DNA of 64,000 nt from Actinopolyspora lacussalsi subsp. righensis (GTDB lineage Bacteria; Actinomycetota; Actinomycetes; Mycobacteriales; Pseudonocardiaceae). Of this stretch, positions 1 through 64,000 are shown piece by piece. The stretch is from the NCBI RefSeq assembly GCF_900116555.1, contig NZ_FPAT01000001.1, positions 62,001-126,000 of the forward strand. Direction: 5' to 3'. A program made the position numbers and the translations under genes. Within the stretch, counting starts at the first letter, position 1, and each line of letters starts with the position of its first letter. The notes beneath the pieces were generated by a model that did no database searches, was not told where the DNA came from, and saw only the letters and a program-made list of their open reading frames with translations.

Positions 1-44
1 TCCCCTCGGACATGCCGGTAATGTAACAGGCCAGGATTGCTGAT

Positions 45-57
45 GGCACTCAGTGCC
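45..57. promoter_or_regulatory. Short palindrome upstream of the acyl-CoA dehydrogenase
   Basis: GGCACT-C-AGTGCC is a perfect 13-base inverted repeat. The half GGCACTC recurs at 87-93, 42 bases away, giving a second imperfect repeat (GGCA-N5-TGCC, 87-99). Two similar sites in a 176-base leader could be a regulator binding region, but no known family consensus is matched. Confidence 0.2.
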
Positions 58-176
58 GCTAGCATCGCGACAACATGCCGCACCACGGCACTCGATGCCA
101 ATCTCAGGTGTGTTCCCAAGGCAGAAACAGCAGGAAGCCCGGCTACGGCCGTGTCACATACCAGGAGGACTCTCTC

Positions 177-1331
177 GTGGAATCGAGCTTCGACACCTAC
201 CAGCTCTCCGAAGAGCACGAAGCGCTCCGGGAGGCTGTTCGCTCTCTCTCGGAGAAGGAGATCGCACCCTACGCGGCGGAGTGCGACGAGCAGGAACGCT
301 ACCCGAGGGAGGCGTTCCACGCGCTGTCGAAGTCGGGGTTCGCCGGGGTTCACGTTCCGGAGGCCTACGGCGGGCAGGGAGCGGACTCCGTGGCCACCTG
401 CATCGTCATCGAGGAGGTGGCCAGGGTCTGTGCCTCTTCCTCACTGATCCCGGCGGTGAACAAGCTCGGCACGATGCCGATCCTGTTGTCGGCCTCCGAG
501 GACCTCAAGCACAAGGTGCTGCCCTCCATCGCGGCGGGTGAGCACACCGCCTCCTACGCGCTTTCCGAACGGGAGGCGGGCTCGGACGCGGCCGCGATGA
601 AGACGCGGGCACGCCGGGACGGCAACGACTGGGTACTCAACGGCACCAAGTGCTGGATCACCAACGGTGGGGAGTCCAGTTGGTACACGGTCATGGCGGT
701 CACCGACCCGGACAAGGGCCCGAACGGGATCAGCGCCTTCGTCGTCCACGCCGACGACCCGGGCTTCGAGGTCGGCGGCAAGGAGAAAAAGCTCGGGATC
801 AAGGGGTCACCGACCGCCGAACTCCACTTCAACGACTGCACCATCCCGGAGGACCGCATCATCGGTGAACCGGGAACCGGCTTCAAGACCGCGCTGCGAA
901 CCCTGGACCACACGCGACCCACGATCGGGGCGCAGGCACTGGGCATCGCGCAGGGAGCACTCGACGCCGCCGTGGACTACGTCAAGGAGCGCAAGCAGTT
1001 CGGACAGGCCATCGCCGACTTCCAGGGTGTGCAGTTCATGCTCGCCGACATGGCGATGAAGATCGAGGCGGCTCGCCACATGATCTACGTCTCGGCGGCA
1101 CGTGCCGAGCGCGAGGAGGGCAACCTCGGTTTCATCTCCGCCGCGGCGAAGTGCTACGCCTCGGACGTGGCCATGGAGGTCACCACCAACGCGGTGCAGT
1201 TGTTCGGTGGAGCCGGCTACACCCGCGACTTCCCGGTCGAGCGCATGATGCGCGACGCCAAGATCACCCAGATCTACGAGGGAACCAACCAGGTCCAGCG
1301 CATGGTGATGGCCCGCTCGCTGTTGAAGTGA
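177..1331 (+). CDS. Acyl-CoA dehydrogenase
   Basis: This 384-residue protein has normal acyl-CoA dehydrogenase length and domain order. It should oxidise acyl-CoA thioesters to trans-2-enoyl-CoA with FAD, passing electrons to ETF in fatty-acid or branched-chain catabolism. Family motifs are visible: SEREAGSD and WITNGG in the middle beta domain, and the C-terminal QIYEGTNQVQR, whose glutamate (about E368) is the usual catalytic base. The best start is GTG at 177, because AGGAGG lies 8 bases upstream at 163-168; the longer frame from 75 has no ribosome binding site. It resembles mycobacterial FadE25-type enzymes. Substrate chain length cannot be read from sequence. Confidence 0.93.
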   Translation: MESSFDTYQLSEEHEALREAVRSLSEKEIAPYAAECDEQERYPREAFHALSKSGFAGVHVPEAYGGQGADSVATCIVIEEVARVCASSSLIPAVNKLGTMPILLSASEDLKHKVLPSIAAGEHTASYALSEREAGSDAAAMKTRARRDGNDWVLNGTKCWITNGGESSWYTVMAVTDPDKGPNGISAFVVHADDPGFEVGGKEKKLGIKGSPTAELHFNDCTIPEDRIIGEPGTGFKTALRTLDHTRPTIGAQALGIAQGALDAAVDYVKERKQFGQAIADFQGVQFMLADMAMKIEAARHMIYVSAARAEREEGNLGFISAAAKCYASDVAMEVTTNAVQLFGGAGYTRDFPVERMMRDAKITQIYEGTNQVQRMVMARSLLK

Positions 1332-1373
1332 GGATCGGCGTGGCGTGAGATTCCGGTGCTCCGTCGATCTCGT

Positions 1374-1407
1374 GTCCGGCGGTCGGTCCGATCGTCGACC
1401 GCCGGAC
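1374..1407 (+). terminator. Hairpin after the acyl-CoA dehydrogenase
   Basis: A perfect 12-bp stem (GTCCGGCGGTCG at 1374-1385 with CGACCGCCGGAC at 1396-1407) encloses a 10-base loop, 42 bases after the stop codon. There is no strong U tract, as is common for actinobacterial terminators. Confidence 0.6.
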
Positions 1408-1546
1408 CAGGCCGACGTCGCCACATCCCACGAAACACGTACGGCGGAACTCCGGCCGATATCTCGACCAAGGTGGGCTGTAGACCTCGCCCACACCGAA
1501 CGTTTCAGCCCTGTTCGAGCGGTCCACCGATCGCTTTGGTCCGGAC

Positions 1547-1890
1547 TCAAGCGGGAGAGCTCAGGACACAATCGACCGCGGTGTGGAGCGTCTCGGCCTC
1601 GGACCGCAGGATCGACTCCTCGGCCGGGAGCGCCCGCTCGATCGACAGGCCGTTGAGGACGGTGCAGAGGAATCTGGCGCGTCGCGTGTTGTCGCCGTCG
1701 GCGAGCGCGCCCTCCTCGACCAGGACGCTCAACCAGTACTCGACACGACGCTGCCCCTCGCGCTCCATGCCCAGGTACGCAGCGCGGATCTCATCGGTCT
1801 GCTCGGGGACGATGAAAGTCCGGAAGACCGTGATCCAGGCCTCCCGCGCCTGTTCGCCGACTTGGGAGAGGTGTTCGTGTTCGAGGAGTG
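1547..1890 (-). pseudogene. TetR-type regulator, C-terminal remnant
   Basis: The last roughly 110 codons look like the ligand-binding half of a TetR regulator (segments such as VFRTFIVPEQTDEIRAAYLG and FLCTVLNGLSIERALPAEES). The DNA-binding helix-turn-helix half is absent. The frame stays open further upstream, to 2278, but that part is antisense to the next fragment and resembles nothing. The break lies near 1890, where the neighbouring plus-strand gene is also truncated, so one deletion probably joined two genes. It is unlikely to make a functional regulator. Confidence 0.6.
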
Positions 1891-1949
1891 GCGACGTCGA
1901 CGTGCCGCGAGACGTGTACGCGAGGGTGACGGTCGAGCACTGCAACGCT

Positions 1950-2530
1950 TCCGTTGGTGGCAGCTGCCGGGACGCGCTCTGTTCCGGCTCCGTCTGCCGC
2001 GCCCCTCGGGGACCCAGGTGGACTACGCGGTCGACGTGCGGCACTGGCAGAACCAGGGTTCCGGGGAGGTCGAGGCGCACCTCTACCTCGACGATCGGCA
2101 GCACGCCGTCTCGAAGCTCCCCGCCGCGTTTCCCGTCGAGGGCGGCACGATCGAGGTGGCGATGAGCGGTTTCGGGATCAAGCGCTGCCACTACATGACC
2201 ACCGGTGGTGCCGAGAAGCAGCTCGTCCCCGACTCCCGATCGGCGGAAGGACGCCGCGCACGCCTGGACCGGGAACATCCCGTGGTCAGCCGCGGTATCG
2301 GTCTCCTCTCGCTGGTCCTGCTCCTGATCGGCGCCTGCCTACTCCTCCTGCAGATCGTCGAACCGGTTTCGCAGATCCCACCCGTCGCCCAGCGCTTCGG
2401 AAGCTTCGAATCCCCGATCCAACCGCCGCTGTGGCTCAACCTCACGCTCGGCGCCTCGGCTGCGATAGCCGGTGTGGAACGAGCCCTCCGCCTGCGATAC
2501 CACTGGCTGCTCGACGGTGCGGCGAACTGA
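1950..2530 (+). pseudogene. 5'-truncated membrane protein
   Basis: From about 1950 the frame encodes a soluble region (DYAVDVRHWQN, EVEAHLYLDD) followed by two hydrophobic segments (GIGLLSLVLLLIGACLLLLQ and a second near the C terminus). No credible start with a ribosome binding site is seen; upstream codons are merely antisense to the TetR remnant. I do not recognise the family. It is most likely the 3' part of an integral membrane protein cut by the same deletion that removed the TetR N terminus. An intact short gene with a non-obvious start is the alternative. Confidence 0.45.
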
Positions 2531-2583
2531 TCGCGAAGCGCCGCCGTGCCTCTCGCCGACCACGAACTCCCCGGGAGTGCGCG

Positions 2584-3239
2584 ATGCCTACTCGTCCCCT
2601 CGACGTCTCCGCCCCGCCGATCGACACATCCCGACCGTTCGGCGCCCATGTCCGGATGAACTGGTGGAAACCCCTGGTCATCGTCTCGGTACTGCCGGTG
2701 GTGATGGTCCTGCTGCAGCTCGTGTTCTACTACGCGGCCGCGGTGATCGCGGGTAGGGACGATCCGCTCACGAACGTGATGACGCCATTGACGCTTCTGG
2801 CGAACAACCTCAGCGTAGGGGTGACAGGCTTGCTGGCCGTGTCATTCGTGGTACGGCTCGCCGAGGTGCCCTGGCGCAGCCTCCTGAGCTCGTCGCTCCG
2901 GGCGACACCGGCTGGACCGGCTTCGAGATCACCAACACGACGGTGGCGCTTCTCCTCGTCGTCGTGCTGACCACCCCGCTACAGGCCGCCGGTGAGGAAC
3001 TCATCTTCCGCGGCACGATGCTGCCTGCGATCGCGTTCCACGTCTGCAACAACCTCGTGGTGACGCTGCTCAATTCGCTGTTCGCCGACGGCGGCACGTC
3101 CACGTACGAAAGATCGGTGGGTGCGGGTGGACCGTCCTACCTGATCCTCGCCGCGGTCGATCTGGCGGTGGTCGGCCTGGTGTGGCTATGCGAACATGGA
3201 TGGCACCGCCCGGGGAGCGGGGAGGACGGACCGCACTAA
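2584..3239 (+). pseudogene. CPBP-family intramembrane protease, frameshifted and internally deleted
   Basis: ATG at 2584 opens a frame with a basic N terminus and two hydrophobic helices, ending out of frame near 2970. The conserved continuation (GDTGWTGFEITNTTVA, then the CPBP motif EELIFRG) is in another frame that closes at 3239, so a frameshift lies around 2880-2890. In addition, FRG is followed almost directly by the late motif AFHVCNN; intact CPBP (CAAX prenyl protease 2/Rce1-like) proteins have tens of residues between these. Both lesions indicate a dead gene. It forms a run of three decayed genes with the two fragments before it. Confidence 0.7.
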
Positions 3240-3631
3240 CCACGGCTGAGCTGCGCGTCGACGAACTCGTCGACCTCCTCGTGGATGCGGCTCAGCCCCC
3301 AGGCCCACCCCCATCGGTCCATCCCGGACAGTTCGCCGGTTCCCCCGAGAAATCGGGCGCGCACTTCCTGGGACCAGAATCGCTCACTCGGTCCGAACTC
3401 CAGCACCACCCAGTCCCCCAGCTTCTCGGGGGCCAGCGCCTCACCACCACCGCGGCTCACCCGGCCTGGGCGATAACGACTCCAGCCGCTGGACGGGCCC
3501 GCCAACCGCGCGAAGCCGTAGAACAACCCGCGCAGCTCCCCCACCGCGCAGTCCACCCCCGCACGGCGCCAACTGTCCAGTACCCGCACCTCTGCCGGAA
3601 GATCTTCGGAAAACACCGGAGAACCGCCCAT
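3236..3631 (-). CDS. Hypothetical protein, 131 aa
   Basis: I do not recognise this family. The start ATG at 3631 is chosen because the transcript reads GGAGGGGTG immediately before it; the frame extends upstream but without a better signal. The protein is soluble, rich in Gly, Arg and Trp, with no signal peptide or membrane segment. Conserved-looking stretches include DSWRRAGVDCAVGELRGL and MDRWGWAWGLSRIHEEVDEF. Its stop overlaps the end of the CPBP pseudogene by four bases, tail to tail. No catalytic motif is evident. Confidence 0.55.
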   Translation of the reverse strand: MGGSPVFSEDLPAEVRVLDSWRRAGVDCAVGELRGLFYGFARLAGPSSGWSRYRPGRVSRGGGEALAPEKLGDWVVLEFGPSERFWSQEVRARFLGGTGELSGMDRWGWAWGLSRIHEEVDEFVDAQLSRG

Positions 3632-3833
3632 CACCCCTCCCCTGTCGAGTCGGCACGACTCCCCCGGAGGGGTCAGTATGCGCCCGATAAGCCCAGCTCG
3701 CACCGGAAGTTTTCCATCGAAATCACGTGGTTGAGCGTTTTCGAACCCGCGACCGGCTCAGTGCTTCGTTACGGTTTGACCAACCGGATTCGGCGGTGCC
3801 TGAGCAGCCGTACTTCAGCCAGGGGGAACTTCC

Positions 3834-5468
3834 GTGGTCGAGCAGCGCCAGCGTCCACCACGTGGGCGAACGCCGTCGCTGGGCAGCGCCAGCGGCGCCA
3901 TGGCCGTGGCCACCATGGCCAGCAGGATCAGCGGACTGTTCGCCAAGGTGTTGCTGGTGTGGGTACTCGGTCTGGGAATGATCAACGACTCCTACACCGT
4001 GGCCAACACCCTGCCCACCGTGGTCAACGAGTTGCTCCTGGGGGGCGTGCTCACGAGCGTCGCCGTTCCGCTGCTGGTGGGCGCGCGGCAGAACAGTGCG
4101 GAGGAGGGCGAGTCCTACGCGCAGTGGATGATCACGATGGGCGTGGTTCTGCTGGTGGCGGCAACGACACTGGCAGTGCTGGGGGCACCGCTGCTGACCG
4201 AGCTGTACCTCGGCTCGCACACCCGCGCCAACAGCGAGTTGACCACGGCCTTCGCCTACCTACTGCTGCCGGGGATCGTGTTCTACGGCCTGTCGGCACT
4301 GCTGATGGCCATTCTCAACGTACGTCAGGTGTTCGGCCCACCAGCCTGGGCACCGGTGATGAACAACCTGGTGATCATAGCCACGGTGAGCCTGTACGCG
4401 GTGACTCCCGGCGAGATATCGGCCGATCCGGTGCGGATGGGGCAGGCGAAGCTGTTGATTCTGGGACTGGGCACGATGCTCGGAATCGCGGCACAGAGTG
4501 CGGTGATGGTGCTCTCGCTGCGTAGAACCGGTTTCCGGTTCCGTTGGCGGTGGGGTTGGGACCGGCGGCTGGCGGAGTTCGGTTCGCTCGCGGGCTGGGT
4601 GGTGCTCTATACCGTTGTCAGCCAGATCGGCATGATCGTGACCATCCGGGTGGCCGGACAGGGCACGTCGGGAAGCGTGGCGACGTTCCACTACGCGTGG
4701 CTGCTTTCGCAGGTTCCCTACGGGGTGCTGGGGGTCTCACTGCTGCAGGCGCTGATGCCGCGAATCAGTCGTTCGATAGCCGAGGGGGACACCGAGGGAT
4801 TCGTCCGCGACGTGGGGTTGGGATCGCGGTTGAGTGCGATCCTGCTGATGCCGGTGAGCGCGTTCATGCTCACGGCGGGATCGGGTATCGGGGTGGCGTT
4901 CTTCTCGCTCGGCCAGGGCAGTGTCGGCGCCGCGGACCGTCTCGGGGTCACGCTCGGCGTGGCAGCGGCCGGAATCGTGCCGTTCTCGATCACGATGCTG
5001 CAGCTGCGGGCGTTCTACGCGATGAAGGACGCCCGGACGCCGATGCTGATCAACGTGATCATGGTCGTGTTCCGCACCGTCGTGTGCTACACCCTGCTGA
5101 TGTGGTTGGATCCGCGCGACCTGGTGATCGGCGTGGCACTGGCCATGTCGTTGAGCTTCCTCGTGGGCGCCGCCGTGGGCCAGTGGTGGTTGCACATCCG
5201 ACTCGGGCGGATACAGACCAGGCGGACCCTGGTCGGGGTCGGGTGGTCGCTGCTTGCCTCGGTAGTGGGCTGCGGATTTGCGTACCTCGTCTGGCACTGG
5301 CTGGGAGGGAGTATGCACGGACTCGGTGACGTGGCCACGGCCTGGGTGGGCCTGGGAGTTCGCGGCACGCTCGTGCTCGGCCTCGGCTTCGGACTGATGC
5401 TGTTGTTGCCGATACCGGAGATGACCATCGTCCGGCAACGACTGCGGGGACTGCTGAATCGGGTGTGA
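3834..5468 (+). CDS. murJ: MurJ/MviN-like lipid II flippase
   Basis: The 544-residue polytopic membrane protein has the MOP-superfamily pattern of MurJ: an N-terminal RISGLFAKVLLVWVLGLG segment, repeated hydrophobic helices consistent with about 14 spans, and conserved VVNELLLGG, LLPGIVFYG and FYAMKDARTP segments. MurJ flips lipid-linked peptidoglycan precursor across the membrane. Mycobacterial MviN carries an extra pseudokinase domain, which this protein lacks. GTG at 3834 follows AGGGGGAAC. It stands alone, away from the usual replication-end murJ locus, so it may be a paralogue rather than the essential copy. The activity is inferred from family resemblance. Confidence 0.8.
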   Translation: MVEQRQRPPRGRTPSLGSASGAMAVATMASRISGLFAKVLLVWVLGLGMINDSYTVANTLPTVVNELLLGGVLTSVAVPLLVGARQNSAEEGESYAQWMITMGVVLLVAATTLAVLGAPLLTELYLGSHTRANSELTTAFAYLLLPGIVFYGLSALLMAILNVRQVFGPPAWAPVMNNLVIIATVSLYAVTPGEISADPVRMGQAKLLILGLGTMLGIAAQSAVMVLSLRRTGFRFRWRWGWDRRLAEFGSLAGWVVLYTVVSQIGMIVTIRVAGQGTSGSVATFHYAWLLSQVPYGVLGVSLLQALMPRISRSIAEGDTEGFVRDVGLGSRLSAILLMPVSAFMLTAGSGIGVAFFSLGQGSVGAADRLGVTLGVAAAGIVPFSITMLQLRAFYAMKDARTPMLINVIMVVFRTVVCYTLLMWLDPRDLVIGVALAMSLSFLVGAAVGQWWLHIRLGRIQTRRTLVGVGWSLLASVVGCGFAYLVWHWLGGSMHGLGDVATAWVGLGVRGTLVLGLGFGLMLLLPIPEMTIVRQRLRGLLNRV

Positions 5469-5771
5469 CCTGCTCCCCTCTCCGCTGCCACACTGCAGGG
5501 CCCGGCTCGCGGAAGTACGACCGTGAAGTTGCCACGAGGGTGGTAAGCGGCGCACACGGGCACCGGAAGCGAACGGATACCGCCCCGCGGTCGTATCCCA
5601 CATCGGAATTTCCCGCGATGAGTTGCTTCCGATGCTGGTAGATCTCGAAACTTCTCTCTATCCTCGCGGGCGAGACGGCTGGTGAACGGCTGCATACCGA
5701 CTGTGCGCAGGTACTGGCCAAGGATGTCTTCGATGGCCGGCGCCTGGTGGGCGTCAACCGAGAGGAGCGCG
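5469..5771. other. Intergenic region between murJ-like gene and GGDEF-EAL gene
   Basis: I see no gene in these 303 bases. They must hold the promoter of the downstream signalling gene, but no clear -35/-10 pair or riboswitch fold could be recognised by eye. Confidence 0.4.
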
Positions 5772-8429
5772 ATGCACAGGGTATTGCAGACGAACAGTGA
5801 CACGTTGTTCCAGGCTCTGCCGACGGCGATGGCGGTGCTGGATGAGAACGAGCGTGTGTTGGCGGTCAACGAGTCGCTGTGTGCGCTGCTGGGCCGCACC
5901 CACGAAAACCTTGTCCGGCGCTCGTCGATGGAGTTGCTCTCCCCACATGACCGCGGCAGCGCTCTCACCGCGTATGACGGTGGTGTCGGCACGGACCACG
6001 GCGGCGATGGGTTGACGCGTCATCAACGACGGTTGCGGTGCGCCGAGGGGCGGACGGTGTTTTGCGATGTGTACGCCACGTTCCTGGCGTACGAGGGTCG
6101 GGCCGGTGTGTGGCTGGTGGCCTTCATCGATGTCAGGCAACGCCACCACTACACGCAGGCCCTCCACGCCGAGACCGAACATGACGAGCTGACCGGGCTG
6201 CTCAATCGCAAAGGCGTACGCCGCCTGCTGGACCAGCAGCTGTCCGACGAGGGGCAGCGTGAGAGCGCTGTGCTGTTCTGCGATCTCGACAACTTCAAAC
6301 GCATCAACGACACGCTGGGGCACAAGGCCGGAGACGATCTGCTGGTGCGGCTGGCACAACGATTGCAGCAGGGTCTGCCGCCGGAATGCGCGGCGGCACG
6401 GCATTCCGGCGACGAATTCCTCATCGTATGCCCGGACGTGGCCGCCCACGGCGGACCGCAGGAGCTGGCCGAGAGGATCTCGGTGCTGCTGCGCACGAGT
6501 ATGGCCAGGGAAAACCATTTGATCGCGGTATCCGCCTCGATCGGAATCGCTACCACGAGTGATCTCGGAATCGAGCGGTCCGACGAGCTACTGCGATTGG
6601 CCGAGGTGGCCATGTACCAGGCCAAAGACCACGGCACCGGACATGTTTTCCGCGCCAATGCCGGCTTGAGCACATCGTTGGAACGCGAGGCCAACTTCGA
6701 ACAGGAACTGCGCCAGGCACTGGCCCGCGATGAGCTGAGGCTGCACTACCAACCCATCGTCGACCCCACCGGCCGCGTACACGGCGCGGAAGCGCTGCTG
6801 CGTTGGCCGCATCCGCAGCACGGCCTGCTGTCGCCGGGGGTGATCCTGCCCGCCGCTCGCAACGCTCACCTGGTCTCCGAACTCGACCGGTGGGTTTTGA
6901 GCGCCGCCGCGCGTGAAGCGGCAACCTGGCCCGACCAACAGGGGCGGCCCGTGGCGGTGACGGTCAATCTCAGTAGCACACTGCTGCACGAGCCCGACTT
7001 CGCAGCGCAGATCGAACGGATCGTGCCCGCGACCGGGTTGGATTGGCACCGGCTCGTCCTGGAGATCACCGAAACCGACCTGCTCGATCTCGCCCCGGCC
7101 ACCCTGACAGCCATGCACGAACTCGCGGAGCGGGGCGTACGGTTCGCCCTGGACGACTTCGGCACCGGCTATTCGTCCTTGGAACGTCTCAAGGAACTTC
7201 CCGTCCAGATCCTCAAACTCGACCGCACCTTCGTGGCCGGTCTGGAGCGGGAAGCGGTCGATGCCGCCATCGCCGGCGCTGCCCTGAGCATCGCTCAGGC
7301 CCGGAACATGACGTGCGTCGCCGAAGGAGTGGAAACCACCGGCCAGCTCTACCAGCTGGCGCGAATCGGCTTCACCGACTACCAGGGCTTCCTGTTCGCG
7401 GCAGGCGTCCCCGCTCCCGAACTGCGCGCTCTGATCCAGCGTCCCCCCGCCCTCGCGGCCCGCGAGGAGACGAGGATCCACCCGCACCCCACCGAAACCC
7501 AACCCGCGCGCGACGATCCCGACACGGTGGCCCGCACACCGACCATCGCACCACCGAGTAGGCGAACGACCGGCGAAATCGCCACTGCGGGCGCTCCCGT
7601 TCCGGGCGGGCACGAATGCTGGATCTTCCGAGATCACGAGGAGTTTCGCACCCGCGCCCGCGAGTACGTCCGGGACGGACTCAGACACGGGTACTGGATC
7701 GAATACGTAGACCACGCCCCCGCCTCACGGTTACGGGCACAACTCGCCGCCGACGAGGTCCTCGGCCCCGCGATGGAAACGGGCGCGATGACCGTCGCAA
7801 CCATCGAAGAGTTCTACCCCACCAGCGTTGGAGGAGTCGTCGATGCCGAAGCGGCCATGCACGCCCGCGTCACATCCGTCGAGAAGGCGCTCGCCGCCGG
7901 CTACGCAGGTTTTCGTGCCATCGTCAACGCCACAGCCATGGTCACCACCCCCGACCAGCGCGCGGCCTTCGCCTACTACGAGTACCTGTGCGACCACGTG
8001 ATCAGCACCGAACCCGTGACCGCACTGTGCGCCTACAACCTCACCGAGCTCGGCAGCGCCGCTGTCGCCGAGATGGCCTGCCTGCACCCGGTGACCACTC
8101 CCACCGCCAGCCCTTTCCGCCTCTACGCCGACAGCACCGGCGAGCACACCGACAACGAATACGACACCCACCTCGCCCTGACCGGAGTGCTGGACCTGCC
8201 CTGCGCCAATCTGTTCACCGCCGCGCTGGAGCACACCCGAGCCCAAAATCTCCTGGTCAACGACCACGGCCTCGACATCCTCGACCCCCGCGTCATCCAC
8301 GCCCTCGACCAGCACGCCCGCGCCCACCACAAACAAGTCACCCTGCGACTGACACAGCCCTTGAGCACCCGGCTACAGCCGCTCCTCCACGACCTCACCC
8401 ACACCCGCATCGAAACCCATCAGTCGTAA
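5772..8429 (+). CDS. PAS-GGDEF-EAL-MEDS-STAS-like signalling protein
   Basis: This 885-residue cytoplasmic protein combines c-di-GMP synthesis and breakdown modules with a sensor tail. A PAS-like domain covers roughly residues 10-125. The GGDEF domain begins near DELTGLLNRKG (about 138), with SGDEF at 212-216, a form compatible with diguanylate cyclase activity. The EAL domain follows, with EALLRW at about 340 and DDFGTGYSS. After a proline-rich linker, residues from about 612 (GGHECWIFRDHEEF) match a MEDS domain, and the last roughly 95 residues look like a STAS fold. ATG at 5772 is preceded by AGAGGAG at 5761. Which of the two opposing enzymes is active cannot be told from sequence. Confidence 0.85.
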   Translation: MHRVLQTNSDTLFQALPTAMAVLDENERVLAVNESLCALLGRTHENLVRRSSMELLSPHDRGSALTAYDGGVGTDHGGDGLTRHQRRLRCAEGRTVFCDVYATFLAYEGRAGVWLVAFIDVRQRHHYTQALHAETEHDELTGLLNRKGVRRLLDQQLSDEGQRESAVLFCDLDNFKRINDTLGHKAGDDLLVRLAQRLQQGLPPECAAARHSGDEFLIVCPDVAAHGGPQELAERISVLLRTSMARENHLIAVSASIGIATTSDLGIERSDELLRLAEVAMYQAKDHGTGHVFRANAGLSTSLEREANFEQELRQALARDELRLHYQPIVDPTGRVHGAEALLRWPHPQHGLLSPGVILPAARNAHLVSELDRWVLSAAAREAATWPDQQGRPVAVTVNLSSTLLHEPDFAAQIERIVPATGLDWHRLVLEITETDLLDLAPATLTAMHELAERGVRFALDDFGTGYSSLERLKELPVQILKLDRTFVAGLEREAVDAAIAGAALSIAQARNMTCVAEGVETTGQLYQLARIGFTDYQGFLFAAGVPAPELRALIQRPPALAAREETRIHPHPTETQPARDDPDTVARTPTIAPPSRRTTGEIATAGAPVPGGHECWIFRDHEEFRTRAREYVRDGLRHGYWIEYVDHAPASRLRAQLAADEVLGPAMETGAMTVATIEEFYPTSVGGVVDAEAAMHARVTSVEKALAAGYAGFRAIVNATAMVTTPDQRAAFAYYEYLCDHVISTEPVTALCAYNLTELGSAAVAEMACLHPVTTPTASPFRLYADSTGEHTDNEYDTHLALTGVLDLPCANLFTAALEHTRAQNLLVNDHGLDILDPRVIHALDQHARAHHKQVTLRLTQPLSTRLQPLLHDLTHTRIETHQS

Positions 8430-8528
8430 CCCACACTGACCACGCCCCCACCCGCACGGGAAGGTGCTTTCCGACTTCGAGGAAACATCTGAAGTCACGG
8501 CAGGAAGCTCTCGCAGGAGGACAAGCGA

Positions 8529-8556
8529 GATGACCCGGCCGACGCGGGCGGTCATC
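8529..8556. terminator. Possible bidirectional hairpin between convergent genes
   Basis: GATGACC at 8529-8535 pairs with GGTCATC at 8550-8556 around a 14-base GC-rich loop. It overlaps the stop codon of gatD and lies about 100 bases after the GGDEF-EAL gene. Confidence 0.3.
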
Positions 8557-9268
8557 CGGCGGCTCGCGCCCGTTCGGTCCGCAGCTCGGTGAGTTCCGGG
8601 AAGGGAGCCAGTTCGGACAACGGCTCCCCTACCGCCCAGGACAGCATCGTGTCCGCCAGCGCCGGATTCCGCGCCAACGCCGGGCCGTGCAGATAGGTGC
8701 AAACGACACGCCCGCTGACAGCCCCCTCGGTCTCCTCTGAGCCGTTGCCGATGCCGTGCAGCACACGTCCCAGTGGACGGGCCGCCGGACCCACCGTGCT
8801 CCTGCCGAGGTGGTTCTCGAAGCCGGTGAGCAGCCCCAGACCGTGCTCCTCGGAGCGCGTGCTCAGTTCGCCGATGGCCCGGTTAGGACCGGGCTCGGTG
8901 GAGATGTCGATGAGTCCCAGTCCGTGCTGAGTGGTGCCGTCACCGGTGGTGAAGCTGGTGCCCAGCACTTGCAACCCACCACAGACCCCGAGCACGATCG
9001 CCCCCGCGTTCACGGCCCGCCGTAGTCCGTCACCACGTGCCAGGAAGTTCACCGCGGCCTGTTGCGCGACGTCCTCGCCACCACCGAGCAGATAGATGTC
9101 GCAGGAGTCGGGCAGGGTTTCTGCCGAGGACAACACGGTCACGATCTCGGCGCGATAACCTCTCCAGCGCAGCCGTTGCGCGAGTACCAGGGCGTTTCCC
9201 CGATCCCCGTAGGTGCCCAGCAGGTCGGGCACCACGAGTGCGATGCGGATCGCCGAATCGTCGGTCAA
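8552..9268 (-). CDS. gatD: Lipid II isoglutaminyl synthase, glutaminase subunit GatD
   Basis: This 238-residue class I glutamine amidotransferase of the CobB/CobQ type should supply ammonia to MurT for amidation of D-Glu in lipid II. The nucleophile lies in GVCGGLQVLG (about C96) and the catalytic histidine in TYLHGP (about H194). The start is TTG at 9268, overlapping the murT stop as TTGA, so translation is probably coupled; the longer reading frame upstream is antisense noise. The murT-gatD order and overlap match the known two-subunit enzyme of Staphylococcus and actinobacteria. Confidence 0.9.
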   Translation of the reverse strand: MTDDSAIRIALVVPDLLGTYGDRGNALVLAQRLRWRGYRAEIVTVLSSAETLPDSCDIYLLGGGEDVAQQAAVNFLARGDGLRRAVNAGAIVLGVCGGLQVLGTSFTTGDGTTQHGLGLIDISTEPGPNRAIGELSTRSEEHGLGLLTGFENHLGRSTVGPAARPLGRVLHGIGNGSEETEGAVSGRVVCTYLHGPALARNPALADTMLSWAVGEPLSELAPFPELTELRTERARAAG

Positions 9269-10632
9269 TGTTGTTGCCTCTTCGCGAACAGATCCCGGAA
9301 AGCGGTGTAGTTGGCGATGATCTCGACCGAGTCGGCCGAGTCCCCGATGGTGGCACTGTGCAGCGCTCGCTGCACGTTCGTGGCGATTTCGCAGTTCACT
9401 TCCGCGTAACGCAGTCGGACCGCCAGATCCAGCGCCCGCTCCCCCGTGACGACGACCTTCCTTCCCGCCAGCCGCTCGAACTCGATGTCCCACAACCAGG
9501 AGACGTCGTGTCCGTCGGCCTGCCTGCTGTTGACGACCAGGATCAGCGGGCGGTCGTTCTCGGCCACCAGGTCGAGCATCTCGAGCCAGCTGGCCGGGTT
9601 CTTCGCCAGCAACAGCCGCACGTCGTGTCCGGCCATGGTCGTGTGTTCGTATCGTCCGCTGGCATCGCGCAGTCGACGGATGCGGTCGAGCGCCTCGGCG
9701 CGGGGTATGTCCAACGCCGCGGCGGCCGCGAGCGCGAACGTGGCGTTGACCCGATTGACCTGCCCGGGCAACGGCAGGGACAGTCCCTCGCTCGCTCCGT
9801 CCGGAGCGGTGAGCCCGCCCGCGTCGACCGTCCAGTCGGCGTTGGGCCTGCGCAACCCGCACACGCATTCCCACGCCTCGTCGATTTCCCCGAGGAAGGC
9901 CCCGCACCTGGGGCAGTTGAGCGCGTCGTGTTTCCAACGGCAGCCGCCCGAGACCCAGGTCACGTGGGGATGGTCGGCCGCGACCGAGACGATGTTGGGG
10001 TCGTCGGCGTTGGCGACCACCCGTGCACCCGGTGCCTGCCGCAGTGCGCGCCGCAGGCTGGACTCCACGCTGCGAATCTCCCCGACACGATCGAGCTGGT
10101 CACGGCTGAGGTTGAGCAGCAGAATCACCGAGGGCTGGAATCGGTCGGTCAGCTGGGCCAGATGCAGCTCGTCGACCTCCAACGCGGCATACGGCGCTCG
10201 TGGCTCGGCCATCAGGGCGGCGACGTGGCCGTCGAGCATGTTGGCCCCGGTGGCGTTGCTGACCGAGGCCCCACCGGCATGCAGCGCCTGGGCCACCATG
10301 TGGGTGGTGGTGGTCTTGCCATTGGTTCCGGTGATCACCACGATTCGTTTGTCCACGACCAGTCGTGTGAGCAGATCCGGTTGCAACGCCAGTGCCACTC
10401 GGCCTCCGATGATGCCGCCGCTTCCCAGCCGCAGGCTTCTGGAGGTGGTCGTGGCGAGTCTTCCCGCCGCCAGTGCAGTGCCGGTGCGGAGTCGGGACAG
10501 CACGTCGGCCCGCCGCGCACGACGCGCGGAGACCACTCGCCAACGCTGTCCGGGATCCGGTGCGGACGGTGTGTGCTGTTGTGATTGACCCGTTGGTTCG
10601 CTTCGCTCGCTCCGGCGGGTCGTGTTCGTCAT
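9265..10632 (-). CDS. murT: Lipid II isoglutaminyl synthase, MurT subunit
   Basis: This 455-residue Mur-ligase-like protein carries the ATP loop TGTNGKTTTTH, a four-cysteine zinc-ribbon insertion (CPRCGAF then CVCG) typical of MurT, and a C-terminal DUF1727 region. Together with GatD it would amidate the alpha-carboxyl of D-glutamate in lipid II, a step that affects cross-linking and lysozyme sensitivity. GGAAAGGACCGG lies just upstream of ATG 10632. The first 35 residues are polar, Ser/Arg-rich and probably disordered. The start overlaps the stop of a small membrane ORF by ATGA and the stop overlaps gatD, suggesting a three-gene coupled unit. Confidence 0.92.
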   Translation of the reverse strand: MTNTTRRSERSEPTGQSQQHTPSAPDPGQRWRVVSARRARRADVLSRLRTGTALAAGRLATTTSRSLRLGSGGIIGGRVALALQPDLLTRLVVDKRIVVITGTNGKTTTTHMVAQALHAGGASVSNATGANMLDGHVAALMAEPRAPYAALEVDELHLAQLTDRFQPSVILLLNLSRDQLDRVGEIRSVESSLRRALRQAPGARVVANADDPNIVSVAADHPHVTWVSGGCRWKHDALNCPRCGAFLGEIDEAWECVCGLRRPNADWTVDAGGLTAPDGASEGLSLPLPGQVNRVNATFALAAAAALDIPRAEALDRIRRLRDASGRYEHTTMAGHDVRLLLAKNPASWLEMLDLVAENDRPLILVVNSRQADGHDVSWLWDIEFERLAGRKVVVTGERALDLAVRLRYAEVNCEIATNVQRALHSATIGDSADSVEIIANYTAFRDLFAKRQQH

Positions 10633-10886
10633 CGACCGGTCCTTTCCTCGACGCGGCGGACTGGGGGCGGCACAGTGATCCGACGGTGGGGTGGGCTTCG
10701 TGACTTCGTCTCACTGTCGTCGTCAGCGCGATCGTTGGCCGCTGATCGCGTGATGAGAAGTCGGATACCGAAAATCGCGGCCAGTGTCATTCCCACGGCG
10801 ACGGCAGCGATACCCACCCATTCCCGGGGTAACGCGACGGCCAGCTGTAGTGCCGCCACGAGACAGGGCAACTGTTCTGCGAACAT
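10629..10886 (-). CDS. Small membrane protein upstream of murT
   Basis: This 85-residue frame has a hydrophobic core with probably two membrane helices (LVAALQLAVALP and WVGIAAVAVGMTLAAIFGIRLL) and a charged C-terminal tail. Its TGA overlaps the murT ATG (ATGA), the main argument that it is translated. The ribosome binding site at 10886 is weak. I recognise no family. If real, it could tether or modulate the MurT/GatD complex at the membrane, but that rests on position alone. Confidence 0.5.
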   Translation of the reverse strand: MFAEQLPCLVAALQLAVALPREWVGIAAVAVGMTLAAIFGIRLLITRSAANDRADDDSETKSRSPPHRRITVPPPVRRVEERTGR

Positions 10887-11361
10887 GATTCATCGTGTCC
10901 GTTTTCGCGCGTTCACACCTATGACCGGCGGCTTCTGAGTCCGCTCTCACACACCTTCCGAATCCGATTCGCGGATCGTTTCGATCTCACTAAGGGTGAC
11001 CCCTTGACCACAGTTTACTCCGAATCGCCGACATCGGGAGCCGACACTCATTCCCGCCATGCATTTCCCCTTAAAGAATGACACCAAACAACGGAGTGAC
11101 CGCGTGTGATTAAAACACGAAAATCAACAGCTTGCTGTTCGTATTCAACGGCTCGTCACACAACCGTCCCACCTTCCCGGCAGAAATCGAGGCAACACGC
11201 AGTAGCAGAAACCGAAGGACGATCCAAAACGGACCCGAACACCCGAATGACATCCACTTGACTCGAACGAGTGAGTGAAACACGCTTGAACCACCGTCGA
11301 GGAAATCCGCCGGAGAACGGCTGGTTCGCCGCGTGCGCACCAGCATGCCGAGGAGGCACCG
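10887..11361. other. AT-richer intergenic region
   Basis: These 475 bases hold no convincing gene. A stretch around 11040-11150 is clearly lower in GC than its surroundings. Imperfect inverted repeats are AAGGG-TGAC-CCCTT near 10992 and ACTCG-AA-CGAGT near 11260, the latter just after a TTGACT that could serve as -35 for the small gene at 11362. Confidence 0.4.
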
Positions 11362-11454
11362 ATGGAGATGATCGTGCTGCTGTTGCTGTCGGGTTTCGTC
11401 GCGCTCGGAATCGGGTGGACGGTTTGGGACATCCACATCGACAGACGCAGGTAG
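11362..11454 (+). CDS. 30-residue membrane microprotein
   Basis: The frame starts at ATG 11362, 5 bases after a perfect AGGAGG at 11351-11356. It encodes one strongly hydrophobic helix (MIVLLLLSGFVALGIGWTVW) followed by the basic end DIHIDRRR. The good ribosome binding site, clean single-span pattern and positive cytoplasmic tail support a real small membrane protein. No family is recognised and the function is unknown. Confidence 0.55.
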   Translation: MEMIVLLLLSGFVALGIGWTVWDIHIDRRR

Positions 11455-11475
11455 CGGCTCGCCCTCGGGAACTGA

Positions 11476-11922
11476 TCACGTCGGCGGGGGGTCGGCGAAT
11501 CTCCCCCGAAGCATCCCCGTGGCCTGGCCGACTTCGATGAGATAACCGTCCGGGTCGCGCAGATAGCAACGCAGCTCTGCCCCACGATCCACCGGAGGAG
11601 TCAGGAATTCGGCTCCCCGCTCGCTCCAGTCGCGATAAACGGCCCAGATATCGGCGACGCGTATGTTGAGGAAACAGGACACCGGATCTCCGTCGGCCGG
11701 CGGACGCAACGTGGTTTCCGGCTTGTCCGGAGTGGGACCGCCTCCGGGATTCATGATCAACCAACTGTTGGCCACACGCAACGTGCACGGATTCTCCTCG
11801 AGAACCACTCGGCCGCCGACGACGTCCCGGTAGAAAGCGCGCGAGCGGCTCACGTCGCTGACCGTGAGAAAGTGGGTCAGCAGCATTCCCTCGCTCGGTG
11901 CCGGGAATTCCTGGACACTCAT
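11476..11922 (-). CDS. VOC-fold (glyoxalase/bleomycin-resistance type) protein
   Basis: The 148-residue protein is a single vicinal-oxygen-chelate domain pair (LTHFLTVSDVSRSRAFYRDV near the N terminus and CYLRDPDGYLIEVGQ near the C terminus). VOC proteins act as dioxygenases, glyoxalases or drug-binding proteins; the substrate cannot be assigned here. ATG at 11922 has GAGGTGACT directly upstream and is preferred over the frame's earlier ATG. It converges with the microprotein at 11362 and lies about 60 bases downstream of the DUF5996 gene on the same strand. Confidence 0.8.
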   Translation of the reverse strand: MSVQEFPAPSEGMLLTHFLTVSDVSRSRAFYRDVVGGRVVLEENPCTLRVANSWLIMNPGGGPTPDKPETTLRPPADGDPVSCFLNIRVADIWAVYRDWSERGAEFLTPPVDRGAELRCYLRDPDGYLIEVGQATGMLRGRFADPPPT

Positions 11923-11982
11923 AGTCACCTCATCCGTTCCGCGAAATCGATATCGAAGGCGAGGCAGCACGACGAACCGGGA

Positions 11983-12927
11983 TCACCGCGCCGAGGCTCG
12001 TCGCTTCGGGTCGTCCTCCAACGCCCGGCGGTCCCAACCACCGCATTCGGCCGCCGCTTCGTAGGTGGTGCGCAGGAACTCCGCGAGCATCCGCTCCGGT
12101 GAGGAGGCGGTTCGAACGTCCTCGTAGGGCAGCAGGAACTCGCCCTGCTCGAAATAAGCCGCCGCCGGACCGACCGGGTACCGGTCGAATCCCGGTGGCT
12201 CCGGGTAGGCGTAGGCATAGAACGCGCCCTCGGCTCCGCCGCCCGGCCAGAAACCGCAACTGCTGAGCTCGTGCGAGTACCCCTCGACCATGACCCAGTC
12301 GCCACAGTTGGGAGCCCCACCCGGGTGACGAGGTGCCTCACGTCCGGAGAAACGGGTCACGGCCAGATCCATGGCTCCCCAGAAGAAGTGCACCGGGCTC
12401 ACCTTGCCGATGAAGCTCGACCTGAAATCGCTGAACACCCGGTGCGCGCACAACAACTGCCGCCAGAACGACCACGCCTTGTCCGGCTCGTAGGAGGCGT
12501 GCTCGGTATCGGTGTCGAAGGGCAGAGCCCGCACCACCTCGTTCGGGGTACGGCTCACGGTGAGCCGTATTCCGAGTTCGTCCAACGCCGCCATCGTCTC
12601 CCGGTAGAAGTCGGCAACGGTTCTGGCGGTAAGAGCGATCTCACGTCGCCCACCGTCACTGCGACGGATCAACAACCGGTGCTCGTGGAAGTCGAACTCG
12701 ATGTCGAACACATCGTCGTAGTACGGGACCGAGTCAGTGGTCAGGCCACGAGCCGAGACGTAGAGCGGCACCTGCCACCAGTGGTTGATCATCGGTTGGC
12801 AGGCCAGCTTGATCTTCCCGACCAGCTGTAACCACATGTGCAGGGTGTCACGGGTATCGCTCCAGTCCTCGACCCGCAGTTCGGGCCAGTGCGGTCCCCG
12901 TTCGGTTCGTGTGCTCGTACCGTTCAT
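11983..12927 (-). CDS. DUF5996 family protein
   Basis: This 314-residue soluble protein matches the DUF5996 family, with WPELRVEDWSDTRDTLHMWL at the N terminus, LACQPMINHWWQVPLYVS, and SPVHFFWGAMDLAVTRFSGR in the middle. The biochemical role of the family is unknown to me. ATG 12927 is favoured over the in-frame GTG three bases upstream because GGAGAGGTG sits directly before it. Several clustered His, Trp and aromatic residues suggest a ligand-binding pocket, but no catalytic motif can be named. Confidence 0.75.
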   Translation of the reverse strand: MNGTSTRTERGPHWPELRVEDWSDTRDTLHMWLQLVGKIKLACQPMINHWWQVPLYVSARGLTTDSVPYYDDVFDIEFDFHEHRLLIRRSDGGRREIALTARTVADFYRETMAALDELGIRLTVSRTPNEVVRALPFDTDTEHASYEPDKAWSFWRQLLCAHRVFSDFRSSFIGKVSPVHFFWGAMDLAVTRFSGREAPRHPGGAPNCGDWVMVEGYSHELSSCGFWPGGGAEGAFYAYAYPEPPGFDRYPVGPAAAYFEQGEFLLPYEDVRTASSPERMLAEFLRTTYEAAAECGGWDRRALEDDPKRRASAR

Positions 12928-13062
12928 CACCTCTCCCTCCCGACCTGTTCCGAGCCGGCGGCCGAATCCGGGACATCGGCGCTGCGCGGGAGGTGGCCAA
13001 CTCGCGTCCGAACCCAGGACGCCGTCGTCGAGAACGACCGTCGGAAAACCGCGCGGAATCGT

Positions 13063-14055
13063 TCACCTCGTGCGCTGCGCGGGTGGGGGCGTGAAAGTGA
13101 TCTCCTCGTCCGGAGCGGGAACCCTGAGTGTGGGCAGCACCTGCTCGATCTCGGCGCGGGAGGGCTCCAGCCACGGAGGGAGTTTCAACGCCCTGCCCAA
13201 CTCCATCAACGGCTCGTCGACGGTGAAACCCGGTGGATCGGTGGCGATCTCGAACAACACGCCACCGGGTTCACGGAAGTAGATGGAGTGGAAGTAGCGA
13301 CGGTCCAGCACCGGGGTCACGTCGAGCCTCTGATCCAGCAGCGTGTTCCGCCAGTCGACCTGTTCGGCGTCGTCGGAAGCACGCCAGGCGATGTGGTGCA
13401 CGGTGCCCGCCGCGACCATCCCCAGCGGGGCTTCGGGGCTACACAGCACGTCCACCATCGCGCCGGAGCCACCGGCACCCGTGGCGAATCGGAACCGCGC
13501 ACCGGACTCCTCCACGAGCCGGAACCCCATGGTCTCGGTCAACAGTTCAGCGGTGTGCTCATGCCCGATTTCCGTCACGGTGACCGAGTGAAGTCCCCGT
13601 ATGGCGTACTCGGGCGGGATAGGTCCCTCCTCCCAGGGCGCGCGGGAGTCCGCCTCGGGATGCCCGACCAGCTCGATCAACAGACCGTCCGGATCGGCGA
13701 CCGTCAGGGTCTCCTCGCTCGACCTGCTGGTGGGGGTGCCGACGTTCACCTCGAGACCGTCGAGATGCTGCTGCCACCACCCCAGCGAATGCTGCGGAAC
13801 GGAGAAGGCAACGGTCGTGGTCTGCCCGGCACCACGACGTCCACGCGGCGCCGCGGGCCAGGGGAAGAAGGTGATCAGTGTCCCGGGCTGACCCGATTCA
13901 CCCCCGAAGTAGAGGTGATAGGTGTCCGGAGCGTCGAAGTTGACGGTCCGTTTGACCAGCCGCAGCCCCAGCGCGGTTCGGTAGAAATCCGCGTTGCGCT
14001 GTGGATCCGTAGCGATCGCGGTCACGTGGTGTAATCCGCCTGGCGTAGTCGGCAT
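13063..14055 (-). CDS. Ring-cleaving dioxygenase, two-domain VOC family
   Basis: The 330-residue protein carries two VOC modules. The first begins GLHHVTAIATDPQRNADFYR and the second IRGLHSVTVTEIGHEHTAEL. Metal-ligand positions typical of extradiol-type enzymes are visible: HHVTAI, VHHIAWR and a late glutamate in LFEIATDPPG. It resembles the MhqO/MhqA group that acts on hydroquinone- or quinone-derived compounds, although substrate is not determined by sequence. ATG 14055 is chosen because GGAGGCGGAGATC precedes it; the upstream in-frame ATG at 14079 has no such site. Confidence 0.85.
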   Translation of the reverse strand: MPTTPGGLHHVTAIATDPQRNADFYRTALGLRLVKRTVNFDAPDTYHLYFGGESGQPGTLITFFPWPAAPRGRRGAGQTTTVAFSVPQHSLGWWQQHLDGLEVNVGTPTSRSSEETLTVADPDGLLIELVGHPEADSRAPWEEGPIPPEYAIRGLHSVTVTEIGHEHTAELLTETMGFRLVEESGARFRFATGAGGSGAMVDVLCSPEAPLGMVAAGTVHHIAWRASDDAEQVDWRNTLLDQRLDVTPVLDRRYFHSIYFREPGGVLFEIATDPPGFTVDEPLMELGRALKLPPWLEPSRAEIEQVLPTLRVPAPDEEITFTPPPAQRTR

Positions 14056-14204
14056 GATCTCCGCCTCCCTCGCTGGCACCCGCTACGGTTGGCGAACCAA
14101 CCGACGGGACGGCTGTGGCTGTTCGCCCCATCCTCCGGTATCTCCGTGCTTCTCGCAGCGCACGCGACCAACCGAGGAGACGAACGAGGTGGGGTGCGCC
14201 GGCG

Positions 14205-15155
14205 TCACTGCTCGGATCGGCCGTCCTGTCGCTGCGGCACCACCGTGTAGTAGGGATCCCGAGCCGTCTCCCGCCCCGCTTCGAACACCCCATAACGAGT
14301 GGCGGCCGACGCGGCGGTGCCACTGACGGCCACCAGCACCGCCACGCTCCCGCTGCGCCGAGCGAACAGCGCACCGAGGGCGCATCCCGCTGCCAGCACG
14401 CGAGCCGTTCGCAACGCAGTGCCCGCCCTGCCCGTGCGGTAAGCCTCGGCGATCCTGCCCGCCCGCTGTTCCAGCACCCGGCTCGCGAGCAGTTCGCCGA
14501 GAGACCCGAGCACGGCCATTCGCCGCGCCGGAGCGGCCTCCGACCGCGGTGCCAATCCCGTTCCCAGCGCACCGGCCGCCGCCACCGAACTGAAGGCGAA
14601 CACGAAGGGAAGCTCACGACGAGTCTCGTGCCAGCCGGGTACCGCCGTGTCGGCGAGCAACACCGCCGTGTAGGTCGTCATCGCCGGGGCCAACACCGCT
14701 GCGAACCCGGCCGCCATCCTGGCGAGCGGACGAGCGAACCCGGTGAGTTCGGAGACCGCGACGGCACCGCTGAGCGCGGAGAACGGAGCGAGGATCCAGG
14801 ATCCCACGCTCAACGGCGAGGTGGGTTTGAACACGCGCAACATGTTCAGGAAGCGTCGCGGCCGGCCGAGATCGTGAATGAGCGCCAGCACGCTGGCACC
14901 GGAACCTCCCGCCGCACAGAGCAGCCCGACCCGGCGCAGCCGGGAATACCCACGTAGCTGGGCGAGGGCCCCCATGACGGACGAGGCGCCCGCCATGCCT
15001 CCCAGATAGAGGTAGGCGGGCACGTCCGGCACCTTCCAGGTCGGTTCCTTGATGATCGGCCTGCCGTAGTACGAGCGAAACGGCTCCCGCGCTTCGTGCC
15101 CCGCACTCCGGTCTGAGCCCTCCGCACCCGCATCGCGGTCCGCTCGCGCCTTCAA
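14205..15155 (-). CDS. Formate dehydrogenase membrane subunit, NrfD/PsrC type
   Basis: The 316-residue protein has an N-terminal cytoplasmic segment and multiple hydrophobic helices, with the NrfD-family opening SYYGRPIIKEPTWKVPDVPAYLYLGGMAG. It should anchor the FdhAB unit in the membrane and pass electrons to quinone. The start is TTG at 15155, overlapping the fdhB stop as TTGA, with GGGAGG six bases upstream. E. coli Fdh-N uses a cytochrome b556 (FdnI) here instead; this operon has the haem-free NrfD type. It is the last gene of the operon. Confidence 0.88.
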   Translation of the reverse strand: MKARADRDAGAEGSDRSAGHEAREPFRSYYGRPIIKEPTWKVPDVPAYLYLGGMAGASSVMGALAQLRGYSRLRRVGLLCAAGGSGASVLALIHDLGRPRRFLNMLRVFKPTSPLSVGSWILAPFSALSGAVAVSELTGFARPLARMAAGFAAVLAPAMTTYTAVLLADTAVPGWHETRRELPFVFAFSSVAAAGALGTGLAPRSEAAPARRMAVLGSLGELLASRVLEQRAGRIAEAYRTGRAGTALRTARVLAAGCALGALFARRSGSVAVLVAVSGTAASAATRYGVFEAGRETARDPYYTVVPQRQDGRSEQ

Positions 15156-16171
15156 CGACGACCTCCCAGGAAACAGGCCGCAACGGTCAACGCGGCCGTA
15201 GCGGCGGCGATCGCGGCGTGTGCGGCCATGGCGGGCAGATCCCGGGTGGTGACCACCGGGTCCGGTGGCAGACCGTAGACCTCGGGCTCGTCCAACAGCA
15301 GGAAGAACGCCCCGTCACCTCCCACACCGTCGGTGGGGTCCTGCCCGTAGAGCCTGGCTTCGGTCATCCCCTGCTCGTGCAGCTGTTCGAGACGTTGCTC
15401 GGCCCGCTGCCGCAACTGGTCGAGCGGACCGTACTGAATGGACTCGGTGGGACATGCGGTGGCACACGCCGGAGCGAGTCCCGAACCGAGCCGGTCCTGG
15501 CACAACGTGCACTTGAACGCTCCGCCGTTGTCGGGATGGATGTCGATCACACCGTAGGGGCAGGCGGGAACGCAGTAACCACACCCGTTGCACACGTCGT
15601 CCTGCACCACGACCGTGCCGTACTCGCTGCGGATCAACGCTCCCGTCGGACACACGTCCAGACAGGCGGCATGGGTGCAGTGCTTGCACACGTCCGAGGA
15701 CATCAGCCAGCGCACCTCGGTGGCATCGGAGTCCGCGCCCTCTTCCGGGGTCGTGCTCGGGGCTCCCATCCCGGGCATCCCGATGTCCACGCGGGCACGC
15801 GTCGAAGGGTCGATCCGCTGTTCGACGAAGGCCACGTGCCGCCACGTGGTGGCACCGAGGTCGGTGGTGTTGTCGTAGGACATGCCGGTCAGATCCAGCC
15901 CGTCCTCTTCCAGCAGGTTCCACTCCTTGCAGGCGACCTCGCACGCCTTGCACCCGATGCACACGCTGGTGTCGGTGAAAAACCCCATCCGCTCGGGATG
16001 CCGCTCCGAGTAGCCCGCCTCGGCGCTGGGATCATCCAGCGGGCCGCTGAGCCGGTTGCCTCCCGCCGGGGAATCCGCGGTCCCGGATACGGACGTCCGG
16101 ACGTCGCCACCGGACTGTGCAGCACGTGCGAGTCCGAACAGCGGGTGTTCGGCAGCGCCGTCAGGACTCAT
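15152..16171 (-). CDS. fdhB: Formate dehydrogenase iron-sulfur subunit
   Basis: The 339-residue subunit has the four-cluster ferredoxin layout of FdnH/FdhB: CIGCKACEVAC, CKHCTHAACLDVCP, CNGCGYCVPACPYG and CTLCQDR with CATACPT. It wires FdhA to the membrane subunit. The last roughly 25 residues form a hydrophobic helix ending GGRR, the C-terminal anchor seen in this family. The stop codon of fdhA lies inside the ribosome binding site of this gene (GGAGGTGAGG before ATG 16171), so translation is coupled; GTG at 16177 is an alternative start. About 60 N-terminal residues precede the first ferredoxin motif and look disordered. Confidence 0.93.
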   Translation of the reverse strand: MSPDGAAEHPLFGLARAAQSGGDVRTSVSGTADSPAGGNRLSGPLDDPSAEAGYSERHPERMGFFTDTSVCIGCKACEVACKEWNLLEEDGLDLTGMSYDNTTDLGATTWRHVAFVEQRIDPSTRARVDIGMPGMGAPSTTPEEGADSDATEVRWLMSSDVCKHCTHAACLDVCPTGALIRSEYGTVVVQDDVCNGCGYCVPACPYGVIDIHPDNGGAFKCTLCQDRLGSGLAPACATACPTESIQYGPLDQLRQRAEQRLEQLHEQGMTEARLYGQDPTDGVGGDGAFFLLLDEPEVYGLPPDPVVTTRDLPAMAAHAAIAAATAALTVAACFLGGRR

Positions 16172-16173
16172 CC

Positions 16174-19100
16174 TCACCTCCGTCGGTGTCGCTCGCCCTG
16201 GTACCGGGCATCCGCCGCCGAAGGCGGGTCGTCGGTGCCGGTGTCCTCGGTGATGCCCGCCCGTGCGCGGTAGGTGGCGAGCAGCGTCTCGAGTTCCACA
16301 CCGCGTGGTCTGCTGCCGGGACGGATGTCGCAGGTGCCCGCTTTGGTCTCCATGATGTGCACGGTGGGGTCGAGCGCGACCCCGAGCAACTCGTTCGCGG
16401 CGTCACCGGTGGTCAACCCGTTGGGACCCCAGTGCCAGGGGATGCCGATCTGGTGCAGTGTCCTGCCGTTCGAACGCAACGGACGGATCCGTTGCGTGAT
16501 CAGCACGCGTCCCTCGATCGCTCCGCGTGCGGTGATCACCGTGGCCCAGCCGAGGTGAACCAGCTCGCGCTCGGCCGCCAGTTCCGGGGAGAGTTCGAAG
16601 AACATGGCCGGGGCCAGCTCGGCCAGGTGCGGCAACCACCGACTCATCCCGCCTGCCGTGTGGTGCTCGGTGAGCCGGAACGTGGTGAACACGTAGGGAA
16701 ACACCTCCGCTCCCGGTTCGGCACCGCTGGGTTGGTACCGGTTCTCCGGGCGGTGGTACAGCTGCCGCGCGGAGTTTCGCTGCGTGGAGTGCAGCGTGTT
16801 GCGCAGCGGTGATTCCTGCGGTTCGTAGTGGGTGGGCAACGGCCCGTCGCGCAGTCCGGCGGGTGCGTACAACCAGCCGAGCCCGTCGCCCTGCATGACG
16901 AAGGGGTCGGTGCCGCGCAGCGCGTCAGGGCCGTGTGCGTCGGGGGCCGGCAGGTAGTCGGGGGGTTTGGTCGCCTCGAAATCGGGCACGTCGTGGCCGG
17001 TCCAGCACCGCTGTTCTGCGTCCCACCAGACGTAGGCCTTGCGTTCGCTCCACGGTCTGCCCTGCGGATCCGCGGCGGCGCGGTTGTACAGGATCCGCCG
17101 GTTGGCGGGCCAGGCCCAGCCCCACTCGGGGGCGACCCAGGACTGCCGCTCACCCGGTTCCCGCCGGGCGGCCCGGTTGACCTCGTCGGCGTAGACGCCG
17201 CAGTAGATCCAGCACCCCGAGCGCGTGGAGCCGTCGGAGCGCAACCGGGTGAAGGAGGACAGCGCCCGTCCCTCGGCATCGGTGCCGTTGATCTCGCGGA
17301 GCACGGCGTCCGCGCTGGGTTCGGCGATGTCTCCCTCGGTGGGATAGTCCCAGGTCAGTTCCAGGACGGGGCGGTCGCGTTCGCGCTGGTCCGCGTCGCG
17401 TTCGAGTCGTCGGGCCGCGAGCTTGGACTTGATCCGCAGTCCCAGGTGGTAGAAGAACCACAGGTCGCTGCGCTGGTCCTCGGCAGGTTCGACGGCCTTG
17501 TGGTGCCACTGCAGCATGCGCTGGGTGTTGGTGAACGTGCCGTCCTTCTCGGTGTGCGCCGCCGCGGGCAGGAAGAACACCTCGGTGCCGATCTCGGGCG
17601 GCGTGGTCTCACCGTTGTCGATCTCCGGCCCGTTCTTCCAGAACGTGGCGGTTTCGATCATGTTCAGATCGCGCACCACCAGCCAGTCCAGACTGGCCAG
17701 CCCCATGCGCTGCTGGTGCGCGTTGGCGGTGCCCACGGCCGGGTTCTCGCCGATGACGAAGTAGCCGCGCACCCCGCCCTCGATCTGGTCGATCACGGTG
17801 CGGAAACTGCCGTGGTCGCCGGTGAGCCGGGGCAGGTGATCGAACCGGAAATCGTTCTCGGCGGTGGCGTACTCGCCCCACCAGGACTTGAGCAGGCTGA
17901 CGACGTAGTCGCGGATGTTGCCCCAGTACCCCTTGTCGGCGGCGTTGGTGGCCACGAACCCGTCCAGCGAGAGGTTCGGGTGTGCCCGCGGCATCGGGAT
18001 GTAGCCGGGCAGCAGGTCGAACAGGGTGGGGATGTCGGTCGAGCCCTGGATGCTGGCGTGACCCCGCAGCGCGAGAATCCCACCGCCGGGTCTGCCGATG
18101 TTGCCGAGCAACAGCTGCAGAATGGAGGCGGCCCGGATGTACTGCACCCCCACCGTGTGGTGGGTCCAGCCCACCGCGTAGGCGAAGGCGGTGGTGCGCT
18201 CCCTTCCGGAGTTGGCGACCAGCGCCTCGGCGACCTCGTGGAAGCGCTCCTGGTCGATCCCGCACAGCTGCTCCACGAGCTCCGGAGTGTAGCGGGCGAA
18301 GTGGCGCTTGAGGATCTGGAACACGCAGCGCGGATGGGTCAGGCTCGGATCGGTCTCGGGCTCGGCACGAGGTGTCGACTCCCCCTCCGAGGCCGCTCGG
18401 TCGGGATCGGGTGAACCGAAGACGTCGTTCCACTGGTCACGCTCGCCCGCCGCGGGGTTGATCCGCGCCCCCTGGTAGTACCAACTGCTCTGGTCGTAAC
18501 CGCTTCCGGTGAAACCGGAGAACACCCCGTCGAGGTCCTCGGTGTCGGCGTAGGACTCGTCGACGATCGTGGCCGCGTTGGTGTAGGCGGCCACGTACTC
18601 GTGGAAGTAGTACCCGCCCCGCAGCACGTAGTTGATCAGCCCGCCGAGCAGGGCGATGTCGCTGCCCGCTCGTAGCGGAACGAACGTGTCGGCCATGGCC
18701 GAGGTGCGGGTGAATCGCGGATCGATGTGAATTATCTTCGCGCCGCGCCGGTTGGCTTCCATCACCCACTGGAACCCGACCGGGTGTGCTTCGGCCATGT
18801 TGGACCCCTGGATCACGACGCAGTCGGAGTTGCGCAGGTCCTGCTGGAAGGTTGTGGCCCCACCACGGCCGAACGAGGTTCCCAGACCGGGAACCGTGGA
18901 GGAGTGTCAAATGCGGGCCTGGTTCTCGATCTGGATGGCTCCGAGGGCGGTGTAGAGCTTCTTCATGAGGTAGTTTTCCTCATTGTCCAGCGTGGCCCCG
19001 CCCAGACTCGCGATTCCCATGGTGCGGCGCAGCCGCGTACCGTCCGAATCGGTCTCCTGCCAGGTCTCGTCCCGGGTGCGGATCACCCGGTCGGCGATCA

Positions 19101-19467
19101 TGTCGACCGCGGTGTCGAGATCCAGTTCCTCCCACTCGGTGCCGTACGGCCGCCGGTAGGCGACCCTGGTTCGCCTGTCGGGCGAGGTCACCAACGAGCG
19201 GCTGGCCGAGCCCTTCGGGCAGAGCCTGCCCCGGCTAACCGGCGAGTCGGGATCGCCCTCGATCTGGGTGACGGCCCCGTCACGCACGTACACGCGCTGC
19301 GCGCAGCCCACGGCGCAGTAGGGGCACACCGAGCCGACCACCTCGTCTGCGTCCTCGGTGCGGGCGTGCTCGCGGTCGGTGGCCGCGGAGCGGGCCGCCC
19401 GACCCCGACCGAGCGGGTCGGAGCCCGTCAACTGGCGCAGCACGGGCCAGCGCAGCCATTCCCGCAT
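16174..19467 (-). CDS. fdhA: Selenocysteine-containing formate dehydrogenase, catalytic subunit
   Basis: Two reading frames on the same phase, 18907-19467 and the frame ending at 16174, are separated only by UGA at 18907-18909. Read through, they give one 1097-residue protein with Sec at position 187 in ARI-Sec-HSSTVPGL, exactly where E. coli FdnG has ARV-Sec-HGPTV. Cysteines C48, C51, C55 and C83 bind the N-terminal 4Fe-4S cluster; HPVGFQWVMEA and IDPRFTRTSAMAD are typical molybdopterin-binding segments. It oxidises formate to CO2 at a bis-MGD Mo or W centre. No twin-arginine signal peptide is visible, unlike FdnG. A SECIS hairpin follows the UGA. The start ATG 19467 has a poor ribosome binding site, so the first residues are uncertain. 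Confidence 0.93.
18877..18909 (-). promoter_or_regulatory. UGA-Sec codon and bacterial SECIS element in fdhA
   Basis: The codon is UGA at 18909-18907. Counting its U as 1, nucleotides 15-21 (GGUUCCC) pair perfectly with 27-33 (GGGAACC) and leave a GGUCU loop at 22-26. In E. coli fdhF the same loop GGUCU occupies the same positions, with G23 and U24 contacting SelB, and the GGUU at 15-18 is also shared. Here U17 is paired rather than bulged. The spacing from UGA is therefore that required for SelB recognition. Confidence 0.88.
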
Positions 19468-19719
19468 CGCCGATCACCAACTCTCGTTACCTCCCCGGTG
19501 ATGCTGCGCCCGCCGGTGCGGTGGCGCAACCGCGAGGCTTCCGCTTCCCAACCAGGCTGCCGATCCACGCACTCGGGCGAGCCGGTGGTGGCGGGGGTTT
19601 CGCCGGATGTGCTGAACCCGGCACACGCGGAGTGCGCGGTGCGGTACGTTCCCGATGGGCAACTGATCATGCAGCCGGGCGAGCGCATGACACGTACGAG
19701 TGACCTTCAGGGGGAAGGC

Positions 19720-20280
19720 GTGGCCGACGAGGCGAACGGACAGTCGAGCACGGGCGAATCGAGTGGTTCGGGAACGAACGCTCAGTCCGGGATGGATGCG
19801 GCGGACCAGGCGGCGATGGACGCCGAGATGCAGGACGTGGCCGACAGTGCGCTGTTCCCCGGCCCCGCCGGGCTCGCCAAGGAGATGGCCGACATCGCCC
19901 GGATCGCCGAACGTGCCAACACCAAGGCCGAACTGGCCCAGGCCATCAGCGACAACACGCGCATGGTCGTCGACCCCGACGAGGTCGACGCACTGGCGGG
20001 GTTCTTCGAGGGGAAAGCGCAAGAGCTGGAGGACCGTTCCTGGGGCATATATGAACTGTCCAATGTCCCTCCCCCTGGCACGGATCCGGTCAGCACAGGA
20101 GCGGTATCGCTTCACGGAGAAGTCGCGGCTGGTGATGATCGAGCCTATTACGAGAACTACATGAAACTGGCGCAGGTATTCAACGACACCGCCGCGAGCC
20201 TGCGCTCCAGCGCCGAGCAGACCCGCACCGACGACGCCAATGCCGCCGACAGCTTCGACCGGGAGATCCGGAATGCGTAA
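19720..20280 (+). CDS. Helical acidic protein of a T7SS accessory cluster
   Basis: The 186-residue product is soluble, with a Ser/Gly/Asn-rich start and long helical segments (ALFPGPAGLAKEMADIARIAERANTK, given here only in part as LAKEMADIARIAERA) and an end rich in Asp and Ala. I recognise no named domain, but its position before DUF3558 lipoproteins, a PPE-like protein and EspG suggests an ESX-associated role. GTG 19720 is chosen for the AGGGGGAAGG just upstream; ATG 19687 is an alternative. Its last 8 bases overlap the next gene, so the two are coupled. Confidence 0.65.
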   Translation: MADEANGQSSTGESSGSGTNAQSGMDAADQAAMDAEMQDVADSALFPGPAGLAKEMADIARIAERANTKAELAQAISDNTRMVVDPDEVDALAGFFEGKAQELEDRSWGIYELSNVPPPGTDPVSTGAVSLHGEVAAGDDRAYYENYMKLAQVFNDTAASLRSSAEQTRTDDANAADSFDREIRNA

Positions 20281-20335
20281 CACCGTCACCACAGGGATCT
20301 CCCTGGCAGCCGGGCTGCTACTGCTCGCCGGATGC
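20272..20335 (+). repeat. Direct repeat, lipoprotein signal region, copy 1 (copy 2 at 20991-21054)
   Basis: The 64 bases covering the start codon and signal peptide of the first DUF3558 gene recur at 20991-21054 with only scattered substitutions, beginning AATGCGTAACACC in both. The repeat marks a tandem duplication of the gene; the central portions have diverged much further. Confidence 0.8.
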
Positions 20336-20860
20336 GGTGGTGGTCAGACCGGCCAAGCGGCGCAGGACACCACCGACACCGGAACGAGCGCACCCACCAG
20401 CACCAGCAGCGGCGCCGGAGTGGGCCTGCCGGAACGCACCGCGCCCGCCAAATCCCTCGACCTCTCCGAGCCCTGCGCCATCATCTCCCAACAACAAGCA
20501 ACCAACCTCGGAGTCAACCAACCATTGGAAAGCGCTAATTCCAACGAAAAGAAGGGGTGTAGGTACCAAAAAGGAAACCCCGGCACCGAGGGCGGTTGGT
20601 ACATATTCGTCGCCGCAGACACAAAACAGACTGCACAAGACTTCTCCTCGCGATCCCCAGATGGCCGAGTCACAAAAATATCTGGGTATCATGCATATCA
20701 AGTCGATGACGGTGGAGCATGCATGATCGCAGTTGACGTTTCTGACGAAGGATCGATTTTCATCAACGGGATAACGCGACTTCAGAAAAATCGTGCTGCC
20801 GCTTGCCCGATCTCTACCAAGTTCGCCGAAGCCGCGATCGAGAACCTACCTGAAGCATGA
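20273..20860 (+). CDS. DUF3558 lipoprotein, copy 1
   Basis: This 195-residue secreted lipoprotein has a short signal (MRNTVTTGISLAAGLLLLAG) ending at a lipobox cysteine, then a Thr/Ser-rich linker and the DUF3558 domain (LDLSEPCAIISQQQATNLG, GCRYQKG). DUF3558 lipoproteins are common in mycobacteria and Pseudonocardiales and often lie beside T7SS genes; their function is not known. ATG 20273 overlaps the preceding stop. The mid-portion (about 20540-20860) is visibly AT-richer than neighbouring genes, with AAA/AAT codons, suggesting transfer or fast divergence. Confidence 0.82.
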   Translation: MRNTVTTGISLAAGLLLLAGCGGGQTGQAAQDTTDTGTSAPTSTSSGAGVGLPERTAPAKSLDLSEPCAIISQQQATNLGVNQPLESANSNEKKGCRYQKGNPGTEGGWYIFVAADTKQTAQDFSSRSPDGRVTKISGYHAYQVDDGGACMIAVDVSDEGSIFINGITRLQKNRAAACPISTKFAEAAIENLPEA

Positions 20861-20991
20861 AACGTACTGAGCACAGGAGACATACTGGAAAGATCCCCAT
20901 TTCGCCTGCCAAGGTGGAAGCAGTACCAGCCGAGGTAACGGAACCGGTCCATGCGGACGGCACGCAACTACACGGGAAGCCGCATCCGGTA

Positions 20992-21573
20992 ATGCGTAAC
21001 ACCCTCACCACAGGAATCTCCCTGGCAGCAGGCCTCCTGCTACTCGCCGGATGCAGCGGCCAACCCGACTCCACTGCACAAGAGACCACCGGGGCGGGGT
21101 CGAGCACCCCCACCACCAGCAGCGCCTCCGGAGTAAGCCTGCCGGAACGCACCGCACCCACCAAAAACCTCGACCTCTCCGACCCCTGCACCATCGTCAC
21201 GAAGCAACAACAGCATGACCTGAATATCAATCAAAAACCAGAAGAAACCAACCTCAGCGGAATACAGGGATGCAAATACCAAAAGGGAGACTCAGGCGCT
21301 AAAGGAGGATGGTTCGTCTTCGTCGCAACAAACCCCAACAAAACAGCAGAAGAGTTTGCTCAAAAACGCCCTCGCGGCCAAGTGACAAATATCGCTGGAT
21401 ACCCAGCTTACAAGATAGAAAAATTCCCCAACTGCCAGATTTCTGTTAACATCGCGAATTCTGGTTCACTTTATGTCAACGGAGGGAGTAGGATACAAGA
21501 AAACCGCCCCGATCCCTGCCCGATCTTCACCGAGTTCGCCGAAGCCGCGATCAAGAACCTGCCCAACGCCTGA
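20992..21573 (+). CDS. DUF3558 lipoprotein, copy 2
   Basis: A 193-residue paralogue of the preceding gene. Signal peptide, lipobox (LLLLAGCSG), linker and the segment SLPERTAPTKNLDLSDPC are near-identical to copy 1, and the C-terminal PCPIFTEFAEAAIKNLP is also shared. The central domain differs (TKQQQHDLNINQKPEETN) and is AT-richer than its flanks. The pattern of similar ends and divergent middle suggests diversifying change or partial gene conversion after duplication. ATG 20992 corresponds to the copy 1 start; the frame upstream, from 20857, is probably not translated. Confidence 0.82.
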   Translation: MRNTLTTGISLAAGLLLLAGCSGQPDSTAQETTGAGSSTPTTSSASGVSLPERTAPTKNLDLSDPCTIVTKQQQHDLNINQKPEETNLSGIQGCKYQKGDSGAKGGWFVFVATNPNKTAEEFAQKRPRGQVTNIAGYPAYKIEKFPNCQISVNIANSGSLYVNGGSRIQENRPDPCPIFTEFAEAAIKNLPNA

Positions 21574-21587
21574 GGGGAGCCCGAATC

Positions 21588-22808
21588 ATGGGGGACAGAC
21601 GCACGCTGCCACCGTCCAACCTCGACGGGGCACAGCTGGAGCAGATGCGCTCCTGGGTCAACAGCGGCAAGGGCGCCGAGGCGCTCCACGAGAAGAGCAG
21701 CCGCTGGCGTGACGAGGAGCGGTACATGCGCGACCTCGCCACCGAGGTCAAGGACAGGCTGAAGCGGGCCGGGGCCGTGAACCGGTCCAAGGGTCAGGAG
21801 GCCATGCAGGGCGCCATGTCGCCGGTGGTGCTGTGGACCGAGGTCGCGGCCGACAACGCCACGGCCGAGGCGGTGCGGCTGGAGGAGCAGGGTCAGGCCT
21901 TCAGCAGGGTGTACTCCTCCGTTCCCGCCGCGTCCGAGGAGAAGCCCGTGCCGGAGGAGAACTTCCTCGGGCAGGCCTGGGCAGGCCTCACCGGCGGCAA
22001 GACCGACAACGAGCAGGCGTTGGCGCACAACGAGAAGTTGCGGCAGGACGCGGTCACGGCGTTCAAATCCTACGACACCGCCTCGCAGACCACCGTCAGC
22101 GCGACCCCGACGTTCACCGCTCCCCCGCCGGGCGGCGTCGAGACCGGCGTGCGCTCCGGATCGAATCCCGAGGTCGGTGGCTTCGCCACTTCCCGGGGCA
22201 CGGGCGGCGGCGCTGCCGCGGGCACCCGCAGCTCCTGGACCGGATCCCTGGACACCTCGGGCCAGTCGGCGGGCCGGGGCGGTTCGGGGATCAACCAGCC
22301 CGCGGGCAGTCAATCCGCGTGGCAGCGCCCGCCGGAAGGCGGCTCCTCCGGGTACCGACCGGGGCAGTCCGGCACTCCGGGCGGCGGCGCCGGAAGCGGT
22401 TCGGGCAGCGGTCGCGCCCCTGGCGGTTCCGGCGTCGCGGGCGGCACCGGACGTGCCCCCGGCAGCCGGATCCCGATACGTGGCCTCGGTTCGCTCGCGG
22501 GCGGCTCGGGTGGTGGAACCGGCTCCGGAACGGGTGGTCGAGGCTCCACCGGACTCGGTGGCCGTTCCCTCGGCCCCGGTGGGCAGTCCGGGATCGCGCG
22601 CCCGTCCACCGGTTCCGCCACGGCGGGCGGCGCTTCCTCCTCGGGAGCGGCGAACGGTCGCGGCGGCATGGCGGGAGCGCCACGCGGTCGCGGCCAGCAG
22701 GGCGAAGAGGACGAGGAGCACGAGACGCCGAGTTACCTCGTGGGTGACTACGGCTACTTCGACGGCGACCTGCCGCGCGTCGCGCCACCGGTGATCGGCG
22801 AGGACTGA
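21588..22808 (+). CDS. PPE-like, glycine-rich candidate T7SS substrate
   Basis: The 406-residue protein starts with about 160 helical residues (LEQMRSWVNSGKGAEALHEK) resembling actinobacterial PPE/WXG-superfamily proteins. A long Gly/Ser/Pro-rich low-complexity region follows (about residues 185-370), and then an acidic C terminus ending APPVIGED, a tail pattern seen in Pseudonocardiales PPE-like proteins. It starts 15 bases after the second lipoprotein and is followed by an EspG-like gene, the chaperone expected for PPE proteins. It is probably exported by an ESX system encoded elsewhere, as no Ecc components occur in the window. Confidence 0.7.
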   Translation: MGDRRTLPPSNLDGAQLEQMRSWVNSGKGAEALHEKSSRWRDEERYMRDLATEVKDRLKRAGAVNRSKGQEAMQGAMSPVVLWTEVAADNATAEAVRLEEQGQAFSRVYSSVPAASEEKPVPEENFLGQAWAGLTGGKTDNEQALAHNEKLRQDAVTAFKSYDTASQTTVSATPTFTAPPPGGVETGVRSGSNPEVGGFATSRGTGGGAAAGTRSSWTGSLDTSGQSAGRGGSGINQPAGSQSAWQRPPEGGSSGYRPGQSGTPGGGAGSGSGSGRAPGGSGVAGGTGRAPGSRIPIRGLGSLAGGSGGGTGSGTGGRGSTGLGGRSLGPGGQSGIARPSTGSATAGGASSSGAANGRGGMAGAPRGRGQQGEEDEEHETPSYLVGDYGYFDGDLPRVAPPVIGED

Positions 22809-22897
22809 TCCGGGCGGTCGAAACCCGCCATCGGATCCAGCAGCGTGTGTCGCGGCGCCGGGTGCCCTCCCGGCGCCGCGATCGTTCGGGGGCAAGA

Positions 22898-23680
22898 GTG
22901 AACATCGAACTTTCCGAACAGGCGTTCCACCTCGCCTGGCAGCACTTCCGGCTCGGGACGAAGCCGCTCTCGCTGCACGTCCTGCCCGAGGGGCTCACCG
23001 AGTCGGAGCGGCGCGACGTCGAGCAGCGGAGCTGGGACGAGCTGCGTCGGCTCGGTTTCGGCGACCGGGACGCCGAGGACGCCGTCTCCGGGGTGTTCTT
23101 CCCGCTGAACCGCTACCGGGCTTCCTTCGATCTGGTGTATCGCTATCTGTCCGAGGAGGGTGAACACCGCCGTACGGCGTTGGCCGCGAACGGTCCGGCC
23201 AGCTCGGCCCTGGCCGTCCGGGAGGACGGCGTGGTGCGCCTGCGACAGCTGCGCACCGACGACGCGCCGCACCGGGCCGTGGTGGGTGTGCTCCCCGAGC
23301 TGACCCCCGGCCCGGGCAAGGCGGTCTCGGTGCCCAGCGACCAGCTCGACGCGGCGGCGGCCGAGGCGGGGGACTCCGACCGGGCGATGCGCGAGGCGCT
23401 GCTGCGCCGCGGGGTGCGGCGCGACGACGCGAGCGCTCTGGTGGACATGGCGGGCGGTGAACGCGTGGGCTACGCCCAGTTCGGGGCCGCGCGGATGGAC
23501 CGGCGCGGCAACCGTTCCAGGGCACCGATGGTGACCAACTGCTTCGCCACCAGCAACGGGTGGTACTTGATGGAGGAAACCATCCGCAGTGGGCGGGCGT
23601 GGACCACCTTCGCCCCGATCGACCGGAACCGGCTGGCGGAGCGGGTACGCGAGCTGGCCGGAACCATCGAGCCTGATTGA
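22898..23680 (+). CDS. espG: EspG-family ESX secretion chaperone
   Basis: The 260-residue protein matches the EspG family: IELSEQAFHLAWQHFRLG at the N terminus, the central domain with EDGVVRLRQL, and a C-terminal RSRAPMVTNCFATSNGWYLM segment. EspG chaperones bind PE/PPE substrates in the cytosol and deliver them to the type VII machinery. The neighbouring PPE-like protein is the likely client. GTG 22898 is preceded by CGGGGGCAAGA; earlier codons of the frame are intergenic. Confidence 0.82.
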   Translation: MNIELSEQAFHLAWQHFRLGTKPLSLHVLPEGLTESERRDVEQRSWDELRRLGFGDRDAEDAVSGVFFPLNRYRASFDLVYRYLSEEGEHRRTALAANGPASSALAVREDGVVRLRQLRTDDAPHRAVVGVLPELTPGPGKAVSVPSDQLDAAAAEAGDSDRAMREALLRRGVRRDDASALVDMAGGERVGYAQFGAARMDRRGNRSRAPMVTNCFATSNGWYLMEETIRSGRAWTTFAPIDRNRLAERVRELAGTIEPD

Positions 23681-23785
23681 GCCGTCGAGCTTGCCCGCTC
23701 CGGCTCCGGTGAGGACTCGATCGGGACGATCTCCCCGCTGCTCCCGTTCCGGAAGTACCGACTTCGAGCGGGTGGCGAACAGCGA

Positions 23786-24016
23786 TCAGGGCTTGCCGAC
23801 AACCACCTGCTCGGACAGGTTGACGGCGGCTTCCTGCAGGCCGGCACCGTGGAGTTCGTCCAGCCAGAACAGCGTGTCCAACAGCTGTCGCAGTTGATCG
23901 CTGTCCACTCGCAGCACGCTCTCGTCCTGCCGGATCTCCAGTTCGTGCAGACCCGGCATACTCAGGTACACCGCTGCCGTACCGCTTCCCGCTTCGACCA
24001 ACCACTGCGCGCGCAT
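23786..24016 (-). CDS. Hypothetical small protein, 76 aa
   Basis: This soluble 76-residue frame has a good ribosome binding site (GGAGGGCAG directly before ATG 24016) and protein-like composition (LHELEIRQDESVLRVDSDQL, LFWLDELHGAGLQEAAVNL). It lies convergent to espG. I recognise no family and no motif that indicates function. The alternating hydrophobic pattern suggests a small alpha/beta fold. Confidence 0.55.
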   Translation of the reverse strand: MRAQWLVEAGSGTAAVYLSMPGLHELEIRQDESVLRVDSDQLRQLLDTLFWLDELHGAGLQEAAVNLSEQVVVGKP

Positions 24017-24179
24017 CTGCCCTCCCGAAGGTGACGGCTACCGAATCGATCATGTCGAGGGAAGGTTCGACGGCTCCCCAGCGGTCACGCAACGACACTT
24101 TCGCGTGATCTCACTTCCGTGACCACTGGTCAACCGGTCAGGGTGCGAGCGAACAGTGACCGGCGAGGAAGGGTCGAGC

Positions 24180-25046
24180 ATGGAACGACGCAGCGGAATT
24201 CCGGCACGGGTCAGACGGGTTTCCGGCGAGCTGCGGGAACTGCGGGACCGCAACGGGCTCAGCGCCGCCGAGGTTTCCCGTTCGCTGGGGATCTCGATGA
24301 GCAAGCTCAGCCGGATGGAGACGGGAACCCGCAGCCTGGCCGCCGACGACGTCGCGGCGCTGCTGGGGCTCTACCGCGTACCCACCCAGCGGCGCGAGGA
24401 GATCCTCGCGCTGGTGCGCAACGGCACGGACCGCAACTGGTGGCAGGTCCAGCACGCCGCGCTGCCCGCGATGTGGCAGGACCTGATGCGGTTCGAGGCC
24501 GAGGCCACCGCGATCCACGGCTGGGAAACGCAGTTCATCCCGGGACTGCTGCAGACGGACGAGTACGCCGAGGCCGTCATCCGGGGCACCACCCACGGCC
24601 TGCCGGAGCGCGAGGTCCAACGGCTGGTCGAGGCCCGCGTCGGCAGGCAGACCGTGCTGCTCGGCAGCCGCGCCCCGCGGTTGGAGGTGCTGCTGGACGA
24701 ACCGGTGCTGCGCCGCCCGACCGCCGACCCCGGCGTGATGCGGCGGCAACTGCTGCGCCTGGCCGAGAGCAACCTGCGACCGAACGTCACCGTCCGGGTG
24801 GTCCCGCAGCGGGCGGGGATCCACCCCGGCATGGAGGGACCGTTCGTGCTGTTGGACTTCCCGAAGCAGCCGAACCTGGTCTACCTGGAGCACCGGGGCA
24901 ACAGCGCGTTCCTGGAGCAGCCCGAGCACGTCGACGCCGCGGAACGCTCCCTGTGGCGGTTGCGCGAACTCGCGCTCACCCCGGATGATTCCGGCGAGAT
25001 CATCGCTCACCTCGCCGACGAACCGGCCGAGCACGAGAAGGAGTGA
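24180..25046 (+). CDS. XRE-family regulator with DUF5753 domain
   Basis: The 288-residue protein has an N-terminal helix-turn-helix (LSAAEVSRSLGISMSKLSRM, about residues 25-45) and a C-terminal DUF5753 domain (WETQFIPGLLQTDEYAEAVI; later VRVVPQRAGIHPGMEGPFVL). Such proteins are abundant in Streptomyces and Pseudonocardiales and are usually paired with a DUF397 gene, as here. ATG 24180 follows GAGGAAGGG by 7-8 bases; GTG 24156 is the alternative. The DUF397 gene begins four bases after this stop. Confidence 0.9.
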   Translation: MERRSGIPARVRRVSGELRELRDRNGLSAAEVSRSLGISMSKLSRMETGTRSLAADDVAALLGLYRVPTQRREEILALVRNGTDRNWWQVQHAALPAMWQDLMRFEAEATAIHGWETQFIPGLLQTDEYAEAVIRGTTHGLPEREVQRLVEARVGRQTVLLGSRAPRLEVLLDEPVLRRPTADPGVMRRQLLRLAESNLRPNVTVRVVPQRAGIHPGMEGPFVLLDFPKQPNLVYLEHRGNSAFLEQPEHVDAAERSLWRLRELALTPDDSGEIIAHLADEPAEHEKE

Positions 25047-25050
25047 GTCC

Positions 25051-25242
25051 GTGGCATCCGTGAAGCACTGGCGCAAGAGCAGCCGAAGCAGCAGCCAGGC
25101 GAACTGCGTGGAGGTCGCCGCCACCGAGCACGGGGTCGCCGCGCGGGACTCCAAGCGCCCGCACGGCGGTTCGCTGCTGTTCCCCCGCGCCCGGTGGAAC
25201 GACTTCCTGCGCAGTCTCGCGTCGGACCGCGCCGGGAACTGA
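25051..25242 (+). CDS. DUF397 protein
   Basis: The 63-residue product begins with the signature WRKSSRSSSQANCVEVA and contains VAARDSK and FLRSLASD, all DUF397 hallmarks. DUF397 proteins form operon pairs with XRE/DUF5753 regulators and are thought to act with them, in some cases as toxin-antitoxin-like or developmental pairs. GTG 25051 has GAAGGAG (25037-25043) inside the end of the upstream gene, so translation is likely coupled. Confidence 0.9.
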   Translation: MASVKHWRKSSRSSSQANCVEVAATEHGVAARDSKRPHGGSLLFPRARWNDFLRSLASDRAGN

Positions 25243-25245
25243 ACC

Positions 25246-25267
25246 GGCGATTTCGCGCGAAATCGCC
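25246..25267. repeat. 22-base perfect palindrome, copy 1
   Basis: GGCGATTTCGCGCGAAATCGCC is its own reverse complement when split at the centre (GGCGATTTCGC + GCGAAATCGCC). It starts four bases after the DUF397 stop. It could act as a terminator hairpin or a protein-binding site. Its 16-base core recurs 53 bases downstream. Confidence 0.7.
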
Positions 25268-25301
25268 GCGCCGGTGGGGGCGGTGCCTCCAGCACGACGT
25301 A

Positions 25302-25317
25302 GATTTCGCGCGAAATC
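25302..25317. repeat. 16-base perfect palindrome, copy 2
   Basis: GATTTCGCGCGAAATC is a perfect palindrome identical to the core of the copy at 25246-25267, centre to centre 53 bases. Both lie in the convergent gap between the DUF397 gene and the MFS transporter. Confidence 0.7.
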
Positions 25318-25370
25318 GACACCCCGACGGCGATCACCACACCGGCACGGCGGTCATTGAATCGGCGCGG

Positions 25371-27098
25371 TCACTGCTCGGTGACAGCCGTGTCGGACCT
25401 CTCGGTGGCCCGCCCAGAATTCTCGTTGACGCTCTCCGACTTCTCGTTGGCGCTGTCCGGTTCCTCGGCCACGCTTCGCTCCGTCTCCGACGAGGTCTGA
25501 ACCTCGGTGCGTCGCGTCTTGCCGGGCAGGAAGAACCACGCCACCAGCGCGGCCACCGCGATCAACCCCGCCGAGGCCAGGTACGCGGTCTGCGAGGCGT
25601 TCATCCAGGCCACCGAGACCTCGTCAGCGAGCCGCTGCCCGCGTGCGCCCAACGACTCGGCGACCATCATGCCGCCGGGCAACGATTCCTCGGCGGTCTG
25701 CCGCAGCTGCTCGGGCAGGCCGGTCAGCGAGTCCGAGATCCGTGCGGCATAGCTACCTCCCAGCACGCTGCCGAGTACGGCGACACCCAACGAGGCCCCC
25801 ACCTCGCGGGTGACGTCGTTGGTGGCCGAGCCCATCCCCGCGCGCTCACGCGGCACGTTGGCCATCAGCTGATCGGTGGCCGGAGCCATCGCAAGCGACA
25901 TCCCCGCCGCCGTGCACGACAGCGGCAGCAGGATCTGCCAGTAGCCGGAGTCGACGGTCAACGTGCTGAGCCCGACCATGCCCAACGCCGCCAGCAAGAG
26001 TCCGACGGAGATGGTGTCACGCGGACCGAACCTGTCCACGATCCTGGAGACCTGCGGCGCGATGAGCATCATCATCACCGACATGGGCAGCATCGCGGTG
26101 GAAGCCATCAGCGGCGAGTAGCCGAACACGAGCTGCAGGGTCTGGCTCAGCGCGAAGAACACGCCGATCATCGCGAAGAACACCAGCGTCAACGCCACCG
26201 CCGAAGCGGAGAAACCACGGCTGCGGAACAGCCGAACGTCCAGCATCGGATCGGCCACCCGGCGCTCCCAGAGCGCGAACAACGCCAGCAGCACCAGCCC
26301 CAGAGCCACCAGGGAAAGCGTGCGCGGTGACAGCCAGCCGACGTACTGCGCCTCGATCAGCGCGTAGACGGCGATCGTGATCCCGGCGGTGGACAGCAGC
26401 GCCCCCAGCAGGTCCAGCCCGCCGTGTCCCCCCTCGGTTCCGGTGTGCGACGGGATGTAGCGGATACCGGCGATCACGCCGATGACGACCACCGGCACGT
26501 TGATCACGAACACCGATTCCCAGGAGAAGTACTGCAACAGCACACCGGCGATCACCGGTCCCGCGGCGCTGCCCGCGCCGGAGACGGCGGCCCAGATGCC
26601 GACCGCCTTGGTACGCTCCCCACTGGGGAAGACACTGGTCAGAATGGACAGCGTCACCGGCATGATCATGGCGCCGCCCACACCGAGCAGGGCCCGTGCG
26701 GCGATCATCTCGGTGCTGGATCCCACGAACAGCCACACGTAGACCGACACCAGGCCGAACAGCACCATCCCGGCCTGCAGCATCCACTTGCGCCCGTAGC
26801 GGTCAGCTATCGAGGAGGTGGTGAACAGCAGACCGGCGAACACCAGCGCGTAGGCGTCCGAGAACCACTGCTGCGCCGAGGTCGAGGCCCCCAACGCGCG
26901 AGAGAGCTGGGGTAACGCGACGCTGAGCGAGGTGTTCGCGAGCATCGTGGCCGACAACGCCAGACACAGCACGAGCAGGGTCGCCCACCTGCGGCGGTAG
27001 ACCCGCACGTCGATGCCCTCGGCCAGGGCACCCTCCTCTCCTTTGTCGGGTGTCGTCGCAGCACCCGTCGCCCCGTGGCGGGCGTCACCGTCGGACAT
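25371..27098 (-). CDS. MFS drug efflux transporter, DHA2 (EmrB/QacA) type
   Basis: The 575-residue protein has the 14-helix DHA2 layout with family motifs: LSVALPQLSRALGAS in helix 1, ADRYGRKWMLQAG in the first loop, ARALLGVGGAMIMP, and the motif C-like GSAAGPVIAGVL. It should export toxic organic compounds by proton antiport. The C-terminal 45 residues are a hydrophilic Ser/Glu/Asn-rich tail with repeated SE(N/K)E-like units. ATG 27098 has GGAG upstream; the longer frame runs antisense to tetR and is rejected. A TetR gene is divergent, with a palindromic site between them, so the pump is probably drug-inducible. Confidence 0.9.
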   Translation of the reverse strand: MSDGDARHGATGAATTPDKGEEGALAEGIDVRVYRRRWATLLVLCLALSATMLANTSLSVALPQLSRALGASTSAQQWFSDAYALVFAGLLFTTSSIADRYGRKWMLQAGMVLFGLVSVYVWLFVGSSTEMIAARALLGVGGAMIMPVTLSILTSVFPSGERTKAVGIWAAVSGAGSAAGPVIAGVLLQYFSWESVFVINVPVVVIGVIAGIRYIPSHTGTEGGHGGLDLLGALLSTAGITIAVYALIEAQYVGWLSPRTLSLVALGLVLLALFALWERRVADPMLDVRLFRSRGFSASAVALTLVFFAMIGVFFALSQTLQLVFGYSPLMASTAMLPMSVMMMLIAPQVSRIVDRFGPRDTISVGLLLAALGMVGLSTLTVDSGYWQILLPLSCTAAGMSLAMAPATDQLMANVPRERAGMGSATNDVTREVGASLGVAVLGSVLGGSYAARISDSLTGLPEQLRQTAEESLPGGMMVAESLGARGQRLADEVSVAWMNASQTAYLASAGLIAVAALVAWFFLPGKTRRTEVQTSSETERSVAEEPDSANEKSESVNENSGRATERSDTAVTEQ

Positions 27099-27126
27099 GC
27101 GTGTCTCCTTTCCCCGCCCACAGAAT

Positions 27127-27142
27127 ATGGCAGTACTGCCAT
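27127..27142. promoter_or_regulatory. Probable TetR operator
   Basis: ATGGCAGTACTGCCAT is a perfect 16-base palindrome in the divergent promoter region between the MFS pump and the TetR gene, 29 bases upstream of the pump start. Position and symmetry fit an operator controlling both genes. Confidence 0.7.
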
Positions 27143-27203
27143 TTGTCATCGGTGACAACGGGCACAGTTGACGCTGAACTGCGATTTCGAGGAACCTGAT
27201 GCC

Positions 27204-27857
27204 ATGACCAGCGTTGCGGTGGATCCGACCGACGAAACGGAGGGCAGGGGCAGGCGAGCCGTCAAGGCGGCCAGGACCCGAGCGGGCATCGAGTCCGCGG
27301 CCCTGAAACTGTTCCGCGAACAGGGCTTCGAGGCCACGACCGTGGAACAGATAGCCCGTGCCGCCGACATCGCCCCCAGGACGTTCTTCCGGTACTTCCC
27401 CAGCAAGGACGCCGTGCTGTTCGGCGACCTCGGCAACGAACTCGAATACGTGCGCGAGGCGCTGAACGCGCGCGGCTCCGGGGAACACCCGATGCGCGCA
27501 CTGGCTACGTCGATGCTCGACGCGGCCGACCGCATGGAGGCCGACCGCGAACAGCACCTGATGCGCGCCGAGCTGCTGCAGGTGCTGGAGTCCACCGGTC
27601 AGTACGAGATGTATCTGATGCGGCAGCGCTGGATGCAGGACATGACCGAGCTGGTGGCCGAGCACATCGAAGCCGATCCCAGCTGCGACCCTCGTCCCGG
27701 CGCGTGGTCGATGACCATGGTCTCGTGCTTCGGTTCCGCGATGCACGCCTGGCTGACCCGGCGCGACGGCACCACGTTGCGCGAGATCCTCGTGGACGTG
27801 CTCAACAGCACCAACGAAGGACTCTGCCAGATCACCGGGAAGGGCTCCGCGGACTGA
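27204..27857 (+). CDS. TetR-family transcriptional regulator
   Basis: The 217-residue protein has a TetR DNA-binding domain (AALKLFREQGFEATTVEQIA then PRTFFRYFPSKDAVL, about residues 30-75) and an all-helical ligand domain. The PRTFFRYFPSK form is typical of the AcrR-like repressors of multidrug pumps. It is divergent from the DHA2 transporter and very likely represses it and itself through the palindrome at 27127-27142. ATG 27204 is preceded by CGAGGAAC; an in-frame upstream ATG at 27168 has no ribosome binding site. Confidence 0.88.
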   Translation: MTSVAVDPTDETEGRGRRAVKAARTRAGIESAALKLFREQGFEATTVEQIARAADIAPRTFFRYFPSKDAVLFGDLGNELEYVREALNARGSGEHPMRALATSMLDAADRMEADREQHLMRAELLQVLESTGQYEMYLMRQRWMQDMTELVAEHIEADPSCDPRPGAWSMTMVSCFGSAMHAWLTRRDGTTLREILVDVLNSTNEGLCQITGKGSAD

Positions 27858-27889
27858 GCGACTGCCTCCGCACGCGTTCGCCGCCATGT

Positions 27890-27926
27890 GATCACGCGCG
27901 GTGGAGCGAGCAGGTGTGCGTGATCA
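27890..27926. terminator. Bidirectional hairpin between tetR and selD
   Basis: TGATCACGC (27890-27898) pairs perfectly with GCGTGATCA (27918-27926) across a 19-base loop. It lies between the convergent stops, overlapping the selD stop codon. Confidence 0.5.
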
Positions 27927-28940
27927 GCGAACCGTAATGGCGTTCTCCTCGGCGCTGATCAGTCGGCCGATCACCGGGGCGTTCGGCAGCTCCCCCGCGA
28001 CGAGCAGTCCCCCGGAGGTCTGCGCGTCGGCCAGCAGCAGCGCTTCGTTCTCGTCCACGCGGGACAGATCGGTGCACTCGCCCACCCAGCGCAGATTGCG
28101 ACGTGTCCCACCGCTGACGTACCCGTCACGAACCGCCTCACGTGCTCCGTCCAGATAGGGAACGGCGTTCGAGTCCAACACCGCGGAGACACCGCTGGCG
28201 CGGGTGAGTTCGCGCAGATGTCCGAGCAGTCCGAACCCCGTGACGTCGGTGGCGCACTCGGCACCCAGCGCCAGCGCGTCCCGCGCCGCAGTGTCGTTGA
28301 GGGTCGTCATCGTCTCGACCGCCTGCGGGAAAACCTCTCCGGTGGCCTTGTGCCGGGTGTTGAGCACCCCGATGCCGAGCGGTTTGGTCAACGACAGCGG
28401 AGCACCGGGGGTTCCGGCGTCGTCGCGCAGCAGTCGAGTGGCAGCCGCCGTACCGGTCACCGCCATGCCGTACTTCGGCTCGGGGTCGTCGAGACTGTGT
28501 CCACCACCCACCGGGCACCCCGCCAGCGCCGCGACATCCGCACCACCGCGCAGCACCCGTTCGGCCAGTTCCATCGGCAACGACTCACGTGGCCAGCCGA
28601 GCAGGTTCAACGCCACCAGCGGACGCGCACCCATCGCGTAGACGTCGGACAGCGCGTTGGCCGCCGCGATCCGGCCCCAGTCGTAGGGGTCGTCGACCAC
28701 AGGAGTGAAGAAATCAGCCGTGGCCACGATCGCGGTGTCGCCGTGCAGCCGCACCACGGCGGCGTCGTCCCCGGCACCGATCAGCACCTCACCGCCCGCC
28801 GGAGCGCCACCGCCGGAAAGCCCGGCACCGGTGACCATGGACTCCAGTTCGCCGGCGGGGATCTTGCAGGCACAGCCGCCACCGTGCGCGTACCGTGTCA
28901 GACGGTAGTTTTCGGTCGTGACGGTCCCGGCATCGGTCAT
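27924..28940 (-). CDS. selD: Selenide, water dikinase (selenophosphate synthetase)
   Basis: SelD makes selenophosphate from selenide and ATP, the selenium donor for Sec-tRNA synthesis. The 338-residue protein has the N-terminal active-site segment GGGCACKIPAGELE, where C23, C25 and K26 align with E. coli C17, C19 and K20. It uses cysteine rather than selenocysteine, so it does not depend on its own product. The ATP-binding segments DDAAVVRLHGDTAIV and ADFFTPVVDDPYDWGRIAAA and the late AQTSGGLLV are conserved. It is divergent from selC, 61 bases away, with selA/selB about 1.9 kb further on. Confidence 0.95.
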   Translation of the reverse strand: MTDAGTVTTENYRLTRYAHGGGCACKIPAGELESMVTGAGLSGGGAPAGGEVLIGAGDDAAVVRLHGDTAIVATADFFTPVVDDPYDWGRIAAANALSDVYAMGARPLVALNLLGWPRESLPMELAERVLRGGADVAALAGCPVGGGHSLDDPEPKYGMAVTGTAAATRLLRDDAGTPGAPLSLTKPLGIGVLNTRHKATGEVFPQAVETMTTLNDTAARDALALGAECATDVTGFGLLGHLRELTRASGVSAVLDSNAVPYLDGAREAVRDGYVSGGTRRNLRWVGECTDLSRVDENEALLLADAQTSGGLLVAGELPNAPVIGRLISAEENAITVR

Positions 28941-29001
28941 GCCCCGAAGCTAGTCCACGGGGTGGACAACGGCTTGGCGGAACACGCGGGACGGCGGCAC
29001 T

Positions 29002-29097
29002 GGAGGCGTAAGGGTGCCTGGTGGCCCCCGCGGTCTTCAAAACCGACGTGGCCGAGCAACTCGGTCAGGCGGGTTCGATTCCCGTCCGCCTCCGCCA
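29002..29097 (+). tRNA. selC: tRNA-Sec (anticodon UCA)
   Basis: A 96-base gene, long because of an extended variable arm, as expected for tRNA-Sec. The acceptor strands GGAGGCG (29002-29008) and CGCCTCC (29087-29093) pair, followed by discriminator G and encoded CCA (29095-29097). The anticodon stem CGGT/ACCG carries loop CTTCAAA with anticodon TCA at 29037-29039. The T arm CGGG-TTCGATT-CCCG and the variable arm between 29046 and about 29070 are clear. It reads UGA in fdhA with SelB. Confidence 0.95.
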
Positions 29098-29642
29098 CGC
29101 ACCAGTCTGCGCCACCAGGTGCGCGGCCCGGAACGACCACCACGTCCGGTCGCGGCCGGTTCGGTTGCCCCGTCGGTGTCGGCACGCTCGGCCGACGACG
29201 AAGCGGCCTGGACCTCGGTCTCGGCTACGGTGGCACGCCGGTCACGCCAGCGGCGCACGACCTCCTCGACGTCCACGGGTGCGACCTTGACGCGTGGACC
29301 GCTGGGAGCCCGCAGCCACTCGGCGATGCGCAGGTTGAGCTCACCGACCTGCTCACGCACCGCCTGCTCGGAACGCAACTCGGCCACGGTGTCCGGAAGC
29401 CGGTCGATCTCCTTGCGCAGCTGCACGGCGGGCGGCAGCAGCGCCTCGGTGGACAGCCCCTCCCGTTCGACGTACTTCTTGACCCAGGACAGTTCGCTCT
29501 CGTTGCCGAGATCCGGCAGCGGCTTGCCGGTTCCGGGCAGGTCGTCGAGCTCCCCGCGCTCCCTGGCAGTGCGAATCTGACGGTCGATCCAGGTCTCGAA
29601 GTCCATCCCCGGCGGTTTCCGTTCGGTCATGACCCGATTGTG
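29037..29642 (-). CDS. DUF1992 family protein, 3' end antisense to selC
   Basis: The protein matches DUF1992 (DnaJ-C28-like): DFETWIDRQIRTARERGELD, LPGTGKPLPDLGNE and WVKKYVEREGLSTEALLPP. GTG 29642 is chosen because AAGGAG lies six bases upstream; ATG 29630 is possible. Family function is unclear. After the conserved region the tail is low-complexity, and the last 20 codons (including GRESNPPDRVARPRRF) are read from the antisense strand of the tRNA-Sec gene. The UGA stop at 29039-29037 is the exact complement of the tRNA anticodon. The gene therefore ends by running into selC. Confidence 0.75.
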   Translation of the reverse strand, partial: HNRVMTERKPPGMDFETWIDRQIRTARERGELDDLPGTGKPLPDLGNESELSWVKKYVEREGLSTEALLPPAVQLRKEIDRLPDTVAELRSEQAVREQVGELNLRIAEWLRAPSGPRVKVAPVDVEEVVRRWRDRRATVAETEVQAASSSAERADTDGATEPAATGRGGRSGPRTWWRRLVRGGGGRESNPPDRVARPRRF

Positions 29643-29710
29643 CACCGGCATCTCCTTGCGGATCATCTGTTGAATCGGTGTCTCGCGAGTGTTTCGTGTT
29701 GTGGATTTAT

Positions 29711-29739
29711 TTCGATCAACACTGAAACAACAGTATAAT
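29711..29739 (+). promoter_or_regulatory. Possible sigma-70-type promoter
   Basis: A perfect TATAAT at 29734-29739 stands in an unusually AT-rich stretch (29695-29755). Seventeen bases upstream is TTCGAT, a weak -35. It would drive the MBL-fold gene with a leader of about 170 bases. Confidence 0.25.
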
Positions 29740-29915
29740 CAAACAGCGAATTCCGCACCACGAGATCGAGGCTTTCCCGAAGTCCATTACGAACAGCTCT
29801 GCTGCGCGTCGACAGCGCGCCCTCCTGCCGCCTACGCACGAATCGCGAGCAACGGCACTTCAGCCGCTCGTGAACAGGGAGATCGCTGACCCGTGCGCGG
29901 GCTACGCTCGATCAC

Positions 29916-30626
29916 GTGGACATCGTCGACCTACGCCCCGATCTCCGGATGTTGACCAGTCCCCCTGGTCAGGCCTATTTGCTGCGCCACGCGGGAGAAG
30001 TACTGCTGGTCGATACCGGACGGGTCGGCGACAGCAGCACGATCGCAGCCGCCTTGCGTGACTGGGGTCTGGACCGGGACGCGCTCACCCGGGTGGTGCT
30101 GACCCATTGGCATGCCGATCACACCGGCGCTCTTTCCGAAGTCACCCAGTGGCCGAACGTGGAAGTATTCGCTCATCACGAGGATGCCGCGGTGATCCGC
30201 GGCCACCGGAACGGTGCGGAAAGCGTGCTCACCACCGCTGAGGATGTACTACACGCCCGAGTAGCGGACGATCTTCCCGAAGCTCCGCCCGCCCGCGTCG
30301 ATCACGAGGTTCATGACGGCGAGCTCCTGGAGGGGATCAGTGCCCGGGTCATCGCCACCCCGGGCCACACCCCCGGCAGCATCGCGCTGCACCTGGAGGA
30401 AGCCGGAGTACTGTTCACCGGCGACATCGCGGCCGAGTACGAGGGGCAGGTCGTTCTCGGACCGTTCAACAACGACAGGGAACAGGCCCGACGTTCATTC
30501 CGACGGCTGGCGGGCCTGCGTTGCGACGTGGTCTGTTTCGGGCACGGCCAGCCCCTCGTCGGTGATGCCACCACTACCCTGCACGAAGCGGCCACGGCGC
30601 GCTCCGTACCCGATCCCCTCGGCTGA
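29916..30626 (+). CDS. Metallo-beta-lactamase-fold hydrolase
   Basis: The 236-residue soluble protein has the MBL motifs LTHWHADHTG (HxHxDH), a later His in ATPGHTPGSIALH, the bridging Asp in LFTGDIA, and the final His in CFGHGQPL, so a two-metal site should form. This group includes glyoxalase II-like thioesterases and other hydrolases; the substrate is unknown. GTG 29916 is the likely start. It lies between selC and selA but resembles nothing in selenium metabolism, so the position may be incidental. Confidence 0.85.
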   Translation: MDIVDLRPDLRMLTSPPGQAYLLRHAGEVLLVDTGRVGDSSTIAAALRDWGLDRDALTRVVLTHWHADHTGALSEVTQWPNVEVFAHHEDAAVIRGHRNGAESVLTTAEDVLHARVADDLPEAPPARVDHEVHDGELLEGISARVIATPGHTPGSIALHLEEAGVLFTGDIAAEYEGQVVLGPFNNDREQARRSFRRLAGLRCDVVCFGHGQPLVGDATTTLHEAATARSVPDPLG

Positions 30627-30818
30627 CCCACGACGAAGGTCCTACTCTCCCCTTTTCGTGCCGTGCGAGTCGTGGTATCGAGGTCGACGCGGCAGAGCTC
30701 GGGGAAGCGAACCGCGAAACCCCCCGGAAGCACGTACCGGAACTGTTCCGGCAGCACCGGGCCGACATGCCGTGTCGAAAAGCTTCCCCGATACTCCCCA
30801 CTGCGTATCGTCACGAAC

Positions 30819-32144
30819 GTGGATGAGCGGCGGAACATCCCTGCCACGGACCGGGTGCTCGAGGAGCCCCGGATGGCCGCGGCCGTCGAGCGCTTCGGCC
30901 GGGAACGGGTGAAACGCGCCGTCCATGACGCACAGCGACGCGCTCGGGCCCGTGAGATCCCCGCCGATCAGGTGATCGAGGAAGCGGCGGCGAACCTGCC
31001 CACCTCGACCGGCGGTCTGCGTCCGGTGCTCAACGCCACGGGCGTACTGCTGCACACCAACCTGGGCCGCGCTCCCCTCTCGGAGGCCGCGGTGCTGGCC
31101 CTGCGGGAAGCCGCGGGAACCTGCGACGTCGAGCTGGATCTCCACAGCGGTCAGCGTGGCCGTCGCGGAGCCGGCGTCATACGCGGCCTGCTCGACGCTG
31201 TCCCCGAGGCGGAGAGCGCACACGTGGTCGGCAACGGAGCGGCCGCACTCACGCTGGCCGCCACCGCCCTGGCAGCGGGCCGTGAGATCGTGCTGGCACG
31301 GGGCGAGATGGTCGAGATCGGCGCCGGATTCCGCATCCCCGACCTGTTGTGCTCCACCGGCGCGGGACTGCGCGAGGTCGGCACTACCAACCGTGTCGAG
31401 CTCGCCGACTACCGAGCGGCGATCGGAGCGGAAACCGGATTCGTGCTCAAGGTGCACCCGTCCAACTTCGTGATCAGCGGCTTCACCTCCGCCGTCGAGC
31501 CGGGCGAACTCCACGAGCTGGACGCGCCGCTGGTCGTCGACATCGGATCCGGGCTGCTGGAACCGCACCCCAGGCTGCCGGACGAACCCGACGCGCGCGG
31601 CACGCTGCGGGCGGGGGCGGATCTGGTGGTGGCCAGCTGCGACAAGCTGCTCGGCGGTCCGCAGGCCGGGTTGCTGCTCGGCAGGGCAGGCATCGTCGAC
31701 AAGCTCCGGAGACATCCGCTGGCTCGTGCGCTGCGCCCCGACAAGCTCACCCTTGCCGCGCTGCACGCCACGCTGCACGGACCTCCCACACCGACCGCGC
31801 GTGCGCTGGAGCGCTCGCGGCGGGAACTGCGTGCCCGCGCCGAACGGATCGCGGAGTCGTCGCGGGCATCGGGTGTGGCGGCGACGGCGGCGGAGACCAC
31901 CGCGGGCATCGGTGGTGGTGGGGCACCGGGAGTGGAGCTGCCCAGCGCGGCCGTCGTGCTGCCCGAGCACTGCTCCGAACGACTGCGCCGCACCGTGCCG
32001 CCGGTGCTGACCAGGATCGAACGGGGGAACTGCCTGGTCGACCTGTTCGCGCTGGCCCCGGAGCGGGACGAGGAACTGGTCGAGGCGATTCGCCGGGGTG
32101 CGCGGGCGACGGATCCGCTCGTGGGAGGCGCGTCATGCGAGTGA
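30819..32144 (+). CDS. selA: L-seryl-tRNA(Sec) selenium transferase
   Basis: SelA is the PLP enzyme that converts Ser-tRNA-Sec to Sec-tRNA-Sec using selenophosphate. The 441-residue protein shows the family's LRPVLNATGVLLHTNLGRAP, VEIGAGFRIPDL, EVGTTNRVE and the PLP-lysine segment SCDKLLGGPQAG (lysine about 276). The N-terminal IPATDRVLEEP corresponds to the tRNA-binding domain start in E. coli SelA, which supports GTG 30819; the frame upstream of this is intergenic. Its stop lies inside selB (10-base overlap), so selA-selB is one coupled unit. Confidence 0.95.
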   Translation: MDERRNIPATDRVLEEPRMAAAVERFGRERVKRAVHDAQRRARAREIPADQVIEEAAANLPTSTGGLRPVLNATGVLLHTNLGRAPLSEAAVLALREAAGTCDVELDLHSGQRGRRGAGVIRGLLDAVPEAESAHVVGNGAAALTLAATALAAGREIVLARGEMVEIGAGFRIPDLLCSTGAGLREVGTTNRVELADYRAAIGAETGFVLKVHPSNFVISGFTSAVEPGELHELDAPLVVDIGSGLLEPHPRLPDEPDARGTLRAGADLVVASCDKLLGGPQAGLLLGRAGIVDKLRRHPLARALRPDKLTLAALHATLHGPPTPTARALERSRRELRARAERIAESSRASGVAATAAETTAGIGGGGAPGVELPSAAVVLPEHCSERLRRTVPPVLTRIERGNCLVDLFALAPERDEELVEAIRRGARATDPLVGGASCE

Positions 32145-33898
32145 TCGCCACGGCAGGTCACGTGGACCACGGCAAGTCCACGCTCATCAAAGCCCTGACC
32201 GGCAGCGATCCGGACAGGTGGGCCGAGGAACGACGTCGCGGGCTGACCATCGACCTGGGATTCGCGTGGACGACCCTGCCCGGTGGCGAGACGATGGCGT
32301 TCGTCGACGTGCCCGGTCATCAGCGATTCGTGCGCAACATGCTGGCCGGGGTCGGCGAGGTCGCGGGCGTGCTGTTCGTGGTGGCCGCCGACGAGGGGTG
32401 GATGCCGCAGTCGGACGAGCACCTGCAGGCGTTGCACGCCCTGCGCGTGCGGCGGGGGGTGCTGGCGATCACGCGCGGCGATCTCGCCGACCCGCTCCCC
32501 GCGCTGGAACAGGCACGACGGCGACTGGCGGGCAGCTCGCTGGCGGGACTTCCCGAGGTGGTGGTCAGTGGAACCACCGGGGCCGGGTTGCCCGAACTCA
32601 CCGGGAAGCTCGACGAGCTCGCGAGCCTGCTCCCGAATCCCGACCCCACCGCCGACGTGCGGCTGTGGTTGGACCGCTGCTTCAGCGTTCGAGGCGCGGG
32701 GACGGTGGTGACCGCGACGCTCTCCGCGGGCACGCTGGCCCGAGGCGACGAACTCGTGGTGGCCGGAACCGGAAAACGCGTGTCTGTCCGGGGACTACGG
32801 AGCCTCGGAGAGGAGTACGAAACGGTCCGCGCGACGGCGCGGGTCGCGCTGAACCTGCGCGGGGTGCACGCGGGGGAACTCGATCGCGGGGACGCGTTGC
32901 TGACACCGGGGGCGTGGCGGAGCACCGACCGGGTGGACGTGCTGTTGCGGGACAGCGAATCCGGCGAACTGCCCCGCGAACTGGGCATGCACATCGGTGC
33001 GGCCACGAGCGAGGTGCGACTGCGGCCGTTGGGAGCGGACACCGCGCGACTCTCGCTGCGTGTCGGGCTTCCGCTGCGGATCGGTGACGACGCGCTGCTG
33101 CGGGACGCCGGACAGCACCGGATCCCCGCAGGGATCCACGTTCTCGACGCGCGTCCGCCGGAATTGCGTCGTCGGGGCGCTGCCGCCTCCCGTGCTCGCG
33201 AGCTGGAGCGGGCGAGAGATCAGCCCGCAGGCGCCGTGCTGCTCGCGAGGGATCGCGCGATCCGCGCCTCGGAGCTCCGTGTCCTGGGAGCGGCCCCTCC
33301 CCCACATGCCCTGGTGTCCGGGGACTGGCTGCTGGATCCGAACGCCCGGGACGAGTACGCGGCACGGCTCGTCGAGCTCCTCGACCGGGTTCACGAGGCG
33401 GATCCGATGGCGGACGGTCTCTCCGAGCAGGAAGCGGTACGGCAGCTGTGCCTGCCCCACGCATCGTTGCTGCCACTGGTGCTGAGCTCGGCGGCTGCCG
33501 CCGGTATCGGAACGGGCGACGGGAGGCTGCGGCTGCGAGGCCCCGAGCTGAGCGAGCACGTGCGGCGGGGCGTCACCGCTATCCGTGCGCGGCTGGCCCG
33601 GCATCCCTTCGACGCACCCACCGCGGCAGAACTCCGAGAACTCGGACTGGACAGCGAACAACTCGGCGCGGCGAACAAGGCCGGTCAGCTGCTTCGGATC
33701 GGCGAGGGAATCCACCTGCTGCCGGGGGCGTTGCGGCGGGCGCGGGACGTGCTGGCCGCGCTGCCGGAACCGTTCACCCCGAGCGAGGCACGTGATGCCC
33801 TGGAAACGAGCCGCCGGGTGGTCGTCCCGTTGCTGGAACGGCTCGCCCGCGAGGGCTACACCCGACGACTTCCCGACGGAACCCACCGAGTGCGCTGA
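32135..33898 (+). CDS. selB: Selenocysteine-specific elongation factor
   Basis: SelB is the EF-Tu-like GTPase that carries Sec-tRNA-Sec to the ribosome at a UGA followed by a SECIS hairpin. The 587-residue protein begins RVIATAGHVDHGKSTLIKAL (G1 loop residues 8-16), with switch II DVPGHQRFVRNMLAGV, and has EF-Tu-like domains 2 and 3. A C-terminal half with winged-helix repeats follows (for example AAELRELGLDSEQLGAANKA), which binds the SECIS loop. Length is close to E. coli SelB (614). ATG 32135 overlaps selA by 10 bases. Confidence 0.95.
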   Translation: MRVIATAGHVDHGKSTLIKALTGSDPDRWAEERRRGLTIDLGFAWTTLPGGETMAFVDVPGHQRFVRNMLAGVGEVAGVLFVVAADEGWMPQSDEHLQALHALRVRRGVLAITRGDLADPLPALEQARRRLAGSSLAGLPEVVVSGTTGAGLPELTGKLDELASLLPNPDPTADVRLWLDRCFSVRGAGTVVTATLSAGTLARGDELVVAGTGKRVSVRGLRSLGEEYETVRATARVALNLRGVHAGELDRGDALLTPGAWRSTDRVDVLLRDSESGELPRELGMHIGAATSEVRLRPLGADTARLSLRVGLPLRIGDDALLRDAGQHRIPAGIHVLDARPPELRRRGAAASRARELERARDQPAGAVLLARDRAIRASELRVLGAAPPPHALVSGDWLLDPNARDEYAARLVELLDRVHEADPMADGLSEQEAVRQLCLPHASLLPLVLSSAAAAGIGTGDGRLRLRGPELSEHVRRGVTAIRARLARHPFDAPTAAELRELGLDSEQLGAANKAGQLLRIGEGIHLLPGALRRARDVLAALPEPFTPSEARDALETSRRVVVPLLERLAREGYTRRLPDGTHRVR

Positions 33899-34084
33899 AC
33901 GGTCCCGACAGGAACAAGAACCGCCCGCTCGCGGCCGGTCGGCGGATGGCCCTCCCTGGGCCGACCGGGTGACCGACGCGAAGAGGTTTGCCGGGCCGCG
34001 TCGACTGGGCATCCAGCCTGCAGGGACGACGCGTGCCTCGCGGAGGCGTGTCCTGCGGGCCACCGACCGGGTGAGGAGGAAACC

Positions 34085-35113
34085 ATGCCGCACAAGATCT
34101 GGGCGGGTTCGCTCAAGTTCGGTCTGGTGACCATTCCCGTCGGGTTGTACAGCGCCACCGAGGACCACGGCATCCGCTTCAACCAGTACGAGCGCGGAAC
34201 CCACGACAGGGTGCGTTACCGCAGGATCAACGAGCGAACGGGTAGAGAACTGGAAGGTGACGAGGTCGTCAGGGGTCTGGAGGTCGACGGCACGCTGGTC
34301 ACGGTCGAACAGCGGGAGCTCGACGACATCGCACCGGAGCGTTCCGGAACGATCGAGATAGCGGAGTTCGTGGCGCTGTCCGAGATCGATCCCGTGCACT
34401 TCCAGAAGGCGTACTGGGTCGCTCCCGCCGACAGGCGGAACGCGCGGGGATACAGCCTGCTGCGTCGTGCGATGGCCGAGACCGAGCGGGTGGGCATAGC
34501 CACCTTCGTGTTCCGCGGCAAGGAGTACCTGACCGCACTTCGCCCCGAGAACGAGGCGTTGGTGCTGCACACCATGTTCTTTCTCGACGAGATACGGGAC
34601 CCCGCGAACGTGCTGGAACACGCTCCACCGGACGACTCGTACGGCTCGCGGGAACTGCGGCTGGCCGGCGATCTGATCAGGTCGATGAGCACCGCGTGGC
34701 ACCCGGAAGAGCACGTCGACACGCACACCGCCCGGATCGAACGACTGCTCGCGGACAAGGCGGCGGGGCATGCTCCCCGGAGCGGGGCCGAGCACGTCGA
34801 AACGACCGCGACCGTGGATCTGGCCGAGGCGCTGCGCCGCAGCGCCGAACATGCCCGCGCCGGGAAGAACCGGTCCGGGAGCGGGAGTGAGCGCCCGGAC
34901 CGGAGCGCCGAACGGTCGGAGTCCGCACCGGTGTCCACCCTGACCCGCGAGGAGCTGCGGAGACGAGCGCGCGAGCTCGACATCCGGGGCAGATCCAAGC
35001 TCAACCGGGCCCAGCTGGAAAAGGCCATCACCGAATCACCCGGTGTGCACGGAGGTGGGCGGGCAGCCGAGGAGGACACCGGAACCGGGGCACCTCGAAA
35101 AGCAAGGAGGTAA
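34085..35113 (+). CDS. ku: Ku protein for non-homologous end joining
   Basis: The 342-residue protein is a bacterial Ku: MPHKIWAGSLKFGLVTIPVGLY, NQYERGTHDRVRYRRI and QKAYWVAPADR. Ku homodimers thread onto broken DNA ends and recruit LigD. After the core (about residue 265) a basic linker leads to a SAP/Rho-N-like segment (LTREELRRRARELDIRGRSK), an extra DNA-binding tail. AGGAGGAAACC precedes ATG 34085. A LigD polymerase-domain gene lies about 4 kb away on the other strand. Confidence 0.93.
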   Translation: MPHKIWAGSLKFGLVTIPVGLYSATEDHGIRFNQYERGTHDRVRYRRINERTGRELEGDEVVRGLEVDGTLVTVEQRELDDIAPERSGTIEIAEFVALSEIDPVHFQKAYWVAPADRRNARGYSLLRRAMAETERVGIATFVFRGKEYLTALRPENEALVLHTMFFLDEIRDPANVLEHAPPDDSYGSRELRLAGDLIRSMSTAWHPEEHVDTHTARIERLLADKAAGHAPRSGAEHVETTATVDLAEALRRSAEHARAGKNRSGSGSERPDRSAERSESAPVSTLTREELRRRARELDIRGRSKLNRAQLEKAITESPGVHGGGRAAEEDTGTGAPRKARR

Positions 35114-35142
35114 CTCACCTTGAGCCCTGCGGATGCGTTAGC

Positions 35143-35163
35143 CTTGAGCGAAACCGACTCAGG
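35143..35163 (+). promoter_or_regulatory. HAIR-type HspR operator upstream of the Clp ATPase
   Basis: CTTGAGC-N7-ACTCAGG matches the HAIR consensus (CTTGAGT-N7-ACTCAAG) at 12 of 14 positions with the exact 7-base spacer. It ends 72 bases before the clp start. A further half site CCTTGAGC lies at about 35118. HspR represses chaperone genes through HAIR sites in Streptomyces and Mycobacterium. Confidence 0.7.
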
Positions 35164-35235
35164 AATGCCGATCGGCGTCGCTCATGTTGCACGGGACGCG
35201 ATCCGCAACGAAGCGTGCGAACGAGAGAGGTAGTG

Positions 35236-37764
35236 ATGAACAACTTCTTCGGTTCCAGTGGGCCCGGTTCGAGTCCGTTCGACGACTTCCTCGCCCGGTT
35301 TCTCGGTGGTCAGGGCGGTACGCCGCGGCCGGTGCAACGAGTCGACATCACCCGTCTGATGACCCACCAGGCCCAGGAACTGATGGCTGCCGCCGCGCGG
35401 TTCACGGCCGAACACGGCGGACACGATCTGGACGCGCATCACCTGTTGTGGGCGGCGACCCAGACCGAGACGACGCGTTCGATGCTCGAACGGGCAGGTG
35501 CGGACCCCGCCGCGATCGCCCAGGGAGTCGAGCAGCAGCTGCCGCAGACCGAGAGCACCGACCAGCCGCCAGCGCTGACTCCGGCGGCCAAGCGGGCACT
35601 GCTGGACGCGCACCGGGTCGCCCGCGCGGTGGGCTCGTCCTACATCGGTCCGGATCACCTGCTGCTCGCGTTGGCGGCGAATCAGGAATCCACGGCGGGC
35701 CAGATGCTGGCGGCGGCCCACGTGACCCTGGAGTCGCTGCAGAGCGGGGCGTCCGCCCGCGGCTCCGGCGGTCAGCAGACCACCGAGGCACAGCAGCACA
35801 GCCCGACCCCCACGCTGGACGAGTACGGTCAGGACCTGACCTCACGCGCCCGTGAGGGCGGACTGGACCCGGTCATCGGTCGCGAGTCGGAGATCGAGCA
35901 GACCGTGGAGGTGCTCTCGCGCCGCACGAAGAACAACCCGGTGCTCATCGGTGAGGCCGGTGTCGGCAAGACCTCGGTCGTGGAGGGCATCGCGCAGCGC
36001 ATCGTCGACGGCGAGGTCCCCGATGTGCTGGCGAACAAGCGAGTGGTGCAGCTCGACGTGTCCGGGGTGGTCGCGGGTACCCGCTACCGGGGCGACTTCG
36101 AGGAACGGATGAACAAGATCATCGAAGAGATCAGCCAGCAGAGCGAACAGCTGATCATCTTCATCGACGAGCTGCACACCGTCGTCGGCGCGGGCGGCTC
36201 CGAGGGTGCCGTGGACGCGGGCAACATGCTCAAGCCGAGACTGGCCCGGGGTGATCTGCACGTCGTCGGGGCCACGACACTGGACGAGTACCGCAAGAAC
36301 ATCGAGAAGGACGCCGCGCTGGAACGTCGCTTCCAGCGCATCGACGTCGCCGAGCCCAGTGTGGAGGAGACGGTCCAGATCATGCGGGGGCTGCGGGACC
36401 GCTATGAGGCGCACCACCAGGTGCGGTTCAACGACGAGGCGATCAACGCCGCCGCCGAGCTCTCCGACCGCTACGTCACGGACCGCTATCTGCCGGACAA
36501 GGCCATCGACCTGCTCGATCAGGCCGGGGCGCGCAAACGTCTGCGCAACCGCACCCCCACGACCGATGTCCGCGAGCTGGAGGAGCAGGCCGAACAGCTC
36601 AGCAGGGACAAGGCCCAGGCGGTCACGAACGAGAACTACGAGCAGGCTTCGCAGCTGCGGGACGAGATAAACCAGGTGCAGACGAGGATCCGGCAGCAGC
36701 GGCACAGCCCCGACGGGATCCCGGAGGTCGGTTCGACGGACATCGCGGAAGTCGTGTCCCGGGCCACCGGAATCCCGGTCACGCAGCTGACCGAGGAGGA
36801 GAAGGGCAGGCTGATGCGGCTGGAGGAACAGCTGCACCACCGGGTCGTCGGTCAGGGCGAAGCGGTTCACGCGGTCTCTCGCGCGGTACGCCGCTCACGA
36901 ACCGGCATGGGAGATCCGAACCGGCCGGTCGGCACCTTCCTGTTCCTGGGGCCCACCGGCGTCGGCAAGACCGAATTGGCCCGCGCGCTGGCCGAGTCGC
37001 TGTTCGGTGACCAGGACCGGATGATCCGGCTGGACATGAGCGAGTACCAGGAGGCGCACACCGCCAGTCGGATGGTCGGCGCTCCCCCGGGCTACGTCGG
37101 TTACGGCGAGGCGGGCCAGCTCACCGAGGAGGTCCGGCGCAGGCCCTACTCCGTGGTGCTGCTCGACGAGATCGAGAAGGCACACATCGACGTGTTCAAC
37201 ATCCTGCTGCAGGTCATGGAGGACGGCCGCCTCACCGACGGCCAAGGGCGCACGGTGGACTTCCGGAACACGGTGCTGATCATGACCAGCAACCTCGGTT
37301 CGGACATCATCTCCAACCGTTCCGGGGTACTCGGATTCAGCACCAGGGAGGAGGAACAGACCACCGAGGCGGCACGGGACCGGTTGATGGTTCGACTCCG
37401 TGACTCGTTCCGCCCCGAGTTCCTCAACCGGATCGACGAGATCGTGGTGTTCCGCAAACTGGAGTCGAACCAGCTGCGCAGCATCACCGAACTGTTGTTG
37501 GACGAGACCAGGCAACGACTGCGGGCGCAGGGAATCGACATCACGTTCGAGTCGGACGCGGTGGACTGGCTGACCGAACACGGGCACCAACCCGATTACG
37601 GTGCCCGCCCGCTACGGCGGACCATCCAGCGGGAAGTGGACGACTCGATCTCGGACCTGCTGCTGGACGGGGAACTCGCCCACGGTCAACGCGTGGTCGT
37701 CGGAGCCGACCAGGACCGGCTGCGGTTCTCGGTGCAACCGCAACCGGCGGAGGCCTCCGCCTGA
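35236..37764 (+). CDS. Clp ATPase (ClpC-type AAA+ unfoldase), heat-shock class
   Basis: The 842-residue protein has an N-terminal Clp repeat domain ([20 protein letters not shown]), two AAA+ modules with Walker [10 protein letters not shown] (about 239) and GPTGVGKTE (about 572), and a UVR-like coiled segment [13 protein letters not shown] between them, as in ClpC. LGFS near residue 700 could be the ClpP-docking loop. The Gly/Ser-rich start [18 protein letters not shown] differs from housekeeping ClpC and marks a second, probably stress-induced paralogue. ATG 35236 follows GAGAGAGG. The upstream HAIR site predicts HspR control. ClpB-like disaggregation without ClpP is an alternative role. Confidence 0.88.
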
Positions 37765-37833
37765 TCGGGCTTCCGGTCGGGACTCTCGACGGGTGAGACC
37801 CCACCCCGCCACGGGGCCGACACCGGGTAACGG

Positions 37834-37865
37834 CGGGCGGCGATTCCATCCGGAGTCGCCGCCCG
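37834..37865. terminator. Hairpin between convergent clp and universal stress genes
   Basis: CGGGCGGCGA (37834-37843) pairs perfectly with TCGCCGCCCG (37856-37865), a 10-bp stem with a 12-base loop, 70 bases after the clp stop. Confidence 0.65.
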
Positions 37866-37925
37866 TTCTCGTGTCGCTGCTCGTCCTCGTGTCGACCGCC
37901 CGGTTATCCGGGGTCGGGTGAGCAC

Positions 37926-38813
37926 TCAGCGAGCCACGAGGACCGGACAGGGCGCGTGGTGCAGCAGTGTCTGGCTGGTCGATCCCAGCAGCAGCCCCGC
38001 CAGCCCGCCGCGACCACGTGCCCCCACCACCACCAGTTGGGCGTTGTCGGCCTGTTCCAGCAGCAGTCGTGCGGGTTTGCCGTAACCGACCACCTCGTGC
38101 ACCGGCACGTCGGGATAGTCCTCCCGCCAGCCCGCCAGCACTTCGGCGAGCAGCCGCTGTTCATCGGCGCGGACGGACTCCCAGGTCTTGTCCGCCTGCT
38201 CGCGCGTCCACAACTCCCCCACCACCAGGTCGTGCCAGGCATGCACCGCCATGATCCCGGTCGAGCGGGACGAGGCCATGTCGAACGCCCACCGCAGCGC
38301 GAGCTCGCCGGGCCCGGAACCGTCCACACCGACGACGACGGGGAGTCCGGGGGGCTCCGCACCCTCGTCGGGCTCGCGAACCACCGCCACCGGACACTGC
38401 CCGTGGTGTGTCAACGCGATCGCGACCGAGCCCAGTATCACCCCACTGAAACTGCCGAGACCACGGCTACCGACCACGACCAATCGTGCCGTGCTGGACT
38501 CGTCCAGCAGCACGGTGCGGGCGGATCCGGTACGTACGGCCGTGTCCACCACGAGTTCCGGATCCTCGGCGGCCGCGATTTCCCGAGCGTCGCGCAACCA
38601 GTCGCTGACGAACTCCCGTGCCGTCTCGTTGGTGGGTTCCGGTGTGGAGGTTCCCAGCGTGTCGGGAACATAACCCAGGGCGGAGACGTCCGCGTGCACC
38701 AACCGCAGCGGTGCCGAACGGTGGGATGCCTCGCGAGCCGCCCAACGCACGGCTTCGAAAGCGGTGGGAGAACCGTCGATTCCGACCAGAATCGGCTTCG
38801 CGATGGTAGACAT
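37926..38813 (-). CDS. Universal stress protein, two USP domains
   Basis: The 295-residue protein contains two tandem USP folds, each with an N-terminal VGIDGS/VGVDGS segment and the ATP-binding signature (GSRGLGSFSGVILGS; GARGRGGLAGLLLGS). Tandem USPs of this kind in Mycobacterium bind ATP and affect growth arrest. GGAGTGAGAC precedes ATG 38813. It stands apart from the other five USP genes at 51-58 kb, between clp and ligD. Confidence 0.9.
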   Translation of the reverse strand: MSTIAKPILVGIDGSPTAFEAVRWAAREASHRSAPLRLVHADVSALGYVPDTLGTSTPEPTNETAREFVSDWLRDAREIAAAEDPELVVDTAVRTGSARTVLLDESSTARLVVVGSRGLGSFSGVILGSVAIALTHHGQCPVAVVREPDEGAEPPGLPVVVGVDGSGPGELALRWAFDMASSRSTGIMAVHAWHDLVVGELWTREQADKTWESVRADEQRLLAEVLAGWREDYPDVPVHEVVGYGKPARLLLEQADNAQLVVVGARGRGGLAGLLLGSTSQTLLHHAPCPVLVAR

Positions 38814-39029
38814 GTCTCACTCCGGTGGTCGTGGCCTCGGTCCGGGCGGGGATGGAGGTCGGCGCGGTGTCCCGAGCCTGCCGGGGCTACCGGGAACGGC
38901 GCCCGGAACCAACCATGACACCTGCCGTAGCGGGCCGCAGCGATCCGAGAAGCCGCCGCCCCGGAATCCGCCGCGCGAGCGTTCACCGATCCGGCGGGCT
39001 GACGTGCGGAGCACTCTGTCCGGTGCGGC

Positions 39030-39932
39030 CTACCGCATCCGGGACAGCAGGCTCCGCGCGTGCGTGGCCGACCGAGCGTGATCAGCGAACTCGTCCCACG
39101 GGTCGCCATAGGCACGCAACCGAGCGGGCATGTCGTGGATGGTGAACGCGGCCGGACCGACCGAATCCAACTCCGACCACCACAGCGGAGCGGCGACCGG
39201 TGCACCGGTGCGGGCCCGCACCGCGTACGGCGCTACCGCGGTCTGGGCATAGGCGTTGCGCAGATAGTCGACGAAAACGCGTTCGCCGCGTTCCTTCTTG
39301 CGCTGCTCGACGGTCAGCCTCGCGGGCTGCCGCGCGGCCAGCAGCCGGGCGATGCCGAAGGCCAGTTCGTGCGACTCGTCGAACGAGAGCTCGCCACGTA
39401 TCGGGGTGACCACGTGAAACCCACGGGATCCGGTGGTCATCGGGAAGGGGACGAGGCCGAGTTCCTCCAGAGCCTCGCCGACCAGGTGAGCAGCCGTGCG
39501 CAGCGACTCGGGCTCGTCGACCGACGGATCGAGATCGAACACCAGCCGGTCCGGCACCGCCGGATGCTCCTGGGTGGACAACCACGGGTGAGGGGTCAGG
39601 CAGGCCTGCCCGGCGAGGTAGAGCAGTGTCGGAGCGTCACCACAGACCACGAGCTCGTTGTGCCCACCGCTCTTCTTGGCCACCCGGACGCGGCGGATCC
39701 ACTCGGGGAAGAAGTCCGGCGCGTTGTGCTGCACGATACGTTCACCGTCGATGCCGTCCGGGAACCGCTCCATGACCATCGGACGGCCACGCAGGTGGGG
39801 CAGCATCGTCGGAGTCACCTCGCGGTAGTAGGAGACGATCCGCTGCTTGGTGATCCCGTCGATGGGAAAGAGCACCTTCCCGGGACGGGAAACGTTGACA
39901 GACCTACCGTCAACGTCGAACGAGACGTTCAA
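39030..39932 (-). CDS. LigD polymerase domain protein (NHEJ primase/polymerase)
   Basis: The 300-residue protein is a stand-alone LigD PolDom of the archaeo-eukaryotic primase fold: KVLFPIDGITKQRIVSYYRE, LTPHPWLSTQEHPAVPDRLV and the metal-binding FDLDPS. It extends and fills gaps at broken ends, working with Ku and a ligase. No ligase or nuclease domain is attached. The likely start is TTG 39932, with GGAG eight bases upstream, and it gives an N terminus aligned with known PolDoms. The ku gene is 4 kb away on the opposite strand. Confidence 0.9.
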   Translation of the reverse strand: MNVSFDVDGRSVNVSRPGKVLFPIDGITKQRIVSYYREVTPTMLPHLRGRPMVMERFPDGIDGERIVQHNAPDFFPEWIRRVRVAKKSGGHNELVVCGDAPTLLYLAGQACLTPHPWLSTQEHPAVPDRLVFDLDPSVDEPESLRTAAHLVGEALEELGLVPFPMTTGSRGFHVVTPIRGELSFDESHELAFGIARLLAARQPARLTVEQRKKERGERVFVDYLRNAYAQTAVAPYAVRARTGAPVAAPLWWSELDSVGPAAFTIHDMPARLRAYGDPWDEFADHARSATHARSLLSRMR

Positions 39933-40396
39933 GTATCCGCTCCGGACTGCTGGGCAACGGCTTGCTGGAGCTTTCCGCTCGTACCGCCCGAGGAGGCCGC
40001 CGAACGGTGTCTTCCCCGGAGTCCCCTCGAGGATGCGACTGTGAGGCGAAACACGCCACCGGGATCACACGTGCTTGACCCGCGACACGCCGCACCGAAC
40101 AGCCGCGGAGTCACCCGGTGGCCGGTGGGTACGATTCGGTCGGTGACCATGAATATGCGAACATTCGAAGTATCACGCGAATGGACGTTGCGTTACCGCG
40201 GCCCCACTCGGTAGGCGCGAACGTCAACGCGGGACAGTCCAGCCGGGTGTGCGTACCGTTGTCGGCATTACCGTCACGTACCTCCGGTGGGAAGTGACAA
40301 CTGGTTCGTGGGCCGAGCCACAACCGCAGAGGCTCCGGTTGGACGACACGTGACCTTTCGGTTACCGGCTACGACGCCGACGAGGGAAGGACCGAG
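39933..40396. other. Divergent intergenic region
   Basis: These 464 bases separate the ligD-type gene from the HATPase-like gene and contain no convincing coding frame. A small inverted repeat (CATTCG-N10-CGAATG, near 40162) is visible. Both genes must have promoters here, but none is recognisable by eye. Confidence 0.4.
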
Positions 40397-40918
40397 GTGG
40401 ATACCGAGACCGCGCAGACCGACGACCTTCGGCTCGTTGCGCTGCAAAGCGCCGTGAACTGCACCGACATGTTCGTCCGTTTCACCCTGAGCGAGTGGTC
40501 CCTGCGCCCGATGACCGACGAGGCGACAGCGGCGGCCACCCGGCTCGTCTCCGCCGTCGTCGAGCACTCGGATTCGCAGTCACCGGGTTTCGTCTCGGTC
40601 CGGCTGCGGATTCACGGCAACAATCTGGTGATCGAGGTCGAGGACGACCAGAGTGTGCTTCCCCCCGCTGTCTCGTCGAACCTCGCGGGGGTGCACACCG
40701 GTGTGGTCTCGCCCGAGGGACGTGGCCGCATCGTCTGGTGCGAGCTGGAGCTGCCGCAGGGGATGCGTGCTTCCGACGTTCCGCTTCCTCGCCGGGAGCC
40801 GAAGCGTTCCAACGCCTCCGAACAGTCGGAGGACCTTCCCGATGACGTCGATCCACAGGTGATGGAGCGGCTGCTGTCCGGGCTGAGCAAGCGCGAGCCC
40901 GACTCCGATTCACAGTAG
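40397..40918 (+). CDS. Degenerate RsbW-like ATPase-fold protein
   Basis: The 173-residue protein resembles the HATPase_c domain of anti-sigma serine kinases: LQSAVNCTDMFVRFTLSEW, then the helix TAAATRLVSAVVEHS in the N-box position, and a beta strand VRLRIHGNNLVIEVEDD with the DxD-like G1 region. The N-box asparagine and the later glycine loop look degraded, so ATP binding is doubtful. A charged C-terminal tail of about 50 residues follows. GTG 40397 sits after GAAGGACCGAGG. It may be a regulatory partner rather than a kinase. Confidence 0.65.
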   Translation: MDTETAQTDDLRLVALQSAVNCTDMFVRFTLSEWSLRPMTDEATAAATRLVSAVVEHSDSQSPGFVSVRLRIHGNNLVIEVEDDQSVLPPAVSSNLAGVHTGVVSPEGRGRIVWCELELPQGMRASDVPLPRREPKRSNASEQSEDLPDDVDPQVMERLLSGLSKREPDSDSQ

Positions 40919-41061
40919 CTCGGTAACTCCCCGCTGGCACGCGACCCGGTGACGCACCAGGTCGGTGATCACCGGTGGGATCTGCCCGGGAGTTTCCCGC
41001 CGGATCCGGGGATCGTGTGGCTGGGCGACCGTTTCGAGCGAGCCGTGTGGGAACGACGAAC

Positions 41062-41454
41062 ATGACACTCCCGCGACCCGACGAACAACGACCCCGGCGG
41101 GTCGCTGTTTACGGCACGTTGCGCAGCGCCGGCTCGGCCGGTGACCTCATGAGATCCCTGGCGAGCCTGCGGGAGAACGACACTCTGCTCGCGGGACGGC
41201 TCTACGACACCGGGCAGGGGTATCCGGCTTTCGTCCCCACGGAGGCAGCTCCCGCGACGAACGAGGGGGTTCCCGCTGAGGTCTACGTGCTGCGGGAACC
41301 GGAGCGGTCACTGCCGATTCTGGATCGCTACGAAGGTCCGGAATACCTCCGCCGCGTCCGCACGCTTCGGGACCGTCGCCGGTGCTGGGTCTACGTCTGG
41401 CGTGGTTCGGTGTCCGGCATGACCGAACTCTTCCACGGTTGGTGCGAGTCCTGA
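41062..41454 (+). CDS. Gamma-glutamylcyclotransferase-fold protein
   Basis: The 130-residue protein has the GGCT/AIG2 fold: VAVYGTLRSAGS (the substrate-binding YGTL loop) and LPILDRYEGPEYLRRV with a conserved glutamate near the active site. Family members cleave gamma-glutamyl amines or act as butirosin-type cyclotransferases; the substrate here is unknown. ATG 41062 is preferred over the frame's earlier codons, although its ribosome binding site (GTGGGAACG) is weak. It is convergent with the next gene, four bases apart. Confidence 0.78.
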   Translation: MTLPRPDEQRPRRVAVYGTLRSAGSAGDLMRSLASLRENDTLLAGRLYDTGQGYPAFVPTEAAPATNEGVPAEVYVLREPERSLPILDRYEGPEYLRRVRTLRDRRRCWVYVWRGSVSGMTELFHGWCES

Positions 41455-41458
41455 CGGC

Positions 41459-42964
41459 TCATCCGGGCCCGTGATCCTCGGAAGAACCCGTCGCGGCACG
41501 GTGCCTCCCGGCCGACTGCTCCGCCTCGCGAACGATGTTGCGTGCCATGCCACCGAAAACGGCCCCGTGGAACGGGGCTACGGCCCACCAGTAGAGATGG
41601 CCGGACAGACCTCGGGGCACGAACACGGCCCGCTGGCGGTACACGGATCCCGAGCCCGTGTCCGGATGGACACCCAGTTCGAGCCAGGCACGTCCGGGTA
41701 GCTTCATCTCGGCACGCAACCGCAGCAGCCTGCCGTCGTCGAGTTGCTCCACTCGCCACCAGTCCAGCGCGTCGCCGGTTCGGAGTTCGTGCGCGTCACG
41801 ACGTCCTCTCCGGAGTCCCACGCCTCCCGCGAGACGATCGACCCAGCCTCGTGCCGCCCATGCCAACGGCATGGAGTACCAACCGTTGCTCCCTCCGATG
41901 CTTTCGACGACTCGCCAGACCGTCTCCGGTGCTGCCGATGTCCGACGGACCCGAACATCGCGATAAGCACTCCCACCCGCCCACCGCGGATCGGAGGGCA
42001 ACGGATCCGAAGGGTTGTTCCCGGAGGCATCGGACCAGCGGGTGTCGACCTGTCCGCCACGAACCCGGGCCAGAGCCAGGCGCACGGCCTGTTCGTACGA
42101 GAGCAGTCCCTGCTCGGGTCCGGCGACGTAGTCGTCGATGTCGTGTTCGGTACACACCGCCTCGTGCACCAACGAGTCGATCAGCGGAGCTCCGATCGAT
42201 TTGGGTACGGGAGTGACTATGTTGATCCAGTGCGAGCTCAGCCTGGGTGAAAGCACGCTCACCGGCAGCATCACGCGGCGCGGCAGTCCCGCGACCGCCG
42301 CGTAGCGCCGCATCATCCGTTCGTAGGTGAGTACCTCCGGTCCACCGATGTCGAAGGTCCGATTGAGCGACTCCGGAATCTCGGCGGCACGAACCAGGTA
42401 GTGCAGCAGATCCCGAATCGCGATGGGCTGAACGCGATTTCGTACCCATCGCGGGGTGACCATCACCGGTAGCCGTTCGGTGAGGTAACGCAGCATCTCG
42501 AAACTCGCCGATCCGGAGCCCAGTACGACAGCGGCCTGCAGCACGACGGCGGGTACGGGGCCCGAGAGAAAGATGTCTCCGACCTCGACACGCGAACCGA
42601 GGTGTTCGGAGAGTTCGCTCCGGTCGGCCGGGTGCAGACCACCGAGGTACACGATCCGTGAGACGCCGGCTTCCGCGGCCACTCGACTGGTTTCCGAAGC
42701 GCCCCGGCGGTCGCGTTCGGCGAAACCGGTTCCGGACATCGAGTGCACCAGGTAATAGAGCACGTCAACACCGTGGCAGGCGGCGCGCATGCTGCCAGGA
42801 TCCAGCACGTCACCACGAACGACCTCGATCTGGTCGGCCCAGGGGACGTCGCGGAGCTTGTCCGGATCGCGCACGAGACAGCGGACTCGATGACCATCGG
42901 CCAACAGACGCGGCACGAGTCGACCGCCGATGTATCCCGTGGCACCGGTTACCAGGCACAGCAT
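41459..42964 (-). CDS. NAD(P)-binding SDR-like protein with DUF2867 domain
   Basis: The 501-residue protein starts with a Rossmann nucleotide-binding loop (LCLVTGATGYIGGRLVPRLL) and an atypical SDR/NmrA-like domain over about residues 1-290, including LVHSMSGTGF and VYLGGLHP. The C-terminal 200 residues form a DUF2867/START-like domain (GWYSMPLAWAARGWVDRLAG, YWWAVAPFHGAVFGGMARNI). This fusion is frequent in actinobacteria; no reaction is established to my knowledge. No clear ribosome binding site precedes ATG 42964, but the Rossmann motif at residue 4-10 fixes the start closely. Confidence 0.85.
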   Translation of the reverse strand: MLCLVTGATGYIGGRLVPRLLADGHRVRCLVRDPDKLRDVPWADQIEVVRGDVLDPGSMRAACHGVDVLYYLVHSMSGTGFAERDRRGASETSRVAAEAGVSRIVYLGGLHPADRSELSEHLGSRVEVGDIFLSGPVPAVVLQAAVVLGSGSASFEMLRYLTERLPVMVTPRWVRNRVQPIAIRDLLHYLVRAAEIPESLNRTFDIGGPEVLTYERMMRRYAAVAGLPRRVMLPVSVLSPRLSSHWINIVTPVPKSIGAPLIDSLVHEAVCTEHDIDDYVAGPEQGLLSYEQAVRLALARVRGGQVDTRWSDASGNNPSDPLPSDPRWAGGSAYRDVRVRRTSAAPETVWRVVESIGGSNGWYSMPLAWAARGWVDRLAGGVGLRRGRRDAHELRTGDALDWWRVEQLDDGRLLRLRAEMKLPGRAWLELGVHPDTGSGSVYRQRAVFVPRGLSGHLYWWAVAPFHGAVFGGMARNIVREAEQSAGRHRAATGSSEDHGPG

Positions 42965-43175
42965 GTCGACATGATGACAAGGGAAAATGGTTCACGCATT
43001 CCCGTTCCAGGTTGACGGGCACCAGTGGGTTCCCGCGGAACCGGAGAGGATTTCGTCGTGATTCGTGCCGGCCGATCGCACGGCAGAAGGCGCGAAAACA
43101 CCGAGAACAAATCCGTTCCCACCGAGAAGGCACCGCGCGCCAACGACGCTCGCCGCCCGGATCGAAGAAGTCTGG

Positions 43176-43436
43176 TCAGGAACGGCCGCGCCAGTACCAG
43201 AAGGCCGATACTCCACCCGCCAGCACAGCGGCGAGCACGGCCGATCCGAACTCGGCGAGTACGAGCAGGGTCACCGAAAGCATCATCACGACGGCGGCCA
43301 GCACGAGCAACGGCGGAAACCTGCGCCGAATGGTTTTCGGTTTCCCCTGTGCCAGTCCACGTGCCAACTCGGGATCTTCCTGGCTCAGCCGGTTCTCGAT
43401 CTCTTCCAGGCTGCGACGTTCGTACTTGCCCAACAT
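43176..43436 (-). CDS. DUF3040 membrane protein
   Basis: The 86-residue protein matches DUF3040: MLGKYERRSLEEIENRLSQ at the N terminus, a basic stretch, and two hydrophobic helices (LLVLAAVVMMLSVTLLVLAE and AVLAAVLAGGVSAFWYW). ATG 43436 has GGGAGG six bases upstream; TTG 43442 is an alternative. Function unknown. A second DUF3040 gene is found at 59481. Confidence 0.85.
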   Translation of the reverse strand: MLGKYERRSLEEIENRLSQEDPELARGLAQGKPKTIRRRFPPLLVLAAVVMMLSVTLLVLAEFGSAVLAAVLAGGVSAFWYWRGRS

Positions 43437-43738
43437 CGGCAACCTCCCGTACCTGCCTGTCCGCGTTGCCGTCCTCCGGGGTAAGTAGTGTCACACCGGA
43501 CGGGGGTGAACGACCAGCCCTCGCAACAGGAGAAATCTCGAAAATTTCCCACTCCGGACTGGCGGTTCGTCCTCCCGGTTTACCGAGGTACTCACGCGAG
43601 GAGATCTCCCGCCGGACGCGCGGGCCGGCCCGGGCATCCGGCGGGAGAAGGCTCGTCCCGGCAACTACGTGCCGGCCACACGAACCGACACGTACGAAGG
43701 TTCGAACGGCAGGGAGTCACGGCAGGACTCGTCGCTCG
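43437..43738. other. Intergenic region upstream of the first DUF3040 gene
   Basis: I see no gene, RNA or strong hairpin in these 302 bases between the DUF3040 start and the end of the cold-shock gene. Confidence 0.4.
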
Positions 43739-44146
43739 TCACCGTCCGACCCAACCGTGTTCTTCGGCCAGTTTGAGCAGCCGTTGCCGAGCCTGCAGAA
43801 TCTGACCACCCGTCATCGTGGGAATCGCACCCAGCAGTGCCTCGGTTATCTCGGCGGACAACTCATCGGGCGAGAGGACGTCGGAGTCCCCCTCCGAATC
43901 GGCCGATGGCCTCCCACCGGAGCCGCCGGCGGATCGGGCGCCACCGGCAAGGCGAACGTCCGAAGCCTTCAGTCCGCGTTCGCCGTCCTCGACGTTGAAC
44001 TCGACGGTTGTGCCCGGAGAAATCAACCCCTCGTCCACCAACAGGTCGTTGACGTGGACGAAAACATCCTCACCACCACTTTCCGGCGACACGAACCCGA
44101 AGCCCCGGGAACTGTCGAACCGGATCACCTCACCCTTGATACCCAT
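43739..44146 (-). CDS. Cold-shock domain protein with C-terminal extension
   Basis: The 135-residue protein has an N-terminal cold-shock domain (KGEVIRFDSSRGFGFVSPE with RNP1-like GFGFVSP, and DVFVHVNDL as RNP2) that binds single-stranded nucleic acid. Residues from about 70 form a Gly/Ser-rich linker and a helical extension (LSAEITEALLGAIPTMTGGQ) not found in minimal CspA proteins. The start ATG 44146 follows CGAGGTA. Actinobacterial Csps with such tails exist but the role of the tail is unknown. Confidence 0.88.
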   Translation of the reverse strand: MGIKGEVIRFDSSRGFGFVSPESGGEDVFVHVNDLLVDEGLISPGTTVEFNVEDGERGLKASDVRLAGGARSAGGSGGRPSADSEGDSDVLSPDELSAEITEALLGAIPTMTGGQILQARQRLLKLAEEHGWVGR

Positions 44147-44387
44147 TACCTCGTTTCATCAACTCTGAACAGCGTGCGGGATCCCGCTGAAACATTCCGA
44201 GCCGTCACACCACACACGGTGTGAAAGCCGACGGACTCGCCCGTGGTACTTCCCAGCTCGTGCTCGATGACCCGATCGGACTTTGATCCAGCTGCCACGT
44301 CCCGGTCGGCCACCGAGCTGTTCCGGATGGGCGGACTCGAGCTCTCGGTACCCGGTGAATCCCGGTCGGTAATGTATCAGCGACAAC

Positions 44388-44432
44388 TCGACGAACGACC
44401 GGACGCTCTGGACGCGTCCGGTCGTTCGTCGA
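44388..44432 (-). terminator. Strong terminator hairpin
   Basis: A perfect 19-bp stem (arms 44388-44406 and 44414-44432, starting TCGACGAACGACCGG) with a 7-base loop. It lies 12 bases after the stop of the oxidoreductase on the minus strand and is the strongest terminator in the window. Confidence 0.9.
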
Positions 44433-44443
44433 ACGGGGCTCGT

Positions 44444-45382
44444 TCAGGATTCGAAGTCGAGTACGAGACGTCCCCGCACTCCACCACCTTCCAGCCTGCG
44501 ATGGGCCTCGTCGGCCCGCTCCGCCGGTAGGACGCTCGCGACTCGAAGGCTGAGCACGCCGCTCTCGACCTTCGCGCGCAACAGGTCCAGCGCGGCGTGG
44601 TCCCGGGCGGCATGGACCACGAGCACCCGGTGCACACGGATGTCACGTCCGGGATCGCCGCTCCAGCCGCGCACCACGGCGAGACCACCACCGTCGCGGA
44701 TGGCCGGGGCCACCTCACCGTCGAGCACCGCTCCGTCGGCCACTCCTGCCACGCCCTCGGGCACCAGGTCACGAATTCGCTCGGCCACATCCGCACCACG
44801 GCGTACCACCGCGTCCGCACCGAGATCACGTACCAGCTGCTCGTCGGCCGTTGACGCATCGGCGATCACGTACAACCCGCGGTCCTTGGCCAACTGAATG
44901 ACATAGCCGCCGAAAGCACCCGCGGCCCCCGTGACGGCCAGGGTCTCGCCCTCGGCCAGGTCGAGTTGCTCCAGCGCCAGATGAGCGGTCAACCCGTTCA
45001 TCGGCAGTGTGGCGGCTGCGGCGAAATCGACTCCCTCCGGGATGGCCGCCACGGAATCCTCGGGAACCACGATCTCGTCGGCGTAGGCACCGCCCCGCTC
45101 ATCCACGGGGACCACTACGGCCATGACGCGGTCCCCGGGTTGCCGAGTGGTCACGCCGGGCCCGACCGCGCTGATCACTCCGGCAGCGTCCATACCCGGT
45201 ATGTAGGGCGGTTCCAGCCCCGCTGTGCGATGACCGCCCGCGCGCAGCACGGTGTCGGTAGGGTTCACCGCCGCGGCGTGCACCCGAATCCTGACCTCGC
45301 TCTCCTCGGGTTTCGGCTGCGCGACATCCACGGCACGCAGCTTCTCGGGTCCGCCGAACTCGGTAACTCCAATAACTCGCAT
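44444..45382 (-). CDS. NADP-dependent quinone-oxidoreductase-like MDR protein
   Basis: The 312-residue protein is a zinc-less medium-chain dehydrogenase/reductase: MRVIGVTEFGGPEKL, VHAAAVNPTDTVLRAGG, and the NADPH loop LAVTGAAGAFGGYVIQLAKD. The family reduces quinones or enals. ATG 45382 is selected because upstream codons are low-quality intergenic sequence; GGGGT lies just before. It is followed by the strong terminator at 44388-44432. Confidence 0.85.
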   Translation of the reverse strand: MRVIGVTEFGGPEKLRAVDVAQPKPEESEVRIRVHAAAVNPTDTVLRAGGHRTAGLEPPYIPGMDAAGVISAVGPGVTTRQPGDRVMAVVVPVDERGGAYADEIVVPEDSVAAIPEGVDFAAAATLPMNGLTAHLALEQLDLAEGETLAVTGAAGAFGGYVIQLAKDRGLYVIADASTADEQLVRDLGADAVVRRGADVAERIRDLVPEGVAGVADGAVLDGEVAPAIRDGGGLAVVRGWSGDPGRDIRVHRVLVVHAARDHAALDLLRAKVESGVLSLRVASVLPAERADEAHRRLEGGGVRGRLVLDFES

Positions 45383-45512
45383 ACCCCGCACAACCGCACA
45401 TCCGCCGTGAATCTTCCACCTGGGTGGGCTCTCCCCGGCCGTGTCGGTGTTCGACGACGGCCCGGGAAAGCCGCGACCCAGCGGGGGAGGAACACGTACT
45501 GGCGGGAACGGC

Positions 45513-46523
45513 TCAGGAGTCGGCCACGTGCTCGGCGAAGACCGGAGCGACCTGTTGCAGCGCGTACTCCATGCCACTGGCGGAACCGCTGGAGAAGGCA
45601 TTGACGACCTCGGGGTCGTCCAGAATGACGAGGCGATCCTCCCGCGCGGCGGAAGTCCGGTTCAACAGTTGATCCTGCCGCAGTTGCCGCGGACTACCGT
45701 TGATCGCGAAAACCACTGTCAGATCGGCGCTGAGCACGTCGAGCCGTTCCCGGGAGATGTCGACGTAGAAGCTGCCGGAGCCCAGCTCGTCGATCTCGGG
45801 TTTGTTCGTCATCCCAAGCTCTCGCATGAAACGAACCCGGGAGTCGCCGGTGAGATAAGCCCCGTACTGGTTGCTGCCGTAGTAGGCCCCCACCCCGACC
45901 GTCTTGTCCTGTAGCCGGGGGTGCTGGGACAGCGTTTCGGAGAACGCCCGCTCCACCTCGGCGATACGGGCCTGCCCGGCATCGGGCTTGCCCAGCGCTT
46001 TGGAAACCAGGTCGAGTTGCTGGCGCCAACTGGTGCCGTACGGAACGGTGTCAGCGGGAGGGGCGATCGTCGGCGCGATCTTCGACAGCGTTTGGTGTTT
46101 TTCCCCGGATCCGTCCGACCGGGTGTTGAGGATGAGGTCGGGTTCGAGCGAGGCGACCTTCTCGTAGTCGACCTCGTTGGTTCCCAGCATCTCGGGGGAT
46201 TCGGTGAACTCTCCCGCCGCCCAGGGGCCCACCCCGTTTCCGCCGAAATCGAGCCAGTCGCTGACCCCGACCGGTTGAACGCCCAGATCCAGTGCGGTCT
46301 CCGCGTCCGACCAACCGAGTGCGACCACCCGCTCGGGTTTCTCCGGCACGGTGACCTCGCCGAACTTGGTCGAGACGGTGACCGGGAAAGCCGCGTTGTC
46401 GGTGGCTTCCCCCGTGGACTCACCCGAGGATCCCCCCTGGCCACATGCCGAAAGCGCGGTGGCCAACAACAACACGCTCAGTAAACCGCCGAGACGGCGT
46501 ACGTCTCCGAGTCTGCTCCGCAA
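45513..46523 (-). CDS. Iron-siderophore ABC transporter binding lipoprotein
   Basis: The 336-residue secreted lipoprotein has a signal peptide ending at the lipobox LSAC, then a FecB/FepB-type fold (VVALGWSDAETALDLGVQPV, LEPDLILNTRSDG, VFAINGSPRQLRQDQ). It would deliver a ferric siderophore to an FecCD-type permease, not encoded in the window. TTG 46523 follows GGACAGGG. A textbook IdeR box lies about 75 bases upstream, so expression should be repressed by iron. Confidence 0.88.
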   Translation of the reverse strand: MRSRLGDVRRLGGLLSVLLLATALSACGQGGSSGESTGEATDNAAFPVTVSTKFGEVTVPEKPERVVALGWSDAETALDLGVQPVGVSDWLDFGGNGVGPWAAGEFTESPEMLGTNEVDYEKVASLEPDLILNTRSDGSGEKHQTLSKIAPTIAPPADTVPYGTSWRQQLDLVSKALGKPDAGQARIAEVERAFSETLSQHPRLQDKTVGVGAYYGSNQYGAYLTGDSRVRFMRELGMTNKPEIDELGSGSFYVDISRERLDVLSADLTVVFAINGSPRQLRQDQLLNRTSAAREDRLVILDDPEVVNAFSSGSASGMEYALQQVAPVFAEHVADS

Positions 46524-46595
46524 CCCTGTCCTCCCGCTGTAGCGGCCGATGGTGGCGGTGTGGCCGGGCCGAGCCCGACCACACCCAACCGGTGC

Positions 46596-46614
46596 GAAGG
46601 TTAGCCTAACCTAG
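46596..46614 (-). promoter_or_regulatory. IdeR/DtxR iron box
   Basis: The 19-mer has the core AGGTTAGCCTAACCT (46598-46612), a near-perfect match to the DtxR/IdeR consensus TTAGGTTAGGCTAACCTAA. It sits in the promoter region of the siderophore-binding protein. Confidence 0.85.
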
Positions 46615-46857
46615 CGAACGGGATCAGCGGCAGCGGAGCCGATCACTCGAGGTGTTCATCGCCCACGGAAGTGTCACGACGAGACGGCCCACCCGGATAT
46701 CCGACGCGAAATCTCCCCGCCTGCTACCCCGGCGAGCCGCAGCCGTGCCGGGAAAGGCGGAAAACGCCTTGGTCACGATCGAAACATCCGGAAAGAACGA
46801 GGCAGCGGCATGACGCGGGAGGTATGTTCGAGTCCGTCCTCGTCGACTTTCCGCGAA

Positions 46858-47151
46858 TCACCGACGAGCGGCGGACTCGCGGGAATCGGCGACCCTCGCC
46901 GCACCACGAGCACGGCGTCCCGACTCACGACGCTCCTCCGGAGTCATCCCACCGAAAATGCCGAAATCCAGTCCGGTACGCTGCGCGTAAGCGAGGCACT
47001 CGGAGCTGACCGGGCACTGGGCGCATATTTTCTTGGCCTGCTGCACCTGCTGCGCGCCCGGCCCCACCTCGGATACCGGGAAGAACAGTTCCGGATCCTC
47101 GTCGCGGCAGCTCGCGCGGTGCTGCCAATCGGTATTCGTGTTGTCCATCAT
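46858..47151 (-). CDS. WhiB-family iron-sulfur regulator
   Basis: The 97-residue protein has the four WhiB cysteines (C15, C43, C46, C52, in CAQCPVSSEC) that bind a redox- or NO-sensitive 4Fe-4S cluster, the loop GIFGGMTPEERR, and a basic C-terminal DNA-binding tail. WhiB proteins act with sigma factors. GGAGG lies 6-7 bases before ATG 47151. The subgroup is closest to short WhiB1/WhiB2-type proteins, but assignment within the family is uncertain. Confidence 0.92.
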   Translation of the reverse strand: MMDNTNTDWQHRASCRDEDPELFFPVSEVGPGAQQVQQAKKICAQCPVSSECLAYAQRTGLDFGIFGGMTPEERRESGRRARGAARVADSRESAARR

Positions 47152-47859
47152 GTGGCGCCTCCTCTCTTCTCGGGCGCGGTCGTGTGCCTGCCTGGTTGAT
47201 CTGTTCGGGAGTCATGCCCACGCATGAGCGCAAGCCGTGGCTGTGAAAAGGCCGCACGGACGCTACGTGCCGTTCACGTCGACGTCACGAGGATGGCGAC
47301 CAACCTCACCCGCAACGTCGCGGAAACGGCGACAGTTCCGTTCCGGCCGCGTGTGTCGGCTCACAACGCCCCGCCCGATCGCACGAGAAACCTCGTCGAG
47401 CGGAAAAACCGGCCGCCGCGCAGCACATGTTTACCGTCGATCCGAGGATCTCGGGAAAACGCGCGCGCCGTCGCACCGCGAAATAACGCGGTAGCGCCCT
47501 TCTGTTGTTGCCGCCGCATCCACCGTGATTACCCCGGGACCGACAACGCGATCACACTCACCGGACCACAAGCTTCCGGCGTCACGGCCGAATTACCACG
47601 GTAGCCACGTTTGCCTTGTTTGACCAGCACCGCGTTTAGCGAGCTCAAACCTTGACTGGCCCCAGTCTCCCCCGCAGAGTGGTAACCACAGCCGCGTGCT
47701 ACTCACTGCGGAGCAACCCGCGACAGCGGGGCGTACCAATGGCGGGGCTGCCAATCAACCGTACGAACGCTCACCCGCACGAAACTGATCGACTGCATCC
47801 TACACATCATTGGGCTCCGCCGTACACCGGTGATCGCCAAATCGTTGGGGTGATATCGC
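47152..47859. other. Long divergent intergenic region upstream of whiB and devR-like genes
   Basis: These 708 bases hold no credible gene. They include GACTGG-CC-CCAGTC (47654-47667), a perfect inverted repeat partly overlapping TTGACT, about 190 bases upstream of the devR-like start. Long untranslated regions are common for whiB genes. Confidence 0.5.
47654..47667. promoter_or_regulatory. Inverted repeat upstream of devR-like gene
   Basis: GACTGG (47654-47659) and CCAGTC (47662-47667) are perfect complements separated by CC. The preceding TT makes TTGACT, which could be a -35 element. It is a candidate regulator site, not matched to a known consensus. Confidence 0.3.
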
Positions 47860-50374
<2,515 letters not shown>

Positions 50375-50424
50375 CGGCCGGCAACGAACCGGGCGGTGCG
50401 CGGACTTCCGGAAACGACGACTCC

Positions 50425-51036
50425 TCATCCCGTCGCCGTCGACTCGGCCGCGCTGCACGTGGCGCGCAACACCCCGGGCACGCTCTCGGCCAGCACGCGG
50501 GCGACGTGTCGGTCCTCCGGACTGTCGAACTCGTCGACGATGACCGCCACACCGCCGGAGACCCGAATGCTCCATCGCCGGGGGCCACCTATGAAGGAGA
50601 GCCGGTAGCGGATGTCGCGGGCCAACAGATCGTCGTCCCTGGCGAGAGTGCGAACCAGGTCCCGGCCGGTGATCATACCGACGAGTCGCCGCTCGTCGAT
50701 CACCGCCACGCTGCGCACGCGTTCCTCAAGCAGCACCTTGACCAGATCGGTCACATCGGTTTCGGGTTCGATACCGGTTATGCGGGTCGAGATCAGTTCT
50801 CCCACCGTTTCCGGAGGCGCGAGCCGCTCCCGGTCCTCGTTGGAATAACGCGGATCACGCGGGAAGCGATCCCGTACGAGATCGAGCTCGGTCACCGTGC
50901 CGAGCGGGTAGTCCTCAGCGTCGAGCACCGGCAGTGCGGTGAGTCCGTGCTCGACCAGTAACGCGGCGGCCGTCTTGACCGGCGTGTCGGTACGCACCGT
51001 GACGGGTACCTCGCTCATCACGTCTCTTACGCGCAT
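50425..51036 (-). CDS. CBS-domain pair protein with C-terminal BON-like region
   Basis: The 203-residue protein carries two CBS domains (MRVRDVMSEVPVTVRTDTPV to about 60, and VGELISTRITGIEPETDVTD to about 140), which usually bind adenine nucleotides, then a C-terminal strand-rich segment (GGVAVIVDEFDSPEDRHVA). It recalls Hrp1 (Rv2626c) of the mycobacterial DosR regulon, but is about 60 residues longer. GGAGCGGAG precedes ATG 51036. It converges with the devS-like gene. Confidence 0.88.
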   Translation of the reverse strand: MRVRDVMSEVPVTVRTDTPVKTAAALLVEHGLTALPVLDAEDYPLGTVTELDLVRDRFPRDPRYSNEDRERLAPPETVGELISTRITGIEPETDVTDLVKVLLEERVRSVAVIDERRLVGMITGRDLVRTLARDDDLLARDIRYRLSFIGGPRRWSIRVSGGVAVIVDEFDSPEDRHVARVLAESVPGVLRATCSAAESTATG

Positions 51037-51045
51037 CTCCGCTCC

Positions 51046-51651
51046 TCACTCCTCACCGCTGTCCCGATAGCCACTCCAGTGGCGTTCGAAGTGTTCCCAC
51101 TCGCGTTGCCAGCTACACCGGCGGAGACGATCCAGGCACCGTCGGAACAACCAGAATCCACCCACGGCGCCGAACAGCACGGTCAGCCACAGCGTGGCCG
51201 CTGCCGCCGTCGCCTCGCGAACCGCCGCGGCCGAGGTCATCGGGGGTGGGACGGAACGACCACTGGGATCCGTCCAGATACGTACCCGGCTACGCTCGGG
51301 GGAACCGGCAGGGGCCGCCACCATGCCGGTACGGGCGGAACCGTCGGGAGCCTGCCAGGTGGCGCGCACCTCGGCCCTGGCGCGGGCACCGGCGCGTACC
51401 GCTGCCGGTGGCGGACCCGCGTTGTCCAGCAGCACCGCGGTGACCTGTTGCCGTTCCCGTGTCTGACTACGCGCCGCCCCGAGCTGTTCCCCGTAGGTCT
51501 GTGCACCGCTGGCCACCGCGAACGGTGTGGCAACCAGCGGCAGCAGCAGCACGAGAGTCAGCACTCTTCCTTCGATCCGGTCGGAGGTCCTGGCCAGTGG
51601 GTTGGCGCCCGGCAGCAGCAACCGACGCAACCGCAGGAGACACTCCCCCAT
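51046..51651 (-). CDS. Rv1733c-like membrane protein
   Basis: The 201-residue protein has two membrane helices (VLTLVLLLPLVATPFAVASG and TLWLTVLFGAVGGFWLF) with about 110 extracytoplasmic residues between them. Order of features and the NPLARTSDRIEGRVLTL segment match M. tuberculosis Rv1733c, a DosR-regulon antigen of unknown function. ATG 51651 is chosen; an in-frame GTG lies six bases upstream. It is followed 9 bases later by the CBS gene, so they form one unit. Confidence 0.82.
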   Translation of the reverse strand: MGECLLRLRRLLLPGANPLARTSDRIEGRVLTLVLLLPLVATPFAVASGAQTYGEQLGAARSQTRERQQVTAVLLDNAGPPPAAVRAGARARAEVRATWQAPDGSARTGMVAAPAGSPERSRVRIWTDPSGRSVPPPMTSAAAVREATAAAATLWLTVLFGAVGGFWLFRRCLDRLRRCSWQREWEHFERHWSGYRDSGEE

Positions 51652-51687
51652 GGTCACCGCCTCTCTCGGGGTATCCGTGACTTCCGG

Positions 51688-52578
51688 TCACCACTCCTCC
51701 TGCCGAGGACGTATCACCAGTACCGGACAGTGGGAATGCTCGATCAACGCCTGGCTGGTGGAACCGAGCAGCAGTCCACGAAAACCGCCGCGACCGCGAC
51801 TTCCGAGCACCACGAGACGAGCCGTCTCGGAACCGCGCAACAACTGCTGTCGAGGACGGTCCCTTCCGACCACGCGCCGCACGGTCACGTCGGGATAGCG
51901 CTGCCGCCACCCCGCGAGACGCTCGGCCAACAACCTCTCCCCGCCTTCGGCGTAGGACTCGTCTGTGCCGTCGGAACTCGCCGACGCGTCGTACTCGACA
52001 TCGCTCCAGGCGTGCACCGCCACCAGTGCGGTGCGCCAGTGTGCCGCGTATTCGAACGCGGCGGCCAGGGCTCGTTCGCTGATGGGGCTTCCGTCGATAC
52101 CGACCACCACCGGCCCTTCGACCGGGAAGTGCTCCTCCCCGAGCCGGGAACGTACTACCACGACCGGGCAAGCGGCCCTGCTGAGCACCGCTGCCGCGGT
52201 CGAGCCGATCAGCATCCCGGTGAATCCGCCACGTCCGGAAGCACCCAGCACGAGCAGGTCCGCGTGTTGTGTCTCCGCCAGCAGTGCGGGCACCGCTCGC
52301 CCGTGCACGCTTCGGGTGGACACCGGTAGGTCGGTGGCGATCTCGTCGGCCGCCGAGGCCGCGAACGAGAGAATGTGTTCGGCATCGTGCGATGTCCCGG
52401 CCCCGACGTGCTCCTCCTGCCGGTTGCCCGCCGCTACGGGGCGAAACACGTGCATCACCAACAGCCGGGAGTGGTGCCACGAAGCCACCGAGGCGGCCCA
52501 GCGCACCGCCTCGGTGGCGGCATCGGAACCGTCGACACCCACCAACACGGTCCTGCTCGGTACACCGGCCGGACTCAT
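51688..52578 (-). CDS. Universal stress protein, two USP domains
   Basis: The 296-residue protein is a tandem USP with VLVGVDGSDAATEAVRWAAS and a second VVVGIDGSPISERAL. Both ATP signatures are intact (GASGRGGFTGMLIGST; GSRGRGGFRGLLLGST). ATG 52578 is preferred over the earlier frame start because GGAGGGATT sits directly before it. It lies upstream of the Rv1733c-like gene on the same strand and divergent from the PPOX gene. Confidence 0.9.
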   Translation of the reverse strand: MSPAGVPSRTVLVGVDGSDAATEAVRWAASVASWHHSRLLVMHVFRPVAAGNRQEEHVGAGTSHDAEHILSFAASAADEIATDLPVSTRSVHGRAVPALLAETQHADLLVLGASGRGGFTGMLIGSTAAAVLSRAACPVVVVRSRLGEEHFPVEGPVVVGIDGSPISERALAAAFEYAAHWRTALVAVHAWSDVEYDASASSDGTDESYAEGGERLLAERLAGWRQRYPDVTVRRVVGRDRPRQQLLRGSETARLVVLGSRGRGGFRGLLLGSTSQALIEHSHCPVLVIRPRQEEW

Positions 52579-52748
52579 AATCCCTCCATCCGAACCGAGC
52601 ATGACCGGCCGGTGGCATTCGCGCACGGCGACCACGGATGACTCGCCACGCGAAGACAGCCCCGGATGACTTTGTGCCCTGTGATGCCACGGGGAGTTGG
52701 TGGACCGTTGGCGTTACGAATCCGACGATTACCACCGGGATCCCCACG

Positions 52749-53174
52749 ATGAACACACACAACGAGCTTCGCTCCCTGACCACGCGAGAGAGCATCGTGC
52801 TGCTGTCCTCCGCGCAGGTGGGTCGAGTTGTGTTCACCGACGAGGCTCTGCCCGCGATCCGGCCCGTGAACTTCGTGGTGGACGGCGCGAGCGTGGTGAT
52901 TCGCACCGGCAGGGAGGGCAGCCTGTCCAAGCTCAACGGGAACGTGGTGGCCTTCGAGGCCGATCACATCGATCTGGCGACCCGGTCGGGGTGGAGCGTG
53001 ATAGTCCACGGACGCGCCGAACGGGTCCGTGACATCGATCAGCTGGTCACACTGGCTGATCCGGCCAAGTCTTCCTGGGTGCCGCTGCGGGACTACTTCC
53101 TGCGGATACCGTTCGAGATGGTAACCGGACGACGGCTGGCACTGCCGCACGTGACCAGCGAAGCCACCGGCTAG
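52749..53174 (+). CDS. Pyridoxamine 5'-phosphate oxidase-family flavin-binding protein
   Basis: The 141-residue protein has the split-barrel PPOX fold: SIVLLSSAQVGRVVFTD, PAIRPVNFVVDGASVVIRTG and SGWSVIVHGRAERV. Such small proteins bind FMN, F420 or haem and reduce various substrates. ATG 52749 has only a weak GGGATC upstream; the preceding codons of the frame look intergenic. It is flanked by USP genes, which suggests stress-related expression. Confidence 0.83.
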   Translation: MNTHNELRSLTTRESIVLLSSAQVGRVVFTDEALPAIRPVNFVVDGASVVIRTGREGSLSKLNGNVVAFEADHIDLATRSGWSVIVHGRAERVRDIDQLVTLADPAKSSWVPLRDYFLRIPFEMVTGRRLALPHVTSEATG

Positions 53175-53225
53175 TGCCACCCACCCGCGGTCCGGTGTGC
53201 CGTCGCCGCGGCAGACGGAGTTCCA

Positions 53226-54107
53226 CTAGGCGGTGGGTGTGCCGGTAGCGCTCTCGGCGCCGACCACTGCCAGTGGGCAGGGGGCGTGCACGACGAGGGA
53301 ACGGCTGGTCGAGCCGAGCAACATCCCGTGGAATCCCCCGTTCCCCCGGTTACCCACCACGAGCAGCTGGGCTCGAGAGGCAACCTCGATCAGGGTGCGT
53401 ACGACGTGTCCGGTGATGACGAGCTGTTCCAGCGGCACGTCGGGATAGTCCTCCTGCCATCCGGCGGTCCGCTCGGAAAGCAGCGCGCGGTCCGATTCGG
53501 TTCCGGAAGGCGATGAGTGATCGTCCTTGCCGACGTGCACGGCGGTCAGCGCCACCCCGCGAGCCGAGGCGTCCCGGAAGGCGAACGCCACGGCGGCCGA
53601 GCCGGCGGGGGAACCGTCCACACCGACCACGACGGGTAGGGAGCGGTGTGCCGGATCGCGCGAGTGCTCGTCCCGTACCACCACTGTGGGAACGCGCGAG
53701 TGCCCCACCAATGCCATCGCCACCGAACCGACCAGCATCCCGCTGAATCCCCCGAGTCCGCGCGAACCGACGACGGTCAGCAGGGCGCCGTGGGACTCCC
53801 GCAACAGCGCCACGGTCGGGGGAGCCTCGATTACGCGGGTCTCGACCTCGATGCCGGGTACGGCAGCGCGCACGGCTTCGCTCGTGGTGTGCAGTGCTGT
53901 CCGCGCCTGGGCGCGGAGTCCGTTGCGCAGGGCACGCATCGGAACGAGAAAGCGTGGATATCCCCGTTCCGGCATCGCGTACCCGTGCACCAGCCGCAGT
54001 ACGGCCGAGCGACGTCGCGCTTCGTCGGCGGCCCACAGCGCGGCCCGCACCGCCGAGTCCGAGCCGTCGGTTCCCACGACGATCCTGCCGTTGCGCGAAG
54101 TGGCCAT
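53226..54107 (-). CDS. Universal stress protein, two USP domains
   Basis: The 293-residue tandem USP has RIVVGTDGSDSAVRAALWAA, a second VVVGVDGSPAGSAAV, and intact ATP loops (GSRGLGGFSGMLVGS; GNRGNGGFHGMLLGS). ATG 54107 gives an N terminus typical of the family. It is convergent with the PPOX gene. The first domain has a long basic insert (LVPMRALRNGLRAQAR). Confidence 0.9.
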   Translation of the reverse strand: MATSRNGRIVVGTDGSDSAVRAALWAADEARRRSAVLRLVHGYAMPERGYPRFLVPMRALRNGLRAQARTALHTTSEAVRAAVPGIEVETRVIEAPPTVALLRESHGALLTVVGSRGLGGFSGMLVGSVAMALVGHSRVPTVVVRDEHSRDPAHRSLPVVVGVDGSPAGSAAVAFAFRDASARGVALTAVHVGKDDHSSPSGTESDRALLSERTAGWQEDYPDVPLEQLVITGHVVRTLIEVASRAQLLVVGNRGNGGFHGMLLGSTSRSLVVHAPCPLAVVGAESATGTPTA

Positions 54108-54260
54108 ACCCGGATGGTCGGGCAACAGCGCACAGATCGCCCGCGCCGAGCGAGCCTCCCGACACGTTTCGGAGGTTTCGGGCCTCGGTCCTGGGCACCG
54201 GCGTCCGGAACGGTGCTCGACACGGCTCGCCGGGGCGGGAGGGATCAGGCGGGAGAGGGA

Positions 54261-55694
54261 TCAGCTGTCCCGGATCCGCACCCGTACGGTCTCGGTGCCG
54301 GTGGCCTCGACCGTCAACGTTCGGGCGCCCGGTTCGGAGGTGATCCGCCCGCCGCGCACCGTTACCGAGTAGCCCGATTCGTAGTGCCGGTCCGAGACGT
54401 AGATCTCGGTGGGCTTCGGGATCGTCGGATCGGGGCGATAGGTGTAGTCGAACTGCCCCGTGGTGGCGTCGAAACGCATCGACTCGGGTGTCCCCGCCGT
54501 GGCCTGCGGATAAGTTCGGACCAGTTGGTCCCCTATCTCGGAGCGGAAGGGGTCCTCCCCGGGATCGGGCCCGAAGATGCTCTCGTAGTGCCAGTAGTGC
54601 CAACCCACGAACCTGCTGTCGGCCCGTTCCAGCGTGTTGGCCAGCACCCGCGGATCGCTGTCGCCGAACTCGGTGACCATGGCGGGCACGTTCGCGCGTT
54701 CGACGAACGAGTCCGCGTTTTTCCAGGTCGTATCGTGCTGTGCGGAGCACACTCCGACCAACTGTTCGGGCAGCCCCAGGTAGATGGCGGCTTGGCTGGC
54801 TATGCAGTAGTCGTGGAACGAGAACACCACCTGCTCCGCGGCTATCCGGGGTGTCAGTGGTGGCTCGGCCATGTGGGTGGGCATCAGCTGGTTCCAGGTG
54901 GCGTTGGGTTCCCAGAACACCGGAACGTCCGGATCAGCCCGACGGATCCGGGCGGTCAGCTTCTCGTGCACCTCCTGGTACCTGCGGTCGAAGGCCGGGC
55001 AACCGGCCGGGAAGCAGCTCGGGAACGCGGCACCGGGCCACGGCTCGTTCAGCAGTTCGATGCCGAGCACCGCCGGTTCGTCGGAGACGCGTTCGGCCAA
55101 CGCGGCCAACGCGTCACCGAGATAATCGATGGCCCCGTCGCTGTTGCTCCACACCTCGCTCCACGCCTTGTTCATGCTGGGCATCAGGTAGTACAGCGGA
55201 AAACCCGGATTCGGTTCTCCCGGAAACGGCTCGGTTTCCACCGCCCAGTCGGGAAATCCGTTTCCGCCCCAGTCGGGGCCGAGCCCGTCCTGGTGGTTGT
55301 CGAGCAGGACGTGTATTCCCTCCTCGCCCAGGGTGTCGACAACCCGGGCCACCCGGTCCAGATAGGCCTCGTCGACATCACCGCGTCGTGGCATCAGGCC
55401 GTCGAACGAGACACCGAGCCGGACGGTGTTGAAACCGTGTCCGGCGAGGAGTTCGGCGTCGCGAGCGGTGACCGTGAAACCGTCGCCCGGTCGCACGTAG
55501 GGCGCGGTCTTGTCCACGTTGTTCACACCGTGCAGCAGCATCCTGCGGCCGTGCTCGTCGACCAGCCAGCGCCCGGAAACCCGCAGTCCGCTCTGGATCT
55601 CCGACGTGTCCTCGGATTCGGCGTGTCCGGGAACACCACTGAGCAGCCCCACCGCCGTGGTCATCGCGAGCAGCGTCGGAATCAGTCGCCGCAT
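54261..55694 (-). CDS. Secreted GH5-family endoglycoceramidase-like glycosidase
   Basis: The 477-residue protein has a Sec signal peptide (MRRLIPTLLAMTTAVGLLSG, cleavage near GHA), a GH5 barrel and a C-terminal beta domain. Catalytic residues are clear: acid/base in LLNEPW (about E217) and nucleophile in MVTEFGD (about E342). The segments RWLVDEHGRRMLLHGVNNV and VLLDNHQD match endoglycosylceramidases, which release glycans from glycolipids; a broader beta-glycosidase role is possible. GGGGAGAGG precedes ATG 55694. Its place among universal stress genes is unexpected. Confidence 0.85.
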   Translation of the reverse strand: MRRLIPTLLAMTTAVGLLSGVPGHAESEDTSEIQSGLRVSGRWLVDEHGRRMLLHGVNNVDKTAPYVRPGDGFTVTARDAELLAGHGFNTVRLGVSFDGLMPRRGDVDEAYLDRVARVVDTLGEEGIHVLLDNHQDGLGPDWGGNGFPDWAVETEPFPGEPNPGFPLYYLMPSMNKAWSEVWSNSDGAIDYLGDALAALAERVSDEPAVLGIELLNEPWPGAAFPSCFPAGCPAFDRRYQEVHEKLTARIRRADPDVPVFWEPNATWNQLMPTHMAEPPLTPRIAAEQVVFSFHDYCIASQAAIYLGLPEQLVGVCSAQHDTTWKNADSFVERANVPAMVTEFGDSDPRVLANTLERADSRFVGWHYWHYESIFGPDPGEDPFRSEIGDQLVRTYPQATAGTPESMRFDATTGQFDYTYRPDPTIPKPTEIYVSDRHYESGYSVTVRGGRITSEPGARTLTVEATGTETVRVRIRDS

Positions 55695-55973
55695 GGCCTC
55701 TCCCCGAGTTTCGGCGTCAGTGATGCCCGAAACTATATGAATGAATTTCACTTATGGCGACTCAACGGCGACGATTTCACCGGATCGGCGGCAGACCGGC
55801 CCCGACCGCGGAGTCCACCGAGGCGGTGCTGGACGATGCCGCCGGCACCGTAAGCGAACCACCGCGGGGACACCACAGGGCGGGCCGTTGGCGGCCCGCG
55901 ACTCCGTGGCGGCTCGGCATGGGCGAAATGCGACCTCGCTCCGGTCGGGGGACCGTGGCGGTGGAGGGGTGCG

Positions 55974-56426
55974 ATGACTGGGGAGACCACCTATCGGATC
56001 ACTGTCGGGATCGACGGCTCACCGGCCTCGAAAGCGGCACTCCGCTGGGCGTTTCGGCAGGCCGAACTCACCGGCGGGGAAATAACGGCCGTGATCGCCT
56101 GGGACTACCCACCGATCTACGGTTGGGAAGTACCGAACGGTGCGGATCTCGACAAGGACGCGGCACGGACCCTCAACACCGTGCTCGCGGAGACCGTCGG
56201 CGACGAGGCATCCGTTGTCCCGCACCGCGAGGTGGTCCAGGGCCATCCGGCCAGCGCGCTGCTGGACGTGGCGAACGAGACGGCGGCCGCACTGATCGTC
56301 GTGGGCAACAGCGGTCACGGCGGTCTCACCGGAGCGTTGCTGGGATCGGTCAGCCAGCACTGCGTGGCCCATGCCCGCACACCGGTCGTGGTCGTACGGG
56401 CTGAGCAGCACGATGGCTCCGGATGA
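55974..56426 (+). CDS. Universal stress protein, single domain
   Basis: The 150-residue USP has VGIDGSPASKAALRWAFRQ and an intact ATP loop GNSGHGGLTGALLGSVS followed by PVVVVRAE. GTGGAGGGGTGCG lies upstream of ATG 55974. It is the first of three consecutive USP genes on this strand. Confidence 0.9.
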   Translation: MTGETTYRITVGIDGSPASKAALRWAFRQAELTGGEITAVIAWDYPPIYGWEVPNGADLDKDAARTLNTVLAETVGDEASVVPHREVVQGHPASALLDVANETAAALIVVGNSGHGGLTGALLGSVSQHCVAHARTPVVVVRAEQHDGSG

Positions 56427-56500
56427 GGCACGAGGAATCCACGGCAACCGCTTCCGCTCCTGGCCAGCTACGAACCGGTCGAAAACACGGGAGGGAACCG

Positions 56501-56937
56501 ATGAGTACCGAACAGGAACGAGTGGTCGTCGGGGTGGACGGATCCGCGGGCGCCGCGGAAGCGCTGTCCTGGGCACTGCGTTATGCCTCCAACAGCGGAG
56601 CGGAGGTCACCGCGTTGATCGCCTGGGCACATCCGACCTACTACGGTTTGGGCGCTCCGATCCCGGAAGAGGACTTCGACCAGCGGGCCGAACGGCAGTT
56701 GTCGCGGGCGGTCGCCGACGCCGTCAACCAGCTCGGAGTCGATGTCGGGATACAGCAACGAGTGGTGCGGGGAATTCCCGCGCGAGCCCTGCTGGACGCG
56801 GCTGAGGACGCCGATCTGCTGGTCGTGGGCAGCCGGGGCACGGCGGTTTCGCCGGAGCGTTGCTGGGCTCGGTCGGTCAACACTGCGTGCACCACGCGCC
56901 GTGTCCGGTGGTCGTGGTACGCGAGCGCAGCGAATAG
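56501..56937 (+). pseudogene. Universal stress protein, frameshifted
   Basis: From ATG 56501 the frame is a good USP (VVVGVDGSAGAAEALSWALR, DLLVVGSRG). It then changes frame at a GGGG run at 56834-56838. One extra G would restore GSRGHGGFAGALLGSVGQH and a natural stop at 56937, ending VVVVRERSE. As given, the frame runs on to 57328 with non-homologous residues. A one-base slip in a G run is either a real mutation or a sequencing error. Confidence 0.8.
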
Positions 56938-57155
56938 TGGCCCTGTTGACGCGGTTGTCCGTCACGTTCGCTCGGTGGACCTCTCGCGGATCCTCAACCC
57001 CGGAAGACCGGATATCGAGCAGCGGGTTCACTCACGCACGTTCGGGGAGTTCGGATGCCCGTTCACGACGAATGGGACTGCTCGATCGCTCGTGAAACGA
57101 CATCATGGCCTGGACATGAATCGTCGCCGCGGGCGAATTGGAAGGGTTGGCAGCG

Positions 57156-58061
57156 ATGAGCGCGGAGCGGACCGGCAAGGTCGTCGTCGGATTCGACGAA
57201 CTCGAACACTCACGGCAGACGGTGCGGTGGGCGGCTTTCGAAGCGGCCAGCAGACAGCGGGCGCTGCTGATCGTCCGCGCTATCCCCGTACCGTTGGAAC
57301 AGATCACCCGCATACACCTGCCCAGTGAGGCAGTGGAGTCCGAACCGCTGCGCACCGAATCGGAGAACGAACTCCGGGCCATGGTGGCCGAGTGTCGTGC
57401 GGAACTTCCGCGGCTGGAGATGGAAACCTCGATGCGGATGGGGCACCCGGCCAAGATTCTCGGCGAGGCCGCGGAGGGAGCCGAGATGTTGGTGCTGGGG
57501 CCCCCGGAGCAGACACAGCCCTGGCGTGTGCTGCTCGGCTCCACCTCTGCCGAACTGGTTCGCACCGCCGAGCTTCCCGTGGTGGTGGTGCGGGGCGAGC
57601 GGGAGAACGAACGGATCACCAATAGCCCCACCGAGTTCACCAGAGTGGTGGTGGGTGTCGACGGTTCCCGAGGCAGCCAACGTGCCATCGAGTTCGCCTA
57701 CGAGTTCGCCTTCCGCCACGACGCTGAACTGATCGCCCTGTTGGCGTGGAACGAGATCCGCAAGTACGCCCTGTCCGTCTCCGCACGGCGCAAACTCAAC
57801 TGGGAAGAGGCGCACGAGACCTGTCAACGGGTGCTTTCGGAATCAGTGGCCGGACAACGTGAGAATTATCCGGATGTCGTGCTGCGGAGCGAGGTGGTGA
57901 CCAACGAGGGAGCCGCGGACGCGTTGTTCTCCGCCTCGGAGCAGGCCGATCTGTTGGTCGTGGGCAGCCACGGCAGGGGACCGATCAGATCGAGCCTGCT
58001 CGGCTCGGTCAGCTACGCCGTCGCACACTACGCACAGTGCCCGGTGGCCGTGGTCCACTGA
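57156..58061 (+). CDS. Universal stress protein, two domains, first ATP site degraded
   Basis: The 301-residue protein has two USP folds. The second is normal (VVVGVDGSRGSQRAI; GSHGRGPIRSSLLGS). In the first, the usual VDGS is FDEL and the glycine loop reads LGPPEQTQPWRVLLGSTS, lacking the G-x2-G spacing, so that domain probably does not bind ATP. ATG 57156 follows GGAAGGG by nine bases. Confidence 0.88.
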   Translation: MSAERTGKVVVGFDELEHSRQTVRWAAFEAASRQRALLIVRAIPVPLEQITRIHLPSEAVESEPLRTESENELRAMVAECRAELPRLEMETSMRMGHPAKILGEAAEGAEMLVLGPPEQTQPWRVLLGSTSAELVRTAELPVVVVRGERENERITNSPTEFTRVVVGVDGSRGSQRAIEFAYEFAFRHDAELIALLAWNEIRKYALSVSARRKLNWEEAHETCQRVLSESVAGQRENYPDVVLRSEVVTNEGAADALFSASEQADLLVVGSHGRGPIRSSLLGSVSYAVAHYAQCPVAVVH

Positions 58062-58236
58062 CGTTCGCCCGGGCACCGGTGCGCTGACGGCAATGGGTGC
58101 GGTCGAACGGCACCCCGAGTCACCGCGTTCTCCCTCGAGAACGTCACTCCCCGTGTGCTCCGCTCCCGGCCGGAGCCGGTGGGGCCCACCGTCCGAGCAT
58201 CCGCGGAAACCGAACGGAGCAAGCCCCGCCGCGTCA

Positions 58237-58506
58237 CTAGGTGTGGAAGTAGGCCGGTTCACCGGTGGACTGCTCGACGTCGGCGATGGAATCGTCGAGC
58301 AACTGGTGCGCCAGCTGTGACAGCGCACGCGAGGCGGCGAGTTCGGCGCCGATCCGCGGAATGTTGCTGTCGTGCGGATTGCGGCGGGCCAGGCCGTTGG
58401 CCCGGACCTCCGGCTGGTGCTGCCGGTGCAGTCTGGCCTCGGCGTGTGTTCGGTCCTCGCGTTCGTCGATGAAAATCGTCACCGACCATTCCTCTGTGGC
58501 GATCAT
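58237..58506 (-). CDS. DUF1876 protein, Rv1738-like
   Basis: The 89-residue protein (EEWSVTIFIDEREDRTHAEA, GLARRNPHDSNIPRIGAELA, ALSQLAHQLLDDSI) aligns along its length with M. tuberculosis Rv1738, a strongly DosR-induced protein with a fold like ribosome-hibernation factors. A ribosome-silencing role under stress is therefore plausible. GGAG lies 6-7 bases before ATG 58506. Confidence 0.88.
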   Translation of the reverse strand: MIATEEWSVTIFIDEREDRTHAEARLHRQHQPEVRANGLARRNPHDSNIPRIGAELAASRALSQLAHQLLDDSIADVEQSTGEPAYFHT

Positions 58507-58740
58507 GATTTTCTCCTCTTCGCCCACGAGCACTCGGAACCGCTTCTTTCGAGCCCGTCCGGTGCTGTACGGGTCCCGATGCTGTACGGATCTCGCATCC
58601 GAATCGCCGACATTGTCCGGACGGGAATCATCGGGCTCACATTCGTGCGGCTGCCAGGTGTCCCCATGATGGTGGGCACACCGTTATCACCACAAGTGAT
58701 CGAGTTGTTGGCGGAAAGACCGCACCAATTTTTGCGAATA

Positions 58741-59175
58741 TTACTCACGCACTGCCGGAAGCCCGCGCAGCTGGGTGGCCAGCGCCCAGATCACCACCAC
58801 ATCCACCGCGATGATCAGTACCGACCACAACGGCTGGATCGGGACGAACATGAAATTGCCCAGCGCGCTCAACGCGACGATCACGATACCGGTGACGCGC
58901 GCCCAGCGCTGTTGCGACAGCAGCGCCGCACCGGTGGCTCCGACCAGCAGGCCCAGCGCCACGTGCACCCATCCCCAGGTCGTGATGTTGGCACCGAAGA
59001 AATAACCCCCGGCAACCACGTAGAACGAACTCCGCAGCAGTGCCGTGAGGCCGACGACGACGTGGAAAAGCCCGATGATCACCATCAGCACGCTGGCGAA
59101 CATCTCCACACCGCTGGCCAGGGCTCCGTTGGAACGGTCGACCGGGACTCCGGTCCCGTGCTCGGCGTGTGCCAT
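58741..59175 (-). CDS. Four-helix DUF7144-like membrane protein
   Basis: The 144-residue protein has four hydrophobic helices (FASVLMVIIGLFHVVVGLTA; WGWVHVALGLLVGATGAALL; then two more) and resembles the DUF7144 family, of unknown function. ATG 59175 is chosen; an earlier in-frame ATG at 59190 is possible. It is divergent from the second DUF3040 gene. Confidence 0.78.
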   Translation of the reverse strand: MAHAEHGTGVPVDRSNGALASGVEMFASVLMVIIGLFHVVVGLTALLRSSFYVVAGGYFFGANITTWGWVHVALGLLVGATGAALLSQQRWARVTGIVIVALSALGNFMFVPIQPLWSVLIIAVDVVVIWALATQLRGLPAVRE

Positions 59176-59480
59176 CTGCCAACACCCCATCAAACGTAGC
59201 CGACGATTCGGATCCGTTTCGTCGAGCGGCACCGGCTGAACACCGTTGATCACGAACAACGGAATCGGGCCGATCGACGAGTTCAGCCTAGGCAGGGCAC
59301 ACCGCGCCCCATAGGGCACAAGGTCCCGTGGGAGCGGCGCCGCACGACCGCTGGTATGCGAAGACGTCAACGGCGTGTCGTGACCTCGTCAACCGGGAAC
59401 GAATGACATAAGACCCTTCGGAAGCGCCACCGGCCACGAGGATGCTTGCGGTGACGACACCACGGCCTGGGAGGTGGGCC
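59176..59480. promoter_or_regulatory. Divergent promoter region with DosR-box-like sequences
   Basis: No gene is seen in these 305 bases. GGGCACAAGGTCCC (59314-59327) and ATGACATAAGACCC (59403-59416) each match about 10 of 14 core positions of the mycobacterial DosR box (GGGACTWWAGTCCC). They could bind the DevR-like regulator, but chance similarity is not excluded. Confidence 0.3.
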
Positions 59481-59747
59481 ATGCTCGATCGGTACGAACG
59501 GCGCAGGCTGGACGAGATCGAGCACCAGCTCAGCGGTGACGACCCCCACCTGGCCGAACTCATGAGCAACGAGGGTTCCCGTCGGTCTCGCGGCCTGCGG
59601 TTCAACCTCCGGACGGGGATAATCGTCTTCTCCTACGCGTGCGCGCTGCTGTGCCTGGTGCTCGGTGAAGGAGCGGGCTTCTTCCTCGGGGTCGCGCTCG
59701 CGACCGTGATGATCGGGCTGTACGACTGGACGATGCGTGCCGTTTGA
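59481..59747 (+). CDS. DUF3040 membrane protein, second copy
   Basis: The 88-residue protein (MLDRYERRRLDEIEHQLSG, then helices IIVFSYACALLCLVLGE and FFLGVALATVMIGLYDW) is a paralogue of the DUF3040 protein at 43176-43436. GGGAGGTGGGCC precedes ATG 59481. Role unknown. Confidence 0.85.
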   Translation: MLDRYERRRLDEIEHQLSGDDPHLAELMSNEGSRRSRGLRFNLRTGIIVFSYACALLCLVLGEGAGFFLGVALATVMIGLYDWTMRAV

Positions 59748-59789
59748 ACCGGTGCGGCCCGGCCCGAAACCGGTGTGGCCCGGTTCAAA
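59743..59789. terminator. Hairpin between convergent genes
   Basis: TTTGAACCGG (59743-59752) pairs perfectly with CCGGTTCAAA (59780-59789). The 27-base intervening segment is also GC-rich and can fold. The stem includes the DUF3040 stop codon. Confidence 0.6.
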
Positions 59790-59810
59790 GGCAGGGCCCG
59801 CTCGCTGGGG

Positions 59811-61103
59811 TCAGCCGTGAACCGGCCGCAGCAGCCCCGGCTCCAGCTCGGCCGGTTCGGCGATTCCTGCCAGCGCCATGGTGATATCGAGCTCTGCCAC
59901 CAGGTGTTCGAGCACGGTTCGTACCCCCTCGGCACCTCCCGCGGCCAGCCCGTAGGCATAGGGCCTGCCGATGCCCGCCGCGGTCGCGCCGAGCGCCAGA
60001 GCCTTGCACGCGTCCGCGCCGGTGCGGATCCCGCTGTCGAACAGCACGGGGATCCGGTCGTCGACTTCGGCCACGATGCCGGGCAAGGCGTCCAGCGCCC
60101 CGAGAGCGCCGTCGATCTGACGGCCACCGTGATTGGACACGAGGATGCCGTCCACGCCGGCGTCGAGGGCACGCCGCGCGTCCTCGACGTGCTGCAGCCC
60201 CTTCAACACGATCGGCAGGTTGGTCCGTTGCCGGACGAAGTCGAGCTCGGCCCAGGTCAGCGAGGACCGGGAGAACACGTCCAGGAACGTCTCGACCGCC
60301 GCTCGCGGGTACGGCGAGCGCAGGTTGGCCAGCAGTGAGCCGGGGTGATTGCGGCTCATCGACCACAACGCCCGCAGCGCCTGCGGTGTGGGAGTGGGAG
60401 CGGGGGAACTCGCCGGACGCTCGGCACGTCGTCGTACCAGGGAGGCGAACACGGGGTCAGCGGTGTACTGCGCGATGCCCTGACCGTGTGCGAACGGCAG
60501 GAAACCCGCGTCGAGGTCGCGGGGGCGCCAGCCGAGAACGTGCGTGTCCAGTGTGATCACGATGGCCTCGCAGCCCGACTCCTCGGCACGGCGGAGCATG
60601 CTGGTGACGAGGTCGTCGTCACTGCTCCAGTACAGCTGGAACCAGCGGACTGCGTCCGGGGCGACCTCGGCCACTCGCTCCATCGAGTAGGAGGCCTGGG
60701 TGGACAGCGTCACGGGAACACCGGTGGATGCGGCCGCACGGGCGACCGCGAGGTCACCGTGCCGATGGACGAGTTCCAGCACCCCGATGGGCGAGAGGAA
60801 CAACGGTGCGGGCACCGCACGGCCGAACAGCTCGATTCCGAGATTCCTGCTGGAAACGTCACGAAGCATGCTGGGGACGATCCGGTGGCGCTCGAACGCG
60901 GTCCTGTTGGCCGCGGCGGTACTTTCCGTTCCGGCCGAGCCCTGCAGATAGTTCCAGGCCCGTCGCGAAATCGCCGAACGGGCGGCCAGGCTCAGGCGTC
61001 GCGGATCGACCGGGACCCGGGGTTTGCGGCCGTAAACCCCCTCTCGGTATATGCGCGTCTGGATAGCGCGGCCGATGTTGCCGATGTTGTCCGCCAGTGA
61101 CAT
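59811..61103 (-). CDS. FMN-dependent alpha-hydroxy-acid oxidase, lactate 2-monooxygenase-like
   Basis: The 430-residue protein is of the glycolate/lactate oxidase family: LFLSPIGVLELVH, ITLDTHVLGWRPRDLDAG, LKGLQHVEDARRALDAGVDG, SNHGGRQIDG and LFDSGIRTGADACKALALGA. The GWRPRDL segment and the insert before TADPVF resemble Mycobacterium lactate 2-monooxygenase more than plain lactate dehydrogenase, so it may convert L-lactate to acetate, CO2 and water; other 2-hydroxy acids are possible. GAGGGAAACAC precedes ATG 61103. Confidence 0.87.
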   Translation of the reverse strand: MSLADNIGNIGRAIQTRIYREGVYGRKPRVPVDPRRLSLAARSAISRRAWNYLQGSAGTESTAAANRTAFERHRIVPSMLRDVSSRNLGIELFGRAVPAPLFLSPIGVLELVHRHGDLAVARAAASTGVPVTLSTQASYSMERVAEVAPDAVRWFQLYWSSDDDLVTSMLRRAEESGCEAIVITLDTHVLGWRPRDLDAGFLPFAHGQGIAQYTADPVFASLVRRRAERPASSPAPTPTPQALRALWSMSRNHPGSLLANLRSPYPRAAVETFLDVFSRSSLTWAELDFVRQRTNLPIVLKGLQHVEDARRALDAGVDGILVSNHGGRQIDGALGALDALPGIVAEVDDRIPVLFDSGIRTGADACKALALGATAAGIGRPYAYGLAAGGAEGVRTVLEHLVAELDITMALAGIAEPAELEPGLLRPVHG

Positions 61104-61307
61104 GTGTTTCCCTCAAAGCCGTTCAGCCAACCGACCCCTGTTCCGGGTACCGCAGAAGATAGCCGCGCCGCGGTCGTCCCGGCCACCCCGGAACTCACGG
61201 CCATGTTCGTGGAAAACACGGCGGGGCGGTGTCGCCGGACACCGCCCCGCTCGAACTCGGAGGACGAACCGGTCGAGCTCAGTCGAGAGGGACTGTCGGA
61301 TTCGGAC

Positions 61308-62579
61308 TCACGCCGTGGCCCGCGAGGCCGCCGCGTCGCGACGGTTTCCCGCCATGGTCACGGCGGTGAGGGCGATCAGCGCGATCAGCACACCCGCTGT
61401 CATGGCGATCGCCAGCGCCGAGGCGTCGTTGCCGAGCAGGCCGACGACGGGGGCGGTGAACGCACCGAGGCCGAACTGTCCGGCTCCCAACAGCGCGGCG
61501 GCCGTACCCCCGGAGTCGCCGTGCCGGGAGAGCGCCAGCGCGGGGGCGTTCGGCAGTACGAAGCCGACCGAGCCCAGCACGAACAACAGCGGCACGAAGA
61601 AACCGACTATCCCGCCGAGTCCGGTGGTGGTGAACAGGGTCAGCACGAGCCCGGCCGTCGTGGCCGTGGCCAACGCCCCGAACACGATCTGCTGGGAGGA
61701 GAACTTGCGCAGCAGCACGACGTTGAACTGCGTGGCACCGATGATCATGAGGGCTCCGAGCCCGAAGACCAGGCCGAACTGCTGCTGGTTGAGTCCGAAC
61801 TGCTCCTGCAGCACGAACGAGGCACCGGAGATGTAGGAGAACAACGCGGACATGCCGAGCGCTGCCACCAGCACCATGACCAGGAACTGGCCATCGGTGA
61901 ACAGCTCCCGGTAGGAGCGCATCACCGGTTTTATGCCGCCCTTGTGCCTGCGTTCGGGCGGCAGGCTCTCGCGCAGTGCCAACGAGGCCAGCACCAACAG
62001 CAGGACACCCAGCACGGCCAGCACGGCGAACACACCGCGCCAGGACAACTGCAGCAGGATGATGCCACCCAGGGTCGGCGCCAGGATCGGTGCCGCTCCG
62101 TTGACCAGCATCAGTCGGGACAATGTGGTAGCGGCGGTGCGTCCGGTGAACAGATCGCTCACCGAGGCCAGCGCGACGACCATGGCCGCGGCACCGCCCG
62201 CACCCTGCAGCACCCGAAGAATCCCCAGCACCAGGATGTTCGGGGCGAGCAAGCACAGTAATGAGGCCACGACGTGTAACGAGATTCCCACGATCAGGGG
62301 GGTCCTGCGCCCCACCGCGTCGGAGAACGGCCCCATGAACAGCTGTCCGAGTCCGAGCCCGAGCAGGGTCCCGGTCAGGGTCAGCTGCGTCTGCGAGGAA
62401 CTCGCCCCCAGACTCTCACCGATGTCGGGCAGGGCGGGCAGGTACATGTCGATGGTCAGCGGAACCAGGGCAACCAGGGCGCCCAGTACGAGAATGATCC
62501 GGGTTCTTTCCCACCCGGTGGGTTCACTCACACCCGCCTGGTTCGGGGTGGAAGTGCTGTGCTCTGCGACTCGTTCCAT
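61308..62579 (-). CDS. Bcr/CflA-type drug efflux MFS transporter
   Basis: The 423-residue protein has 12 predicted helices and DHA1/Bcr-CflA signatures: LVPLTIDMYLPALPDIGESL, LGLGLGQLFMGPFSDAVGRR and LQGAGGAAAMVVALASVSDL. It should export antibiotics or other small molecules by proton antiport. ATG 62579 has GGAAGG nine bases upstream and is preferred to the earlier frame start. It is divergent from the SDR gene across 531 bases. Confidence 0.88.
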   Translation of the reverse strand: MERVAEHSTSTPNQAGVSEPTGWERTRIILVLGALVALVPLTIDMYLPALPDIGESLGASSSQTQLTLTGTLLGLGLGQLFMGPFSDAVGRRTPLIVGISLHVVASLLCLLAPNILVLGILRVLQGAGGAAAMVVALASVSDLFTGRTAATTLSRLMLVNGAAPILAPTLGGIILLQLSWRGVFAVLAVLGVLLLVLASLALRESLPPERRHKGGIKPVMRSYRELFTDGQFLVMVLVAALGMSALFSYISGASFVLQEQFGLNQQQFGLVFGLGALMIIGATQFNVVLLRKFSSQQIVFGALATATTAGLVLTLFTTTGLGGIVGFFVPLLFVLGSVGFVLPNAPALALSRHGDSGGTAAALLGAGQFGLGAFTAPVVGLLGNDASALAIAMTAGVLIALIALTAVTMAGNRRDAAASRATA

Positions 62580-63110
62580 CACGACCTTCCGTACAGGGTG
62601 TGAAGATGACAGGACTGCCAACTTCACAGCGAACGTGAAGGAGGTTTTATTCCCGTGGAGCGAAAAGCCTCTCGGGTTTCAGCCGGTCGTACGAACGTGA
62701 TTCGAATCTCCCTGGCAGAACACACGCCACAGCCCAAAAAAGGACACTCCGGATCGCATGTACTCAACAGCGCACCGTGATGTTTCGCTCTGCCGGGTTC
62801 GTTTCACGGCGCCCGTGGAACGTGTCGGCCACCACAAAGCAACGCGAAAACAATTCACAACGTTTCGGGGTGCCGAACCACGGCACCCCGAAATCCCACC
62901 GCTCCATTACCGGACAGCAGCCGTCGAGGAAATTTCCCGCGCACGAAAAACTCGTGAGTACGTCAACCAATCACCGCCGTTGGAACCGGGCCCGCCGCCG
63001 GCACGGGAGGCGAGCGTTTCCCCGCCACGCGGAGCCGTGGTGATCGCACGGCACGACGGACTGGGCTAACGTTCTCCTGGGCAGTCACCGGCGGAAAAAC
63101 CGGAGTTCAC
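62580..63110. other. Divergent intergenic region with an orphan hairpin
   Basis: No coding frame with a ribosome binding site is evident in these 531 bases. The region is AT-richer than its flanks in places (about 62735-62870) and contains the strong hairpin at 62863-62893. Confidence 0.45.
62863..62893. terminator. Orphan terminator-like hairpin
   Basis: A perfect 13-bp stem (TTTCGGGGTGCCG with CGGCACCCCGAAA) and a 5-base loop AACCA stand about 285 bases from the nearest start codon and 218 from the other, with no gene directly before it on either strand. Confidence 0.5.
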
Positions 63111-63818
63111 GTGCAATTGCGGAACAAGAACGTCCTGATAGTAGGAGCGAGCGGGGTGTTGGGTGGCAAGCTCGCCCACAAGCTGCACGAGGCGGGCACC
63201 CGCACCTACCTGGCCGGACGCGACCGGAACGAGCTCGCCACCGTTTCCGAGAAGCTCGACGAAACGCCCTACTCGACCTTCGAAGCGATCGACACCGACT
63301 CCTGTCGCCGAGTGGTCGACACGGCGGCCGAATCCCTGAGCGGACTGGATCTCGTGCTGATCGCCACGGGCGTCGCGGCGTTCGGCCGCACCTCGGACGC
63401 CGAGGACGCGGTGACCGAGCACCTGCTTACCATCAACACGCTCGCGCCCATAGTGCTCGCACGTGCGGCACTTCCCCATCTGGAGCGAAGCGGGGGAACG
63501 TTGGCCGCGCTCTCCGCTATACTGGCCGACCATCCCACGGCGGAGATGGCCGACTACTCGGCCAGCAAGGCGGCACTGTCGGCGTGGCTGACCGCCACCC
63601 GACGGGAAATGCGCGGACGGGGAGTCGACGTGTTCGACATCCGACCACCGCACATGGAAACCGGGCTGGTGGATCGCGCACTGAGCGGAACACCGCCTCG
63701 CATGCCGCCGGCCGCCGACACCGACGAAGTGGTGGAAACCATCGTCTCCGGCATACGCGACAGCGCGCACGAACTGCGCTACGACCTCGAGCAGCGACGG
63801 CTACGGCTGGTCTTCTGA
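63111..63818 (+). CDS. Short-chain dehydrogenase/reductase
   Basis: The 235-residue protein is a classical SDR: VLIVGASGVLGGKLAHKL (cofactor loop), LIATGVAAFG, and the YSASK catalytic motif (DYSASKAALSAW) preceded by a serine in LAALSAIL. It reduces or oxidises a carbonyl or alcohol with NAD(P)H; the substrate is unknown. The start is GTG 63111. Confidence 0.87.
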   Translation: MQLRNKNVLIVGASGVLGGKLAHKLHEAGTRTYLAGRDRNELATVSEKLDETPYSTFEAIDTDSCRRVVDTAAESLSGLDLVLIATGVAAFGRTSDAEDAVTEHLLTINTLAPIVLARAALPHLERSGGTLAALSAILADHPTAEMADYSASKAALSAWLTATRREMRGRGVDVFDIRPPHMETGLVDRALSGTPPRMPPAADTDEVVETIVSGIRDSAHELRYDLEQRRLRLVF

Positions 63819-63944
63819 ACCGACCGCTTCCCGCACAGTGCCCCCGATGTCCCCGGACGGTGGTGTGGCATCTCGGCCGGTTCGGCACCATTGCTAGAGT
63901 AATCATCGATGGGTATCAACGCGAGTGCTCCCTTCTACGTGAGG

Positions 63945-63964
63945 CCCCGCCGCTGACGGCGGGG
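63945..63964 (+). terminator. Hairpin near the window end
   Basis: CCCCGCCG and CGGCGGGG form an 8-bp perfect stem with loop CTGA, 127 bases after the SDR stop. The final 36 bases after it contain no recognisable gene. Confidence 0.5.
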
Positions 63965-64000
63965 AGCTGATCTTCACTTTTCGCAGCTCCGCCGCGCATC

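Follow-up and report, generated by a model that had tools for sequence, protein, structure and literature searches.

The fdhA gene of Actinopolyspora lacussalsi subsp. righensis almost certainly encodes a formate dehydrogenase of the selenocysteine type, in which UGA codon 187 would be decoded as selenocysteine with the help of a SECIS hairpin and SelB, the product being part of a membrane-anchored FdhABC enzyme. The gene lies in a stretch of 64,000 nucleotides (hereafter the window), and this reading is supported by the gene itself, by the presence of selD, selC, selA and selB in the window, by conservation and covariation among relatives, and by the co-occurrence of tRNA-Sec. FdhA belongs to a known family of actinomycete formate dehydrogenases that is fairly common, and it is new only as an instance. 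The features concerned are the following:

14205..15155, minus strand: fdhC, NrfD/PsrC-type membrane anchor (PF03916, E 1.4e-10; PF14589, 4e-9)
15152..16177, minus strand: fdhB, Fe-S beta subunit, whose GTG start codon overlaps the stop codon of fdhA; a single hydrophobic stretch at the C-terminus
16174..19467, minus strand: fdhA, alpha subunit of formate dehydrogenase; read through the UGA it has 1097 residues, with predicted Sec at 187
18877..18895, minus strand: putative SECIS hairpin GGUUCCC-GGUCU-GGGAACC; 7 bp, loop 18888-18884
18907..18909, minus strand: in-frame UGA, presumed Sec codon
27924..28940, minus strand: selD, selenophosphate synthetase (TIGR00476, 371.2 bits)
29002..29093 (ARAGORN: 29002-29097), plus strand: selC, tRNA-Sec with anticodon UCA (Rfam RF01852, 78.1 bits)
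30663..32144, plus strand: selA, longest ORF (TIGR00474, 398 bits)
32135..33898, plus strand: selB, 587 aa (TIGR00475, 252.6 bits, cut-off 242.25); start overlaps the selA end

The initial annotation had described two in-phase frames separated by one UGA at the residue where E. coli FdnG has selenocysteine. Its coordinates were right, and alignment with E. coli fdnG (NC_000913), where the stop is at residue 196, sets DNQARV*HGPTVASL against ENQARIUHSSTVPGL of the window. It was silent on the strand; fdhA is on the minus strand. The upstream ORF (19467..18907, minus strand; 186 aa) is closed by the UGA at 18909-18907, past which the frame remains open until the UGA at 16176-16174, giving 186 residues ahead of the internal UGA, 910 beyond it and a joined product of 1097 residues with U187. 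The computed mass of this product is 122.2 kDa and not the approximately 119 kDa first proposed. The stop codon at the Sec site is followed by His, as in selenocysteine-containing alpha subunits of formate dehydrogenase; both FdnG and FdhF of E. coli have selenocysteine at the aligned place and then His.

The joined protein has Fe4S4, molybdopterin and dinucleotide-binding domains (PF04879, PF00384 and PF01568, all above the Pfam cut-off), and from residue 5 to residue 1068 of the 1097 it scores 1911.2 bits with NCBIfam NF041513 (formate_DH_Act; cut-off 1400), which makes it a member, no difference from the family being seen; it also passes TIGR01553 of NCBIfam (904.5 bits, cut-off 814.2). Homology to structures of Sec-containing formate dehydrogenases (1h0h, 6sdv and 1kqf in PDB) runs across the UGA, and the residue of 1h0h that is printed X, in the context QARIXHS, sits at the UGA column of the alignment. 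E. coli FdnG starts with MDVSRRQFFK, a Tat motif, whereas residues 1-60 of the window FdhA (encoded at 19467..19288) lack the RRx[FL] motif that a strict FDH-N (FdnGHI) would be expected to have, and of 80 FdhA homologues just one has an [ST]RRx[FL] motif preceding its first Fe-S cysteines, the other 79 being without it. Because the Tat motif is absent, the label FdnG was dropped; judged by its sequence, FdhA probably works like FDH-N but is not FdnG. The anchors differ as well, that of E. coli FDH-N being the cytochrome b FdnI and that of the window being of the NrfD type. Other places in the same genome that resemble formate dehydrogenase are 25-38% identical and partial, and one of these with two TGA codons inside (L101) was rejected as the ordinary end of a 748-residue frame plus sequence beyond it.

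The hairpin starts 11 nt past the UGA, and its GGUCU loop lies 18 nt past it. The claim that this distance resembles that of E. coli fdhF held exactly, the GGUCU of fdhF being 18 nt past its UGA; fdnG has AGUCU at the same distance. A hairpin just 3' of the UGA with an apical loop of the GGU/AGU type is what is expected of a bacterial SECIS element, and energy alone says little. The RNA fold after the UGA, proposed as a check, bore out the hairpin over a short span and not over a longer one: folding 29 nt gave the 7-bp hairpin at -12.6 kcal/mol, modestly above chance (z -1.94; 6 of 200 shuffles at least as good), and folding 48 nt favoured a different pairing (z 0.00; 96 of 200 shuffles equally good). 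At gathering score, Rfam has no SECIS family match in the window, where its sole match is the tRNA-Sec.

Identification of the putative SECIS hairpin is decided by comparison across species and not by folding energy. In 81 sequences (58 distinct), 94.6% of the cells of the hairpin pair. In columns 18 and 30, each a third codon position, the pairs UA, CG, UG, GC and GU occur, and none of the 58 distinct sequences has a mismatch there; the changes are compensatory and synonymous. None of 500 shuffles, which ignore relatedness, attains the covariation score of 0.222, and all six slid controls are lower, the highest at 0.110. Cells changed on both sides number 25, again reached by none of 500 such shuffles, which likewise ignore relatedness; doubly changed pairs, on the other hand, number two, a count that 283 of 500 shuffles also attain and that is thus no better than theirs. 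Since the outermost pair (15/33) is broken in 22 of the 58 distinct sequences, the conserved stem consists of 6 bp. The rival minimum-energy pairing of the 48-nt fold, a lower stem that joins columns 11-16 to 42-47, does not covary and was discarded.

Relatives of fdhA numbered 508, and the best 80 were kept; when the Sec-site codon of these closest homologues was read, two chance regex matches were removed. The codon is TGA in 79 of the best 80 and TAG in one, so that all 80 have a stop there. The best loci, 93% identical, belong to Actinopolyspora, and every one of the ten Actinopolyspora genomes searched, including that of the present organism and another marked as the same species (98% identical), has a single frame with one TGA. 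The two separate proteins in close relatives that would have spoken against a selenoprotein were thus not found. The genome with TAG is that of Modestobacter sp. DSM 44400 (L030, L089), which has a tRNA-Sec of anticodon CUA; a second TAG case, in class-sample genome G402 (L173, L224), also has a CUA tRNA. ARAGORN labels the CUA tRNA-Sec of the UAG genomes as tRNA-Pyl. Saccharomonospora saliphila YIM 90502 (L054/G001) has a UGA-type fdhA with an AGUUU loop in the hairpin, a tRNA-Sec (76.4 bits, UCA) and a SelB-like match under the cut-off (211.9 bits, positions 1-324); PMC5029168 lists this strain under orphan SelD.

Selenocysteine-containing formate dehydrogenase had been called uncommon in actinobacteria, which a survey of 394 genomes of the class contradicts. 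With thresholds of E <= 1e-100 for the enzyme and E <= 1e-10 for tRNA-Sec, and with nine genus rows (L103-L111) left out of the count, a formate dehydrogenase of the fdhA type was found in 109 genomes. The codon at their 112 Sec sites is TGA in 88, TAG in 1, TGC in 21 and TGT in 2; by genome, 88 of the 394 carry a stop-type fdhA, two of them with a Cys copy too, and 21 have the Cys form only. A tRNA-Sec was found in 84 of the 88 genomes with stop-type fdhA, against 2 of the 21 with Cys only and 15 of the 285 without fdhA; among 14 control genomes the search matched two, E. coli and M. jannaschii. The four TGA-type genomes without tRNA-Sec consist of 80 to 630 contigs each, one of them (G234) being rated 100% complete, and rechecking them at E <= 1e-4 revealed none at the family cut-off. 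The 15 class genomes that carry tRNA-Sec without this formate dehydrogenase include G017, G163, G287 (with two tRNA-Sec matches) and G389; selenocysteine, if used at all, would serve other proteins in these genomes. The fdhA of G382 (L139), a 63%-complete assembly, has a second in-frame stop, TAG, 457 codons past the Sec codon, which may be decay or error.

The pairs of the hairpin were counted over the class rows pooled with the nine further genus rows, 121 sites in all. Of the 98 stop-type sites, 92 form all six inner pairs and the remaining 6 form five of the six, and the loop matches [AG]GU[CU]U in every one of the 98. None of the 23 Cys sites has six pairs (range 3-5), and the GGUCU loop is present in 3 of them. 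A quick tree (LG+G4, SH-aLRT support only, Sec-site codon masked, midpoint root) was computed from 104 of the 112 rows, the 8 left out being shorter than 700 residues. The 22 Cys rows on it form one group (support 99) nested within the Sec rows, which suggests a single change from selenocysteine to cysteine followed by loss of the hairpin, the direction depending on the midpoint root.

The genes fdhA, fdhB and fdhC follow one another in that order and overlap. The best NCBIfam match of fdhB is TIGR01582 (FDH-beta) with 179 bits, under the cut-off of 335, and its C-terminal hydrophobic stretch is encoded near the 3' end of the gene (15152-15240). By a simple scan FdhC has 4 hydrophobic stretches; it has no match in NCBIfam. 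All four sel genes are in the window (27.9-33.9 kb), which constitutes the Sec-decoding trait. The GGGCACK motif of SelD is what we take to be the Cys form. The family match of SelA starts at residue 57, and its true start may therefore be later, and SelB has a C-terminal winged helix (PF09107). An FdhD homologue (242.2 bits) is encoded elsewhere in the genome. The UGSC-motif selenoprotein family has no match in this genome, and likewise none in any control genome.

The sequence shows the UGA and where it lies, a hairpin that is conserved and covaries, the sel genes together with the tRNA, the order of the operon and the FdhD homologue; from these a mechanism may be proposed in which selenocysteine insertion, the metal, the membrane orientation and the electron acceptor of FdhABC are predictions. 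SelA, with selenophosphate from SelD, would make Sec-tRNA, a process in which seryl-tRNA synthetase also takes part. SelB-GTP carrying Sec-tRNA(UCA) would bind the hairpin downstream of UGA-187 and insert selenocysteine, and selenocysteine 187 is expected to be a ligand of the metal. In a formate dehydrogenase anchored to the membrane (FdhA and FdhB with an FdhC of the NrfD type), FdhA would be the catalytic subunit with molybdenum/tungsten-bisPGD and would oxidise formate, passing the electrons to FdhB and on to the quinone-side anchor.

An internal stop gives fdhA the look of a broken gene, but a nonsense mutation, whether of a pseudogene or by sequencing error, would hardly recur at one and the same codon in all of the 80 closest loci kept and in ten of ten genomes searched of the genus, one of the same species and 98% identical; nor would the frame be expected to stay open for 186 residues before the UGA and 910 after it, or the hairpin to be kept in stop-type genes and lost in Cys-type genes. 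This explanation is barely credible. Equally implausible is that the locus makes two distinct products, one an N-terminal Fe-S protein and the other a protein starting at GTG 18816, where a mechanical ORF does begin: the second protein would be without selenocysteine and the residues after it, solved homologues hold both halves in one chain, and nine full-length Cys relatives have no internal stop.

A very small chance, slightly better than that of either of these, is left for decoding of the UGA by other means (near-cognate read-through, or insertion of Cys or Trp), or for its use as a switch that truncates the protein at low selenium. Relatives do have Cys at this site, and in bacteria some termination occurs at Sec UGA codons. 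Against this stand tRNA-Sec, SelA, SelB and SelD in the same window, the manner in which tRNA-Sec tracks stop-type genes across genomes, and the two UAG cases, in which the anticodon changes with the codon, something that ordinary read-through leaves unexplained. Decoding as selenocysteine remains the preferred reading of UGA-187.

The use of UAG for selenocysteine in Geodermatophilaceae was reportedly described by Mukai et al. in 2016. The same formate dehydrogenase family and hairpin are found there with a CUA tRNA-Sec, whereas the window has UGA and the anticodon UCA. PMC5330540 reports the CUA tRNA-Sec of Geodermatophilaceae and formate dehydrogenases with matching codons, citing an earlier paper.

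PMC7176365 describes three Sec-containing formate dehydrogenases in Actinomycetospora chiangmaiensis DSM 45062, in which removal of formate needs selenite and the proteome includes formate dehydrogenase and Sel proteins at low abundance. By its description, FDH1 of this strain resembles the enzyme predicted for the window in being bound to the membrane and made up of FdhA, FdhB and FdhC, its FdhA (1078 aa) containing Sec; differences are that SelA and SelB are listed with the FDH1 cluster, selA of the window being about 11 kb from fdhA, and that there are two further Sec-containing enzymes besides FDH1. The effect of selenite was credited by the authors to membrane-bound FDH1 and cytoplasmic FDH3 jointly, and formate built up to a molar ratio of only about 0.6 without selenite; with three such enzymes and joint credit, the effect therefore cannot be tied to the present fdhA type alone. 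The initial annotation had predicted that automatic annotation would split or truncate fdhA. Two plasmid copies with annotation were examined, those of Arthrobacter sp. YA7-1 and of Tsukamurella, and the prediction does not hold for either, since RefSeq has one CDS spanning the TGA in both; NF041513 also fits the joined protein. A third record lists no features at fdhA. The accession given for FdhA1 and FdhA2 of A. chiangmaiensis in PMC7176365 is "n.a.", which suggests that annotation missed them. Splitting or missing of Sec-type fdhA thus seems to be a real but not a general problem.

The genes of the window also occur together as plasmid cassettes with the order fdhA(UGA)-fdhB-nrfD-selD-selC-selA-selB, selD being reversed. 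The cassettes are contiguous and about 10 kb long, whereas the window has 8.5 kb of other sequence between fdhA and selD. The two cassettes are:

Arthrobacter sp. YA7-1, pYA7-1a (L228, NZ_CP110115.1), 11992-21865: plasmid typed conjugative
Tsukamurella tyrosinosolvens, plasmid 17 (L229), 7983-17535: plasmid typed non-mobilizable

On pYA7-1a, a Tn3-family transposase gene adjoins the cassette downstream. A tentative idea, to which we give rather less than even weight, is that aerobic actinomycetes keep the whole Sec-decoding trait for one enzyme and that it has spread as a self-contained fdhABC + selDCAB cassette, including by conjugative plasmid, the window being a chromosomal copy into which other DNA was inserted afterwards. 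Some of this has been published: PMC5029168, whose table of bacterial selenoprotein families is headed by FdhA, describes transfers of the Sec trait between actinobacteria, with Arthrobacter among them, and places the Arthrobacter sel genes close to the formate dehydrogenase gene, their only selenoprotein gene. Next to that account, the conjugative plasmid as vehicle would alone be new; literature searches on a plasmid-borne Sec trait and on selenoproteins of actinomycetes, formate dehydrogenase and Streptomyces found nothing. PMC1794560 counts 12 selenoprotein families in actinobacteria.

As a single gene, fdhA matters little. It is a clean instance in which the RNA hairpin changes along with the codon and the anticodon of the tRNA, and a single family thus supplies a natural, well-controlled test set of 98 stop-type sites and 23 with Cys, in which the Cys forms go with loss of the hairpin and look like the outcome of a single Sec-to-Cys change. 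The view of selenocysteine-containing formate dehydrogenase as uncommon in actinobacteria is corrected, and the complete cassettes on plasmids point to a way in which the 21st amino acid may spread.
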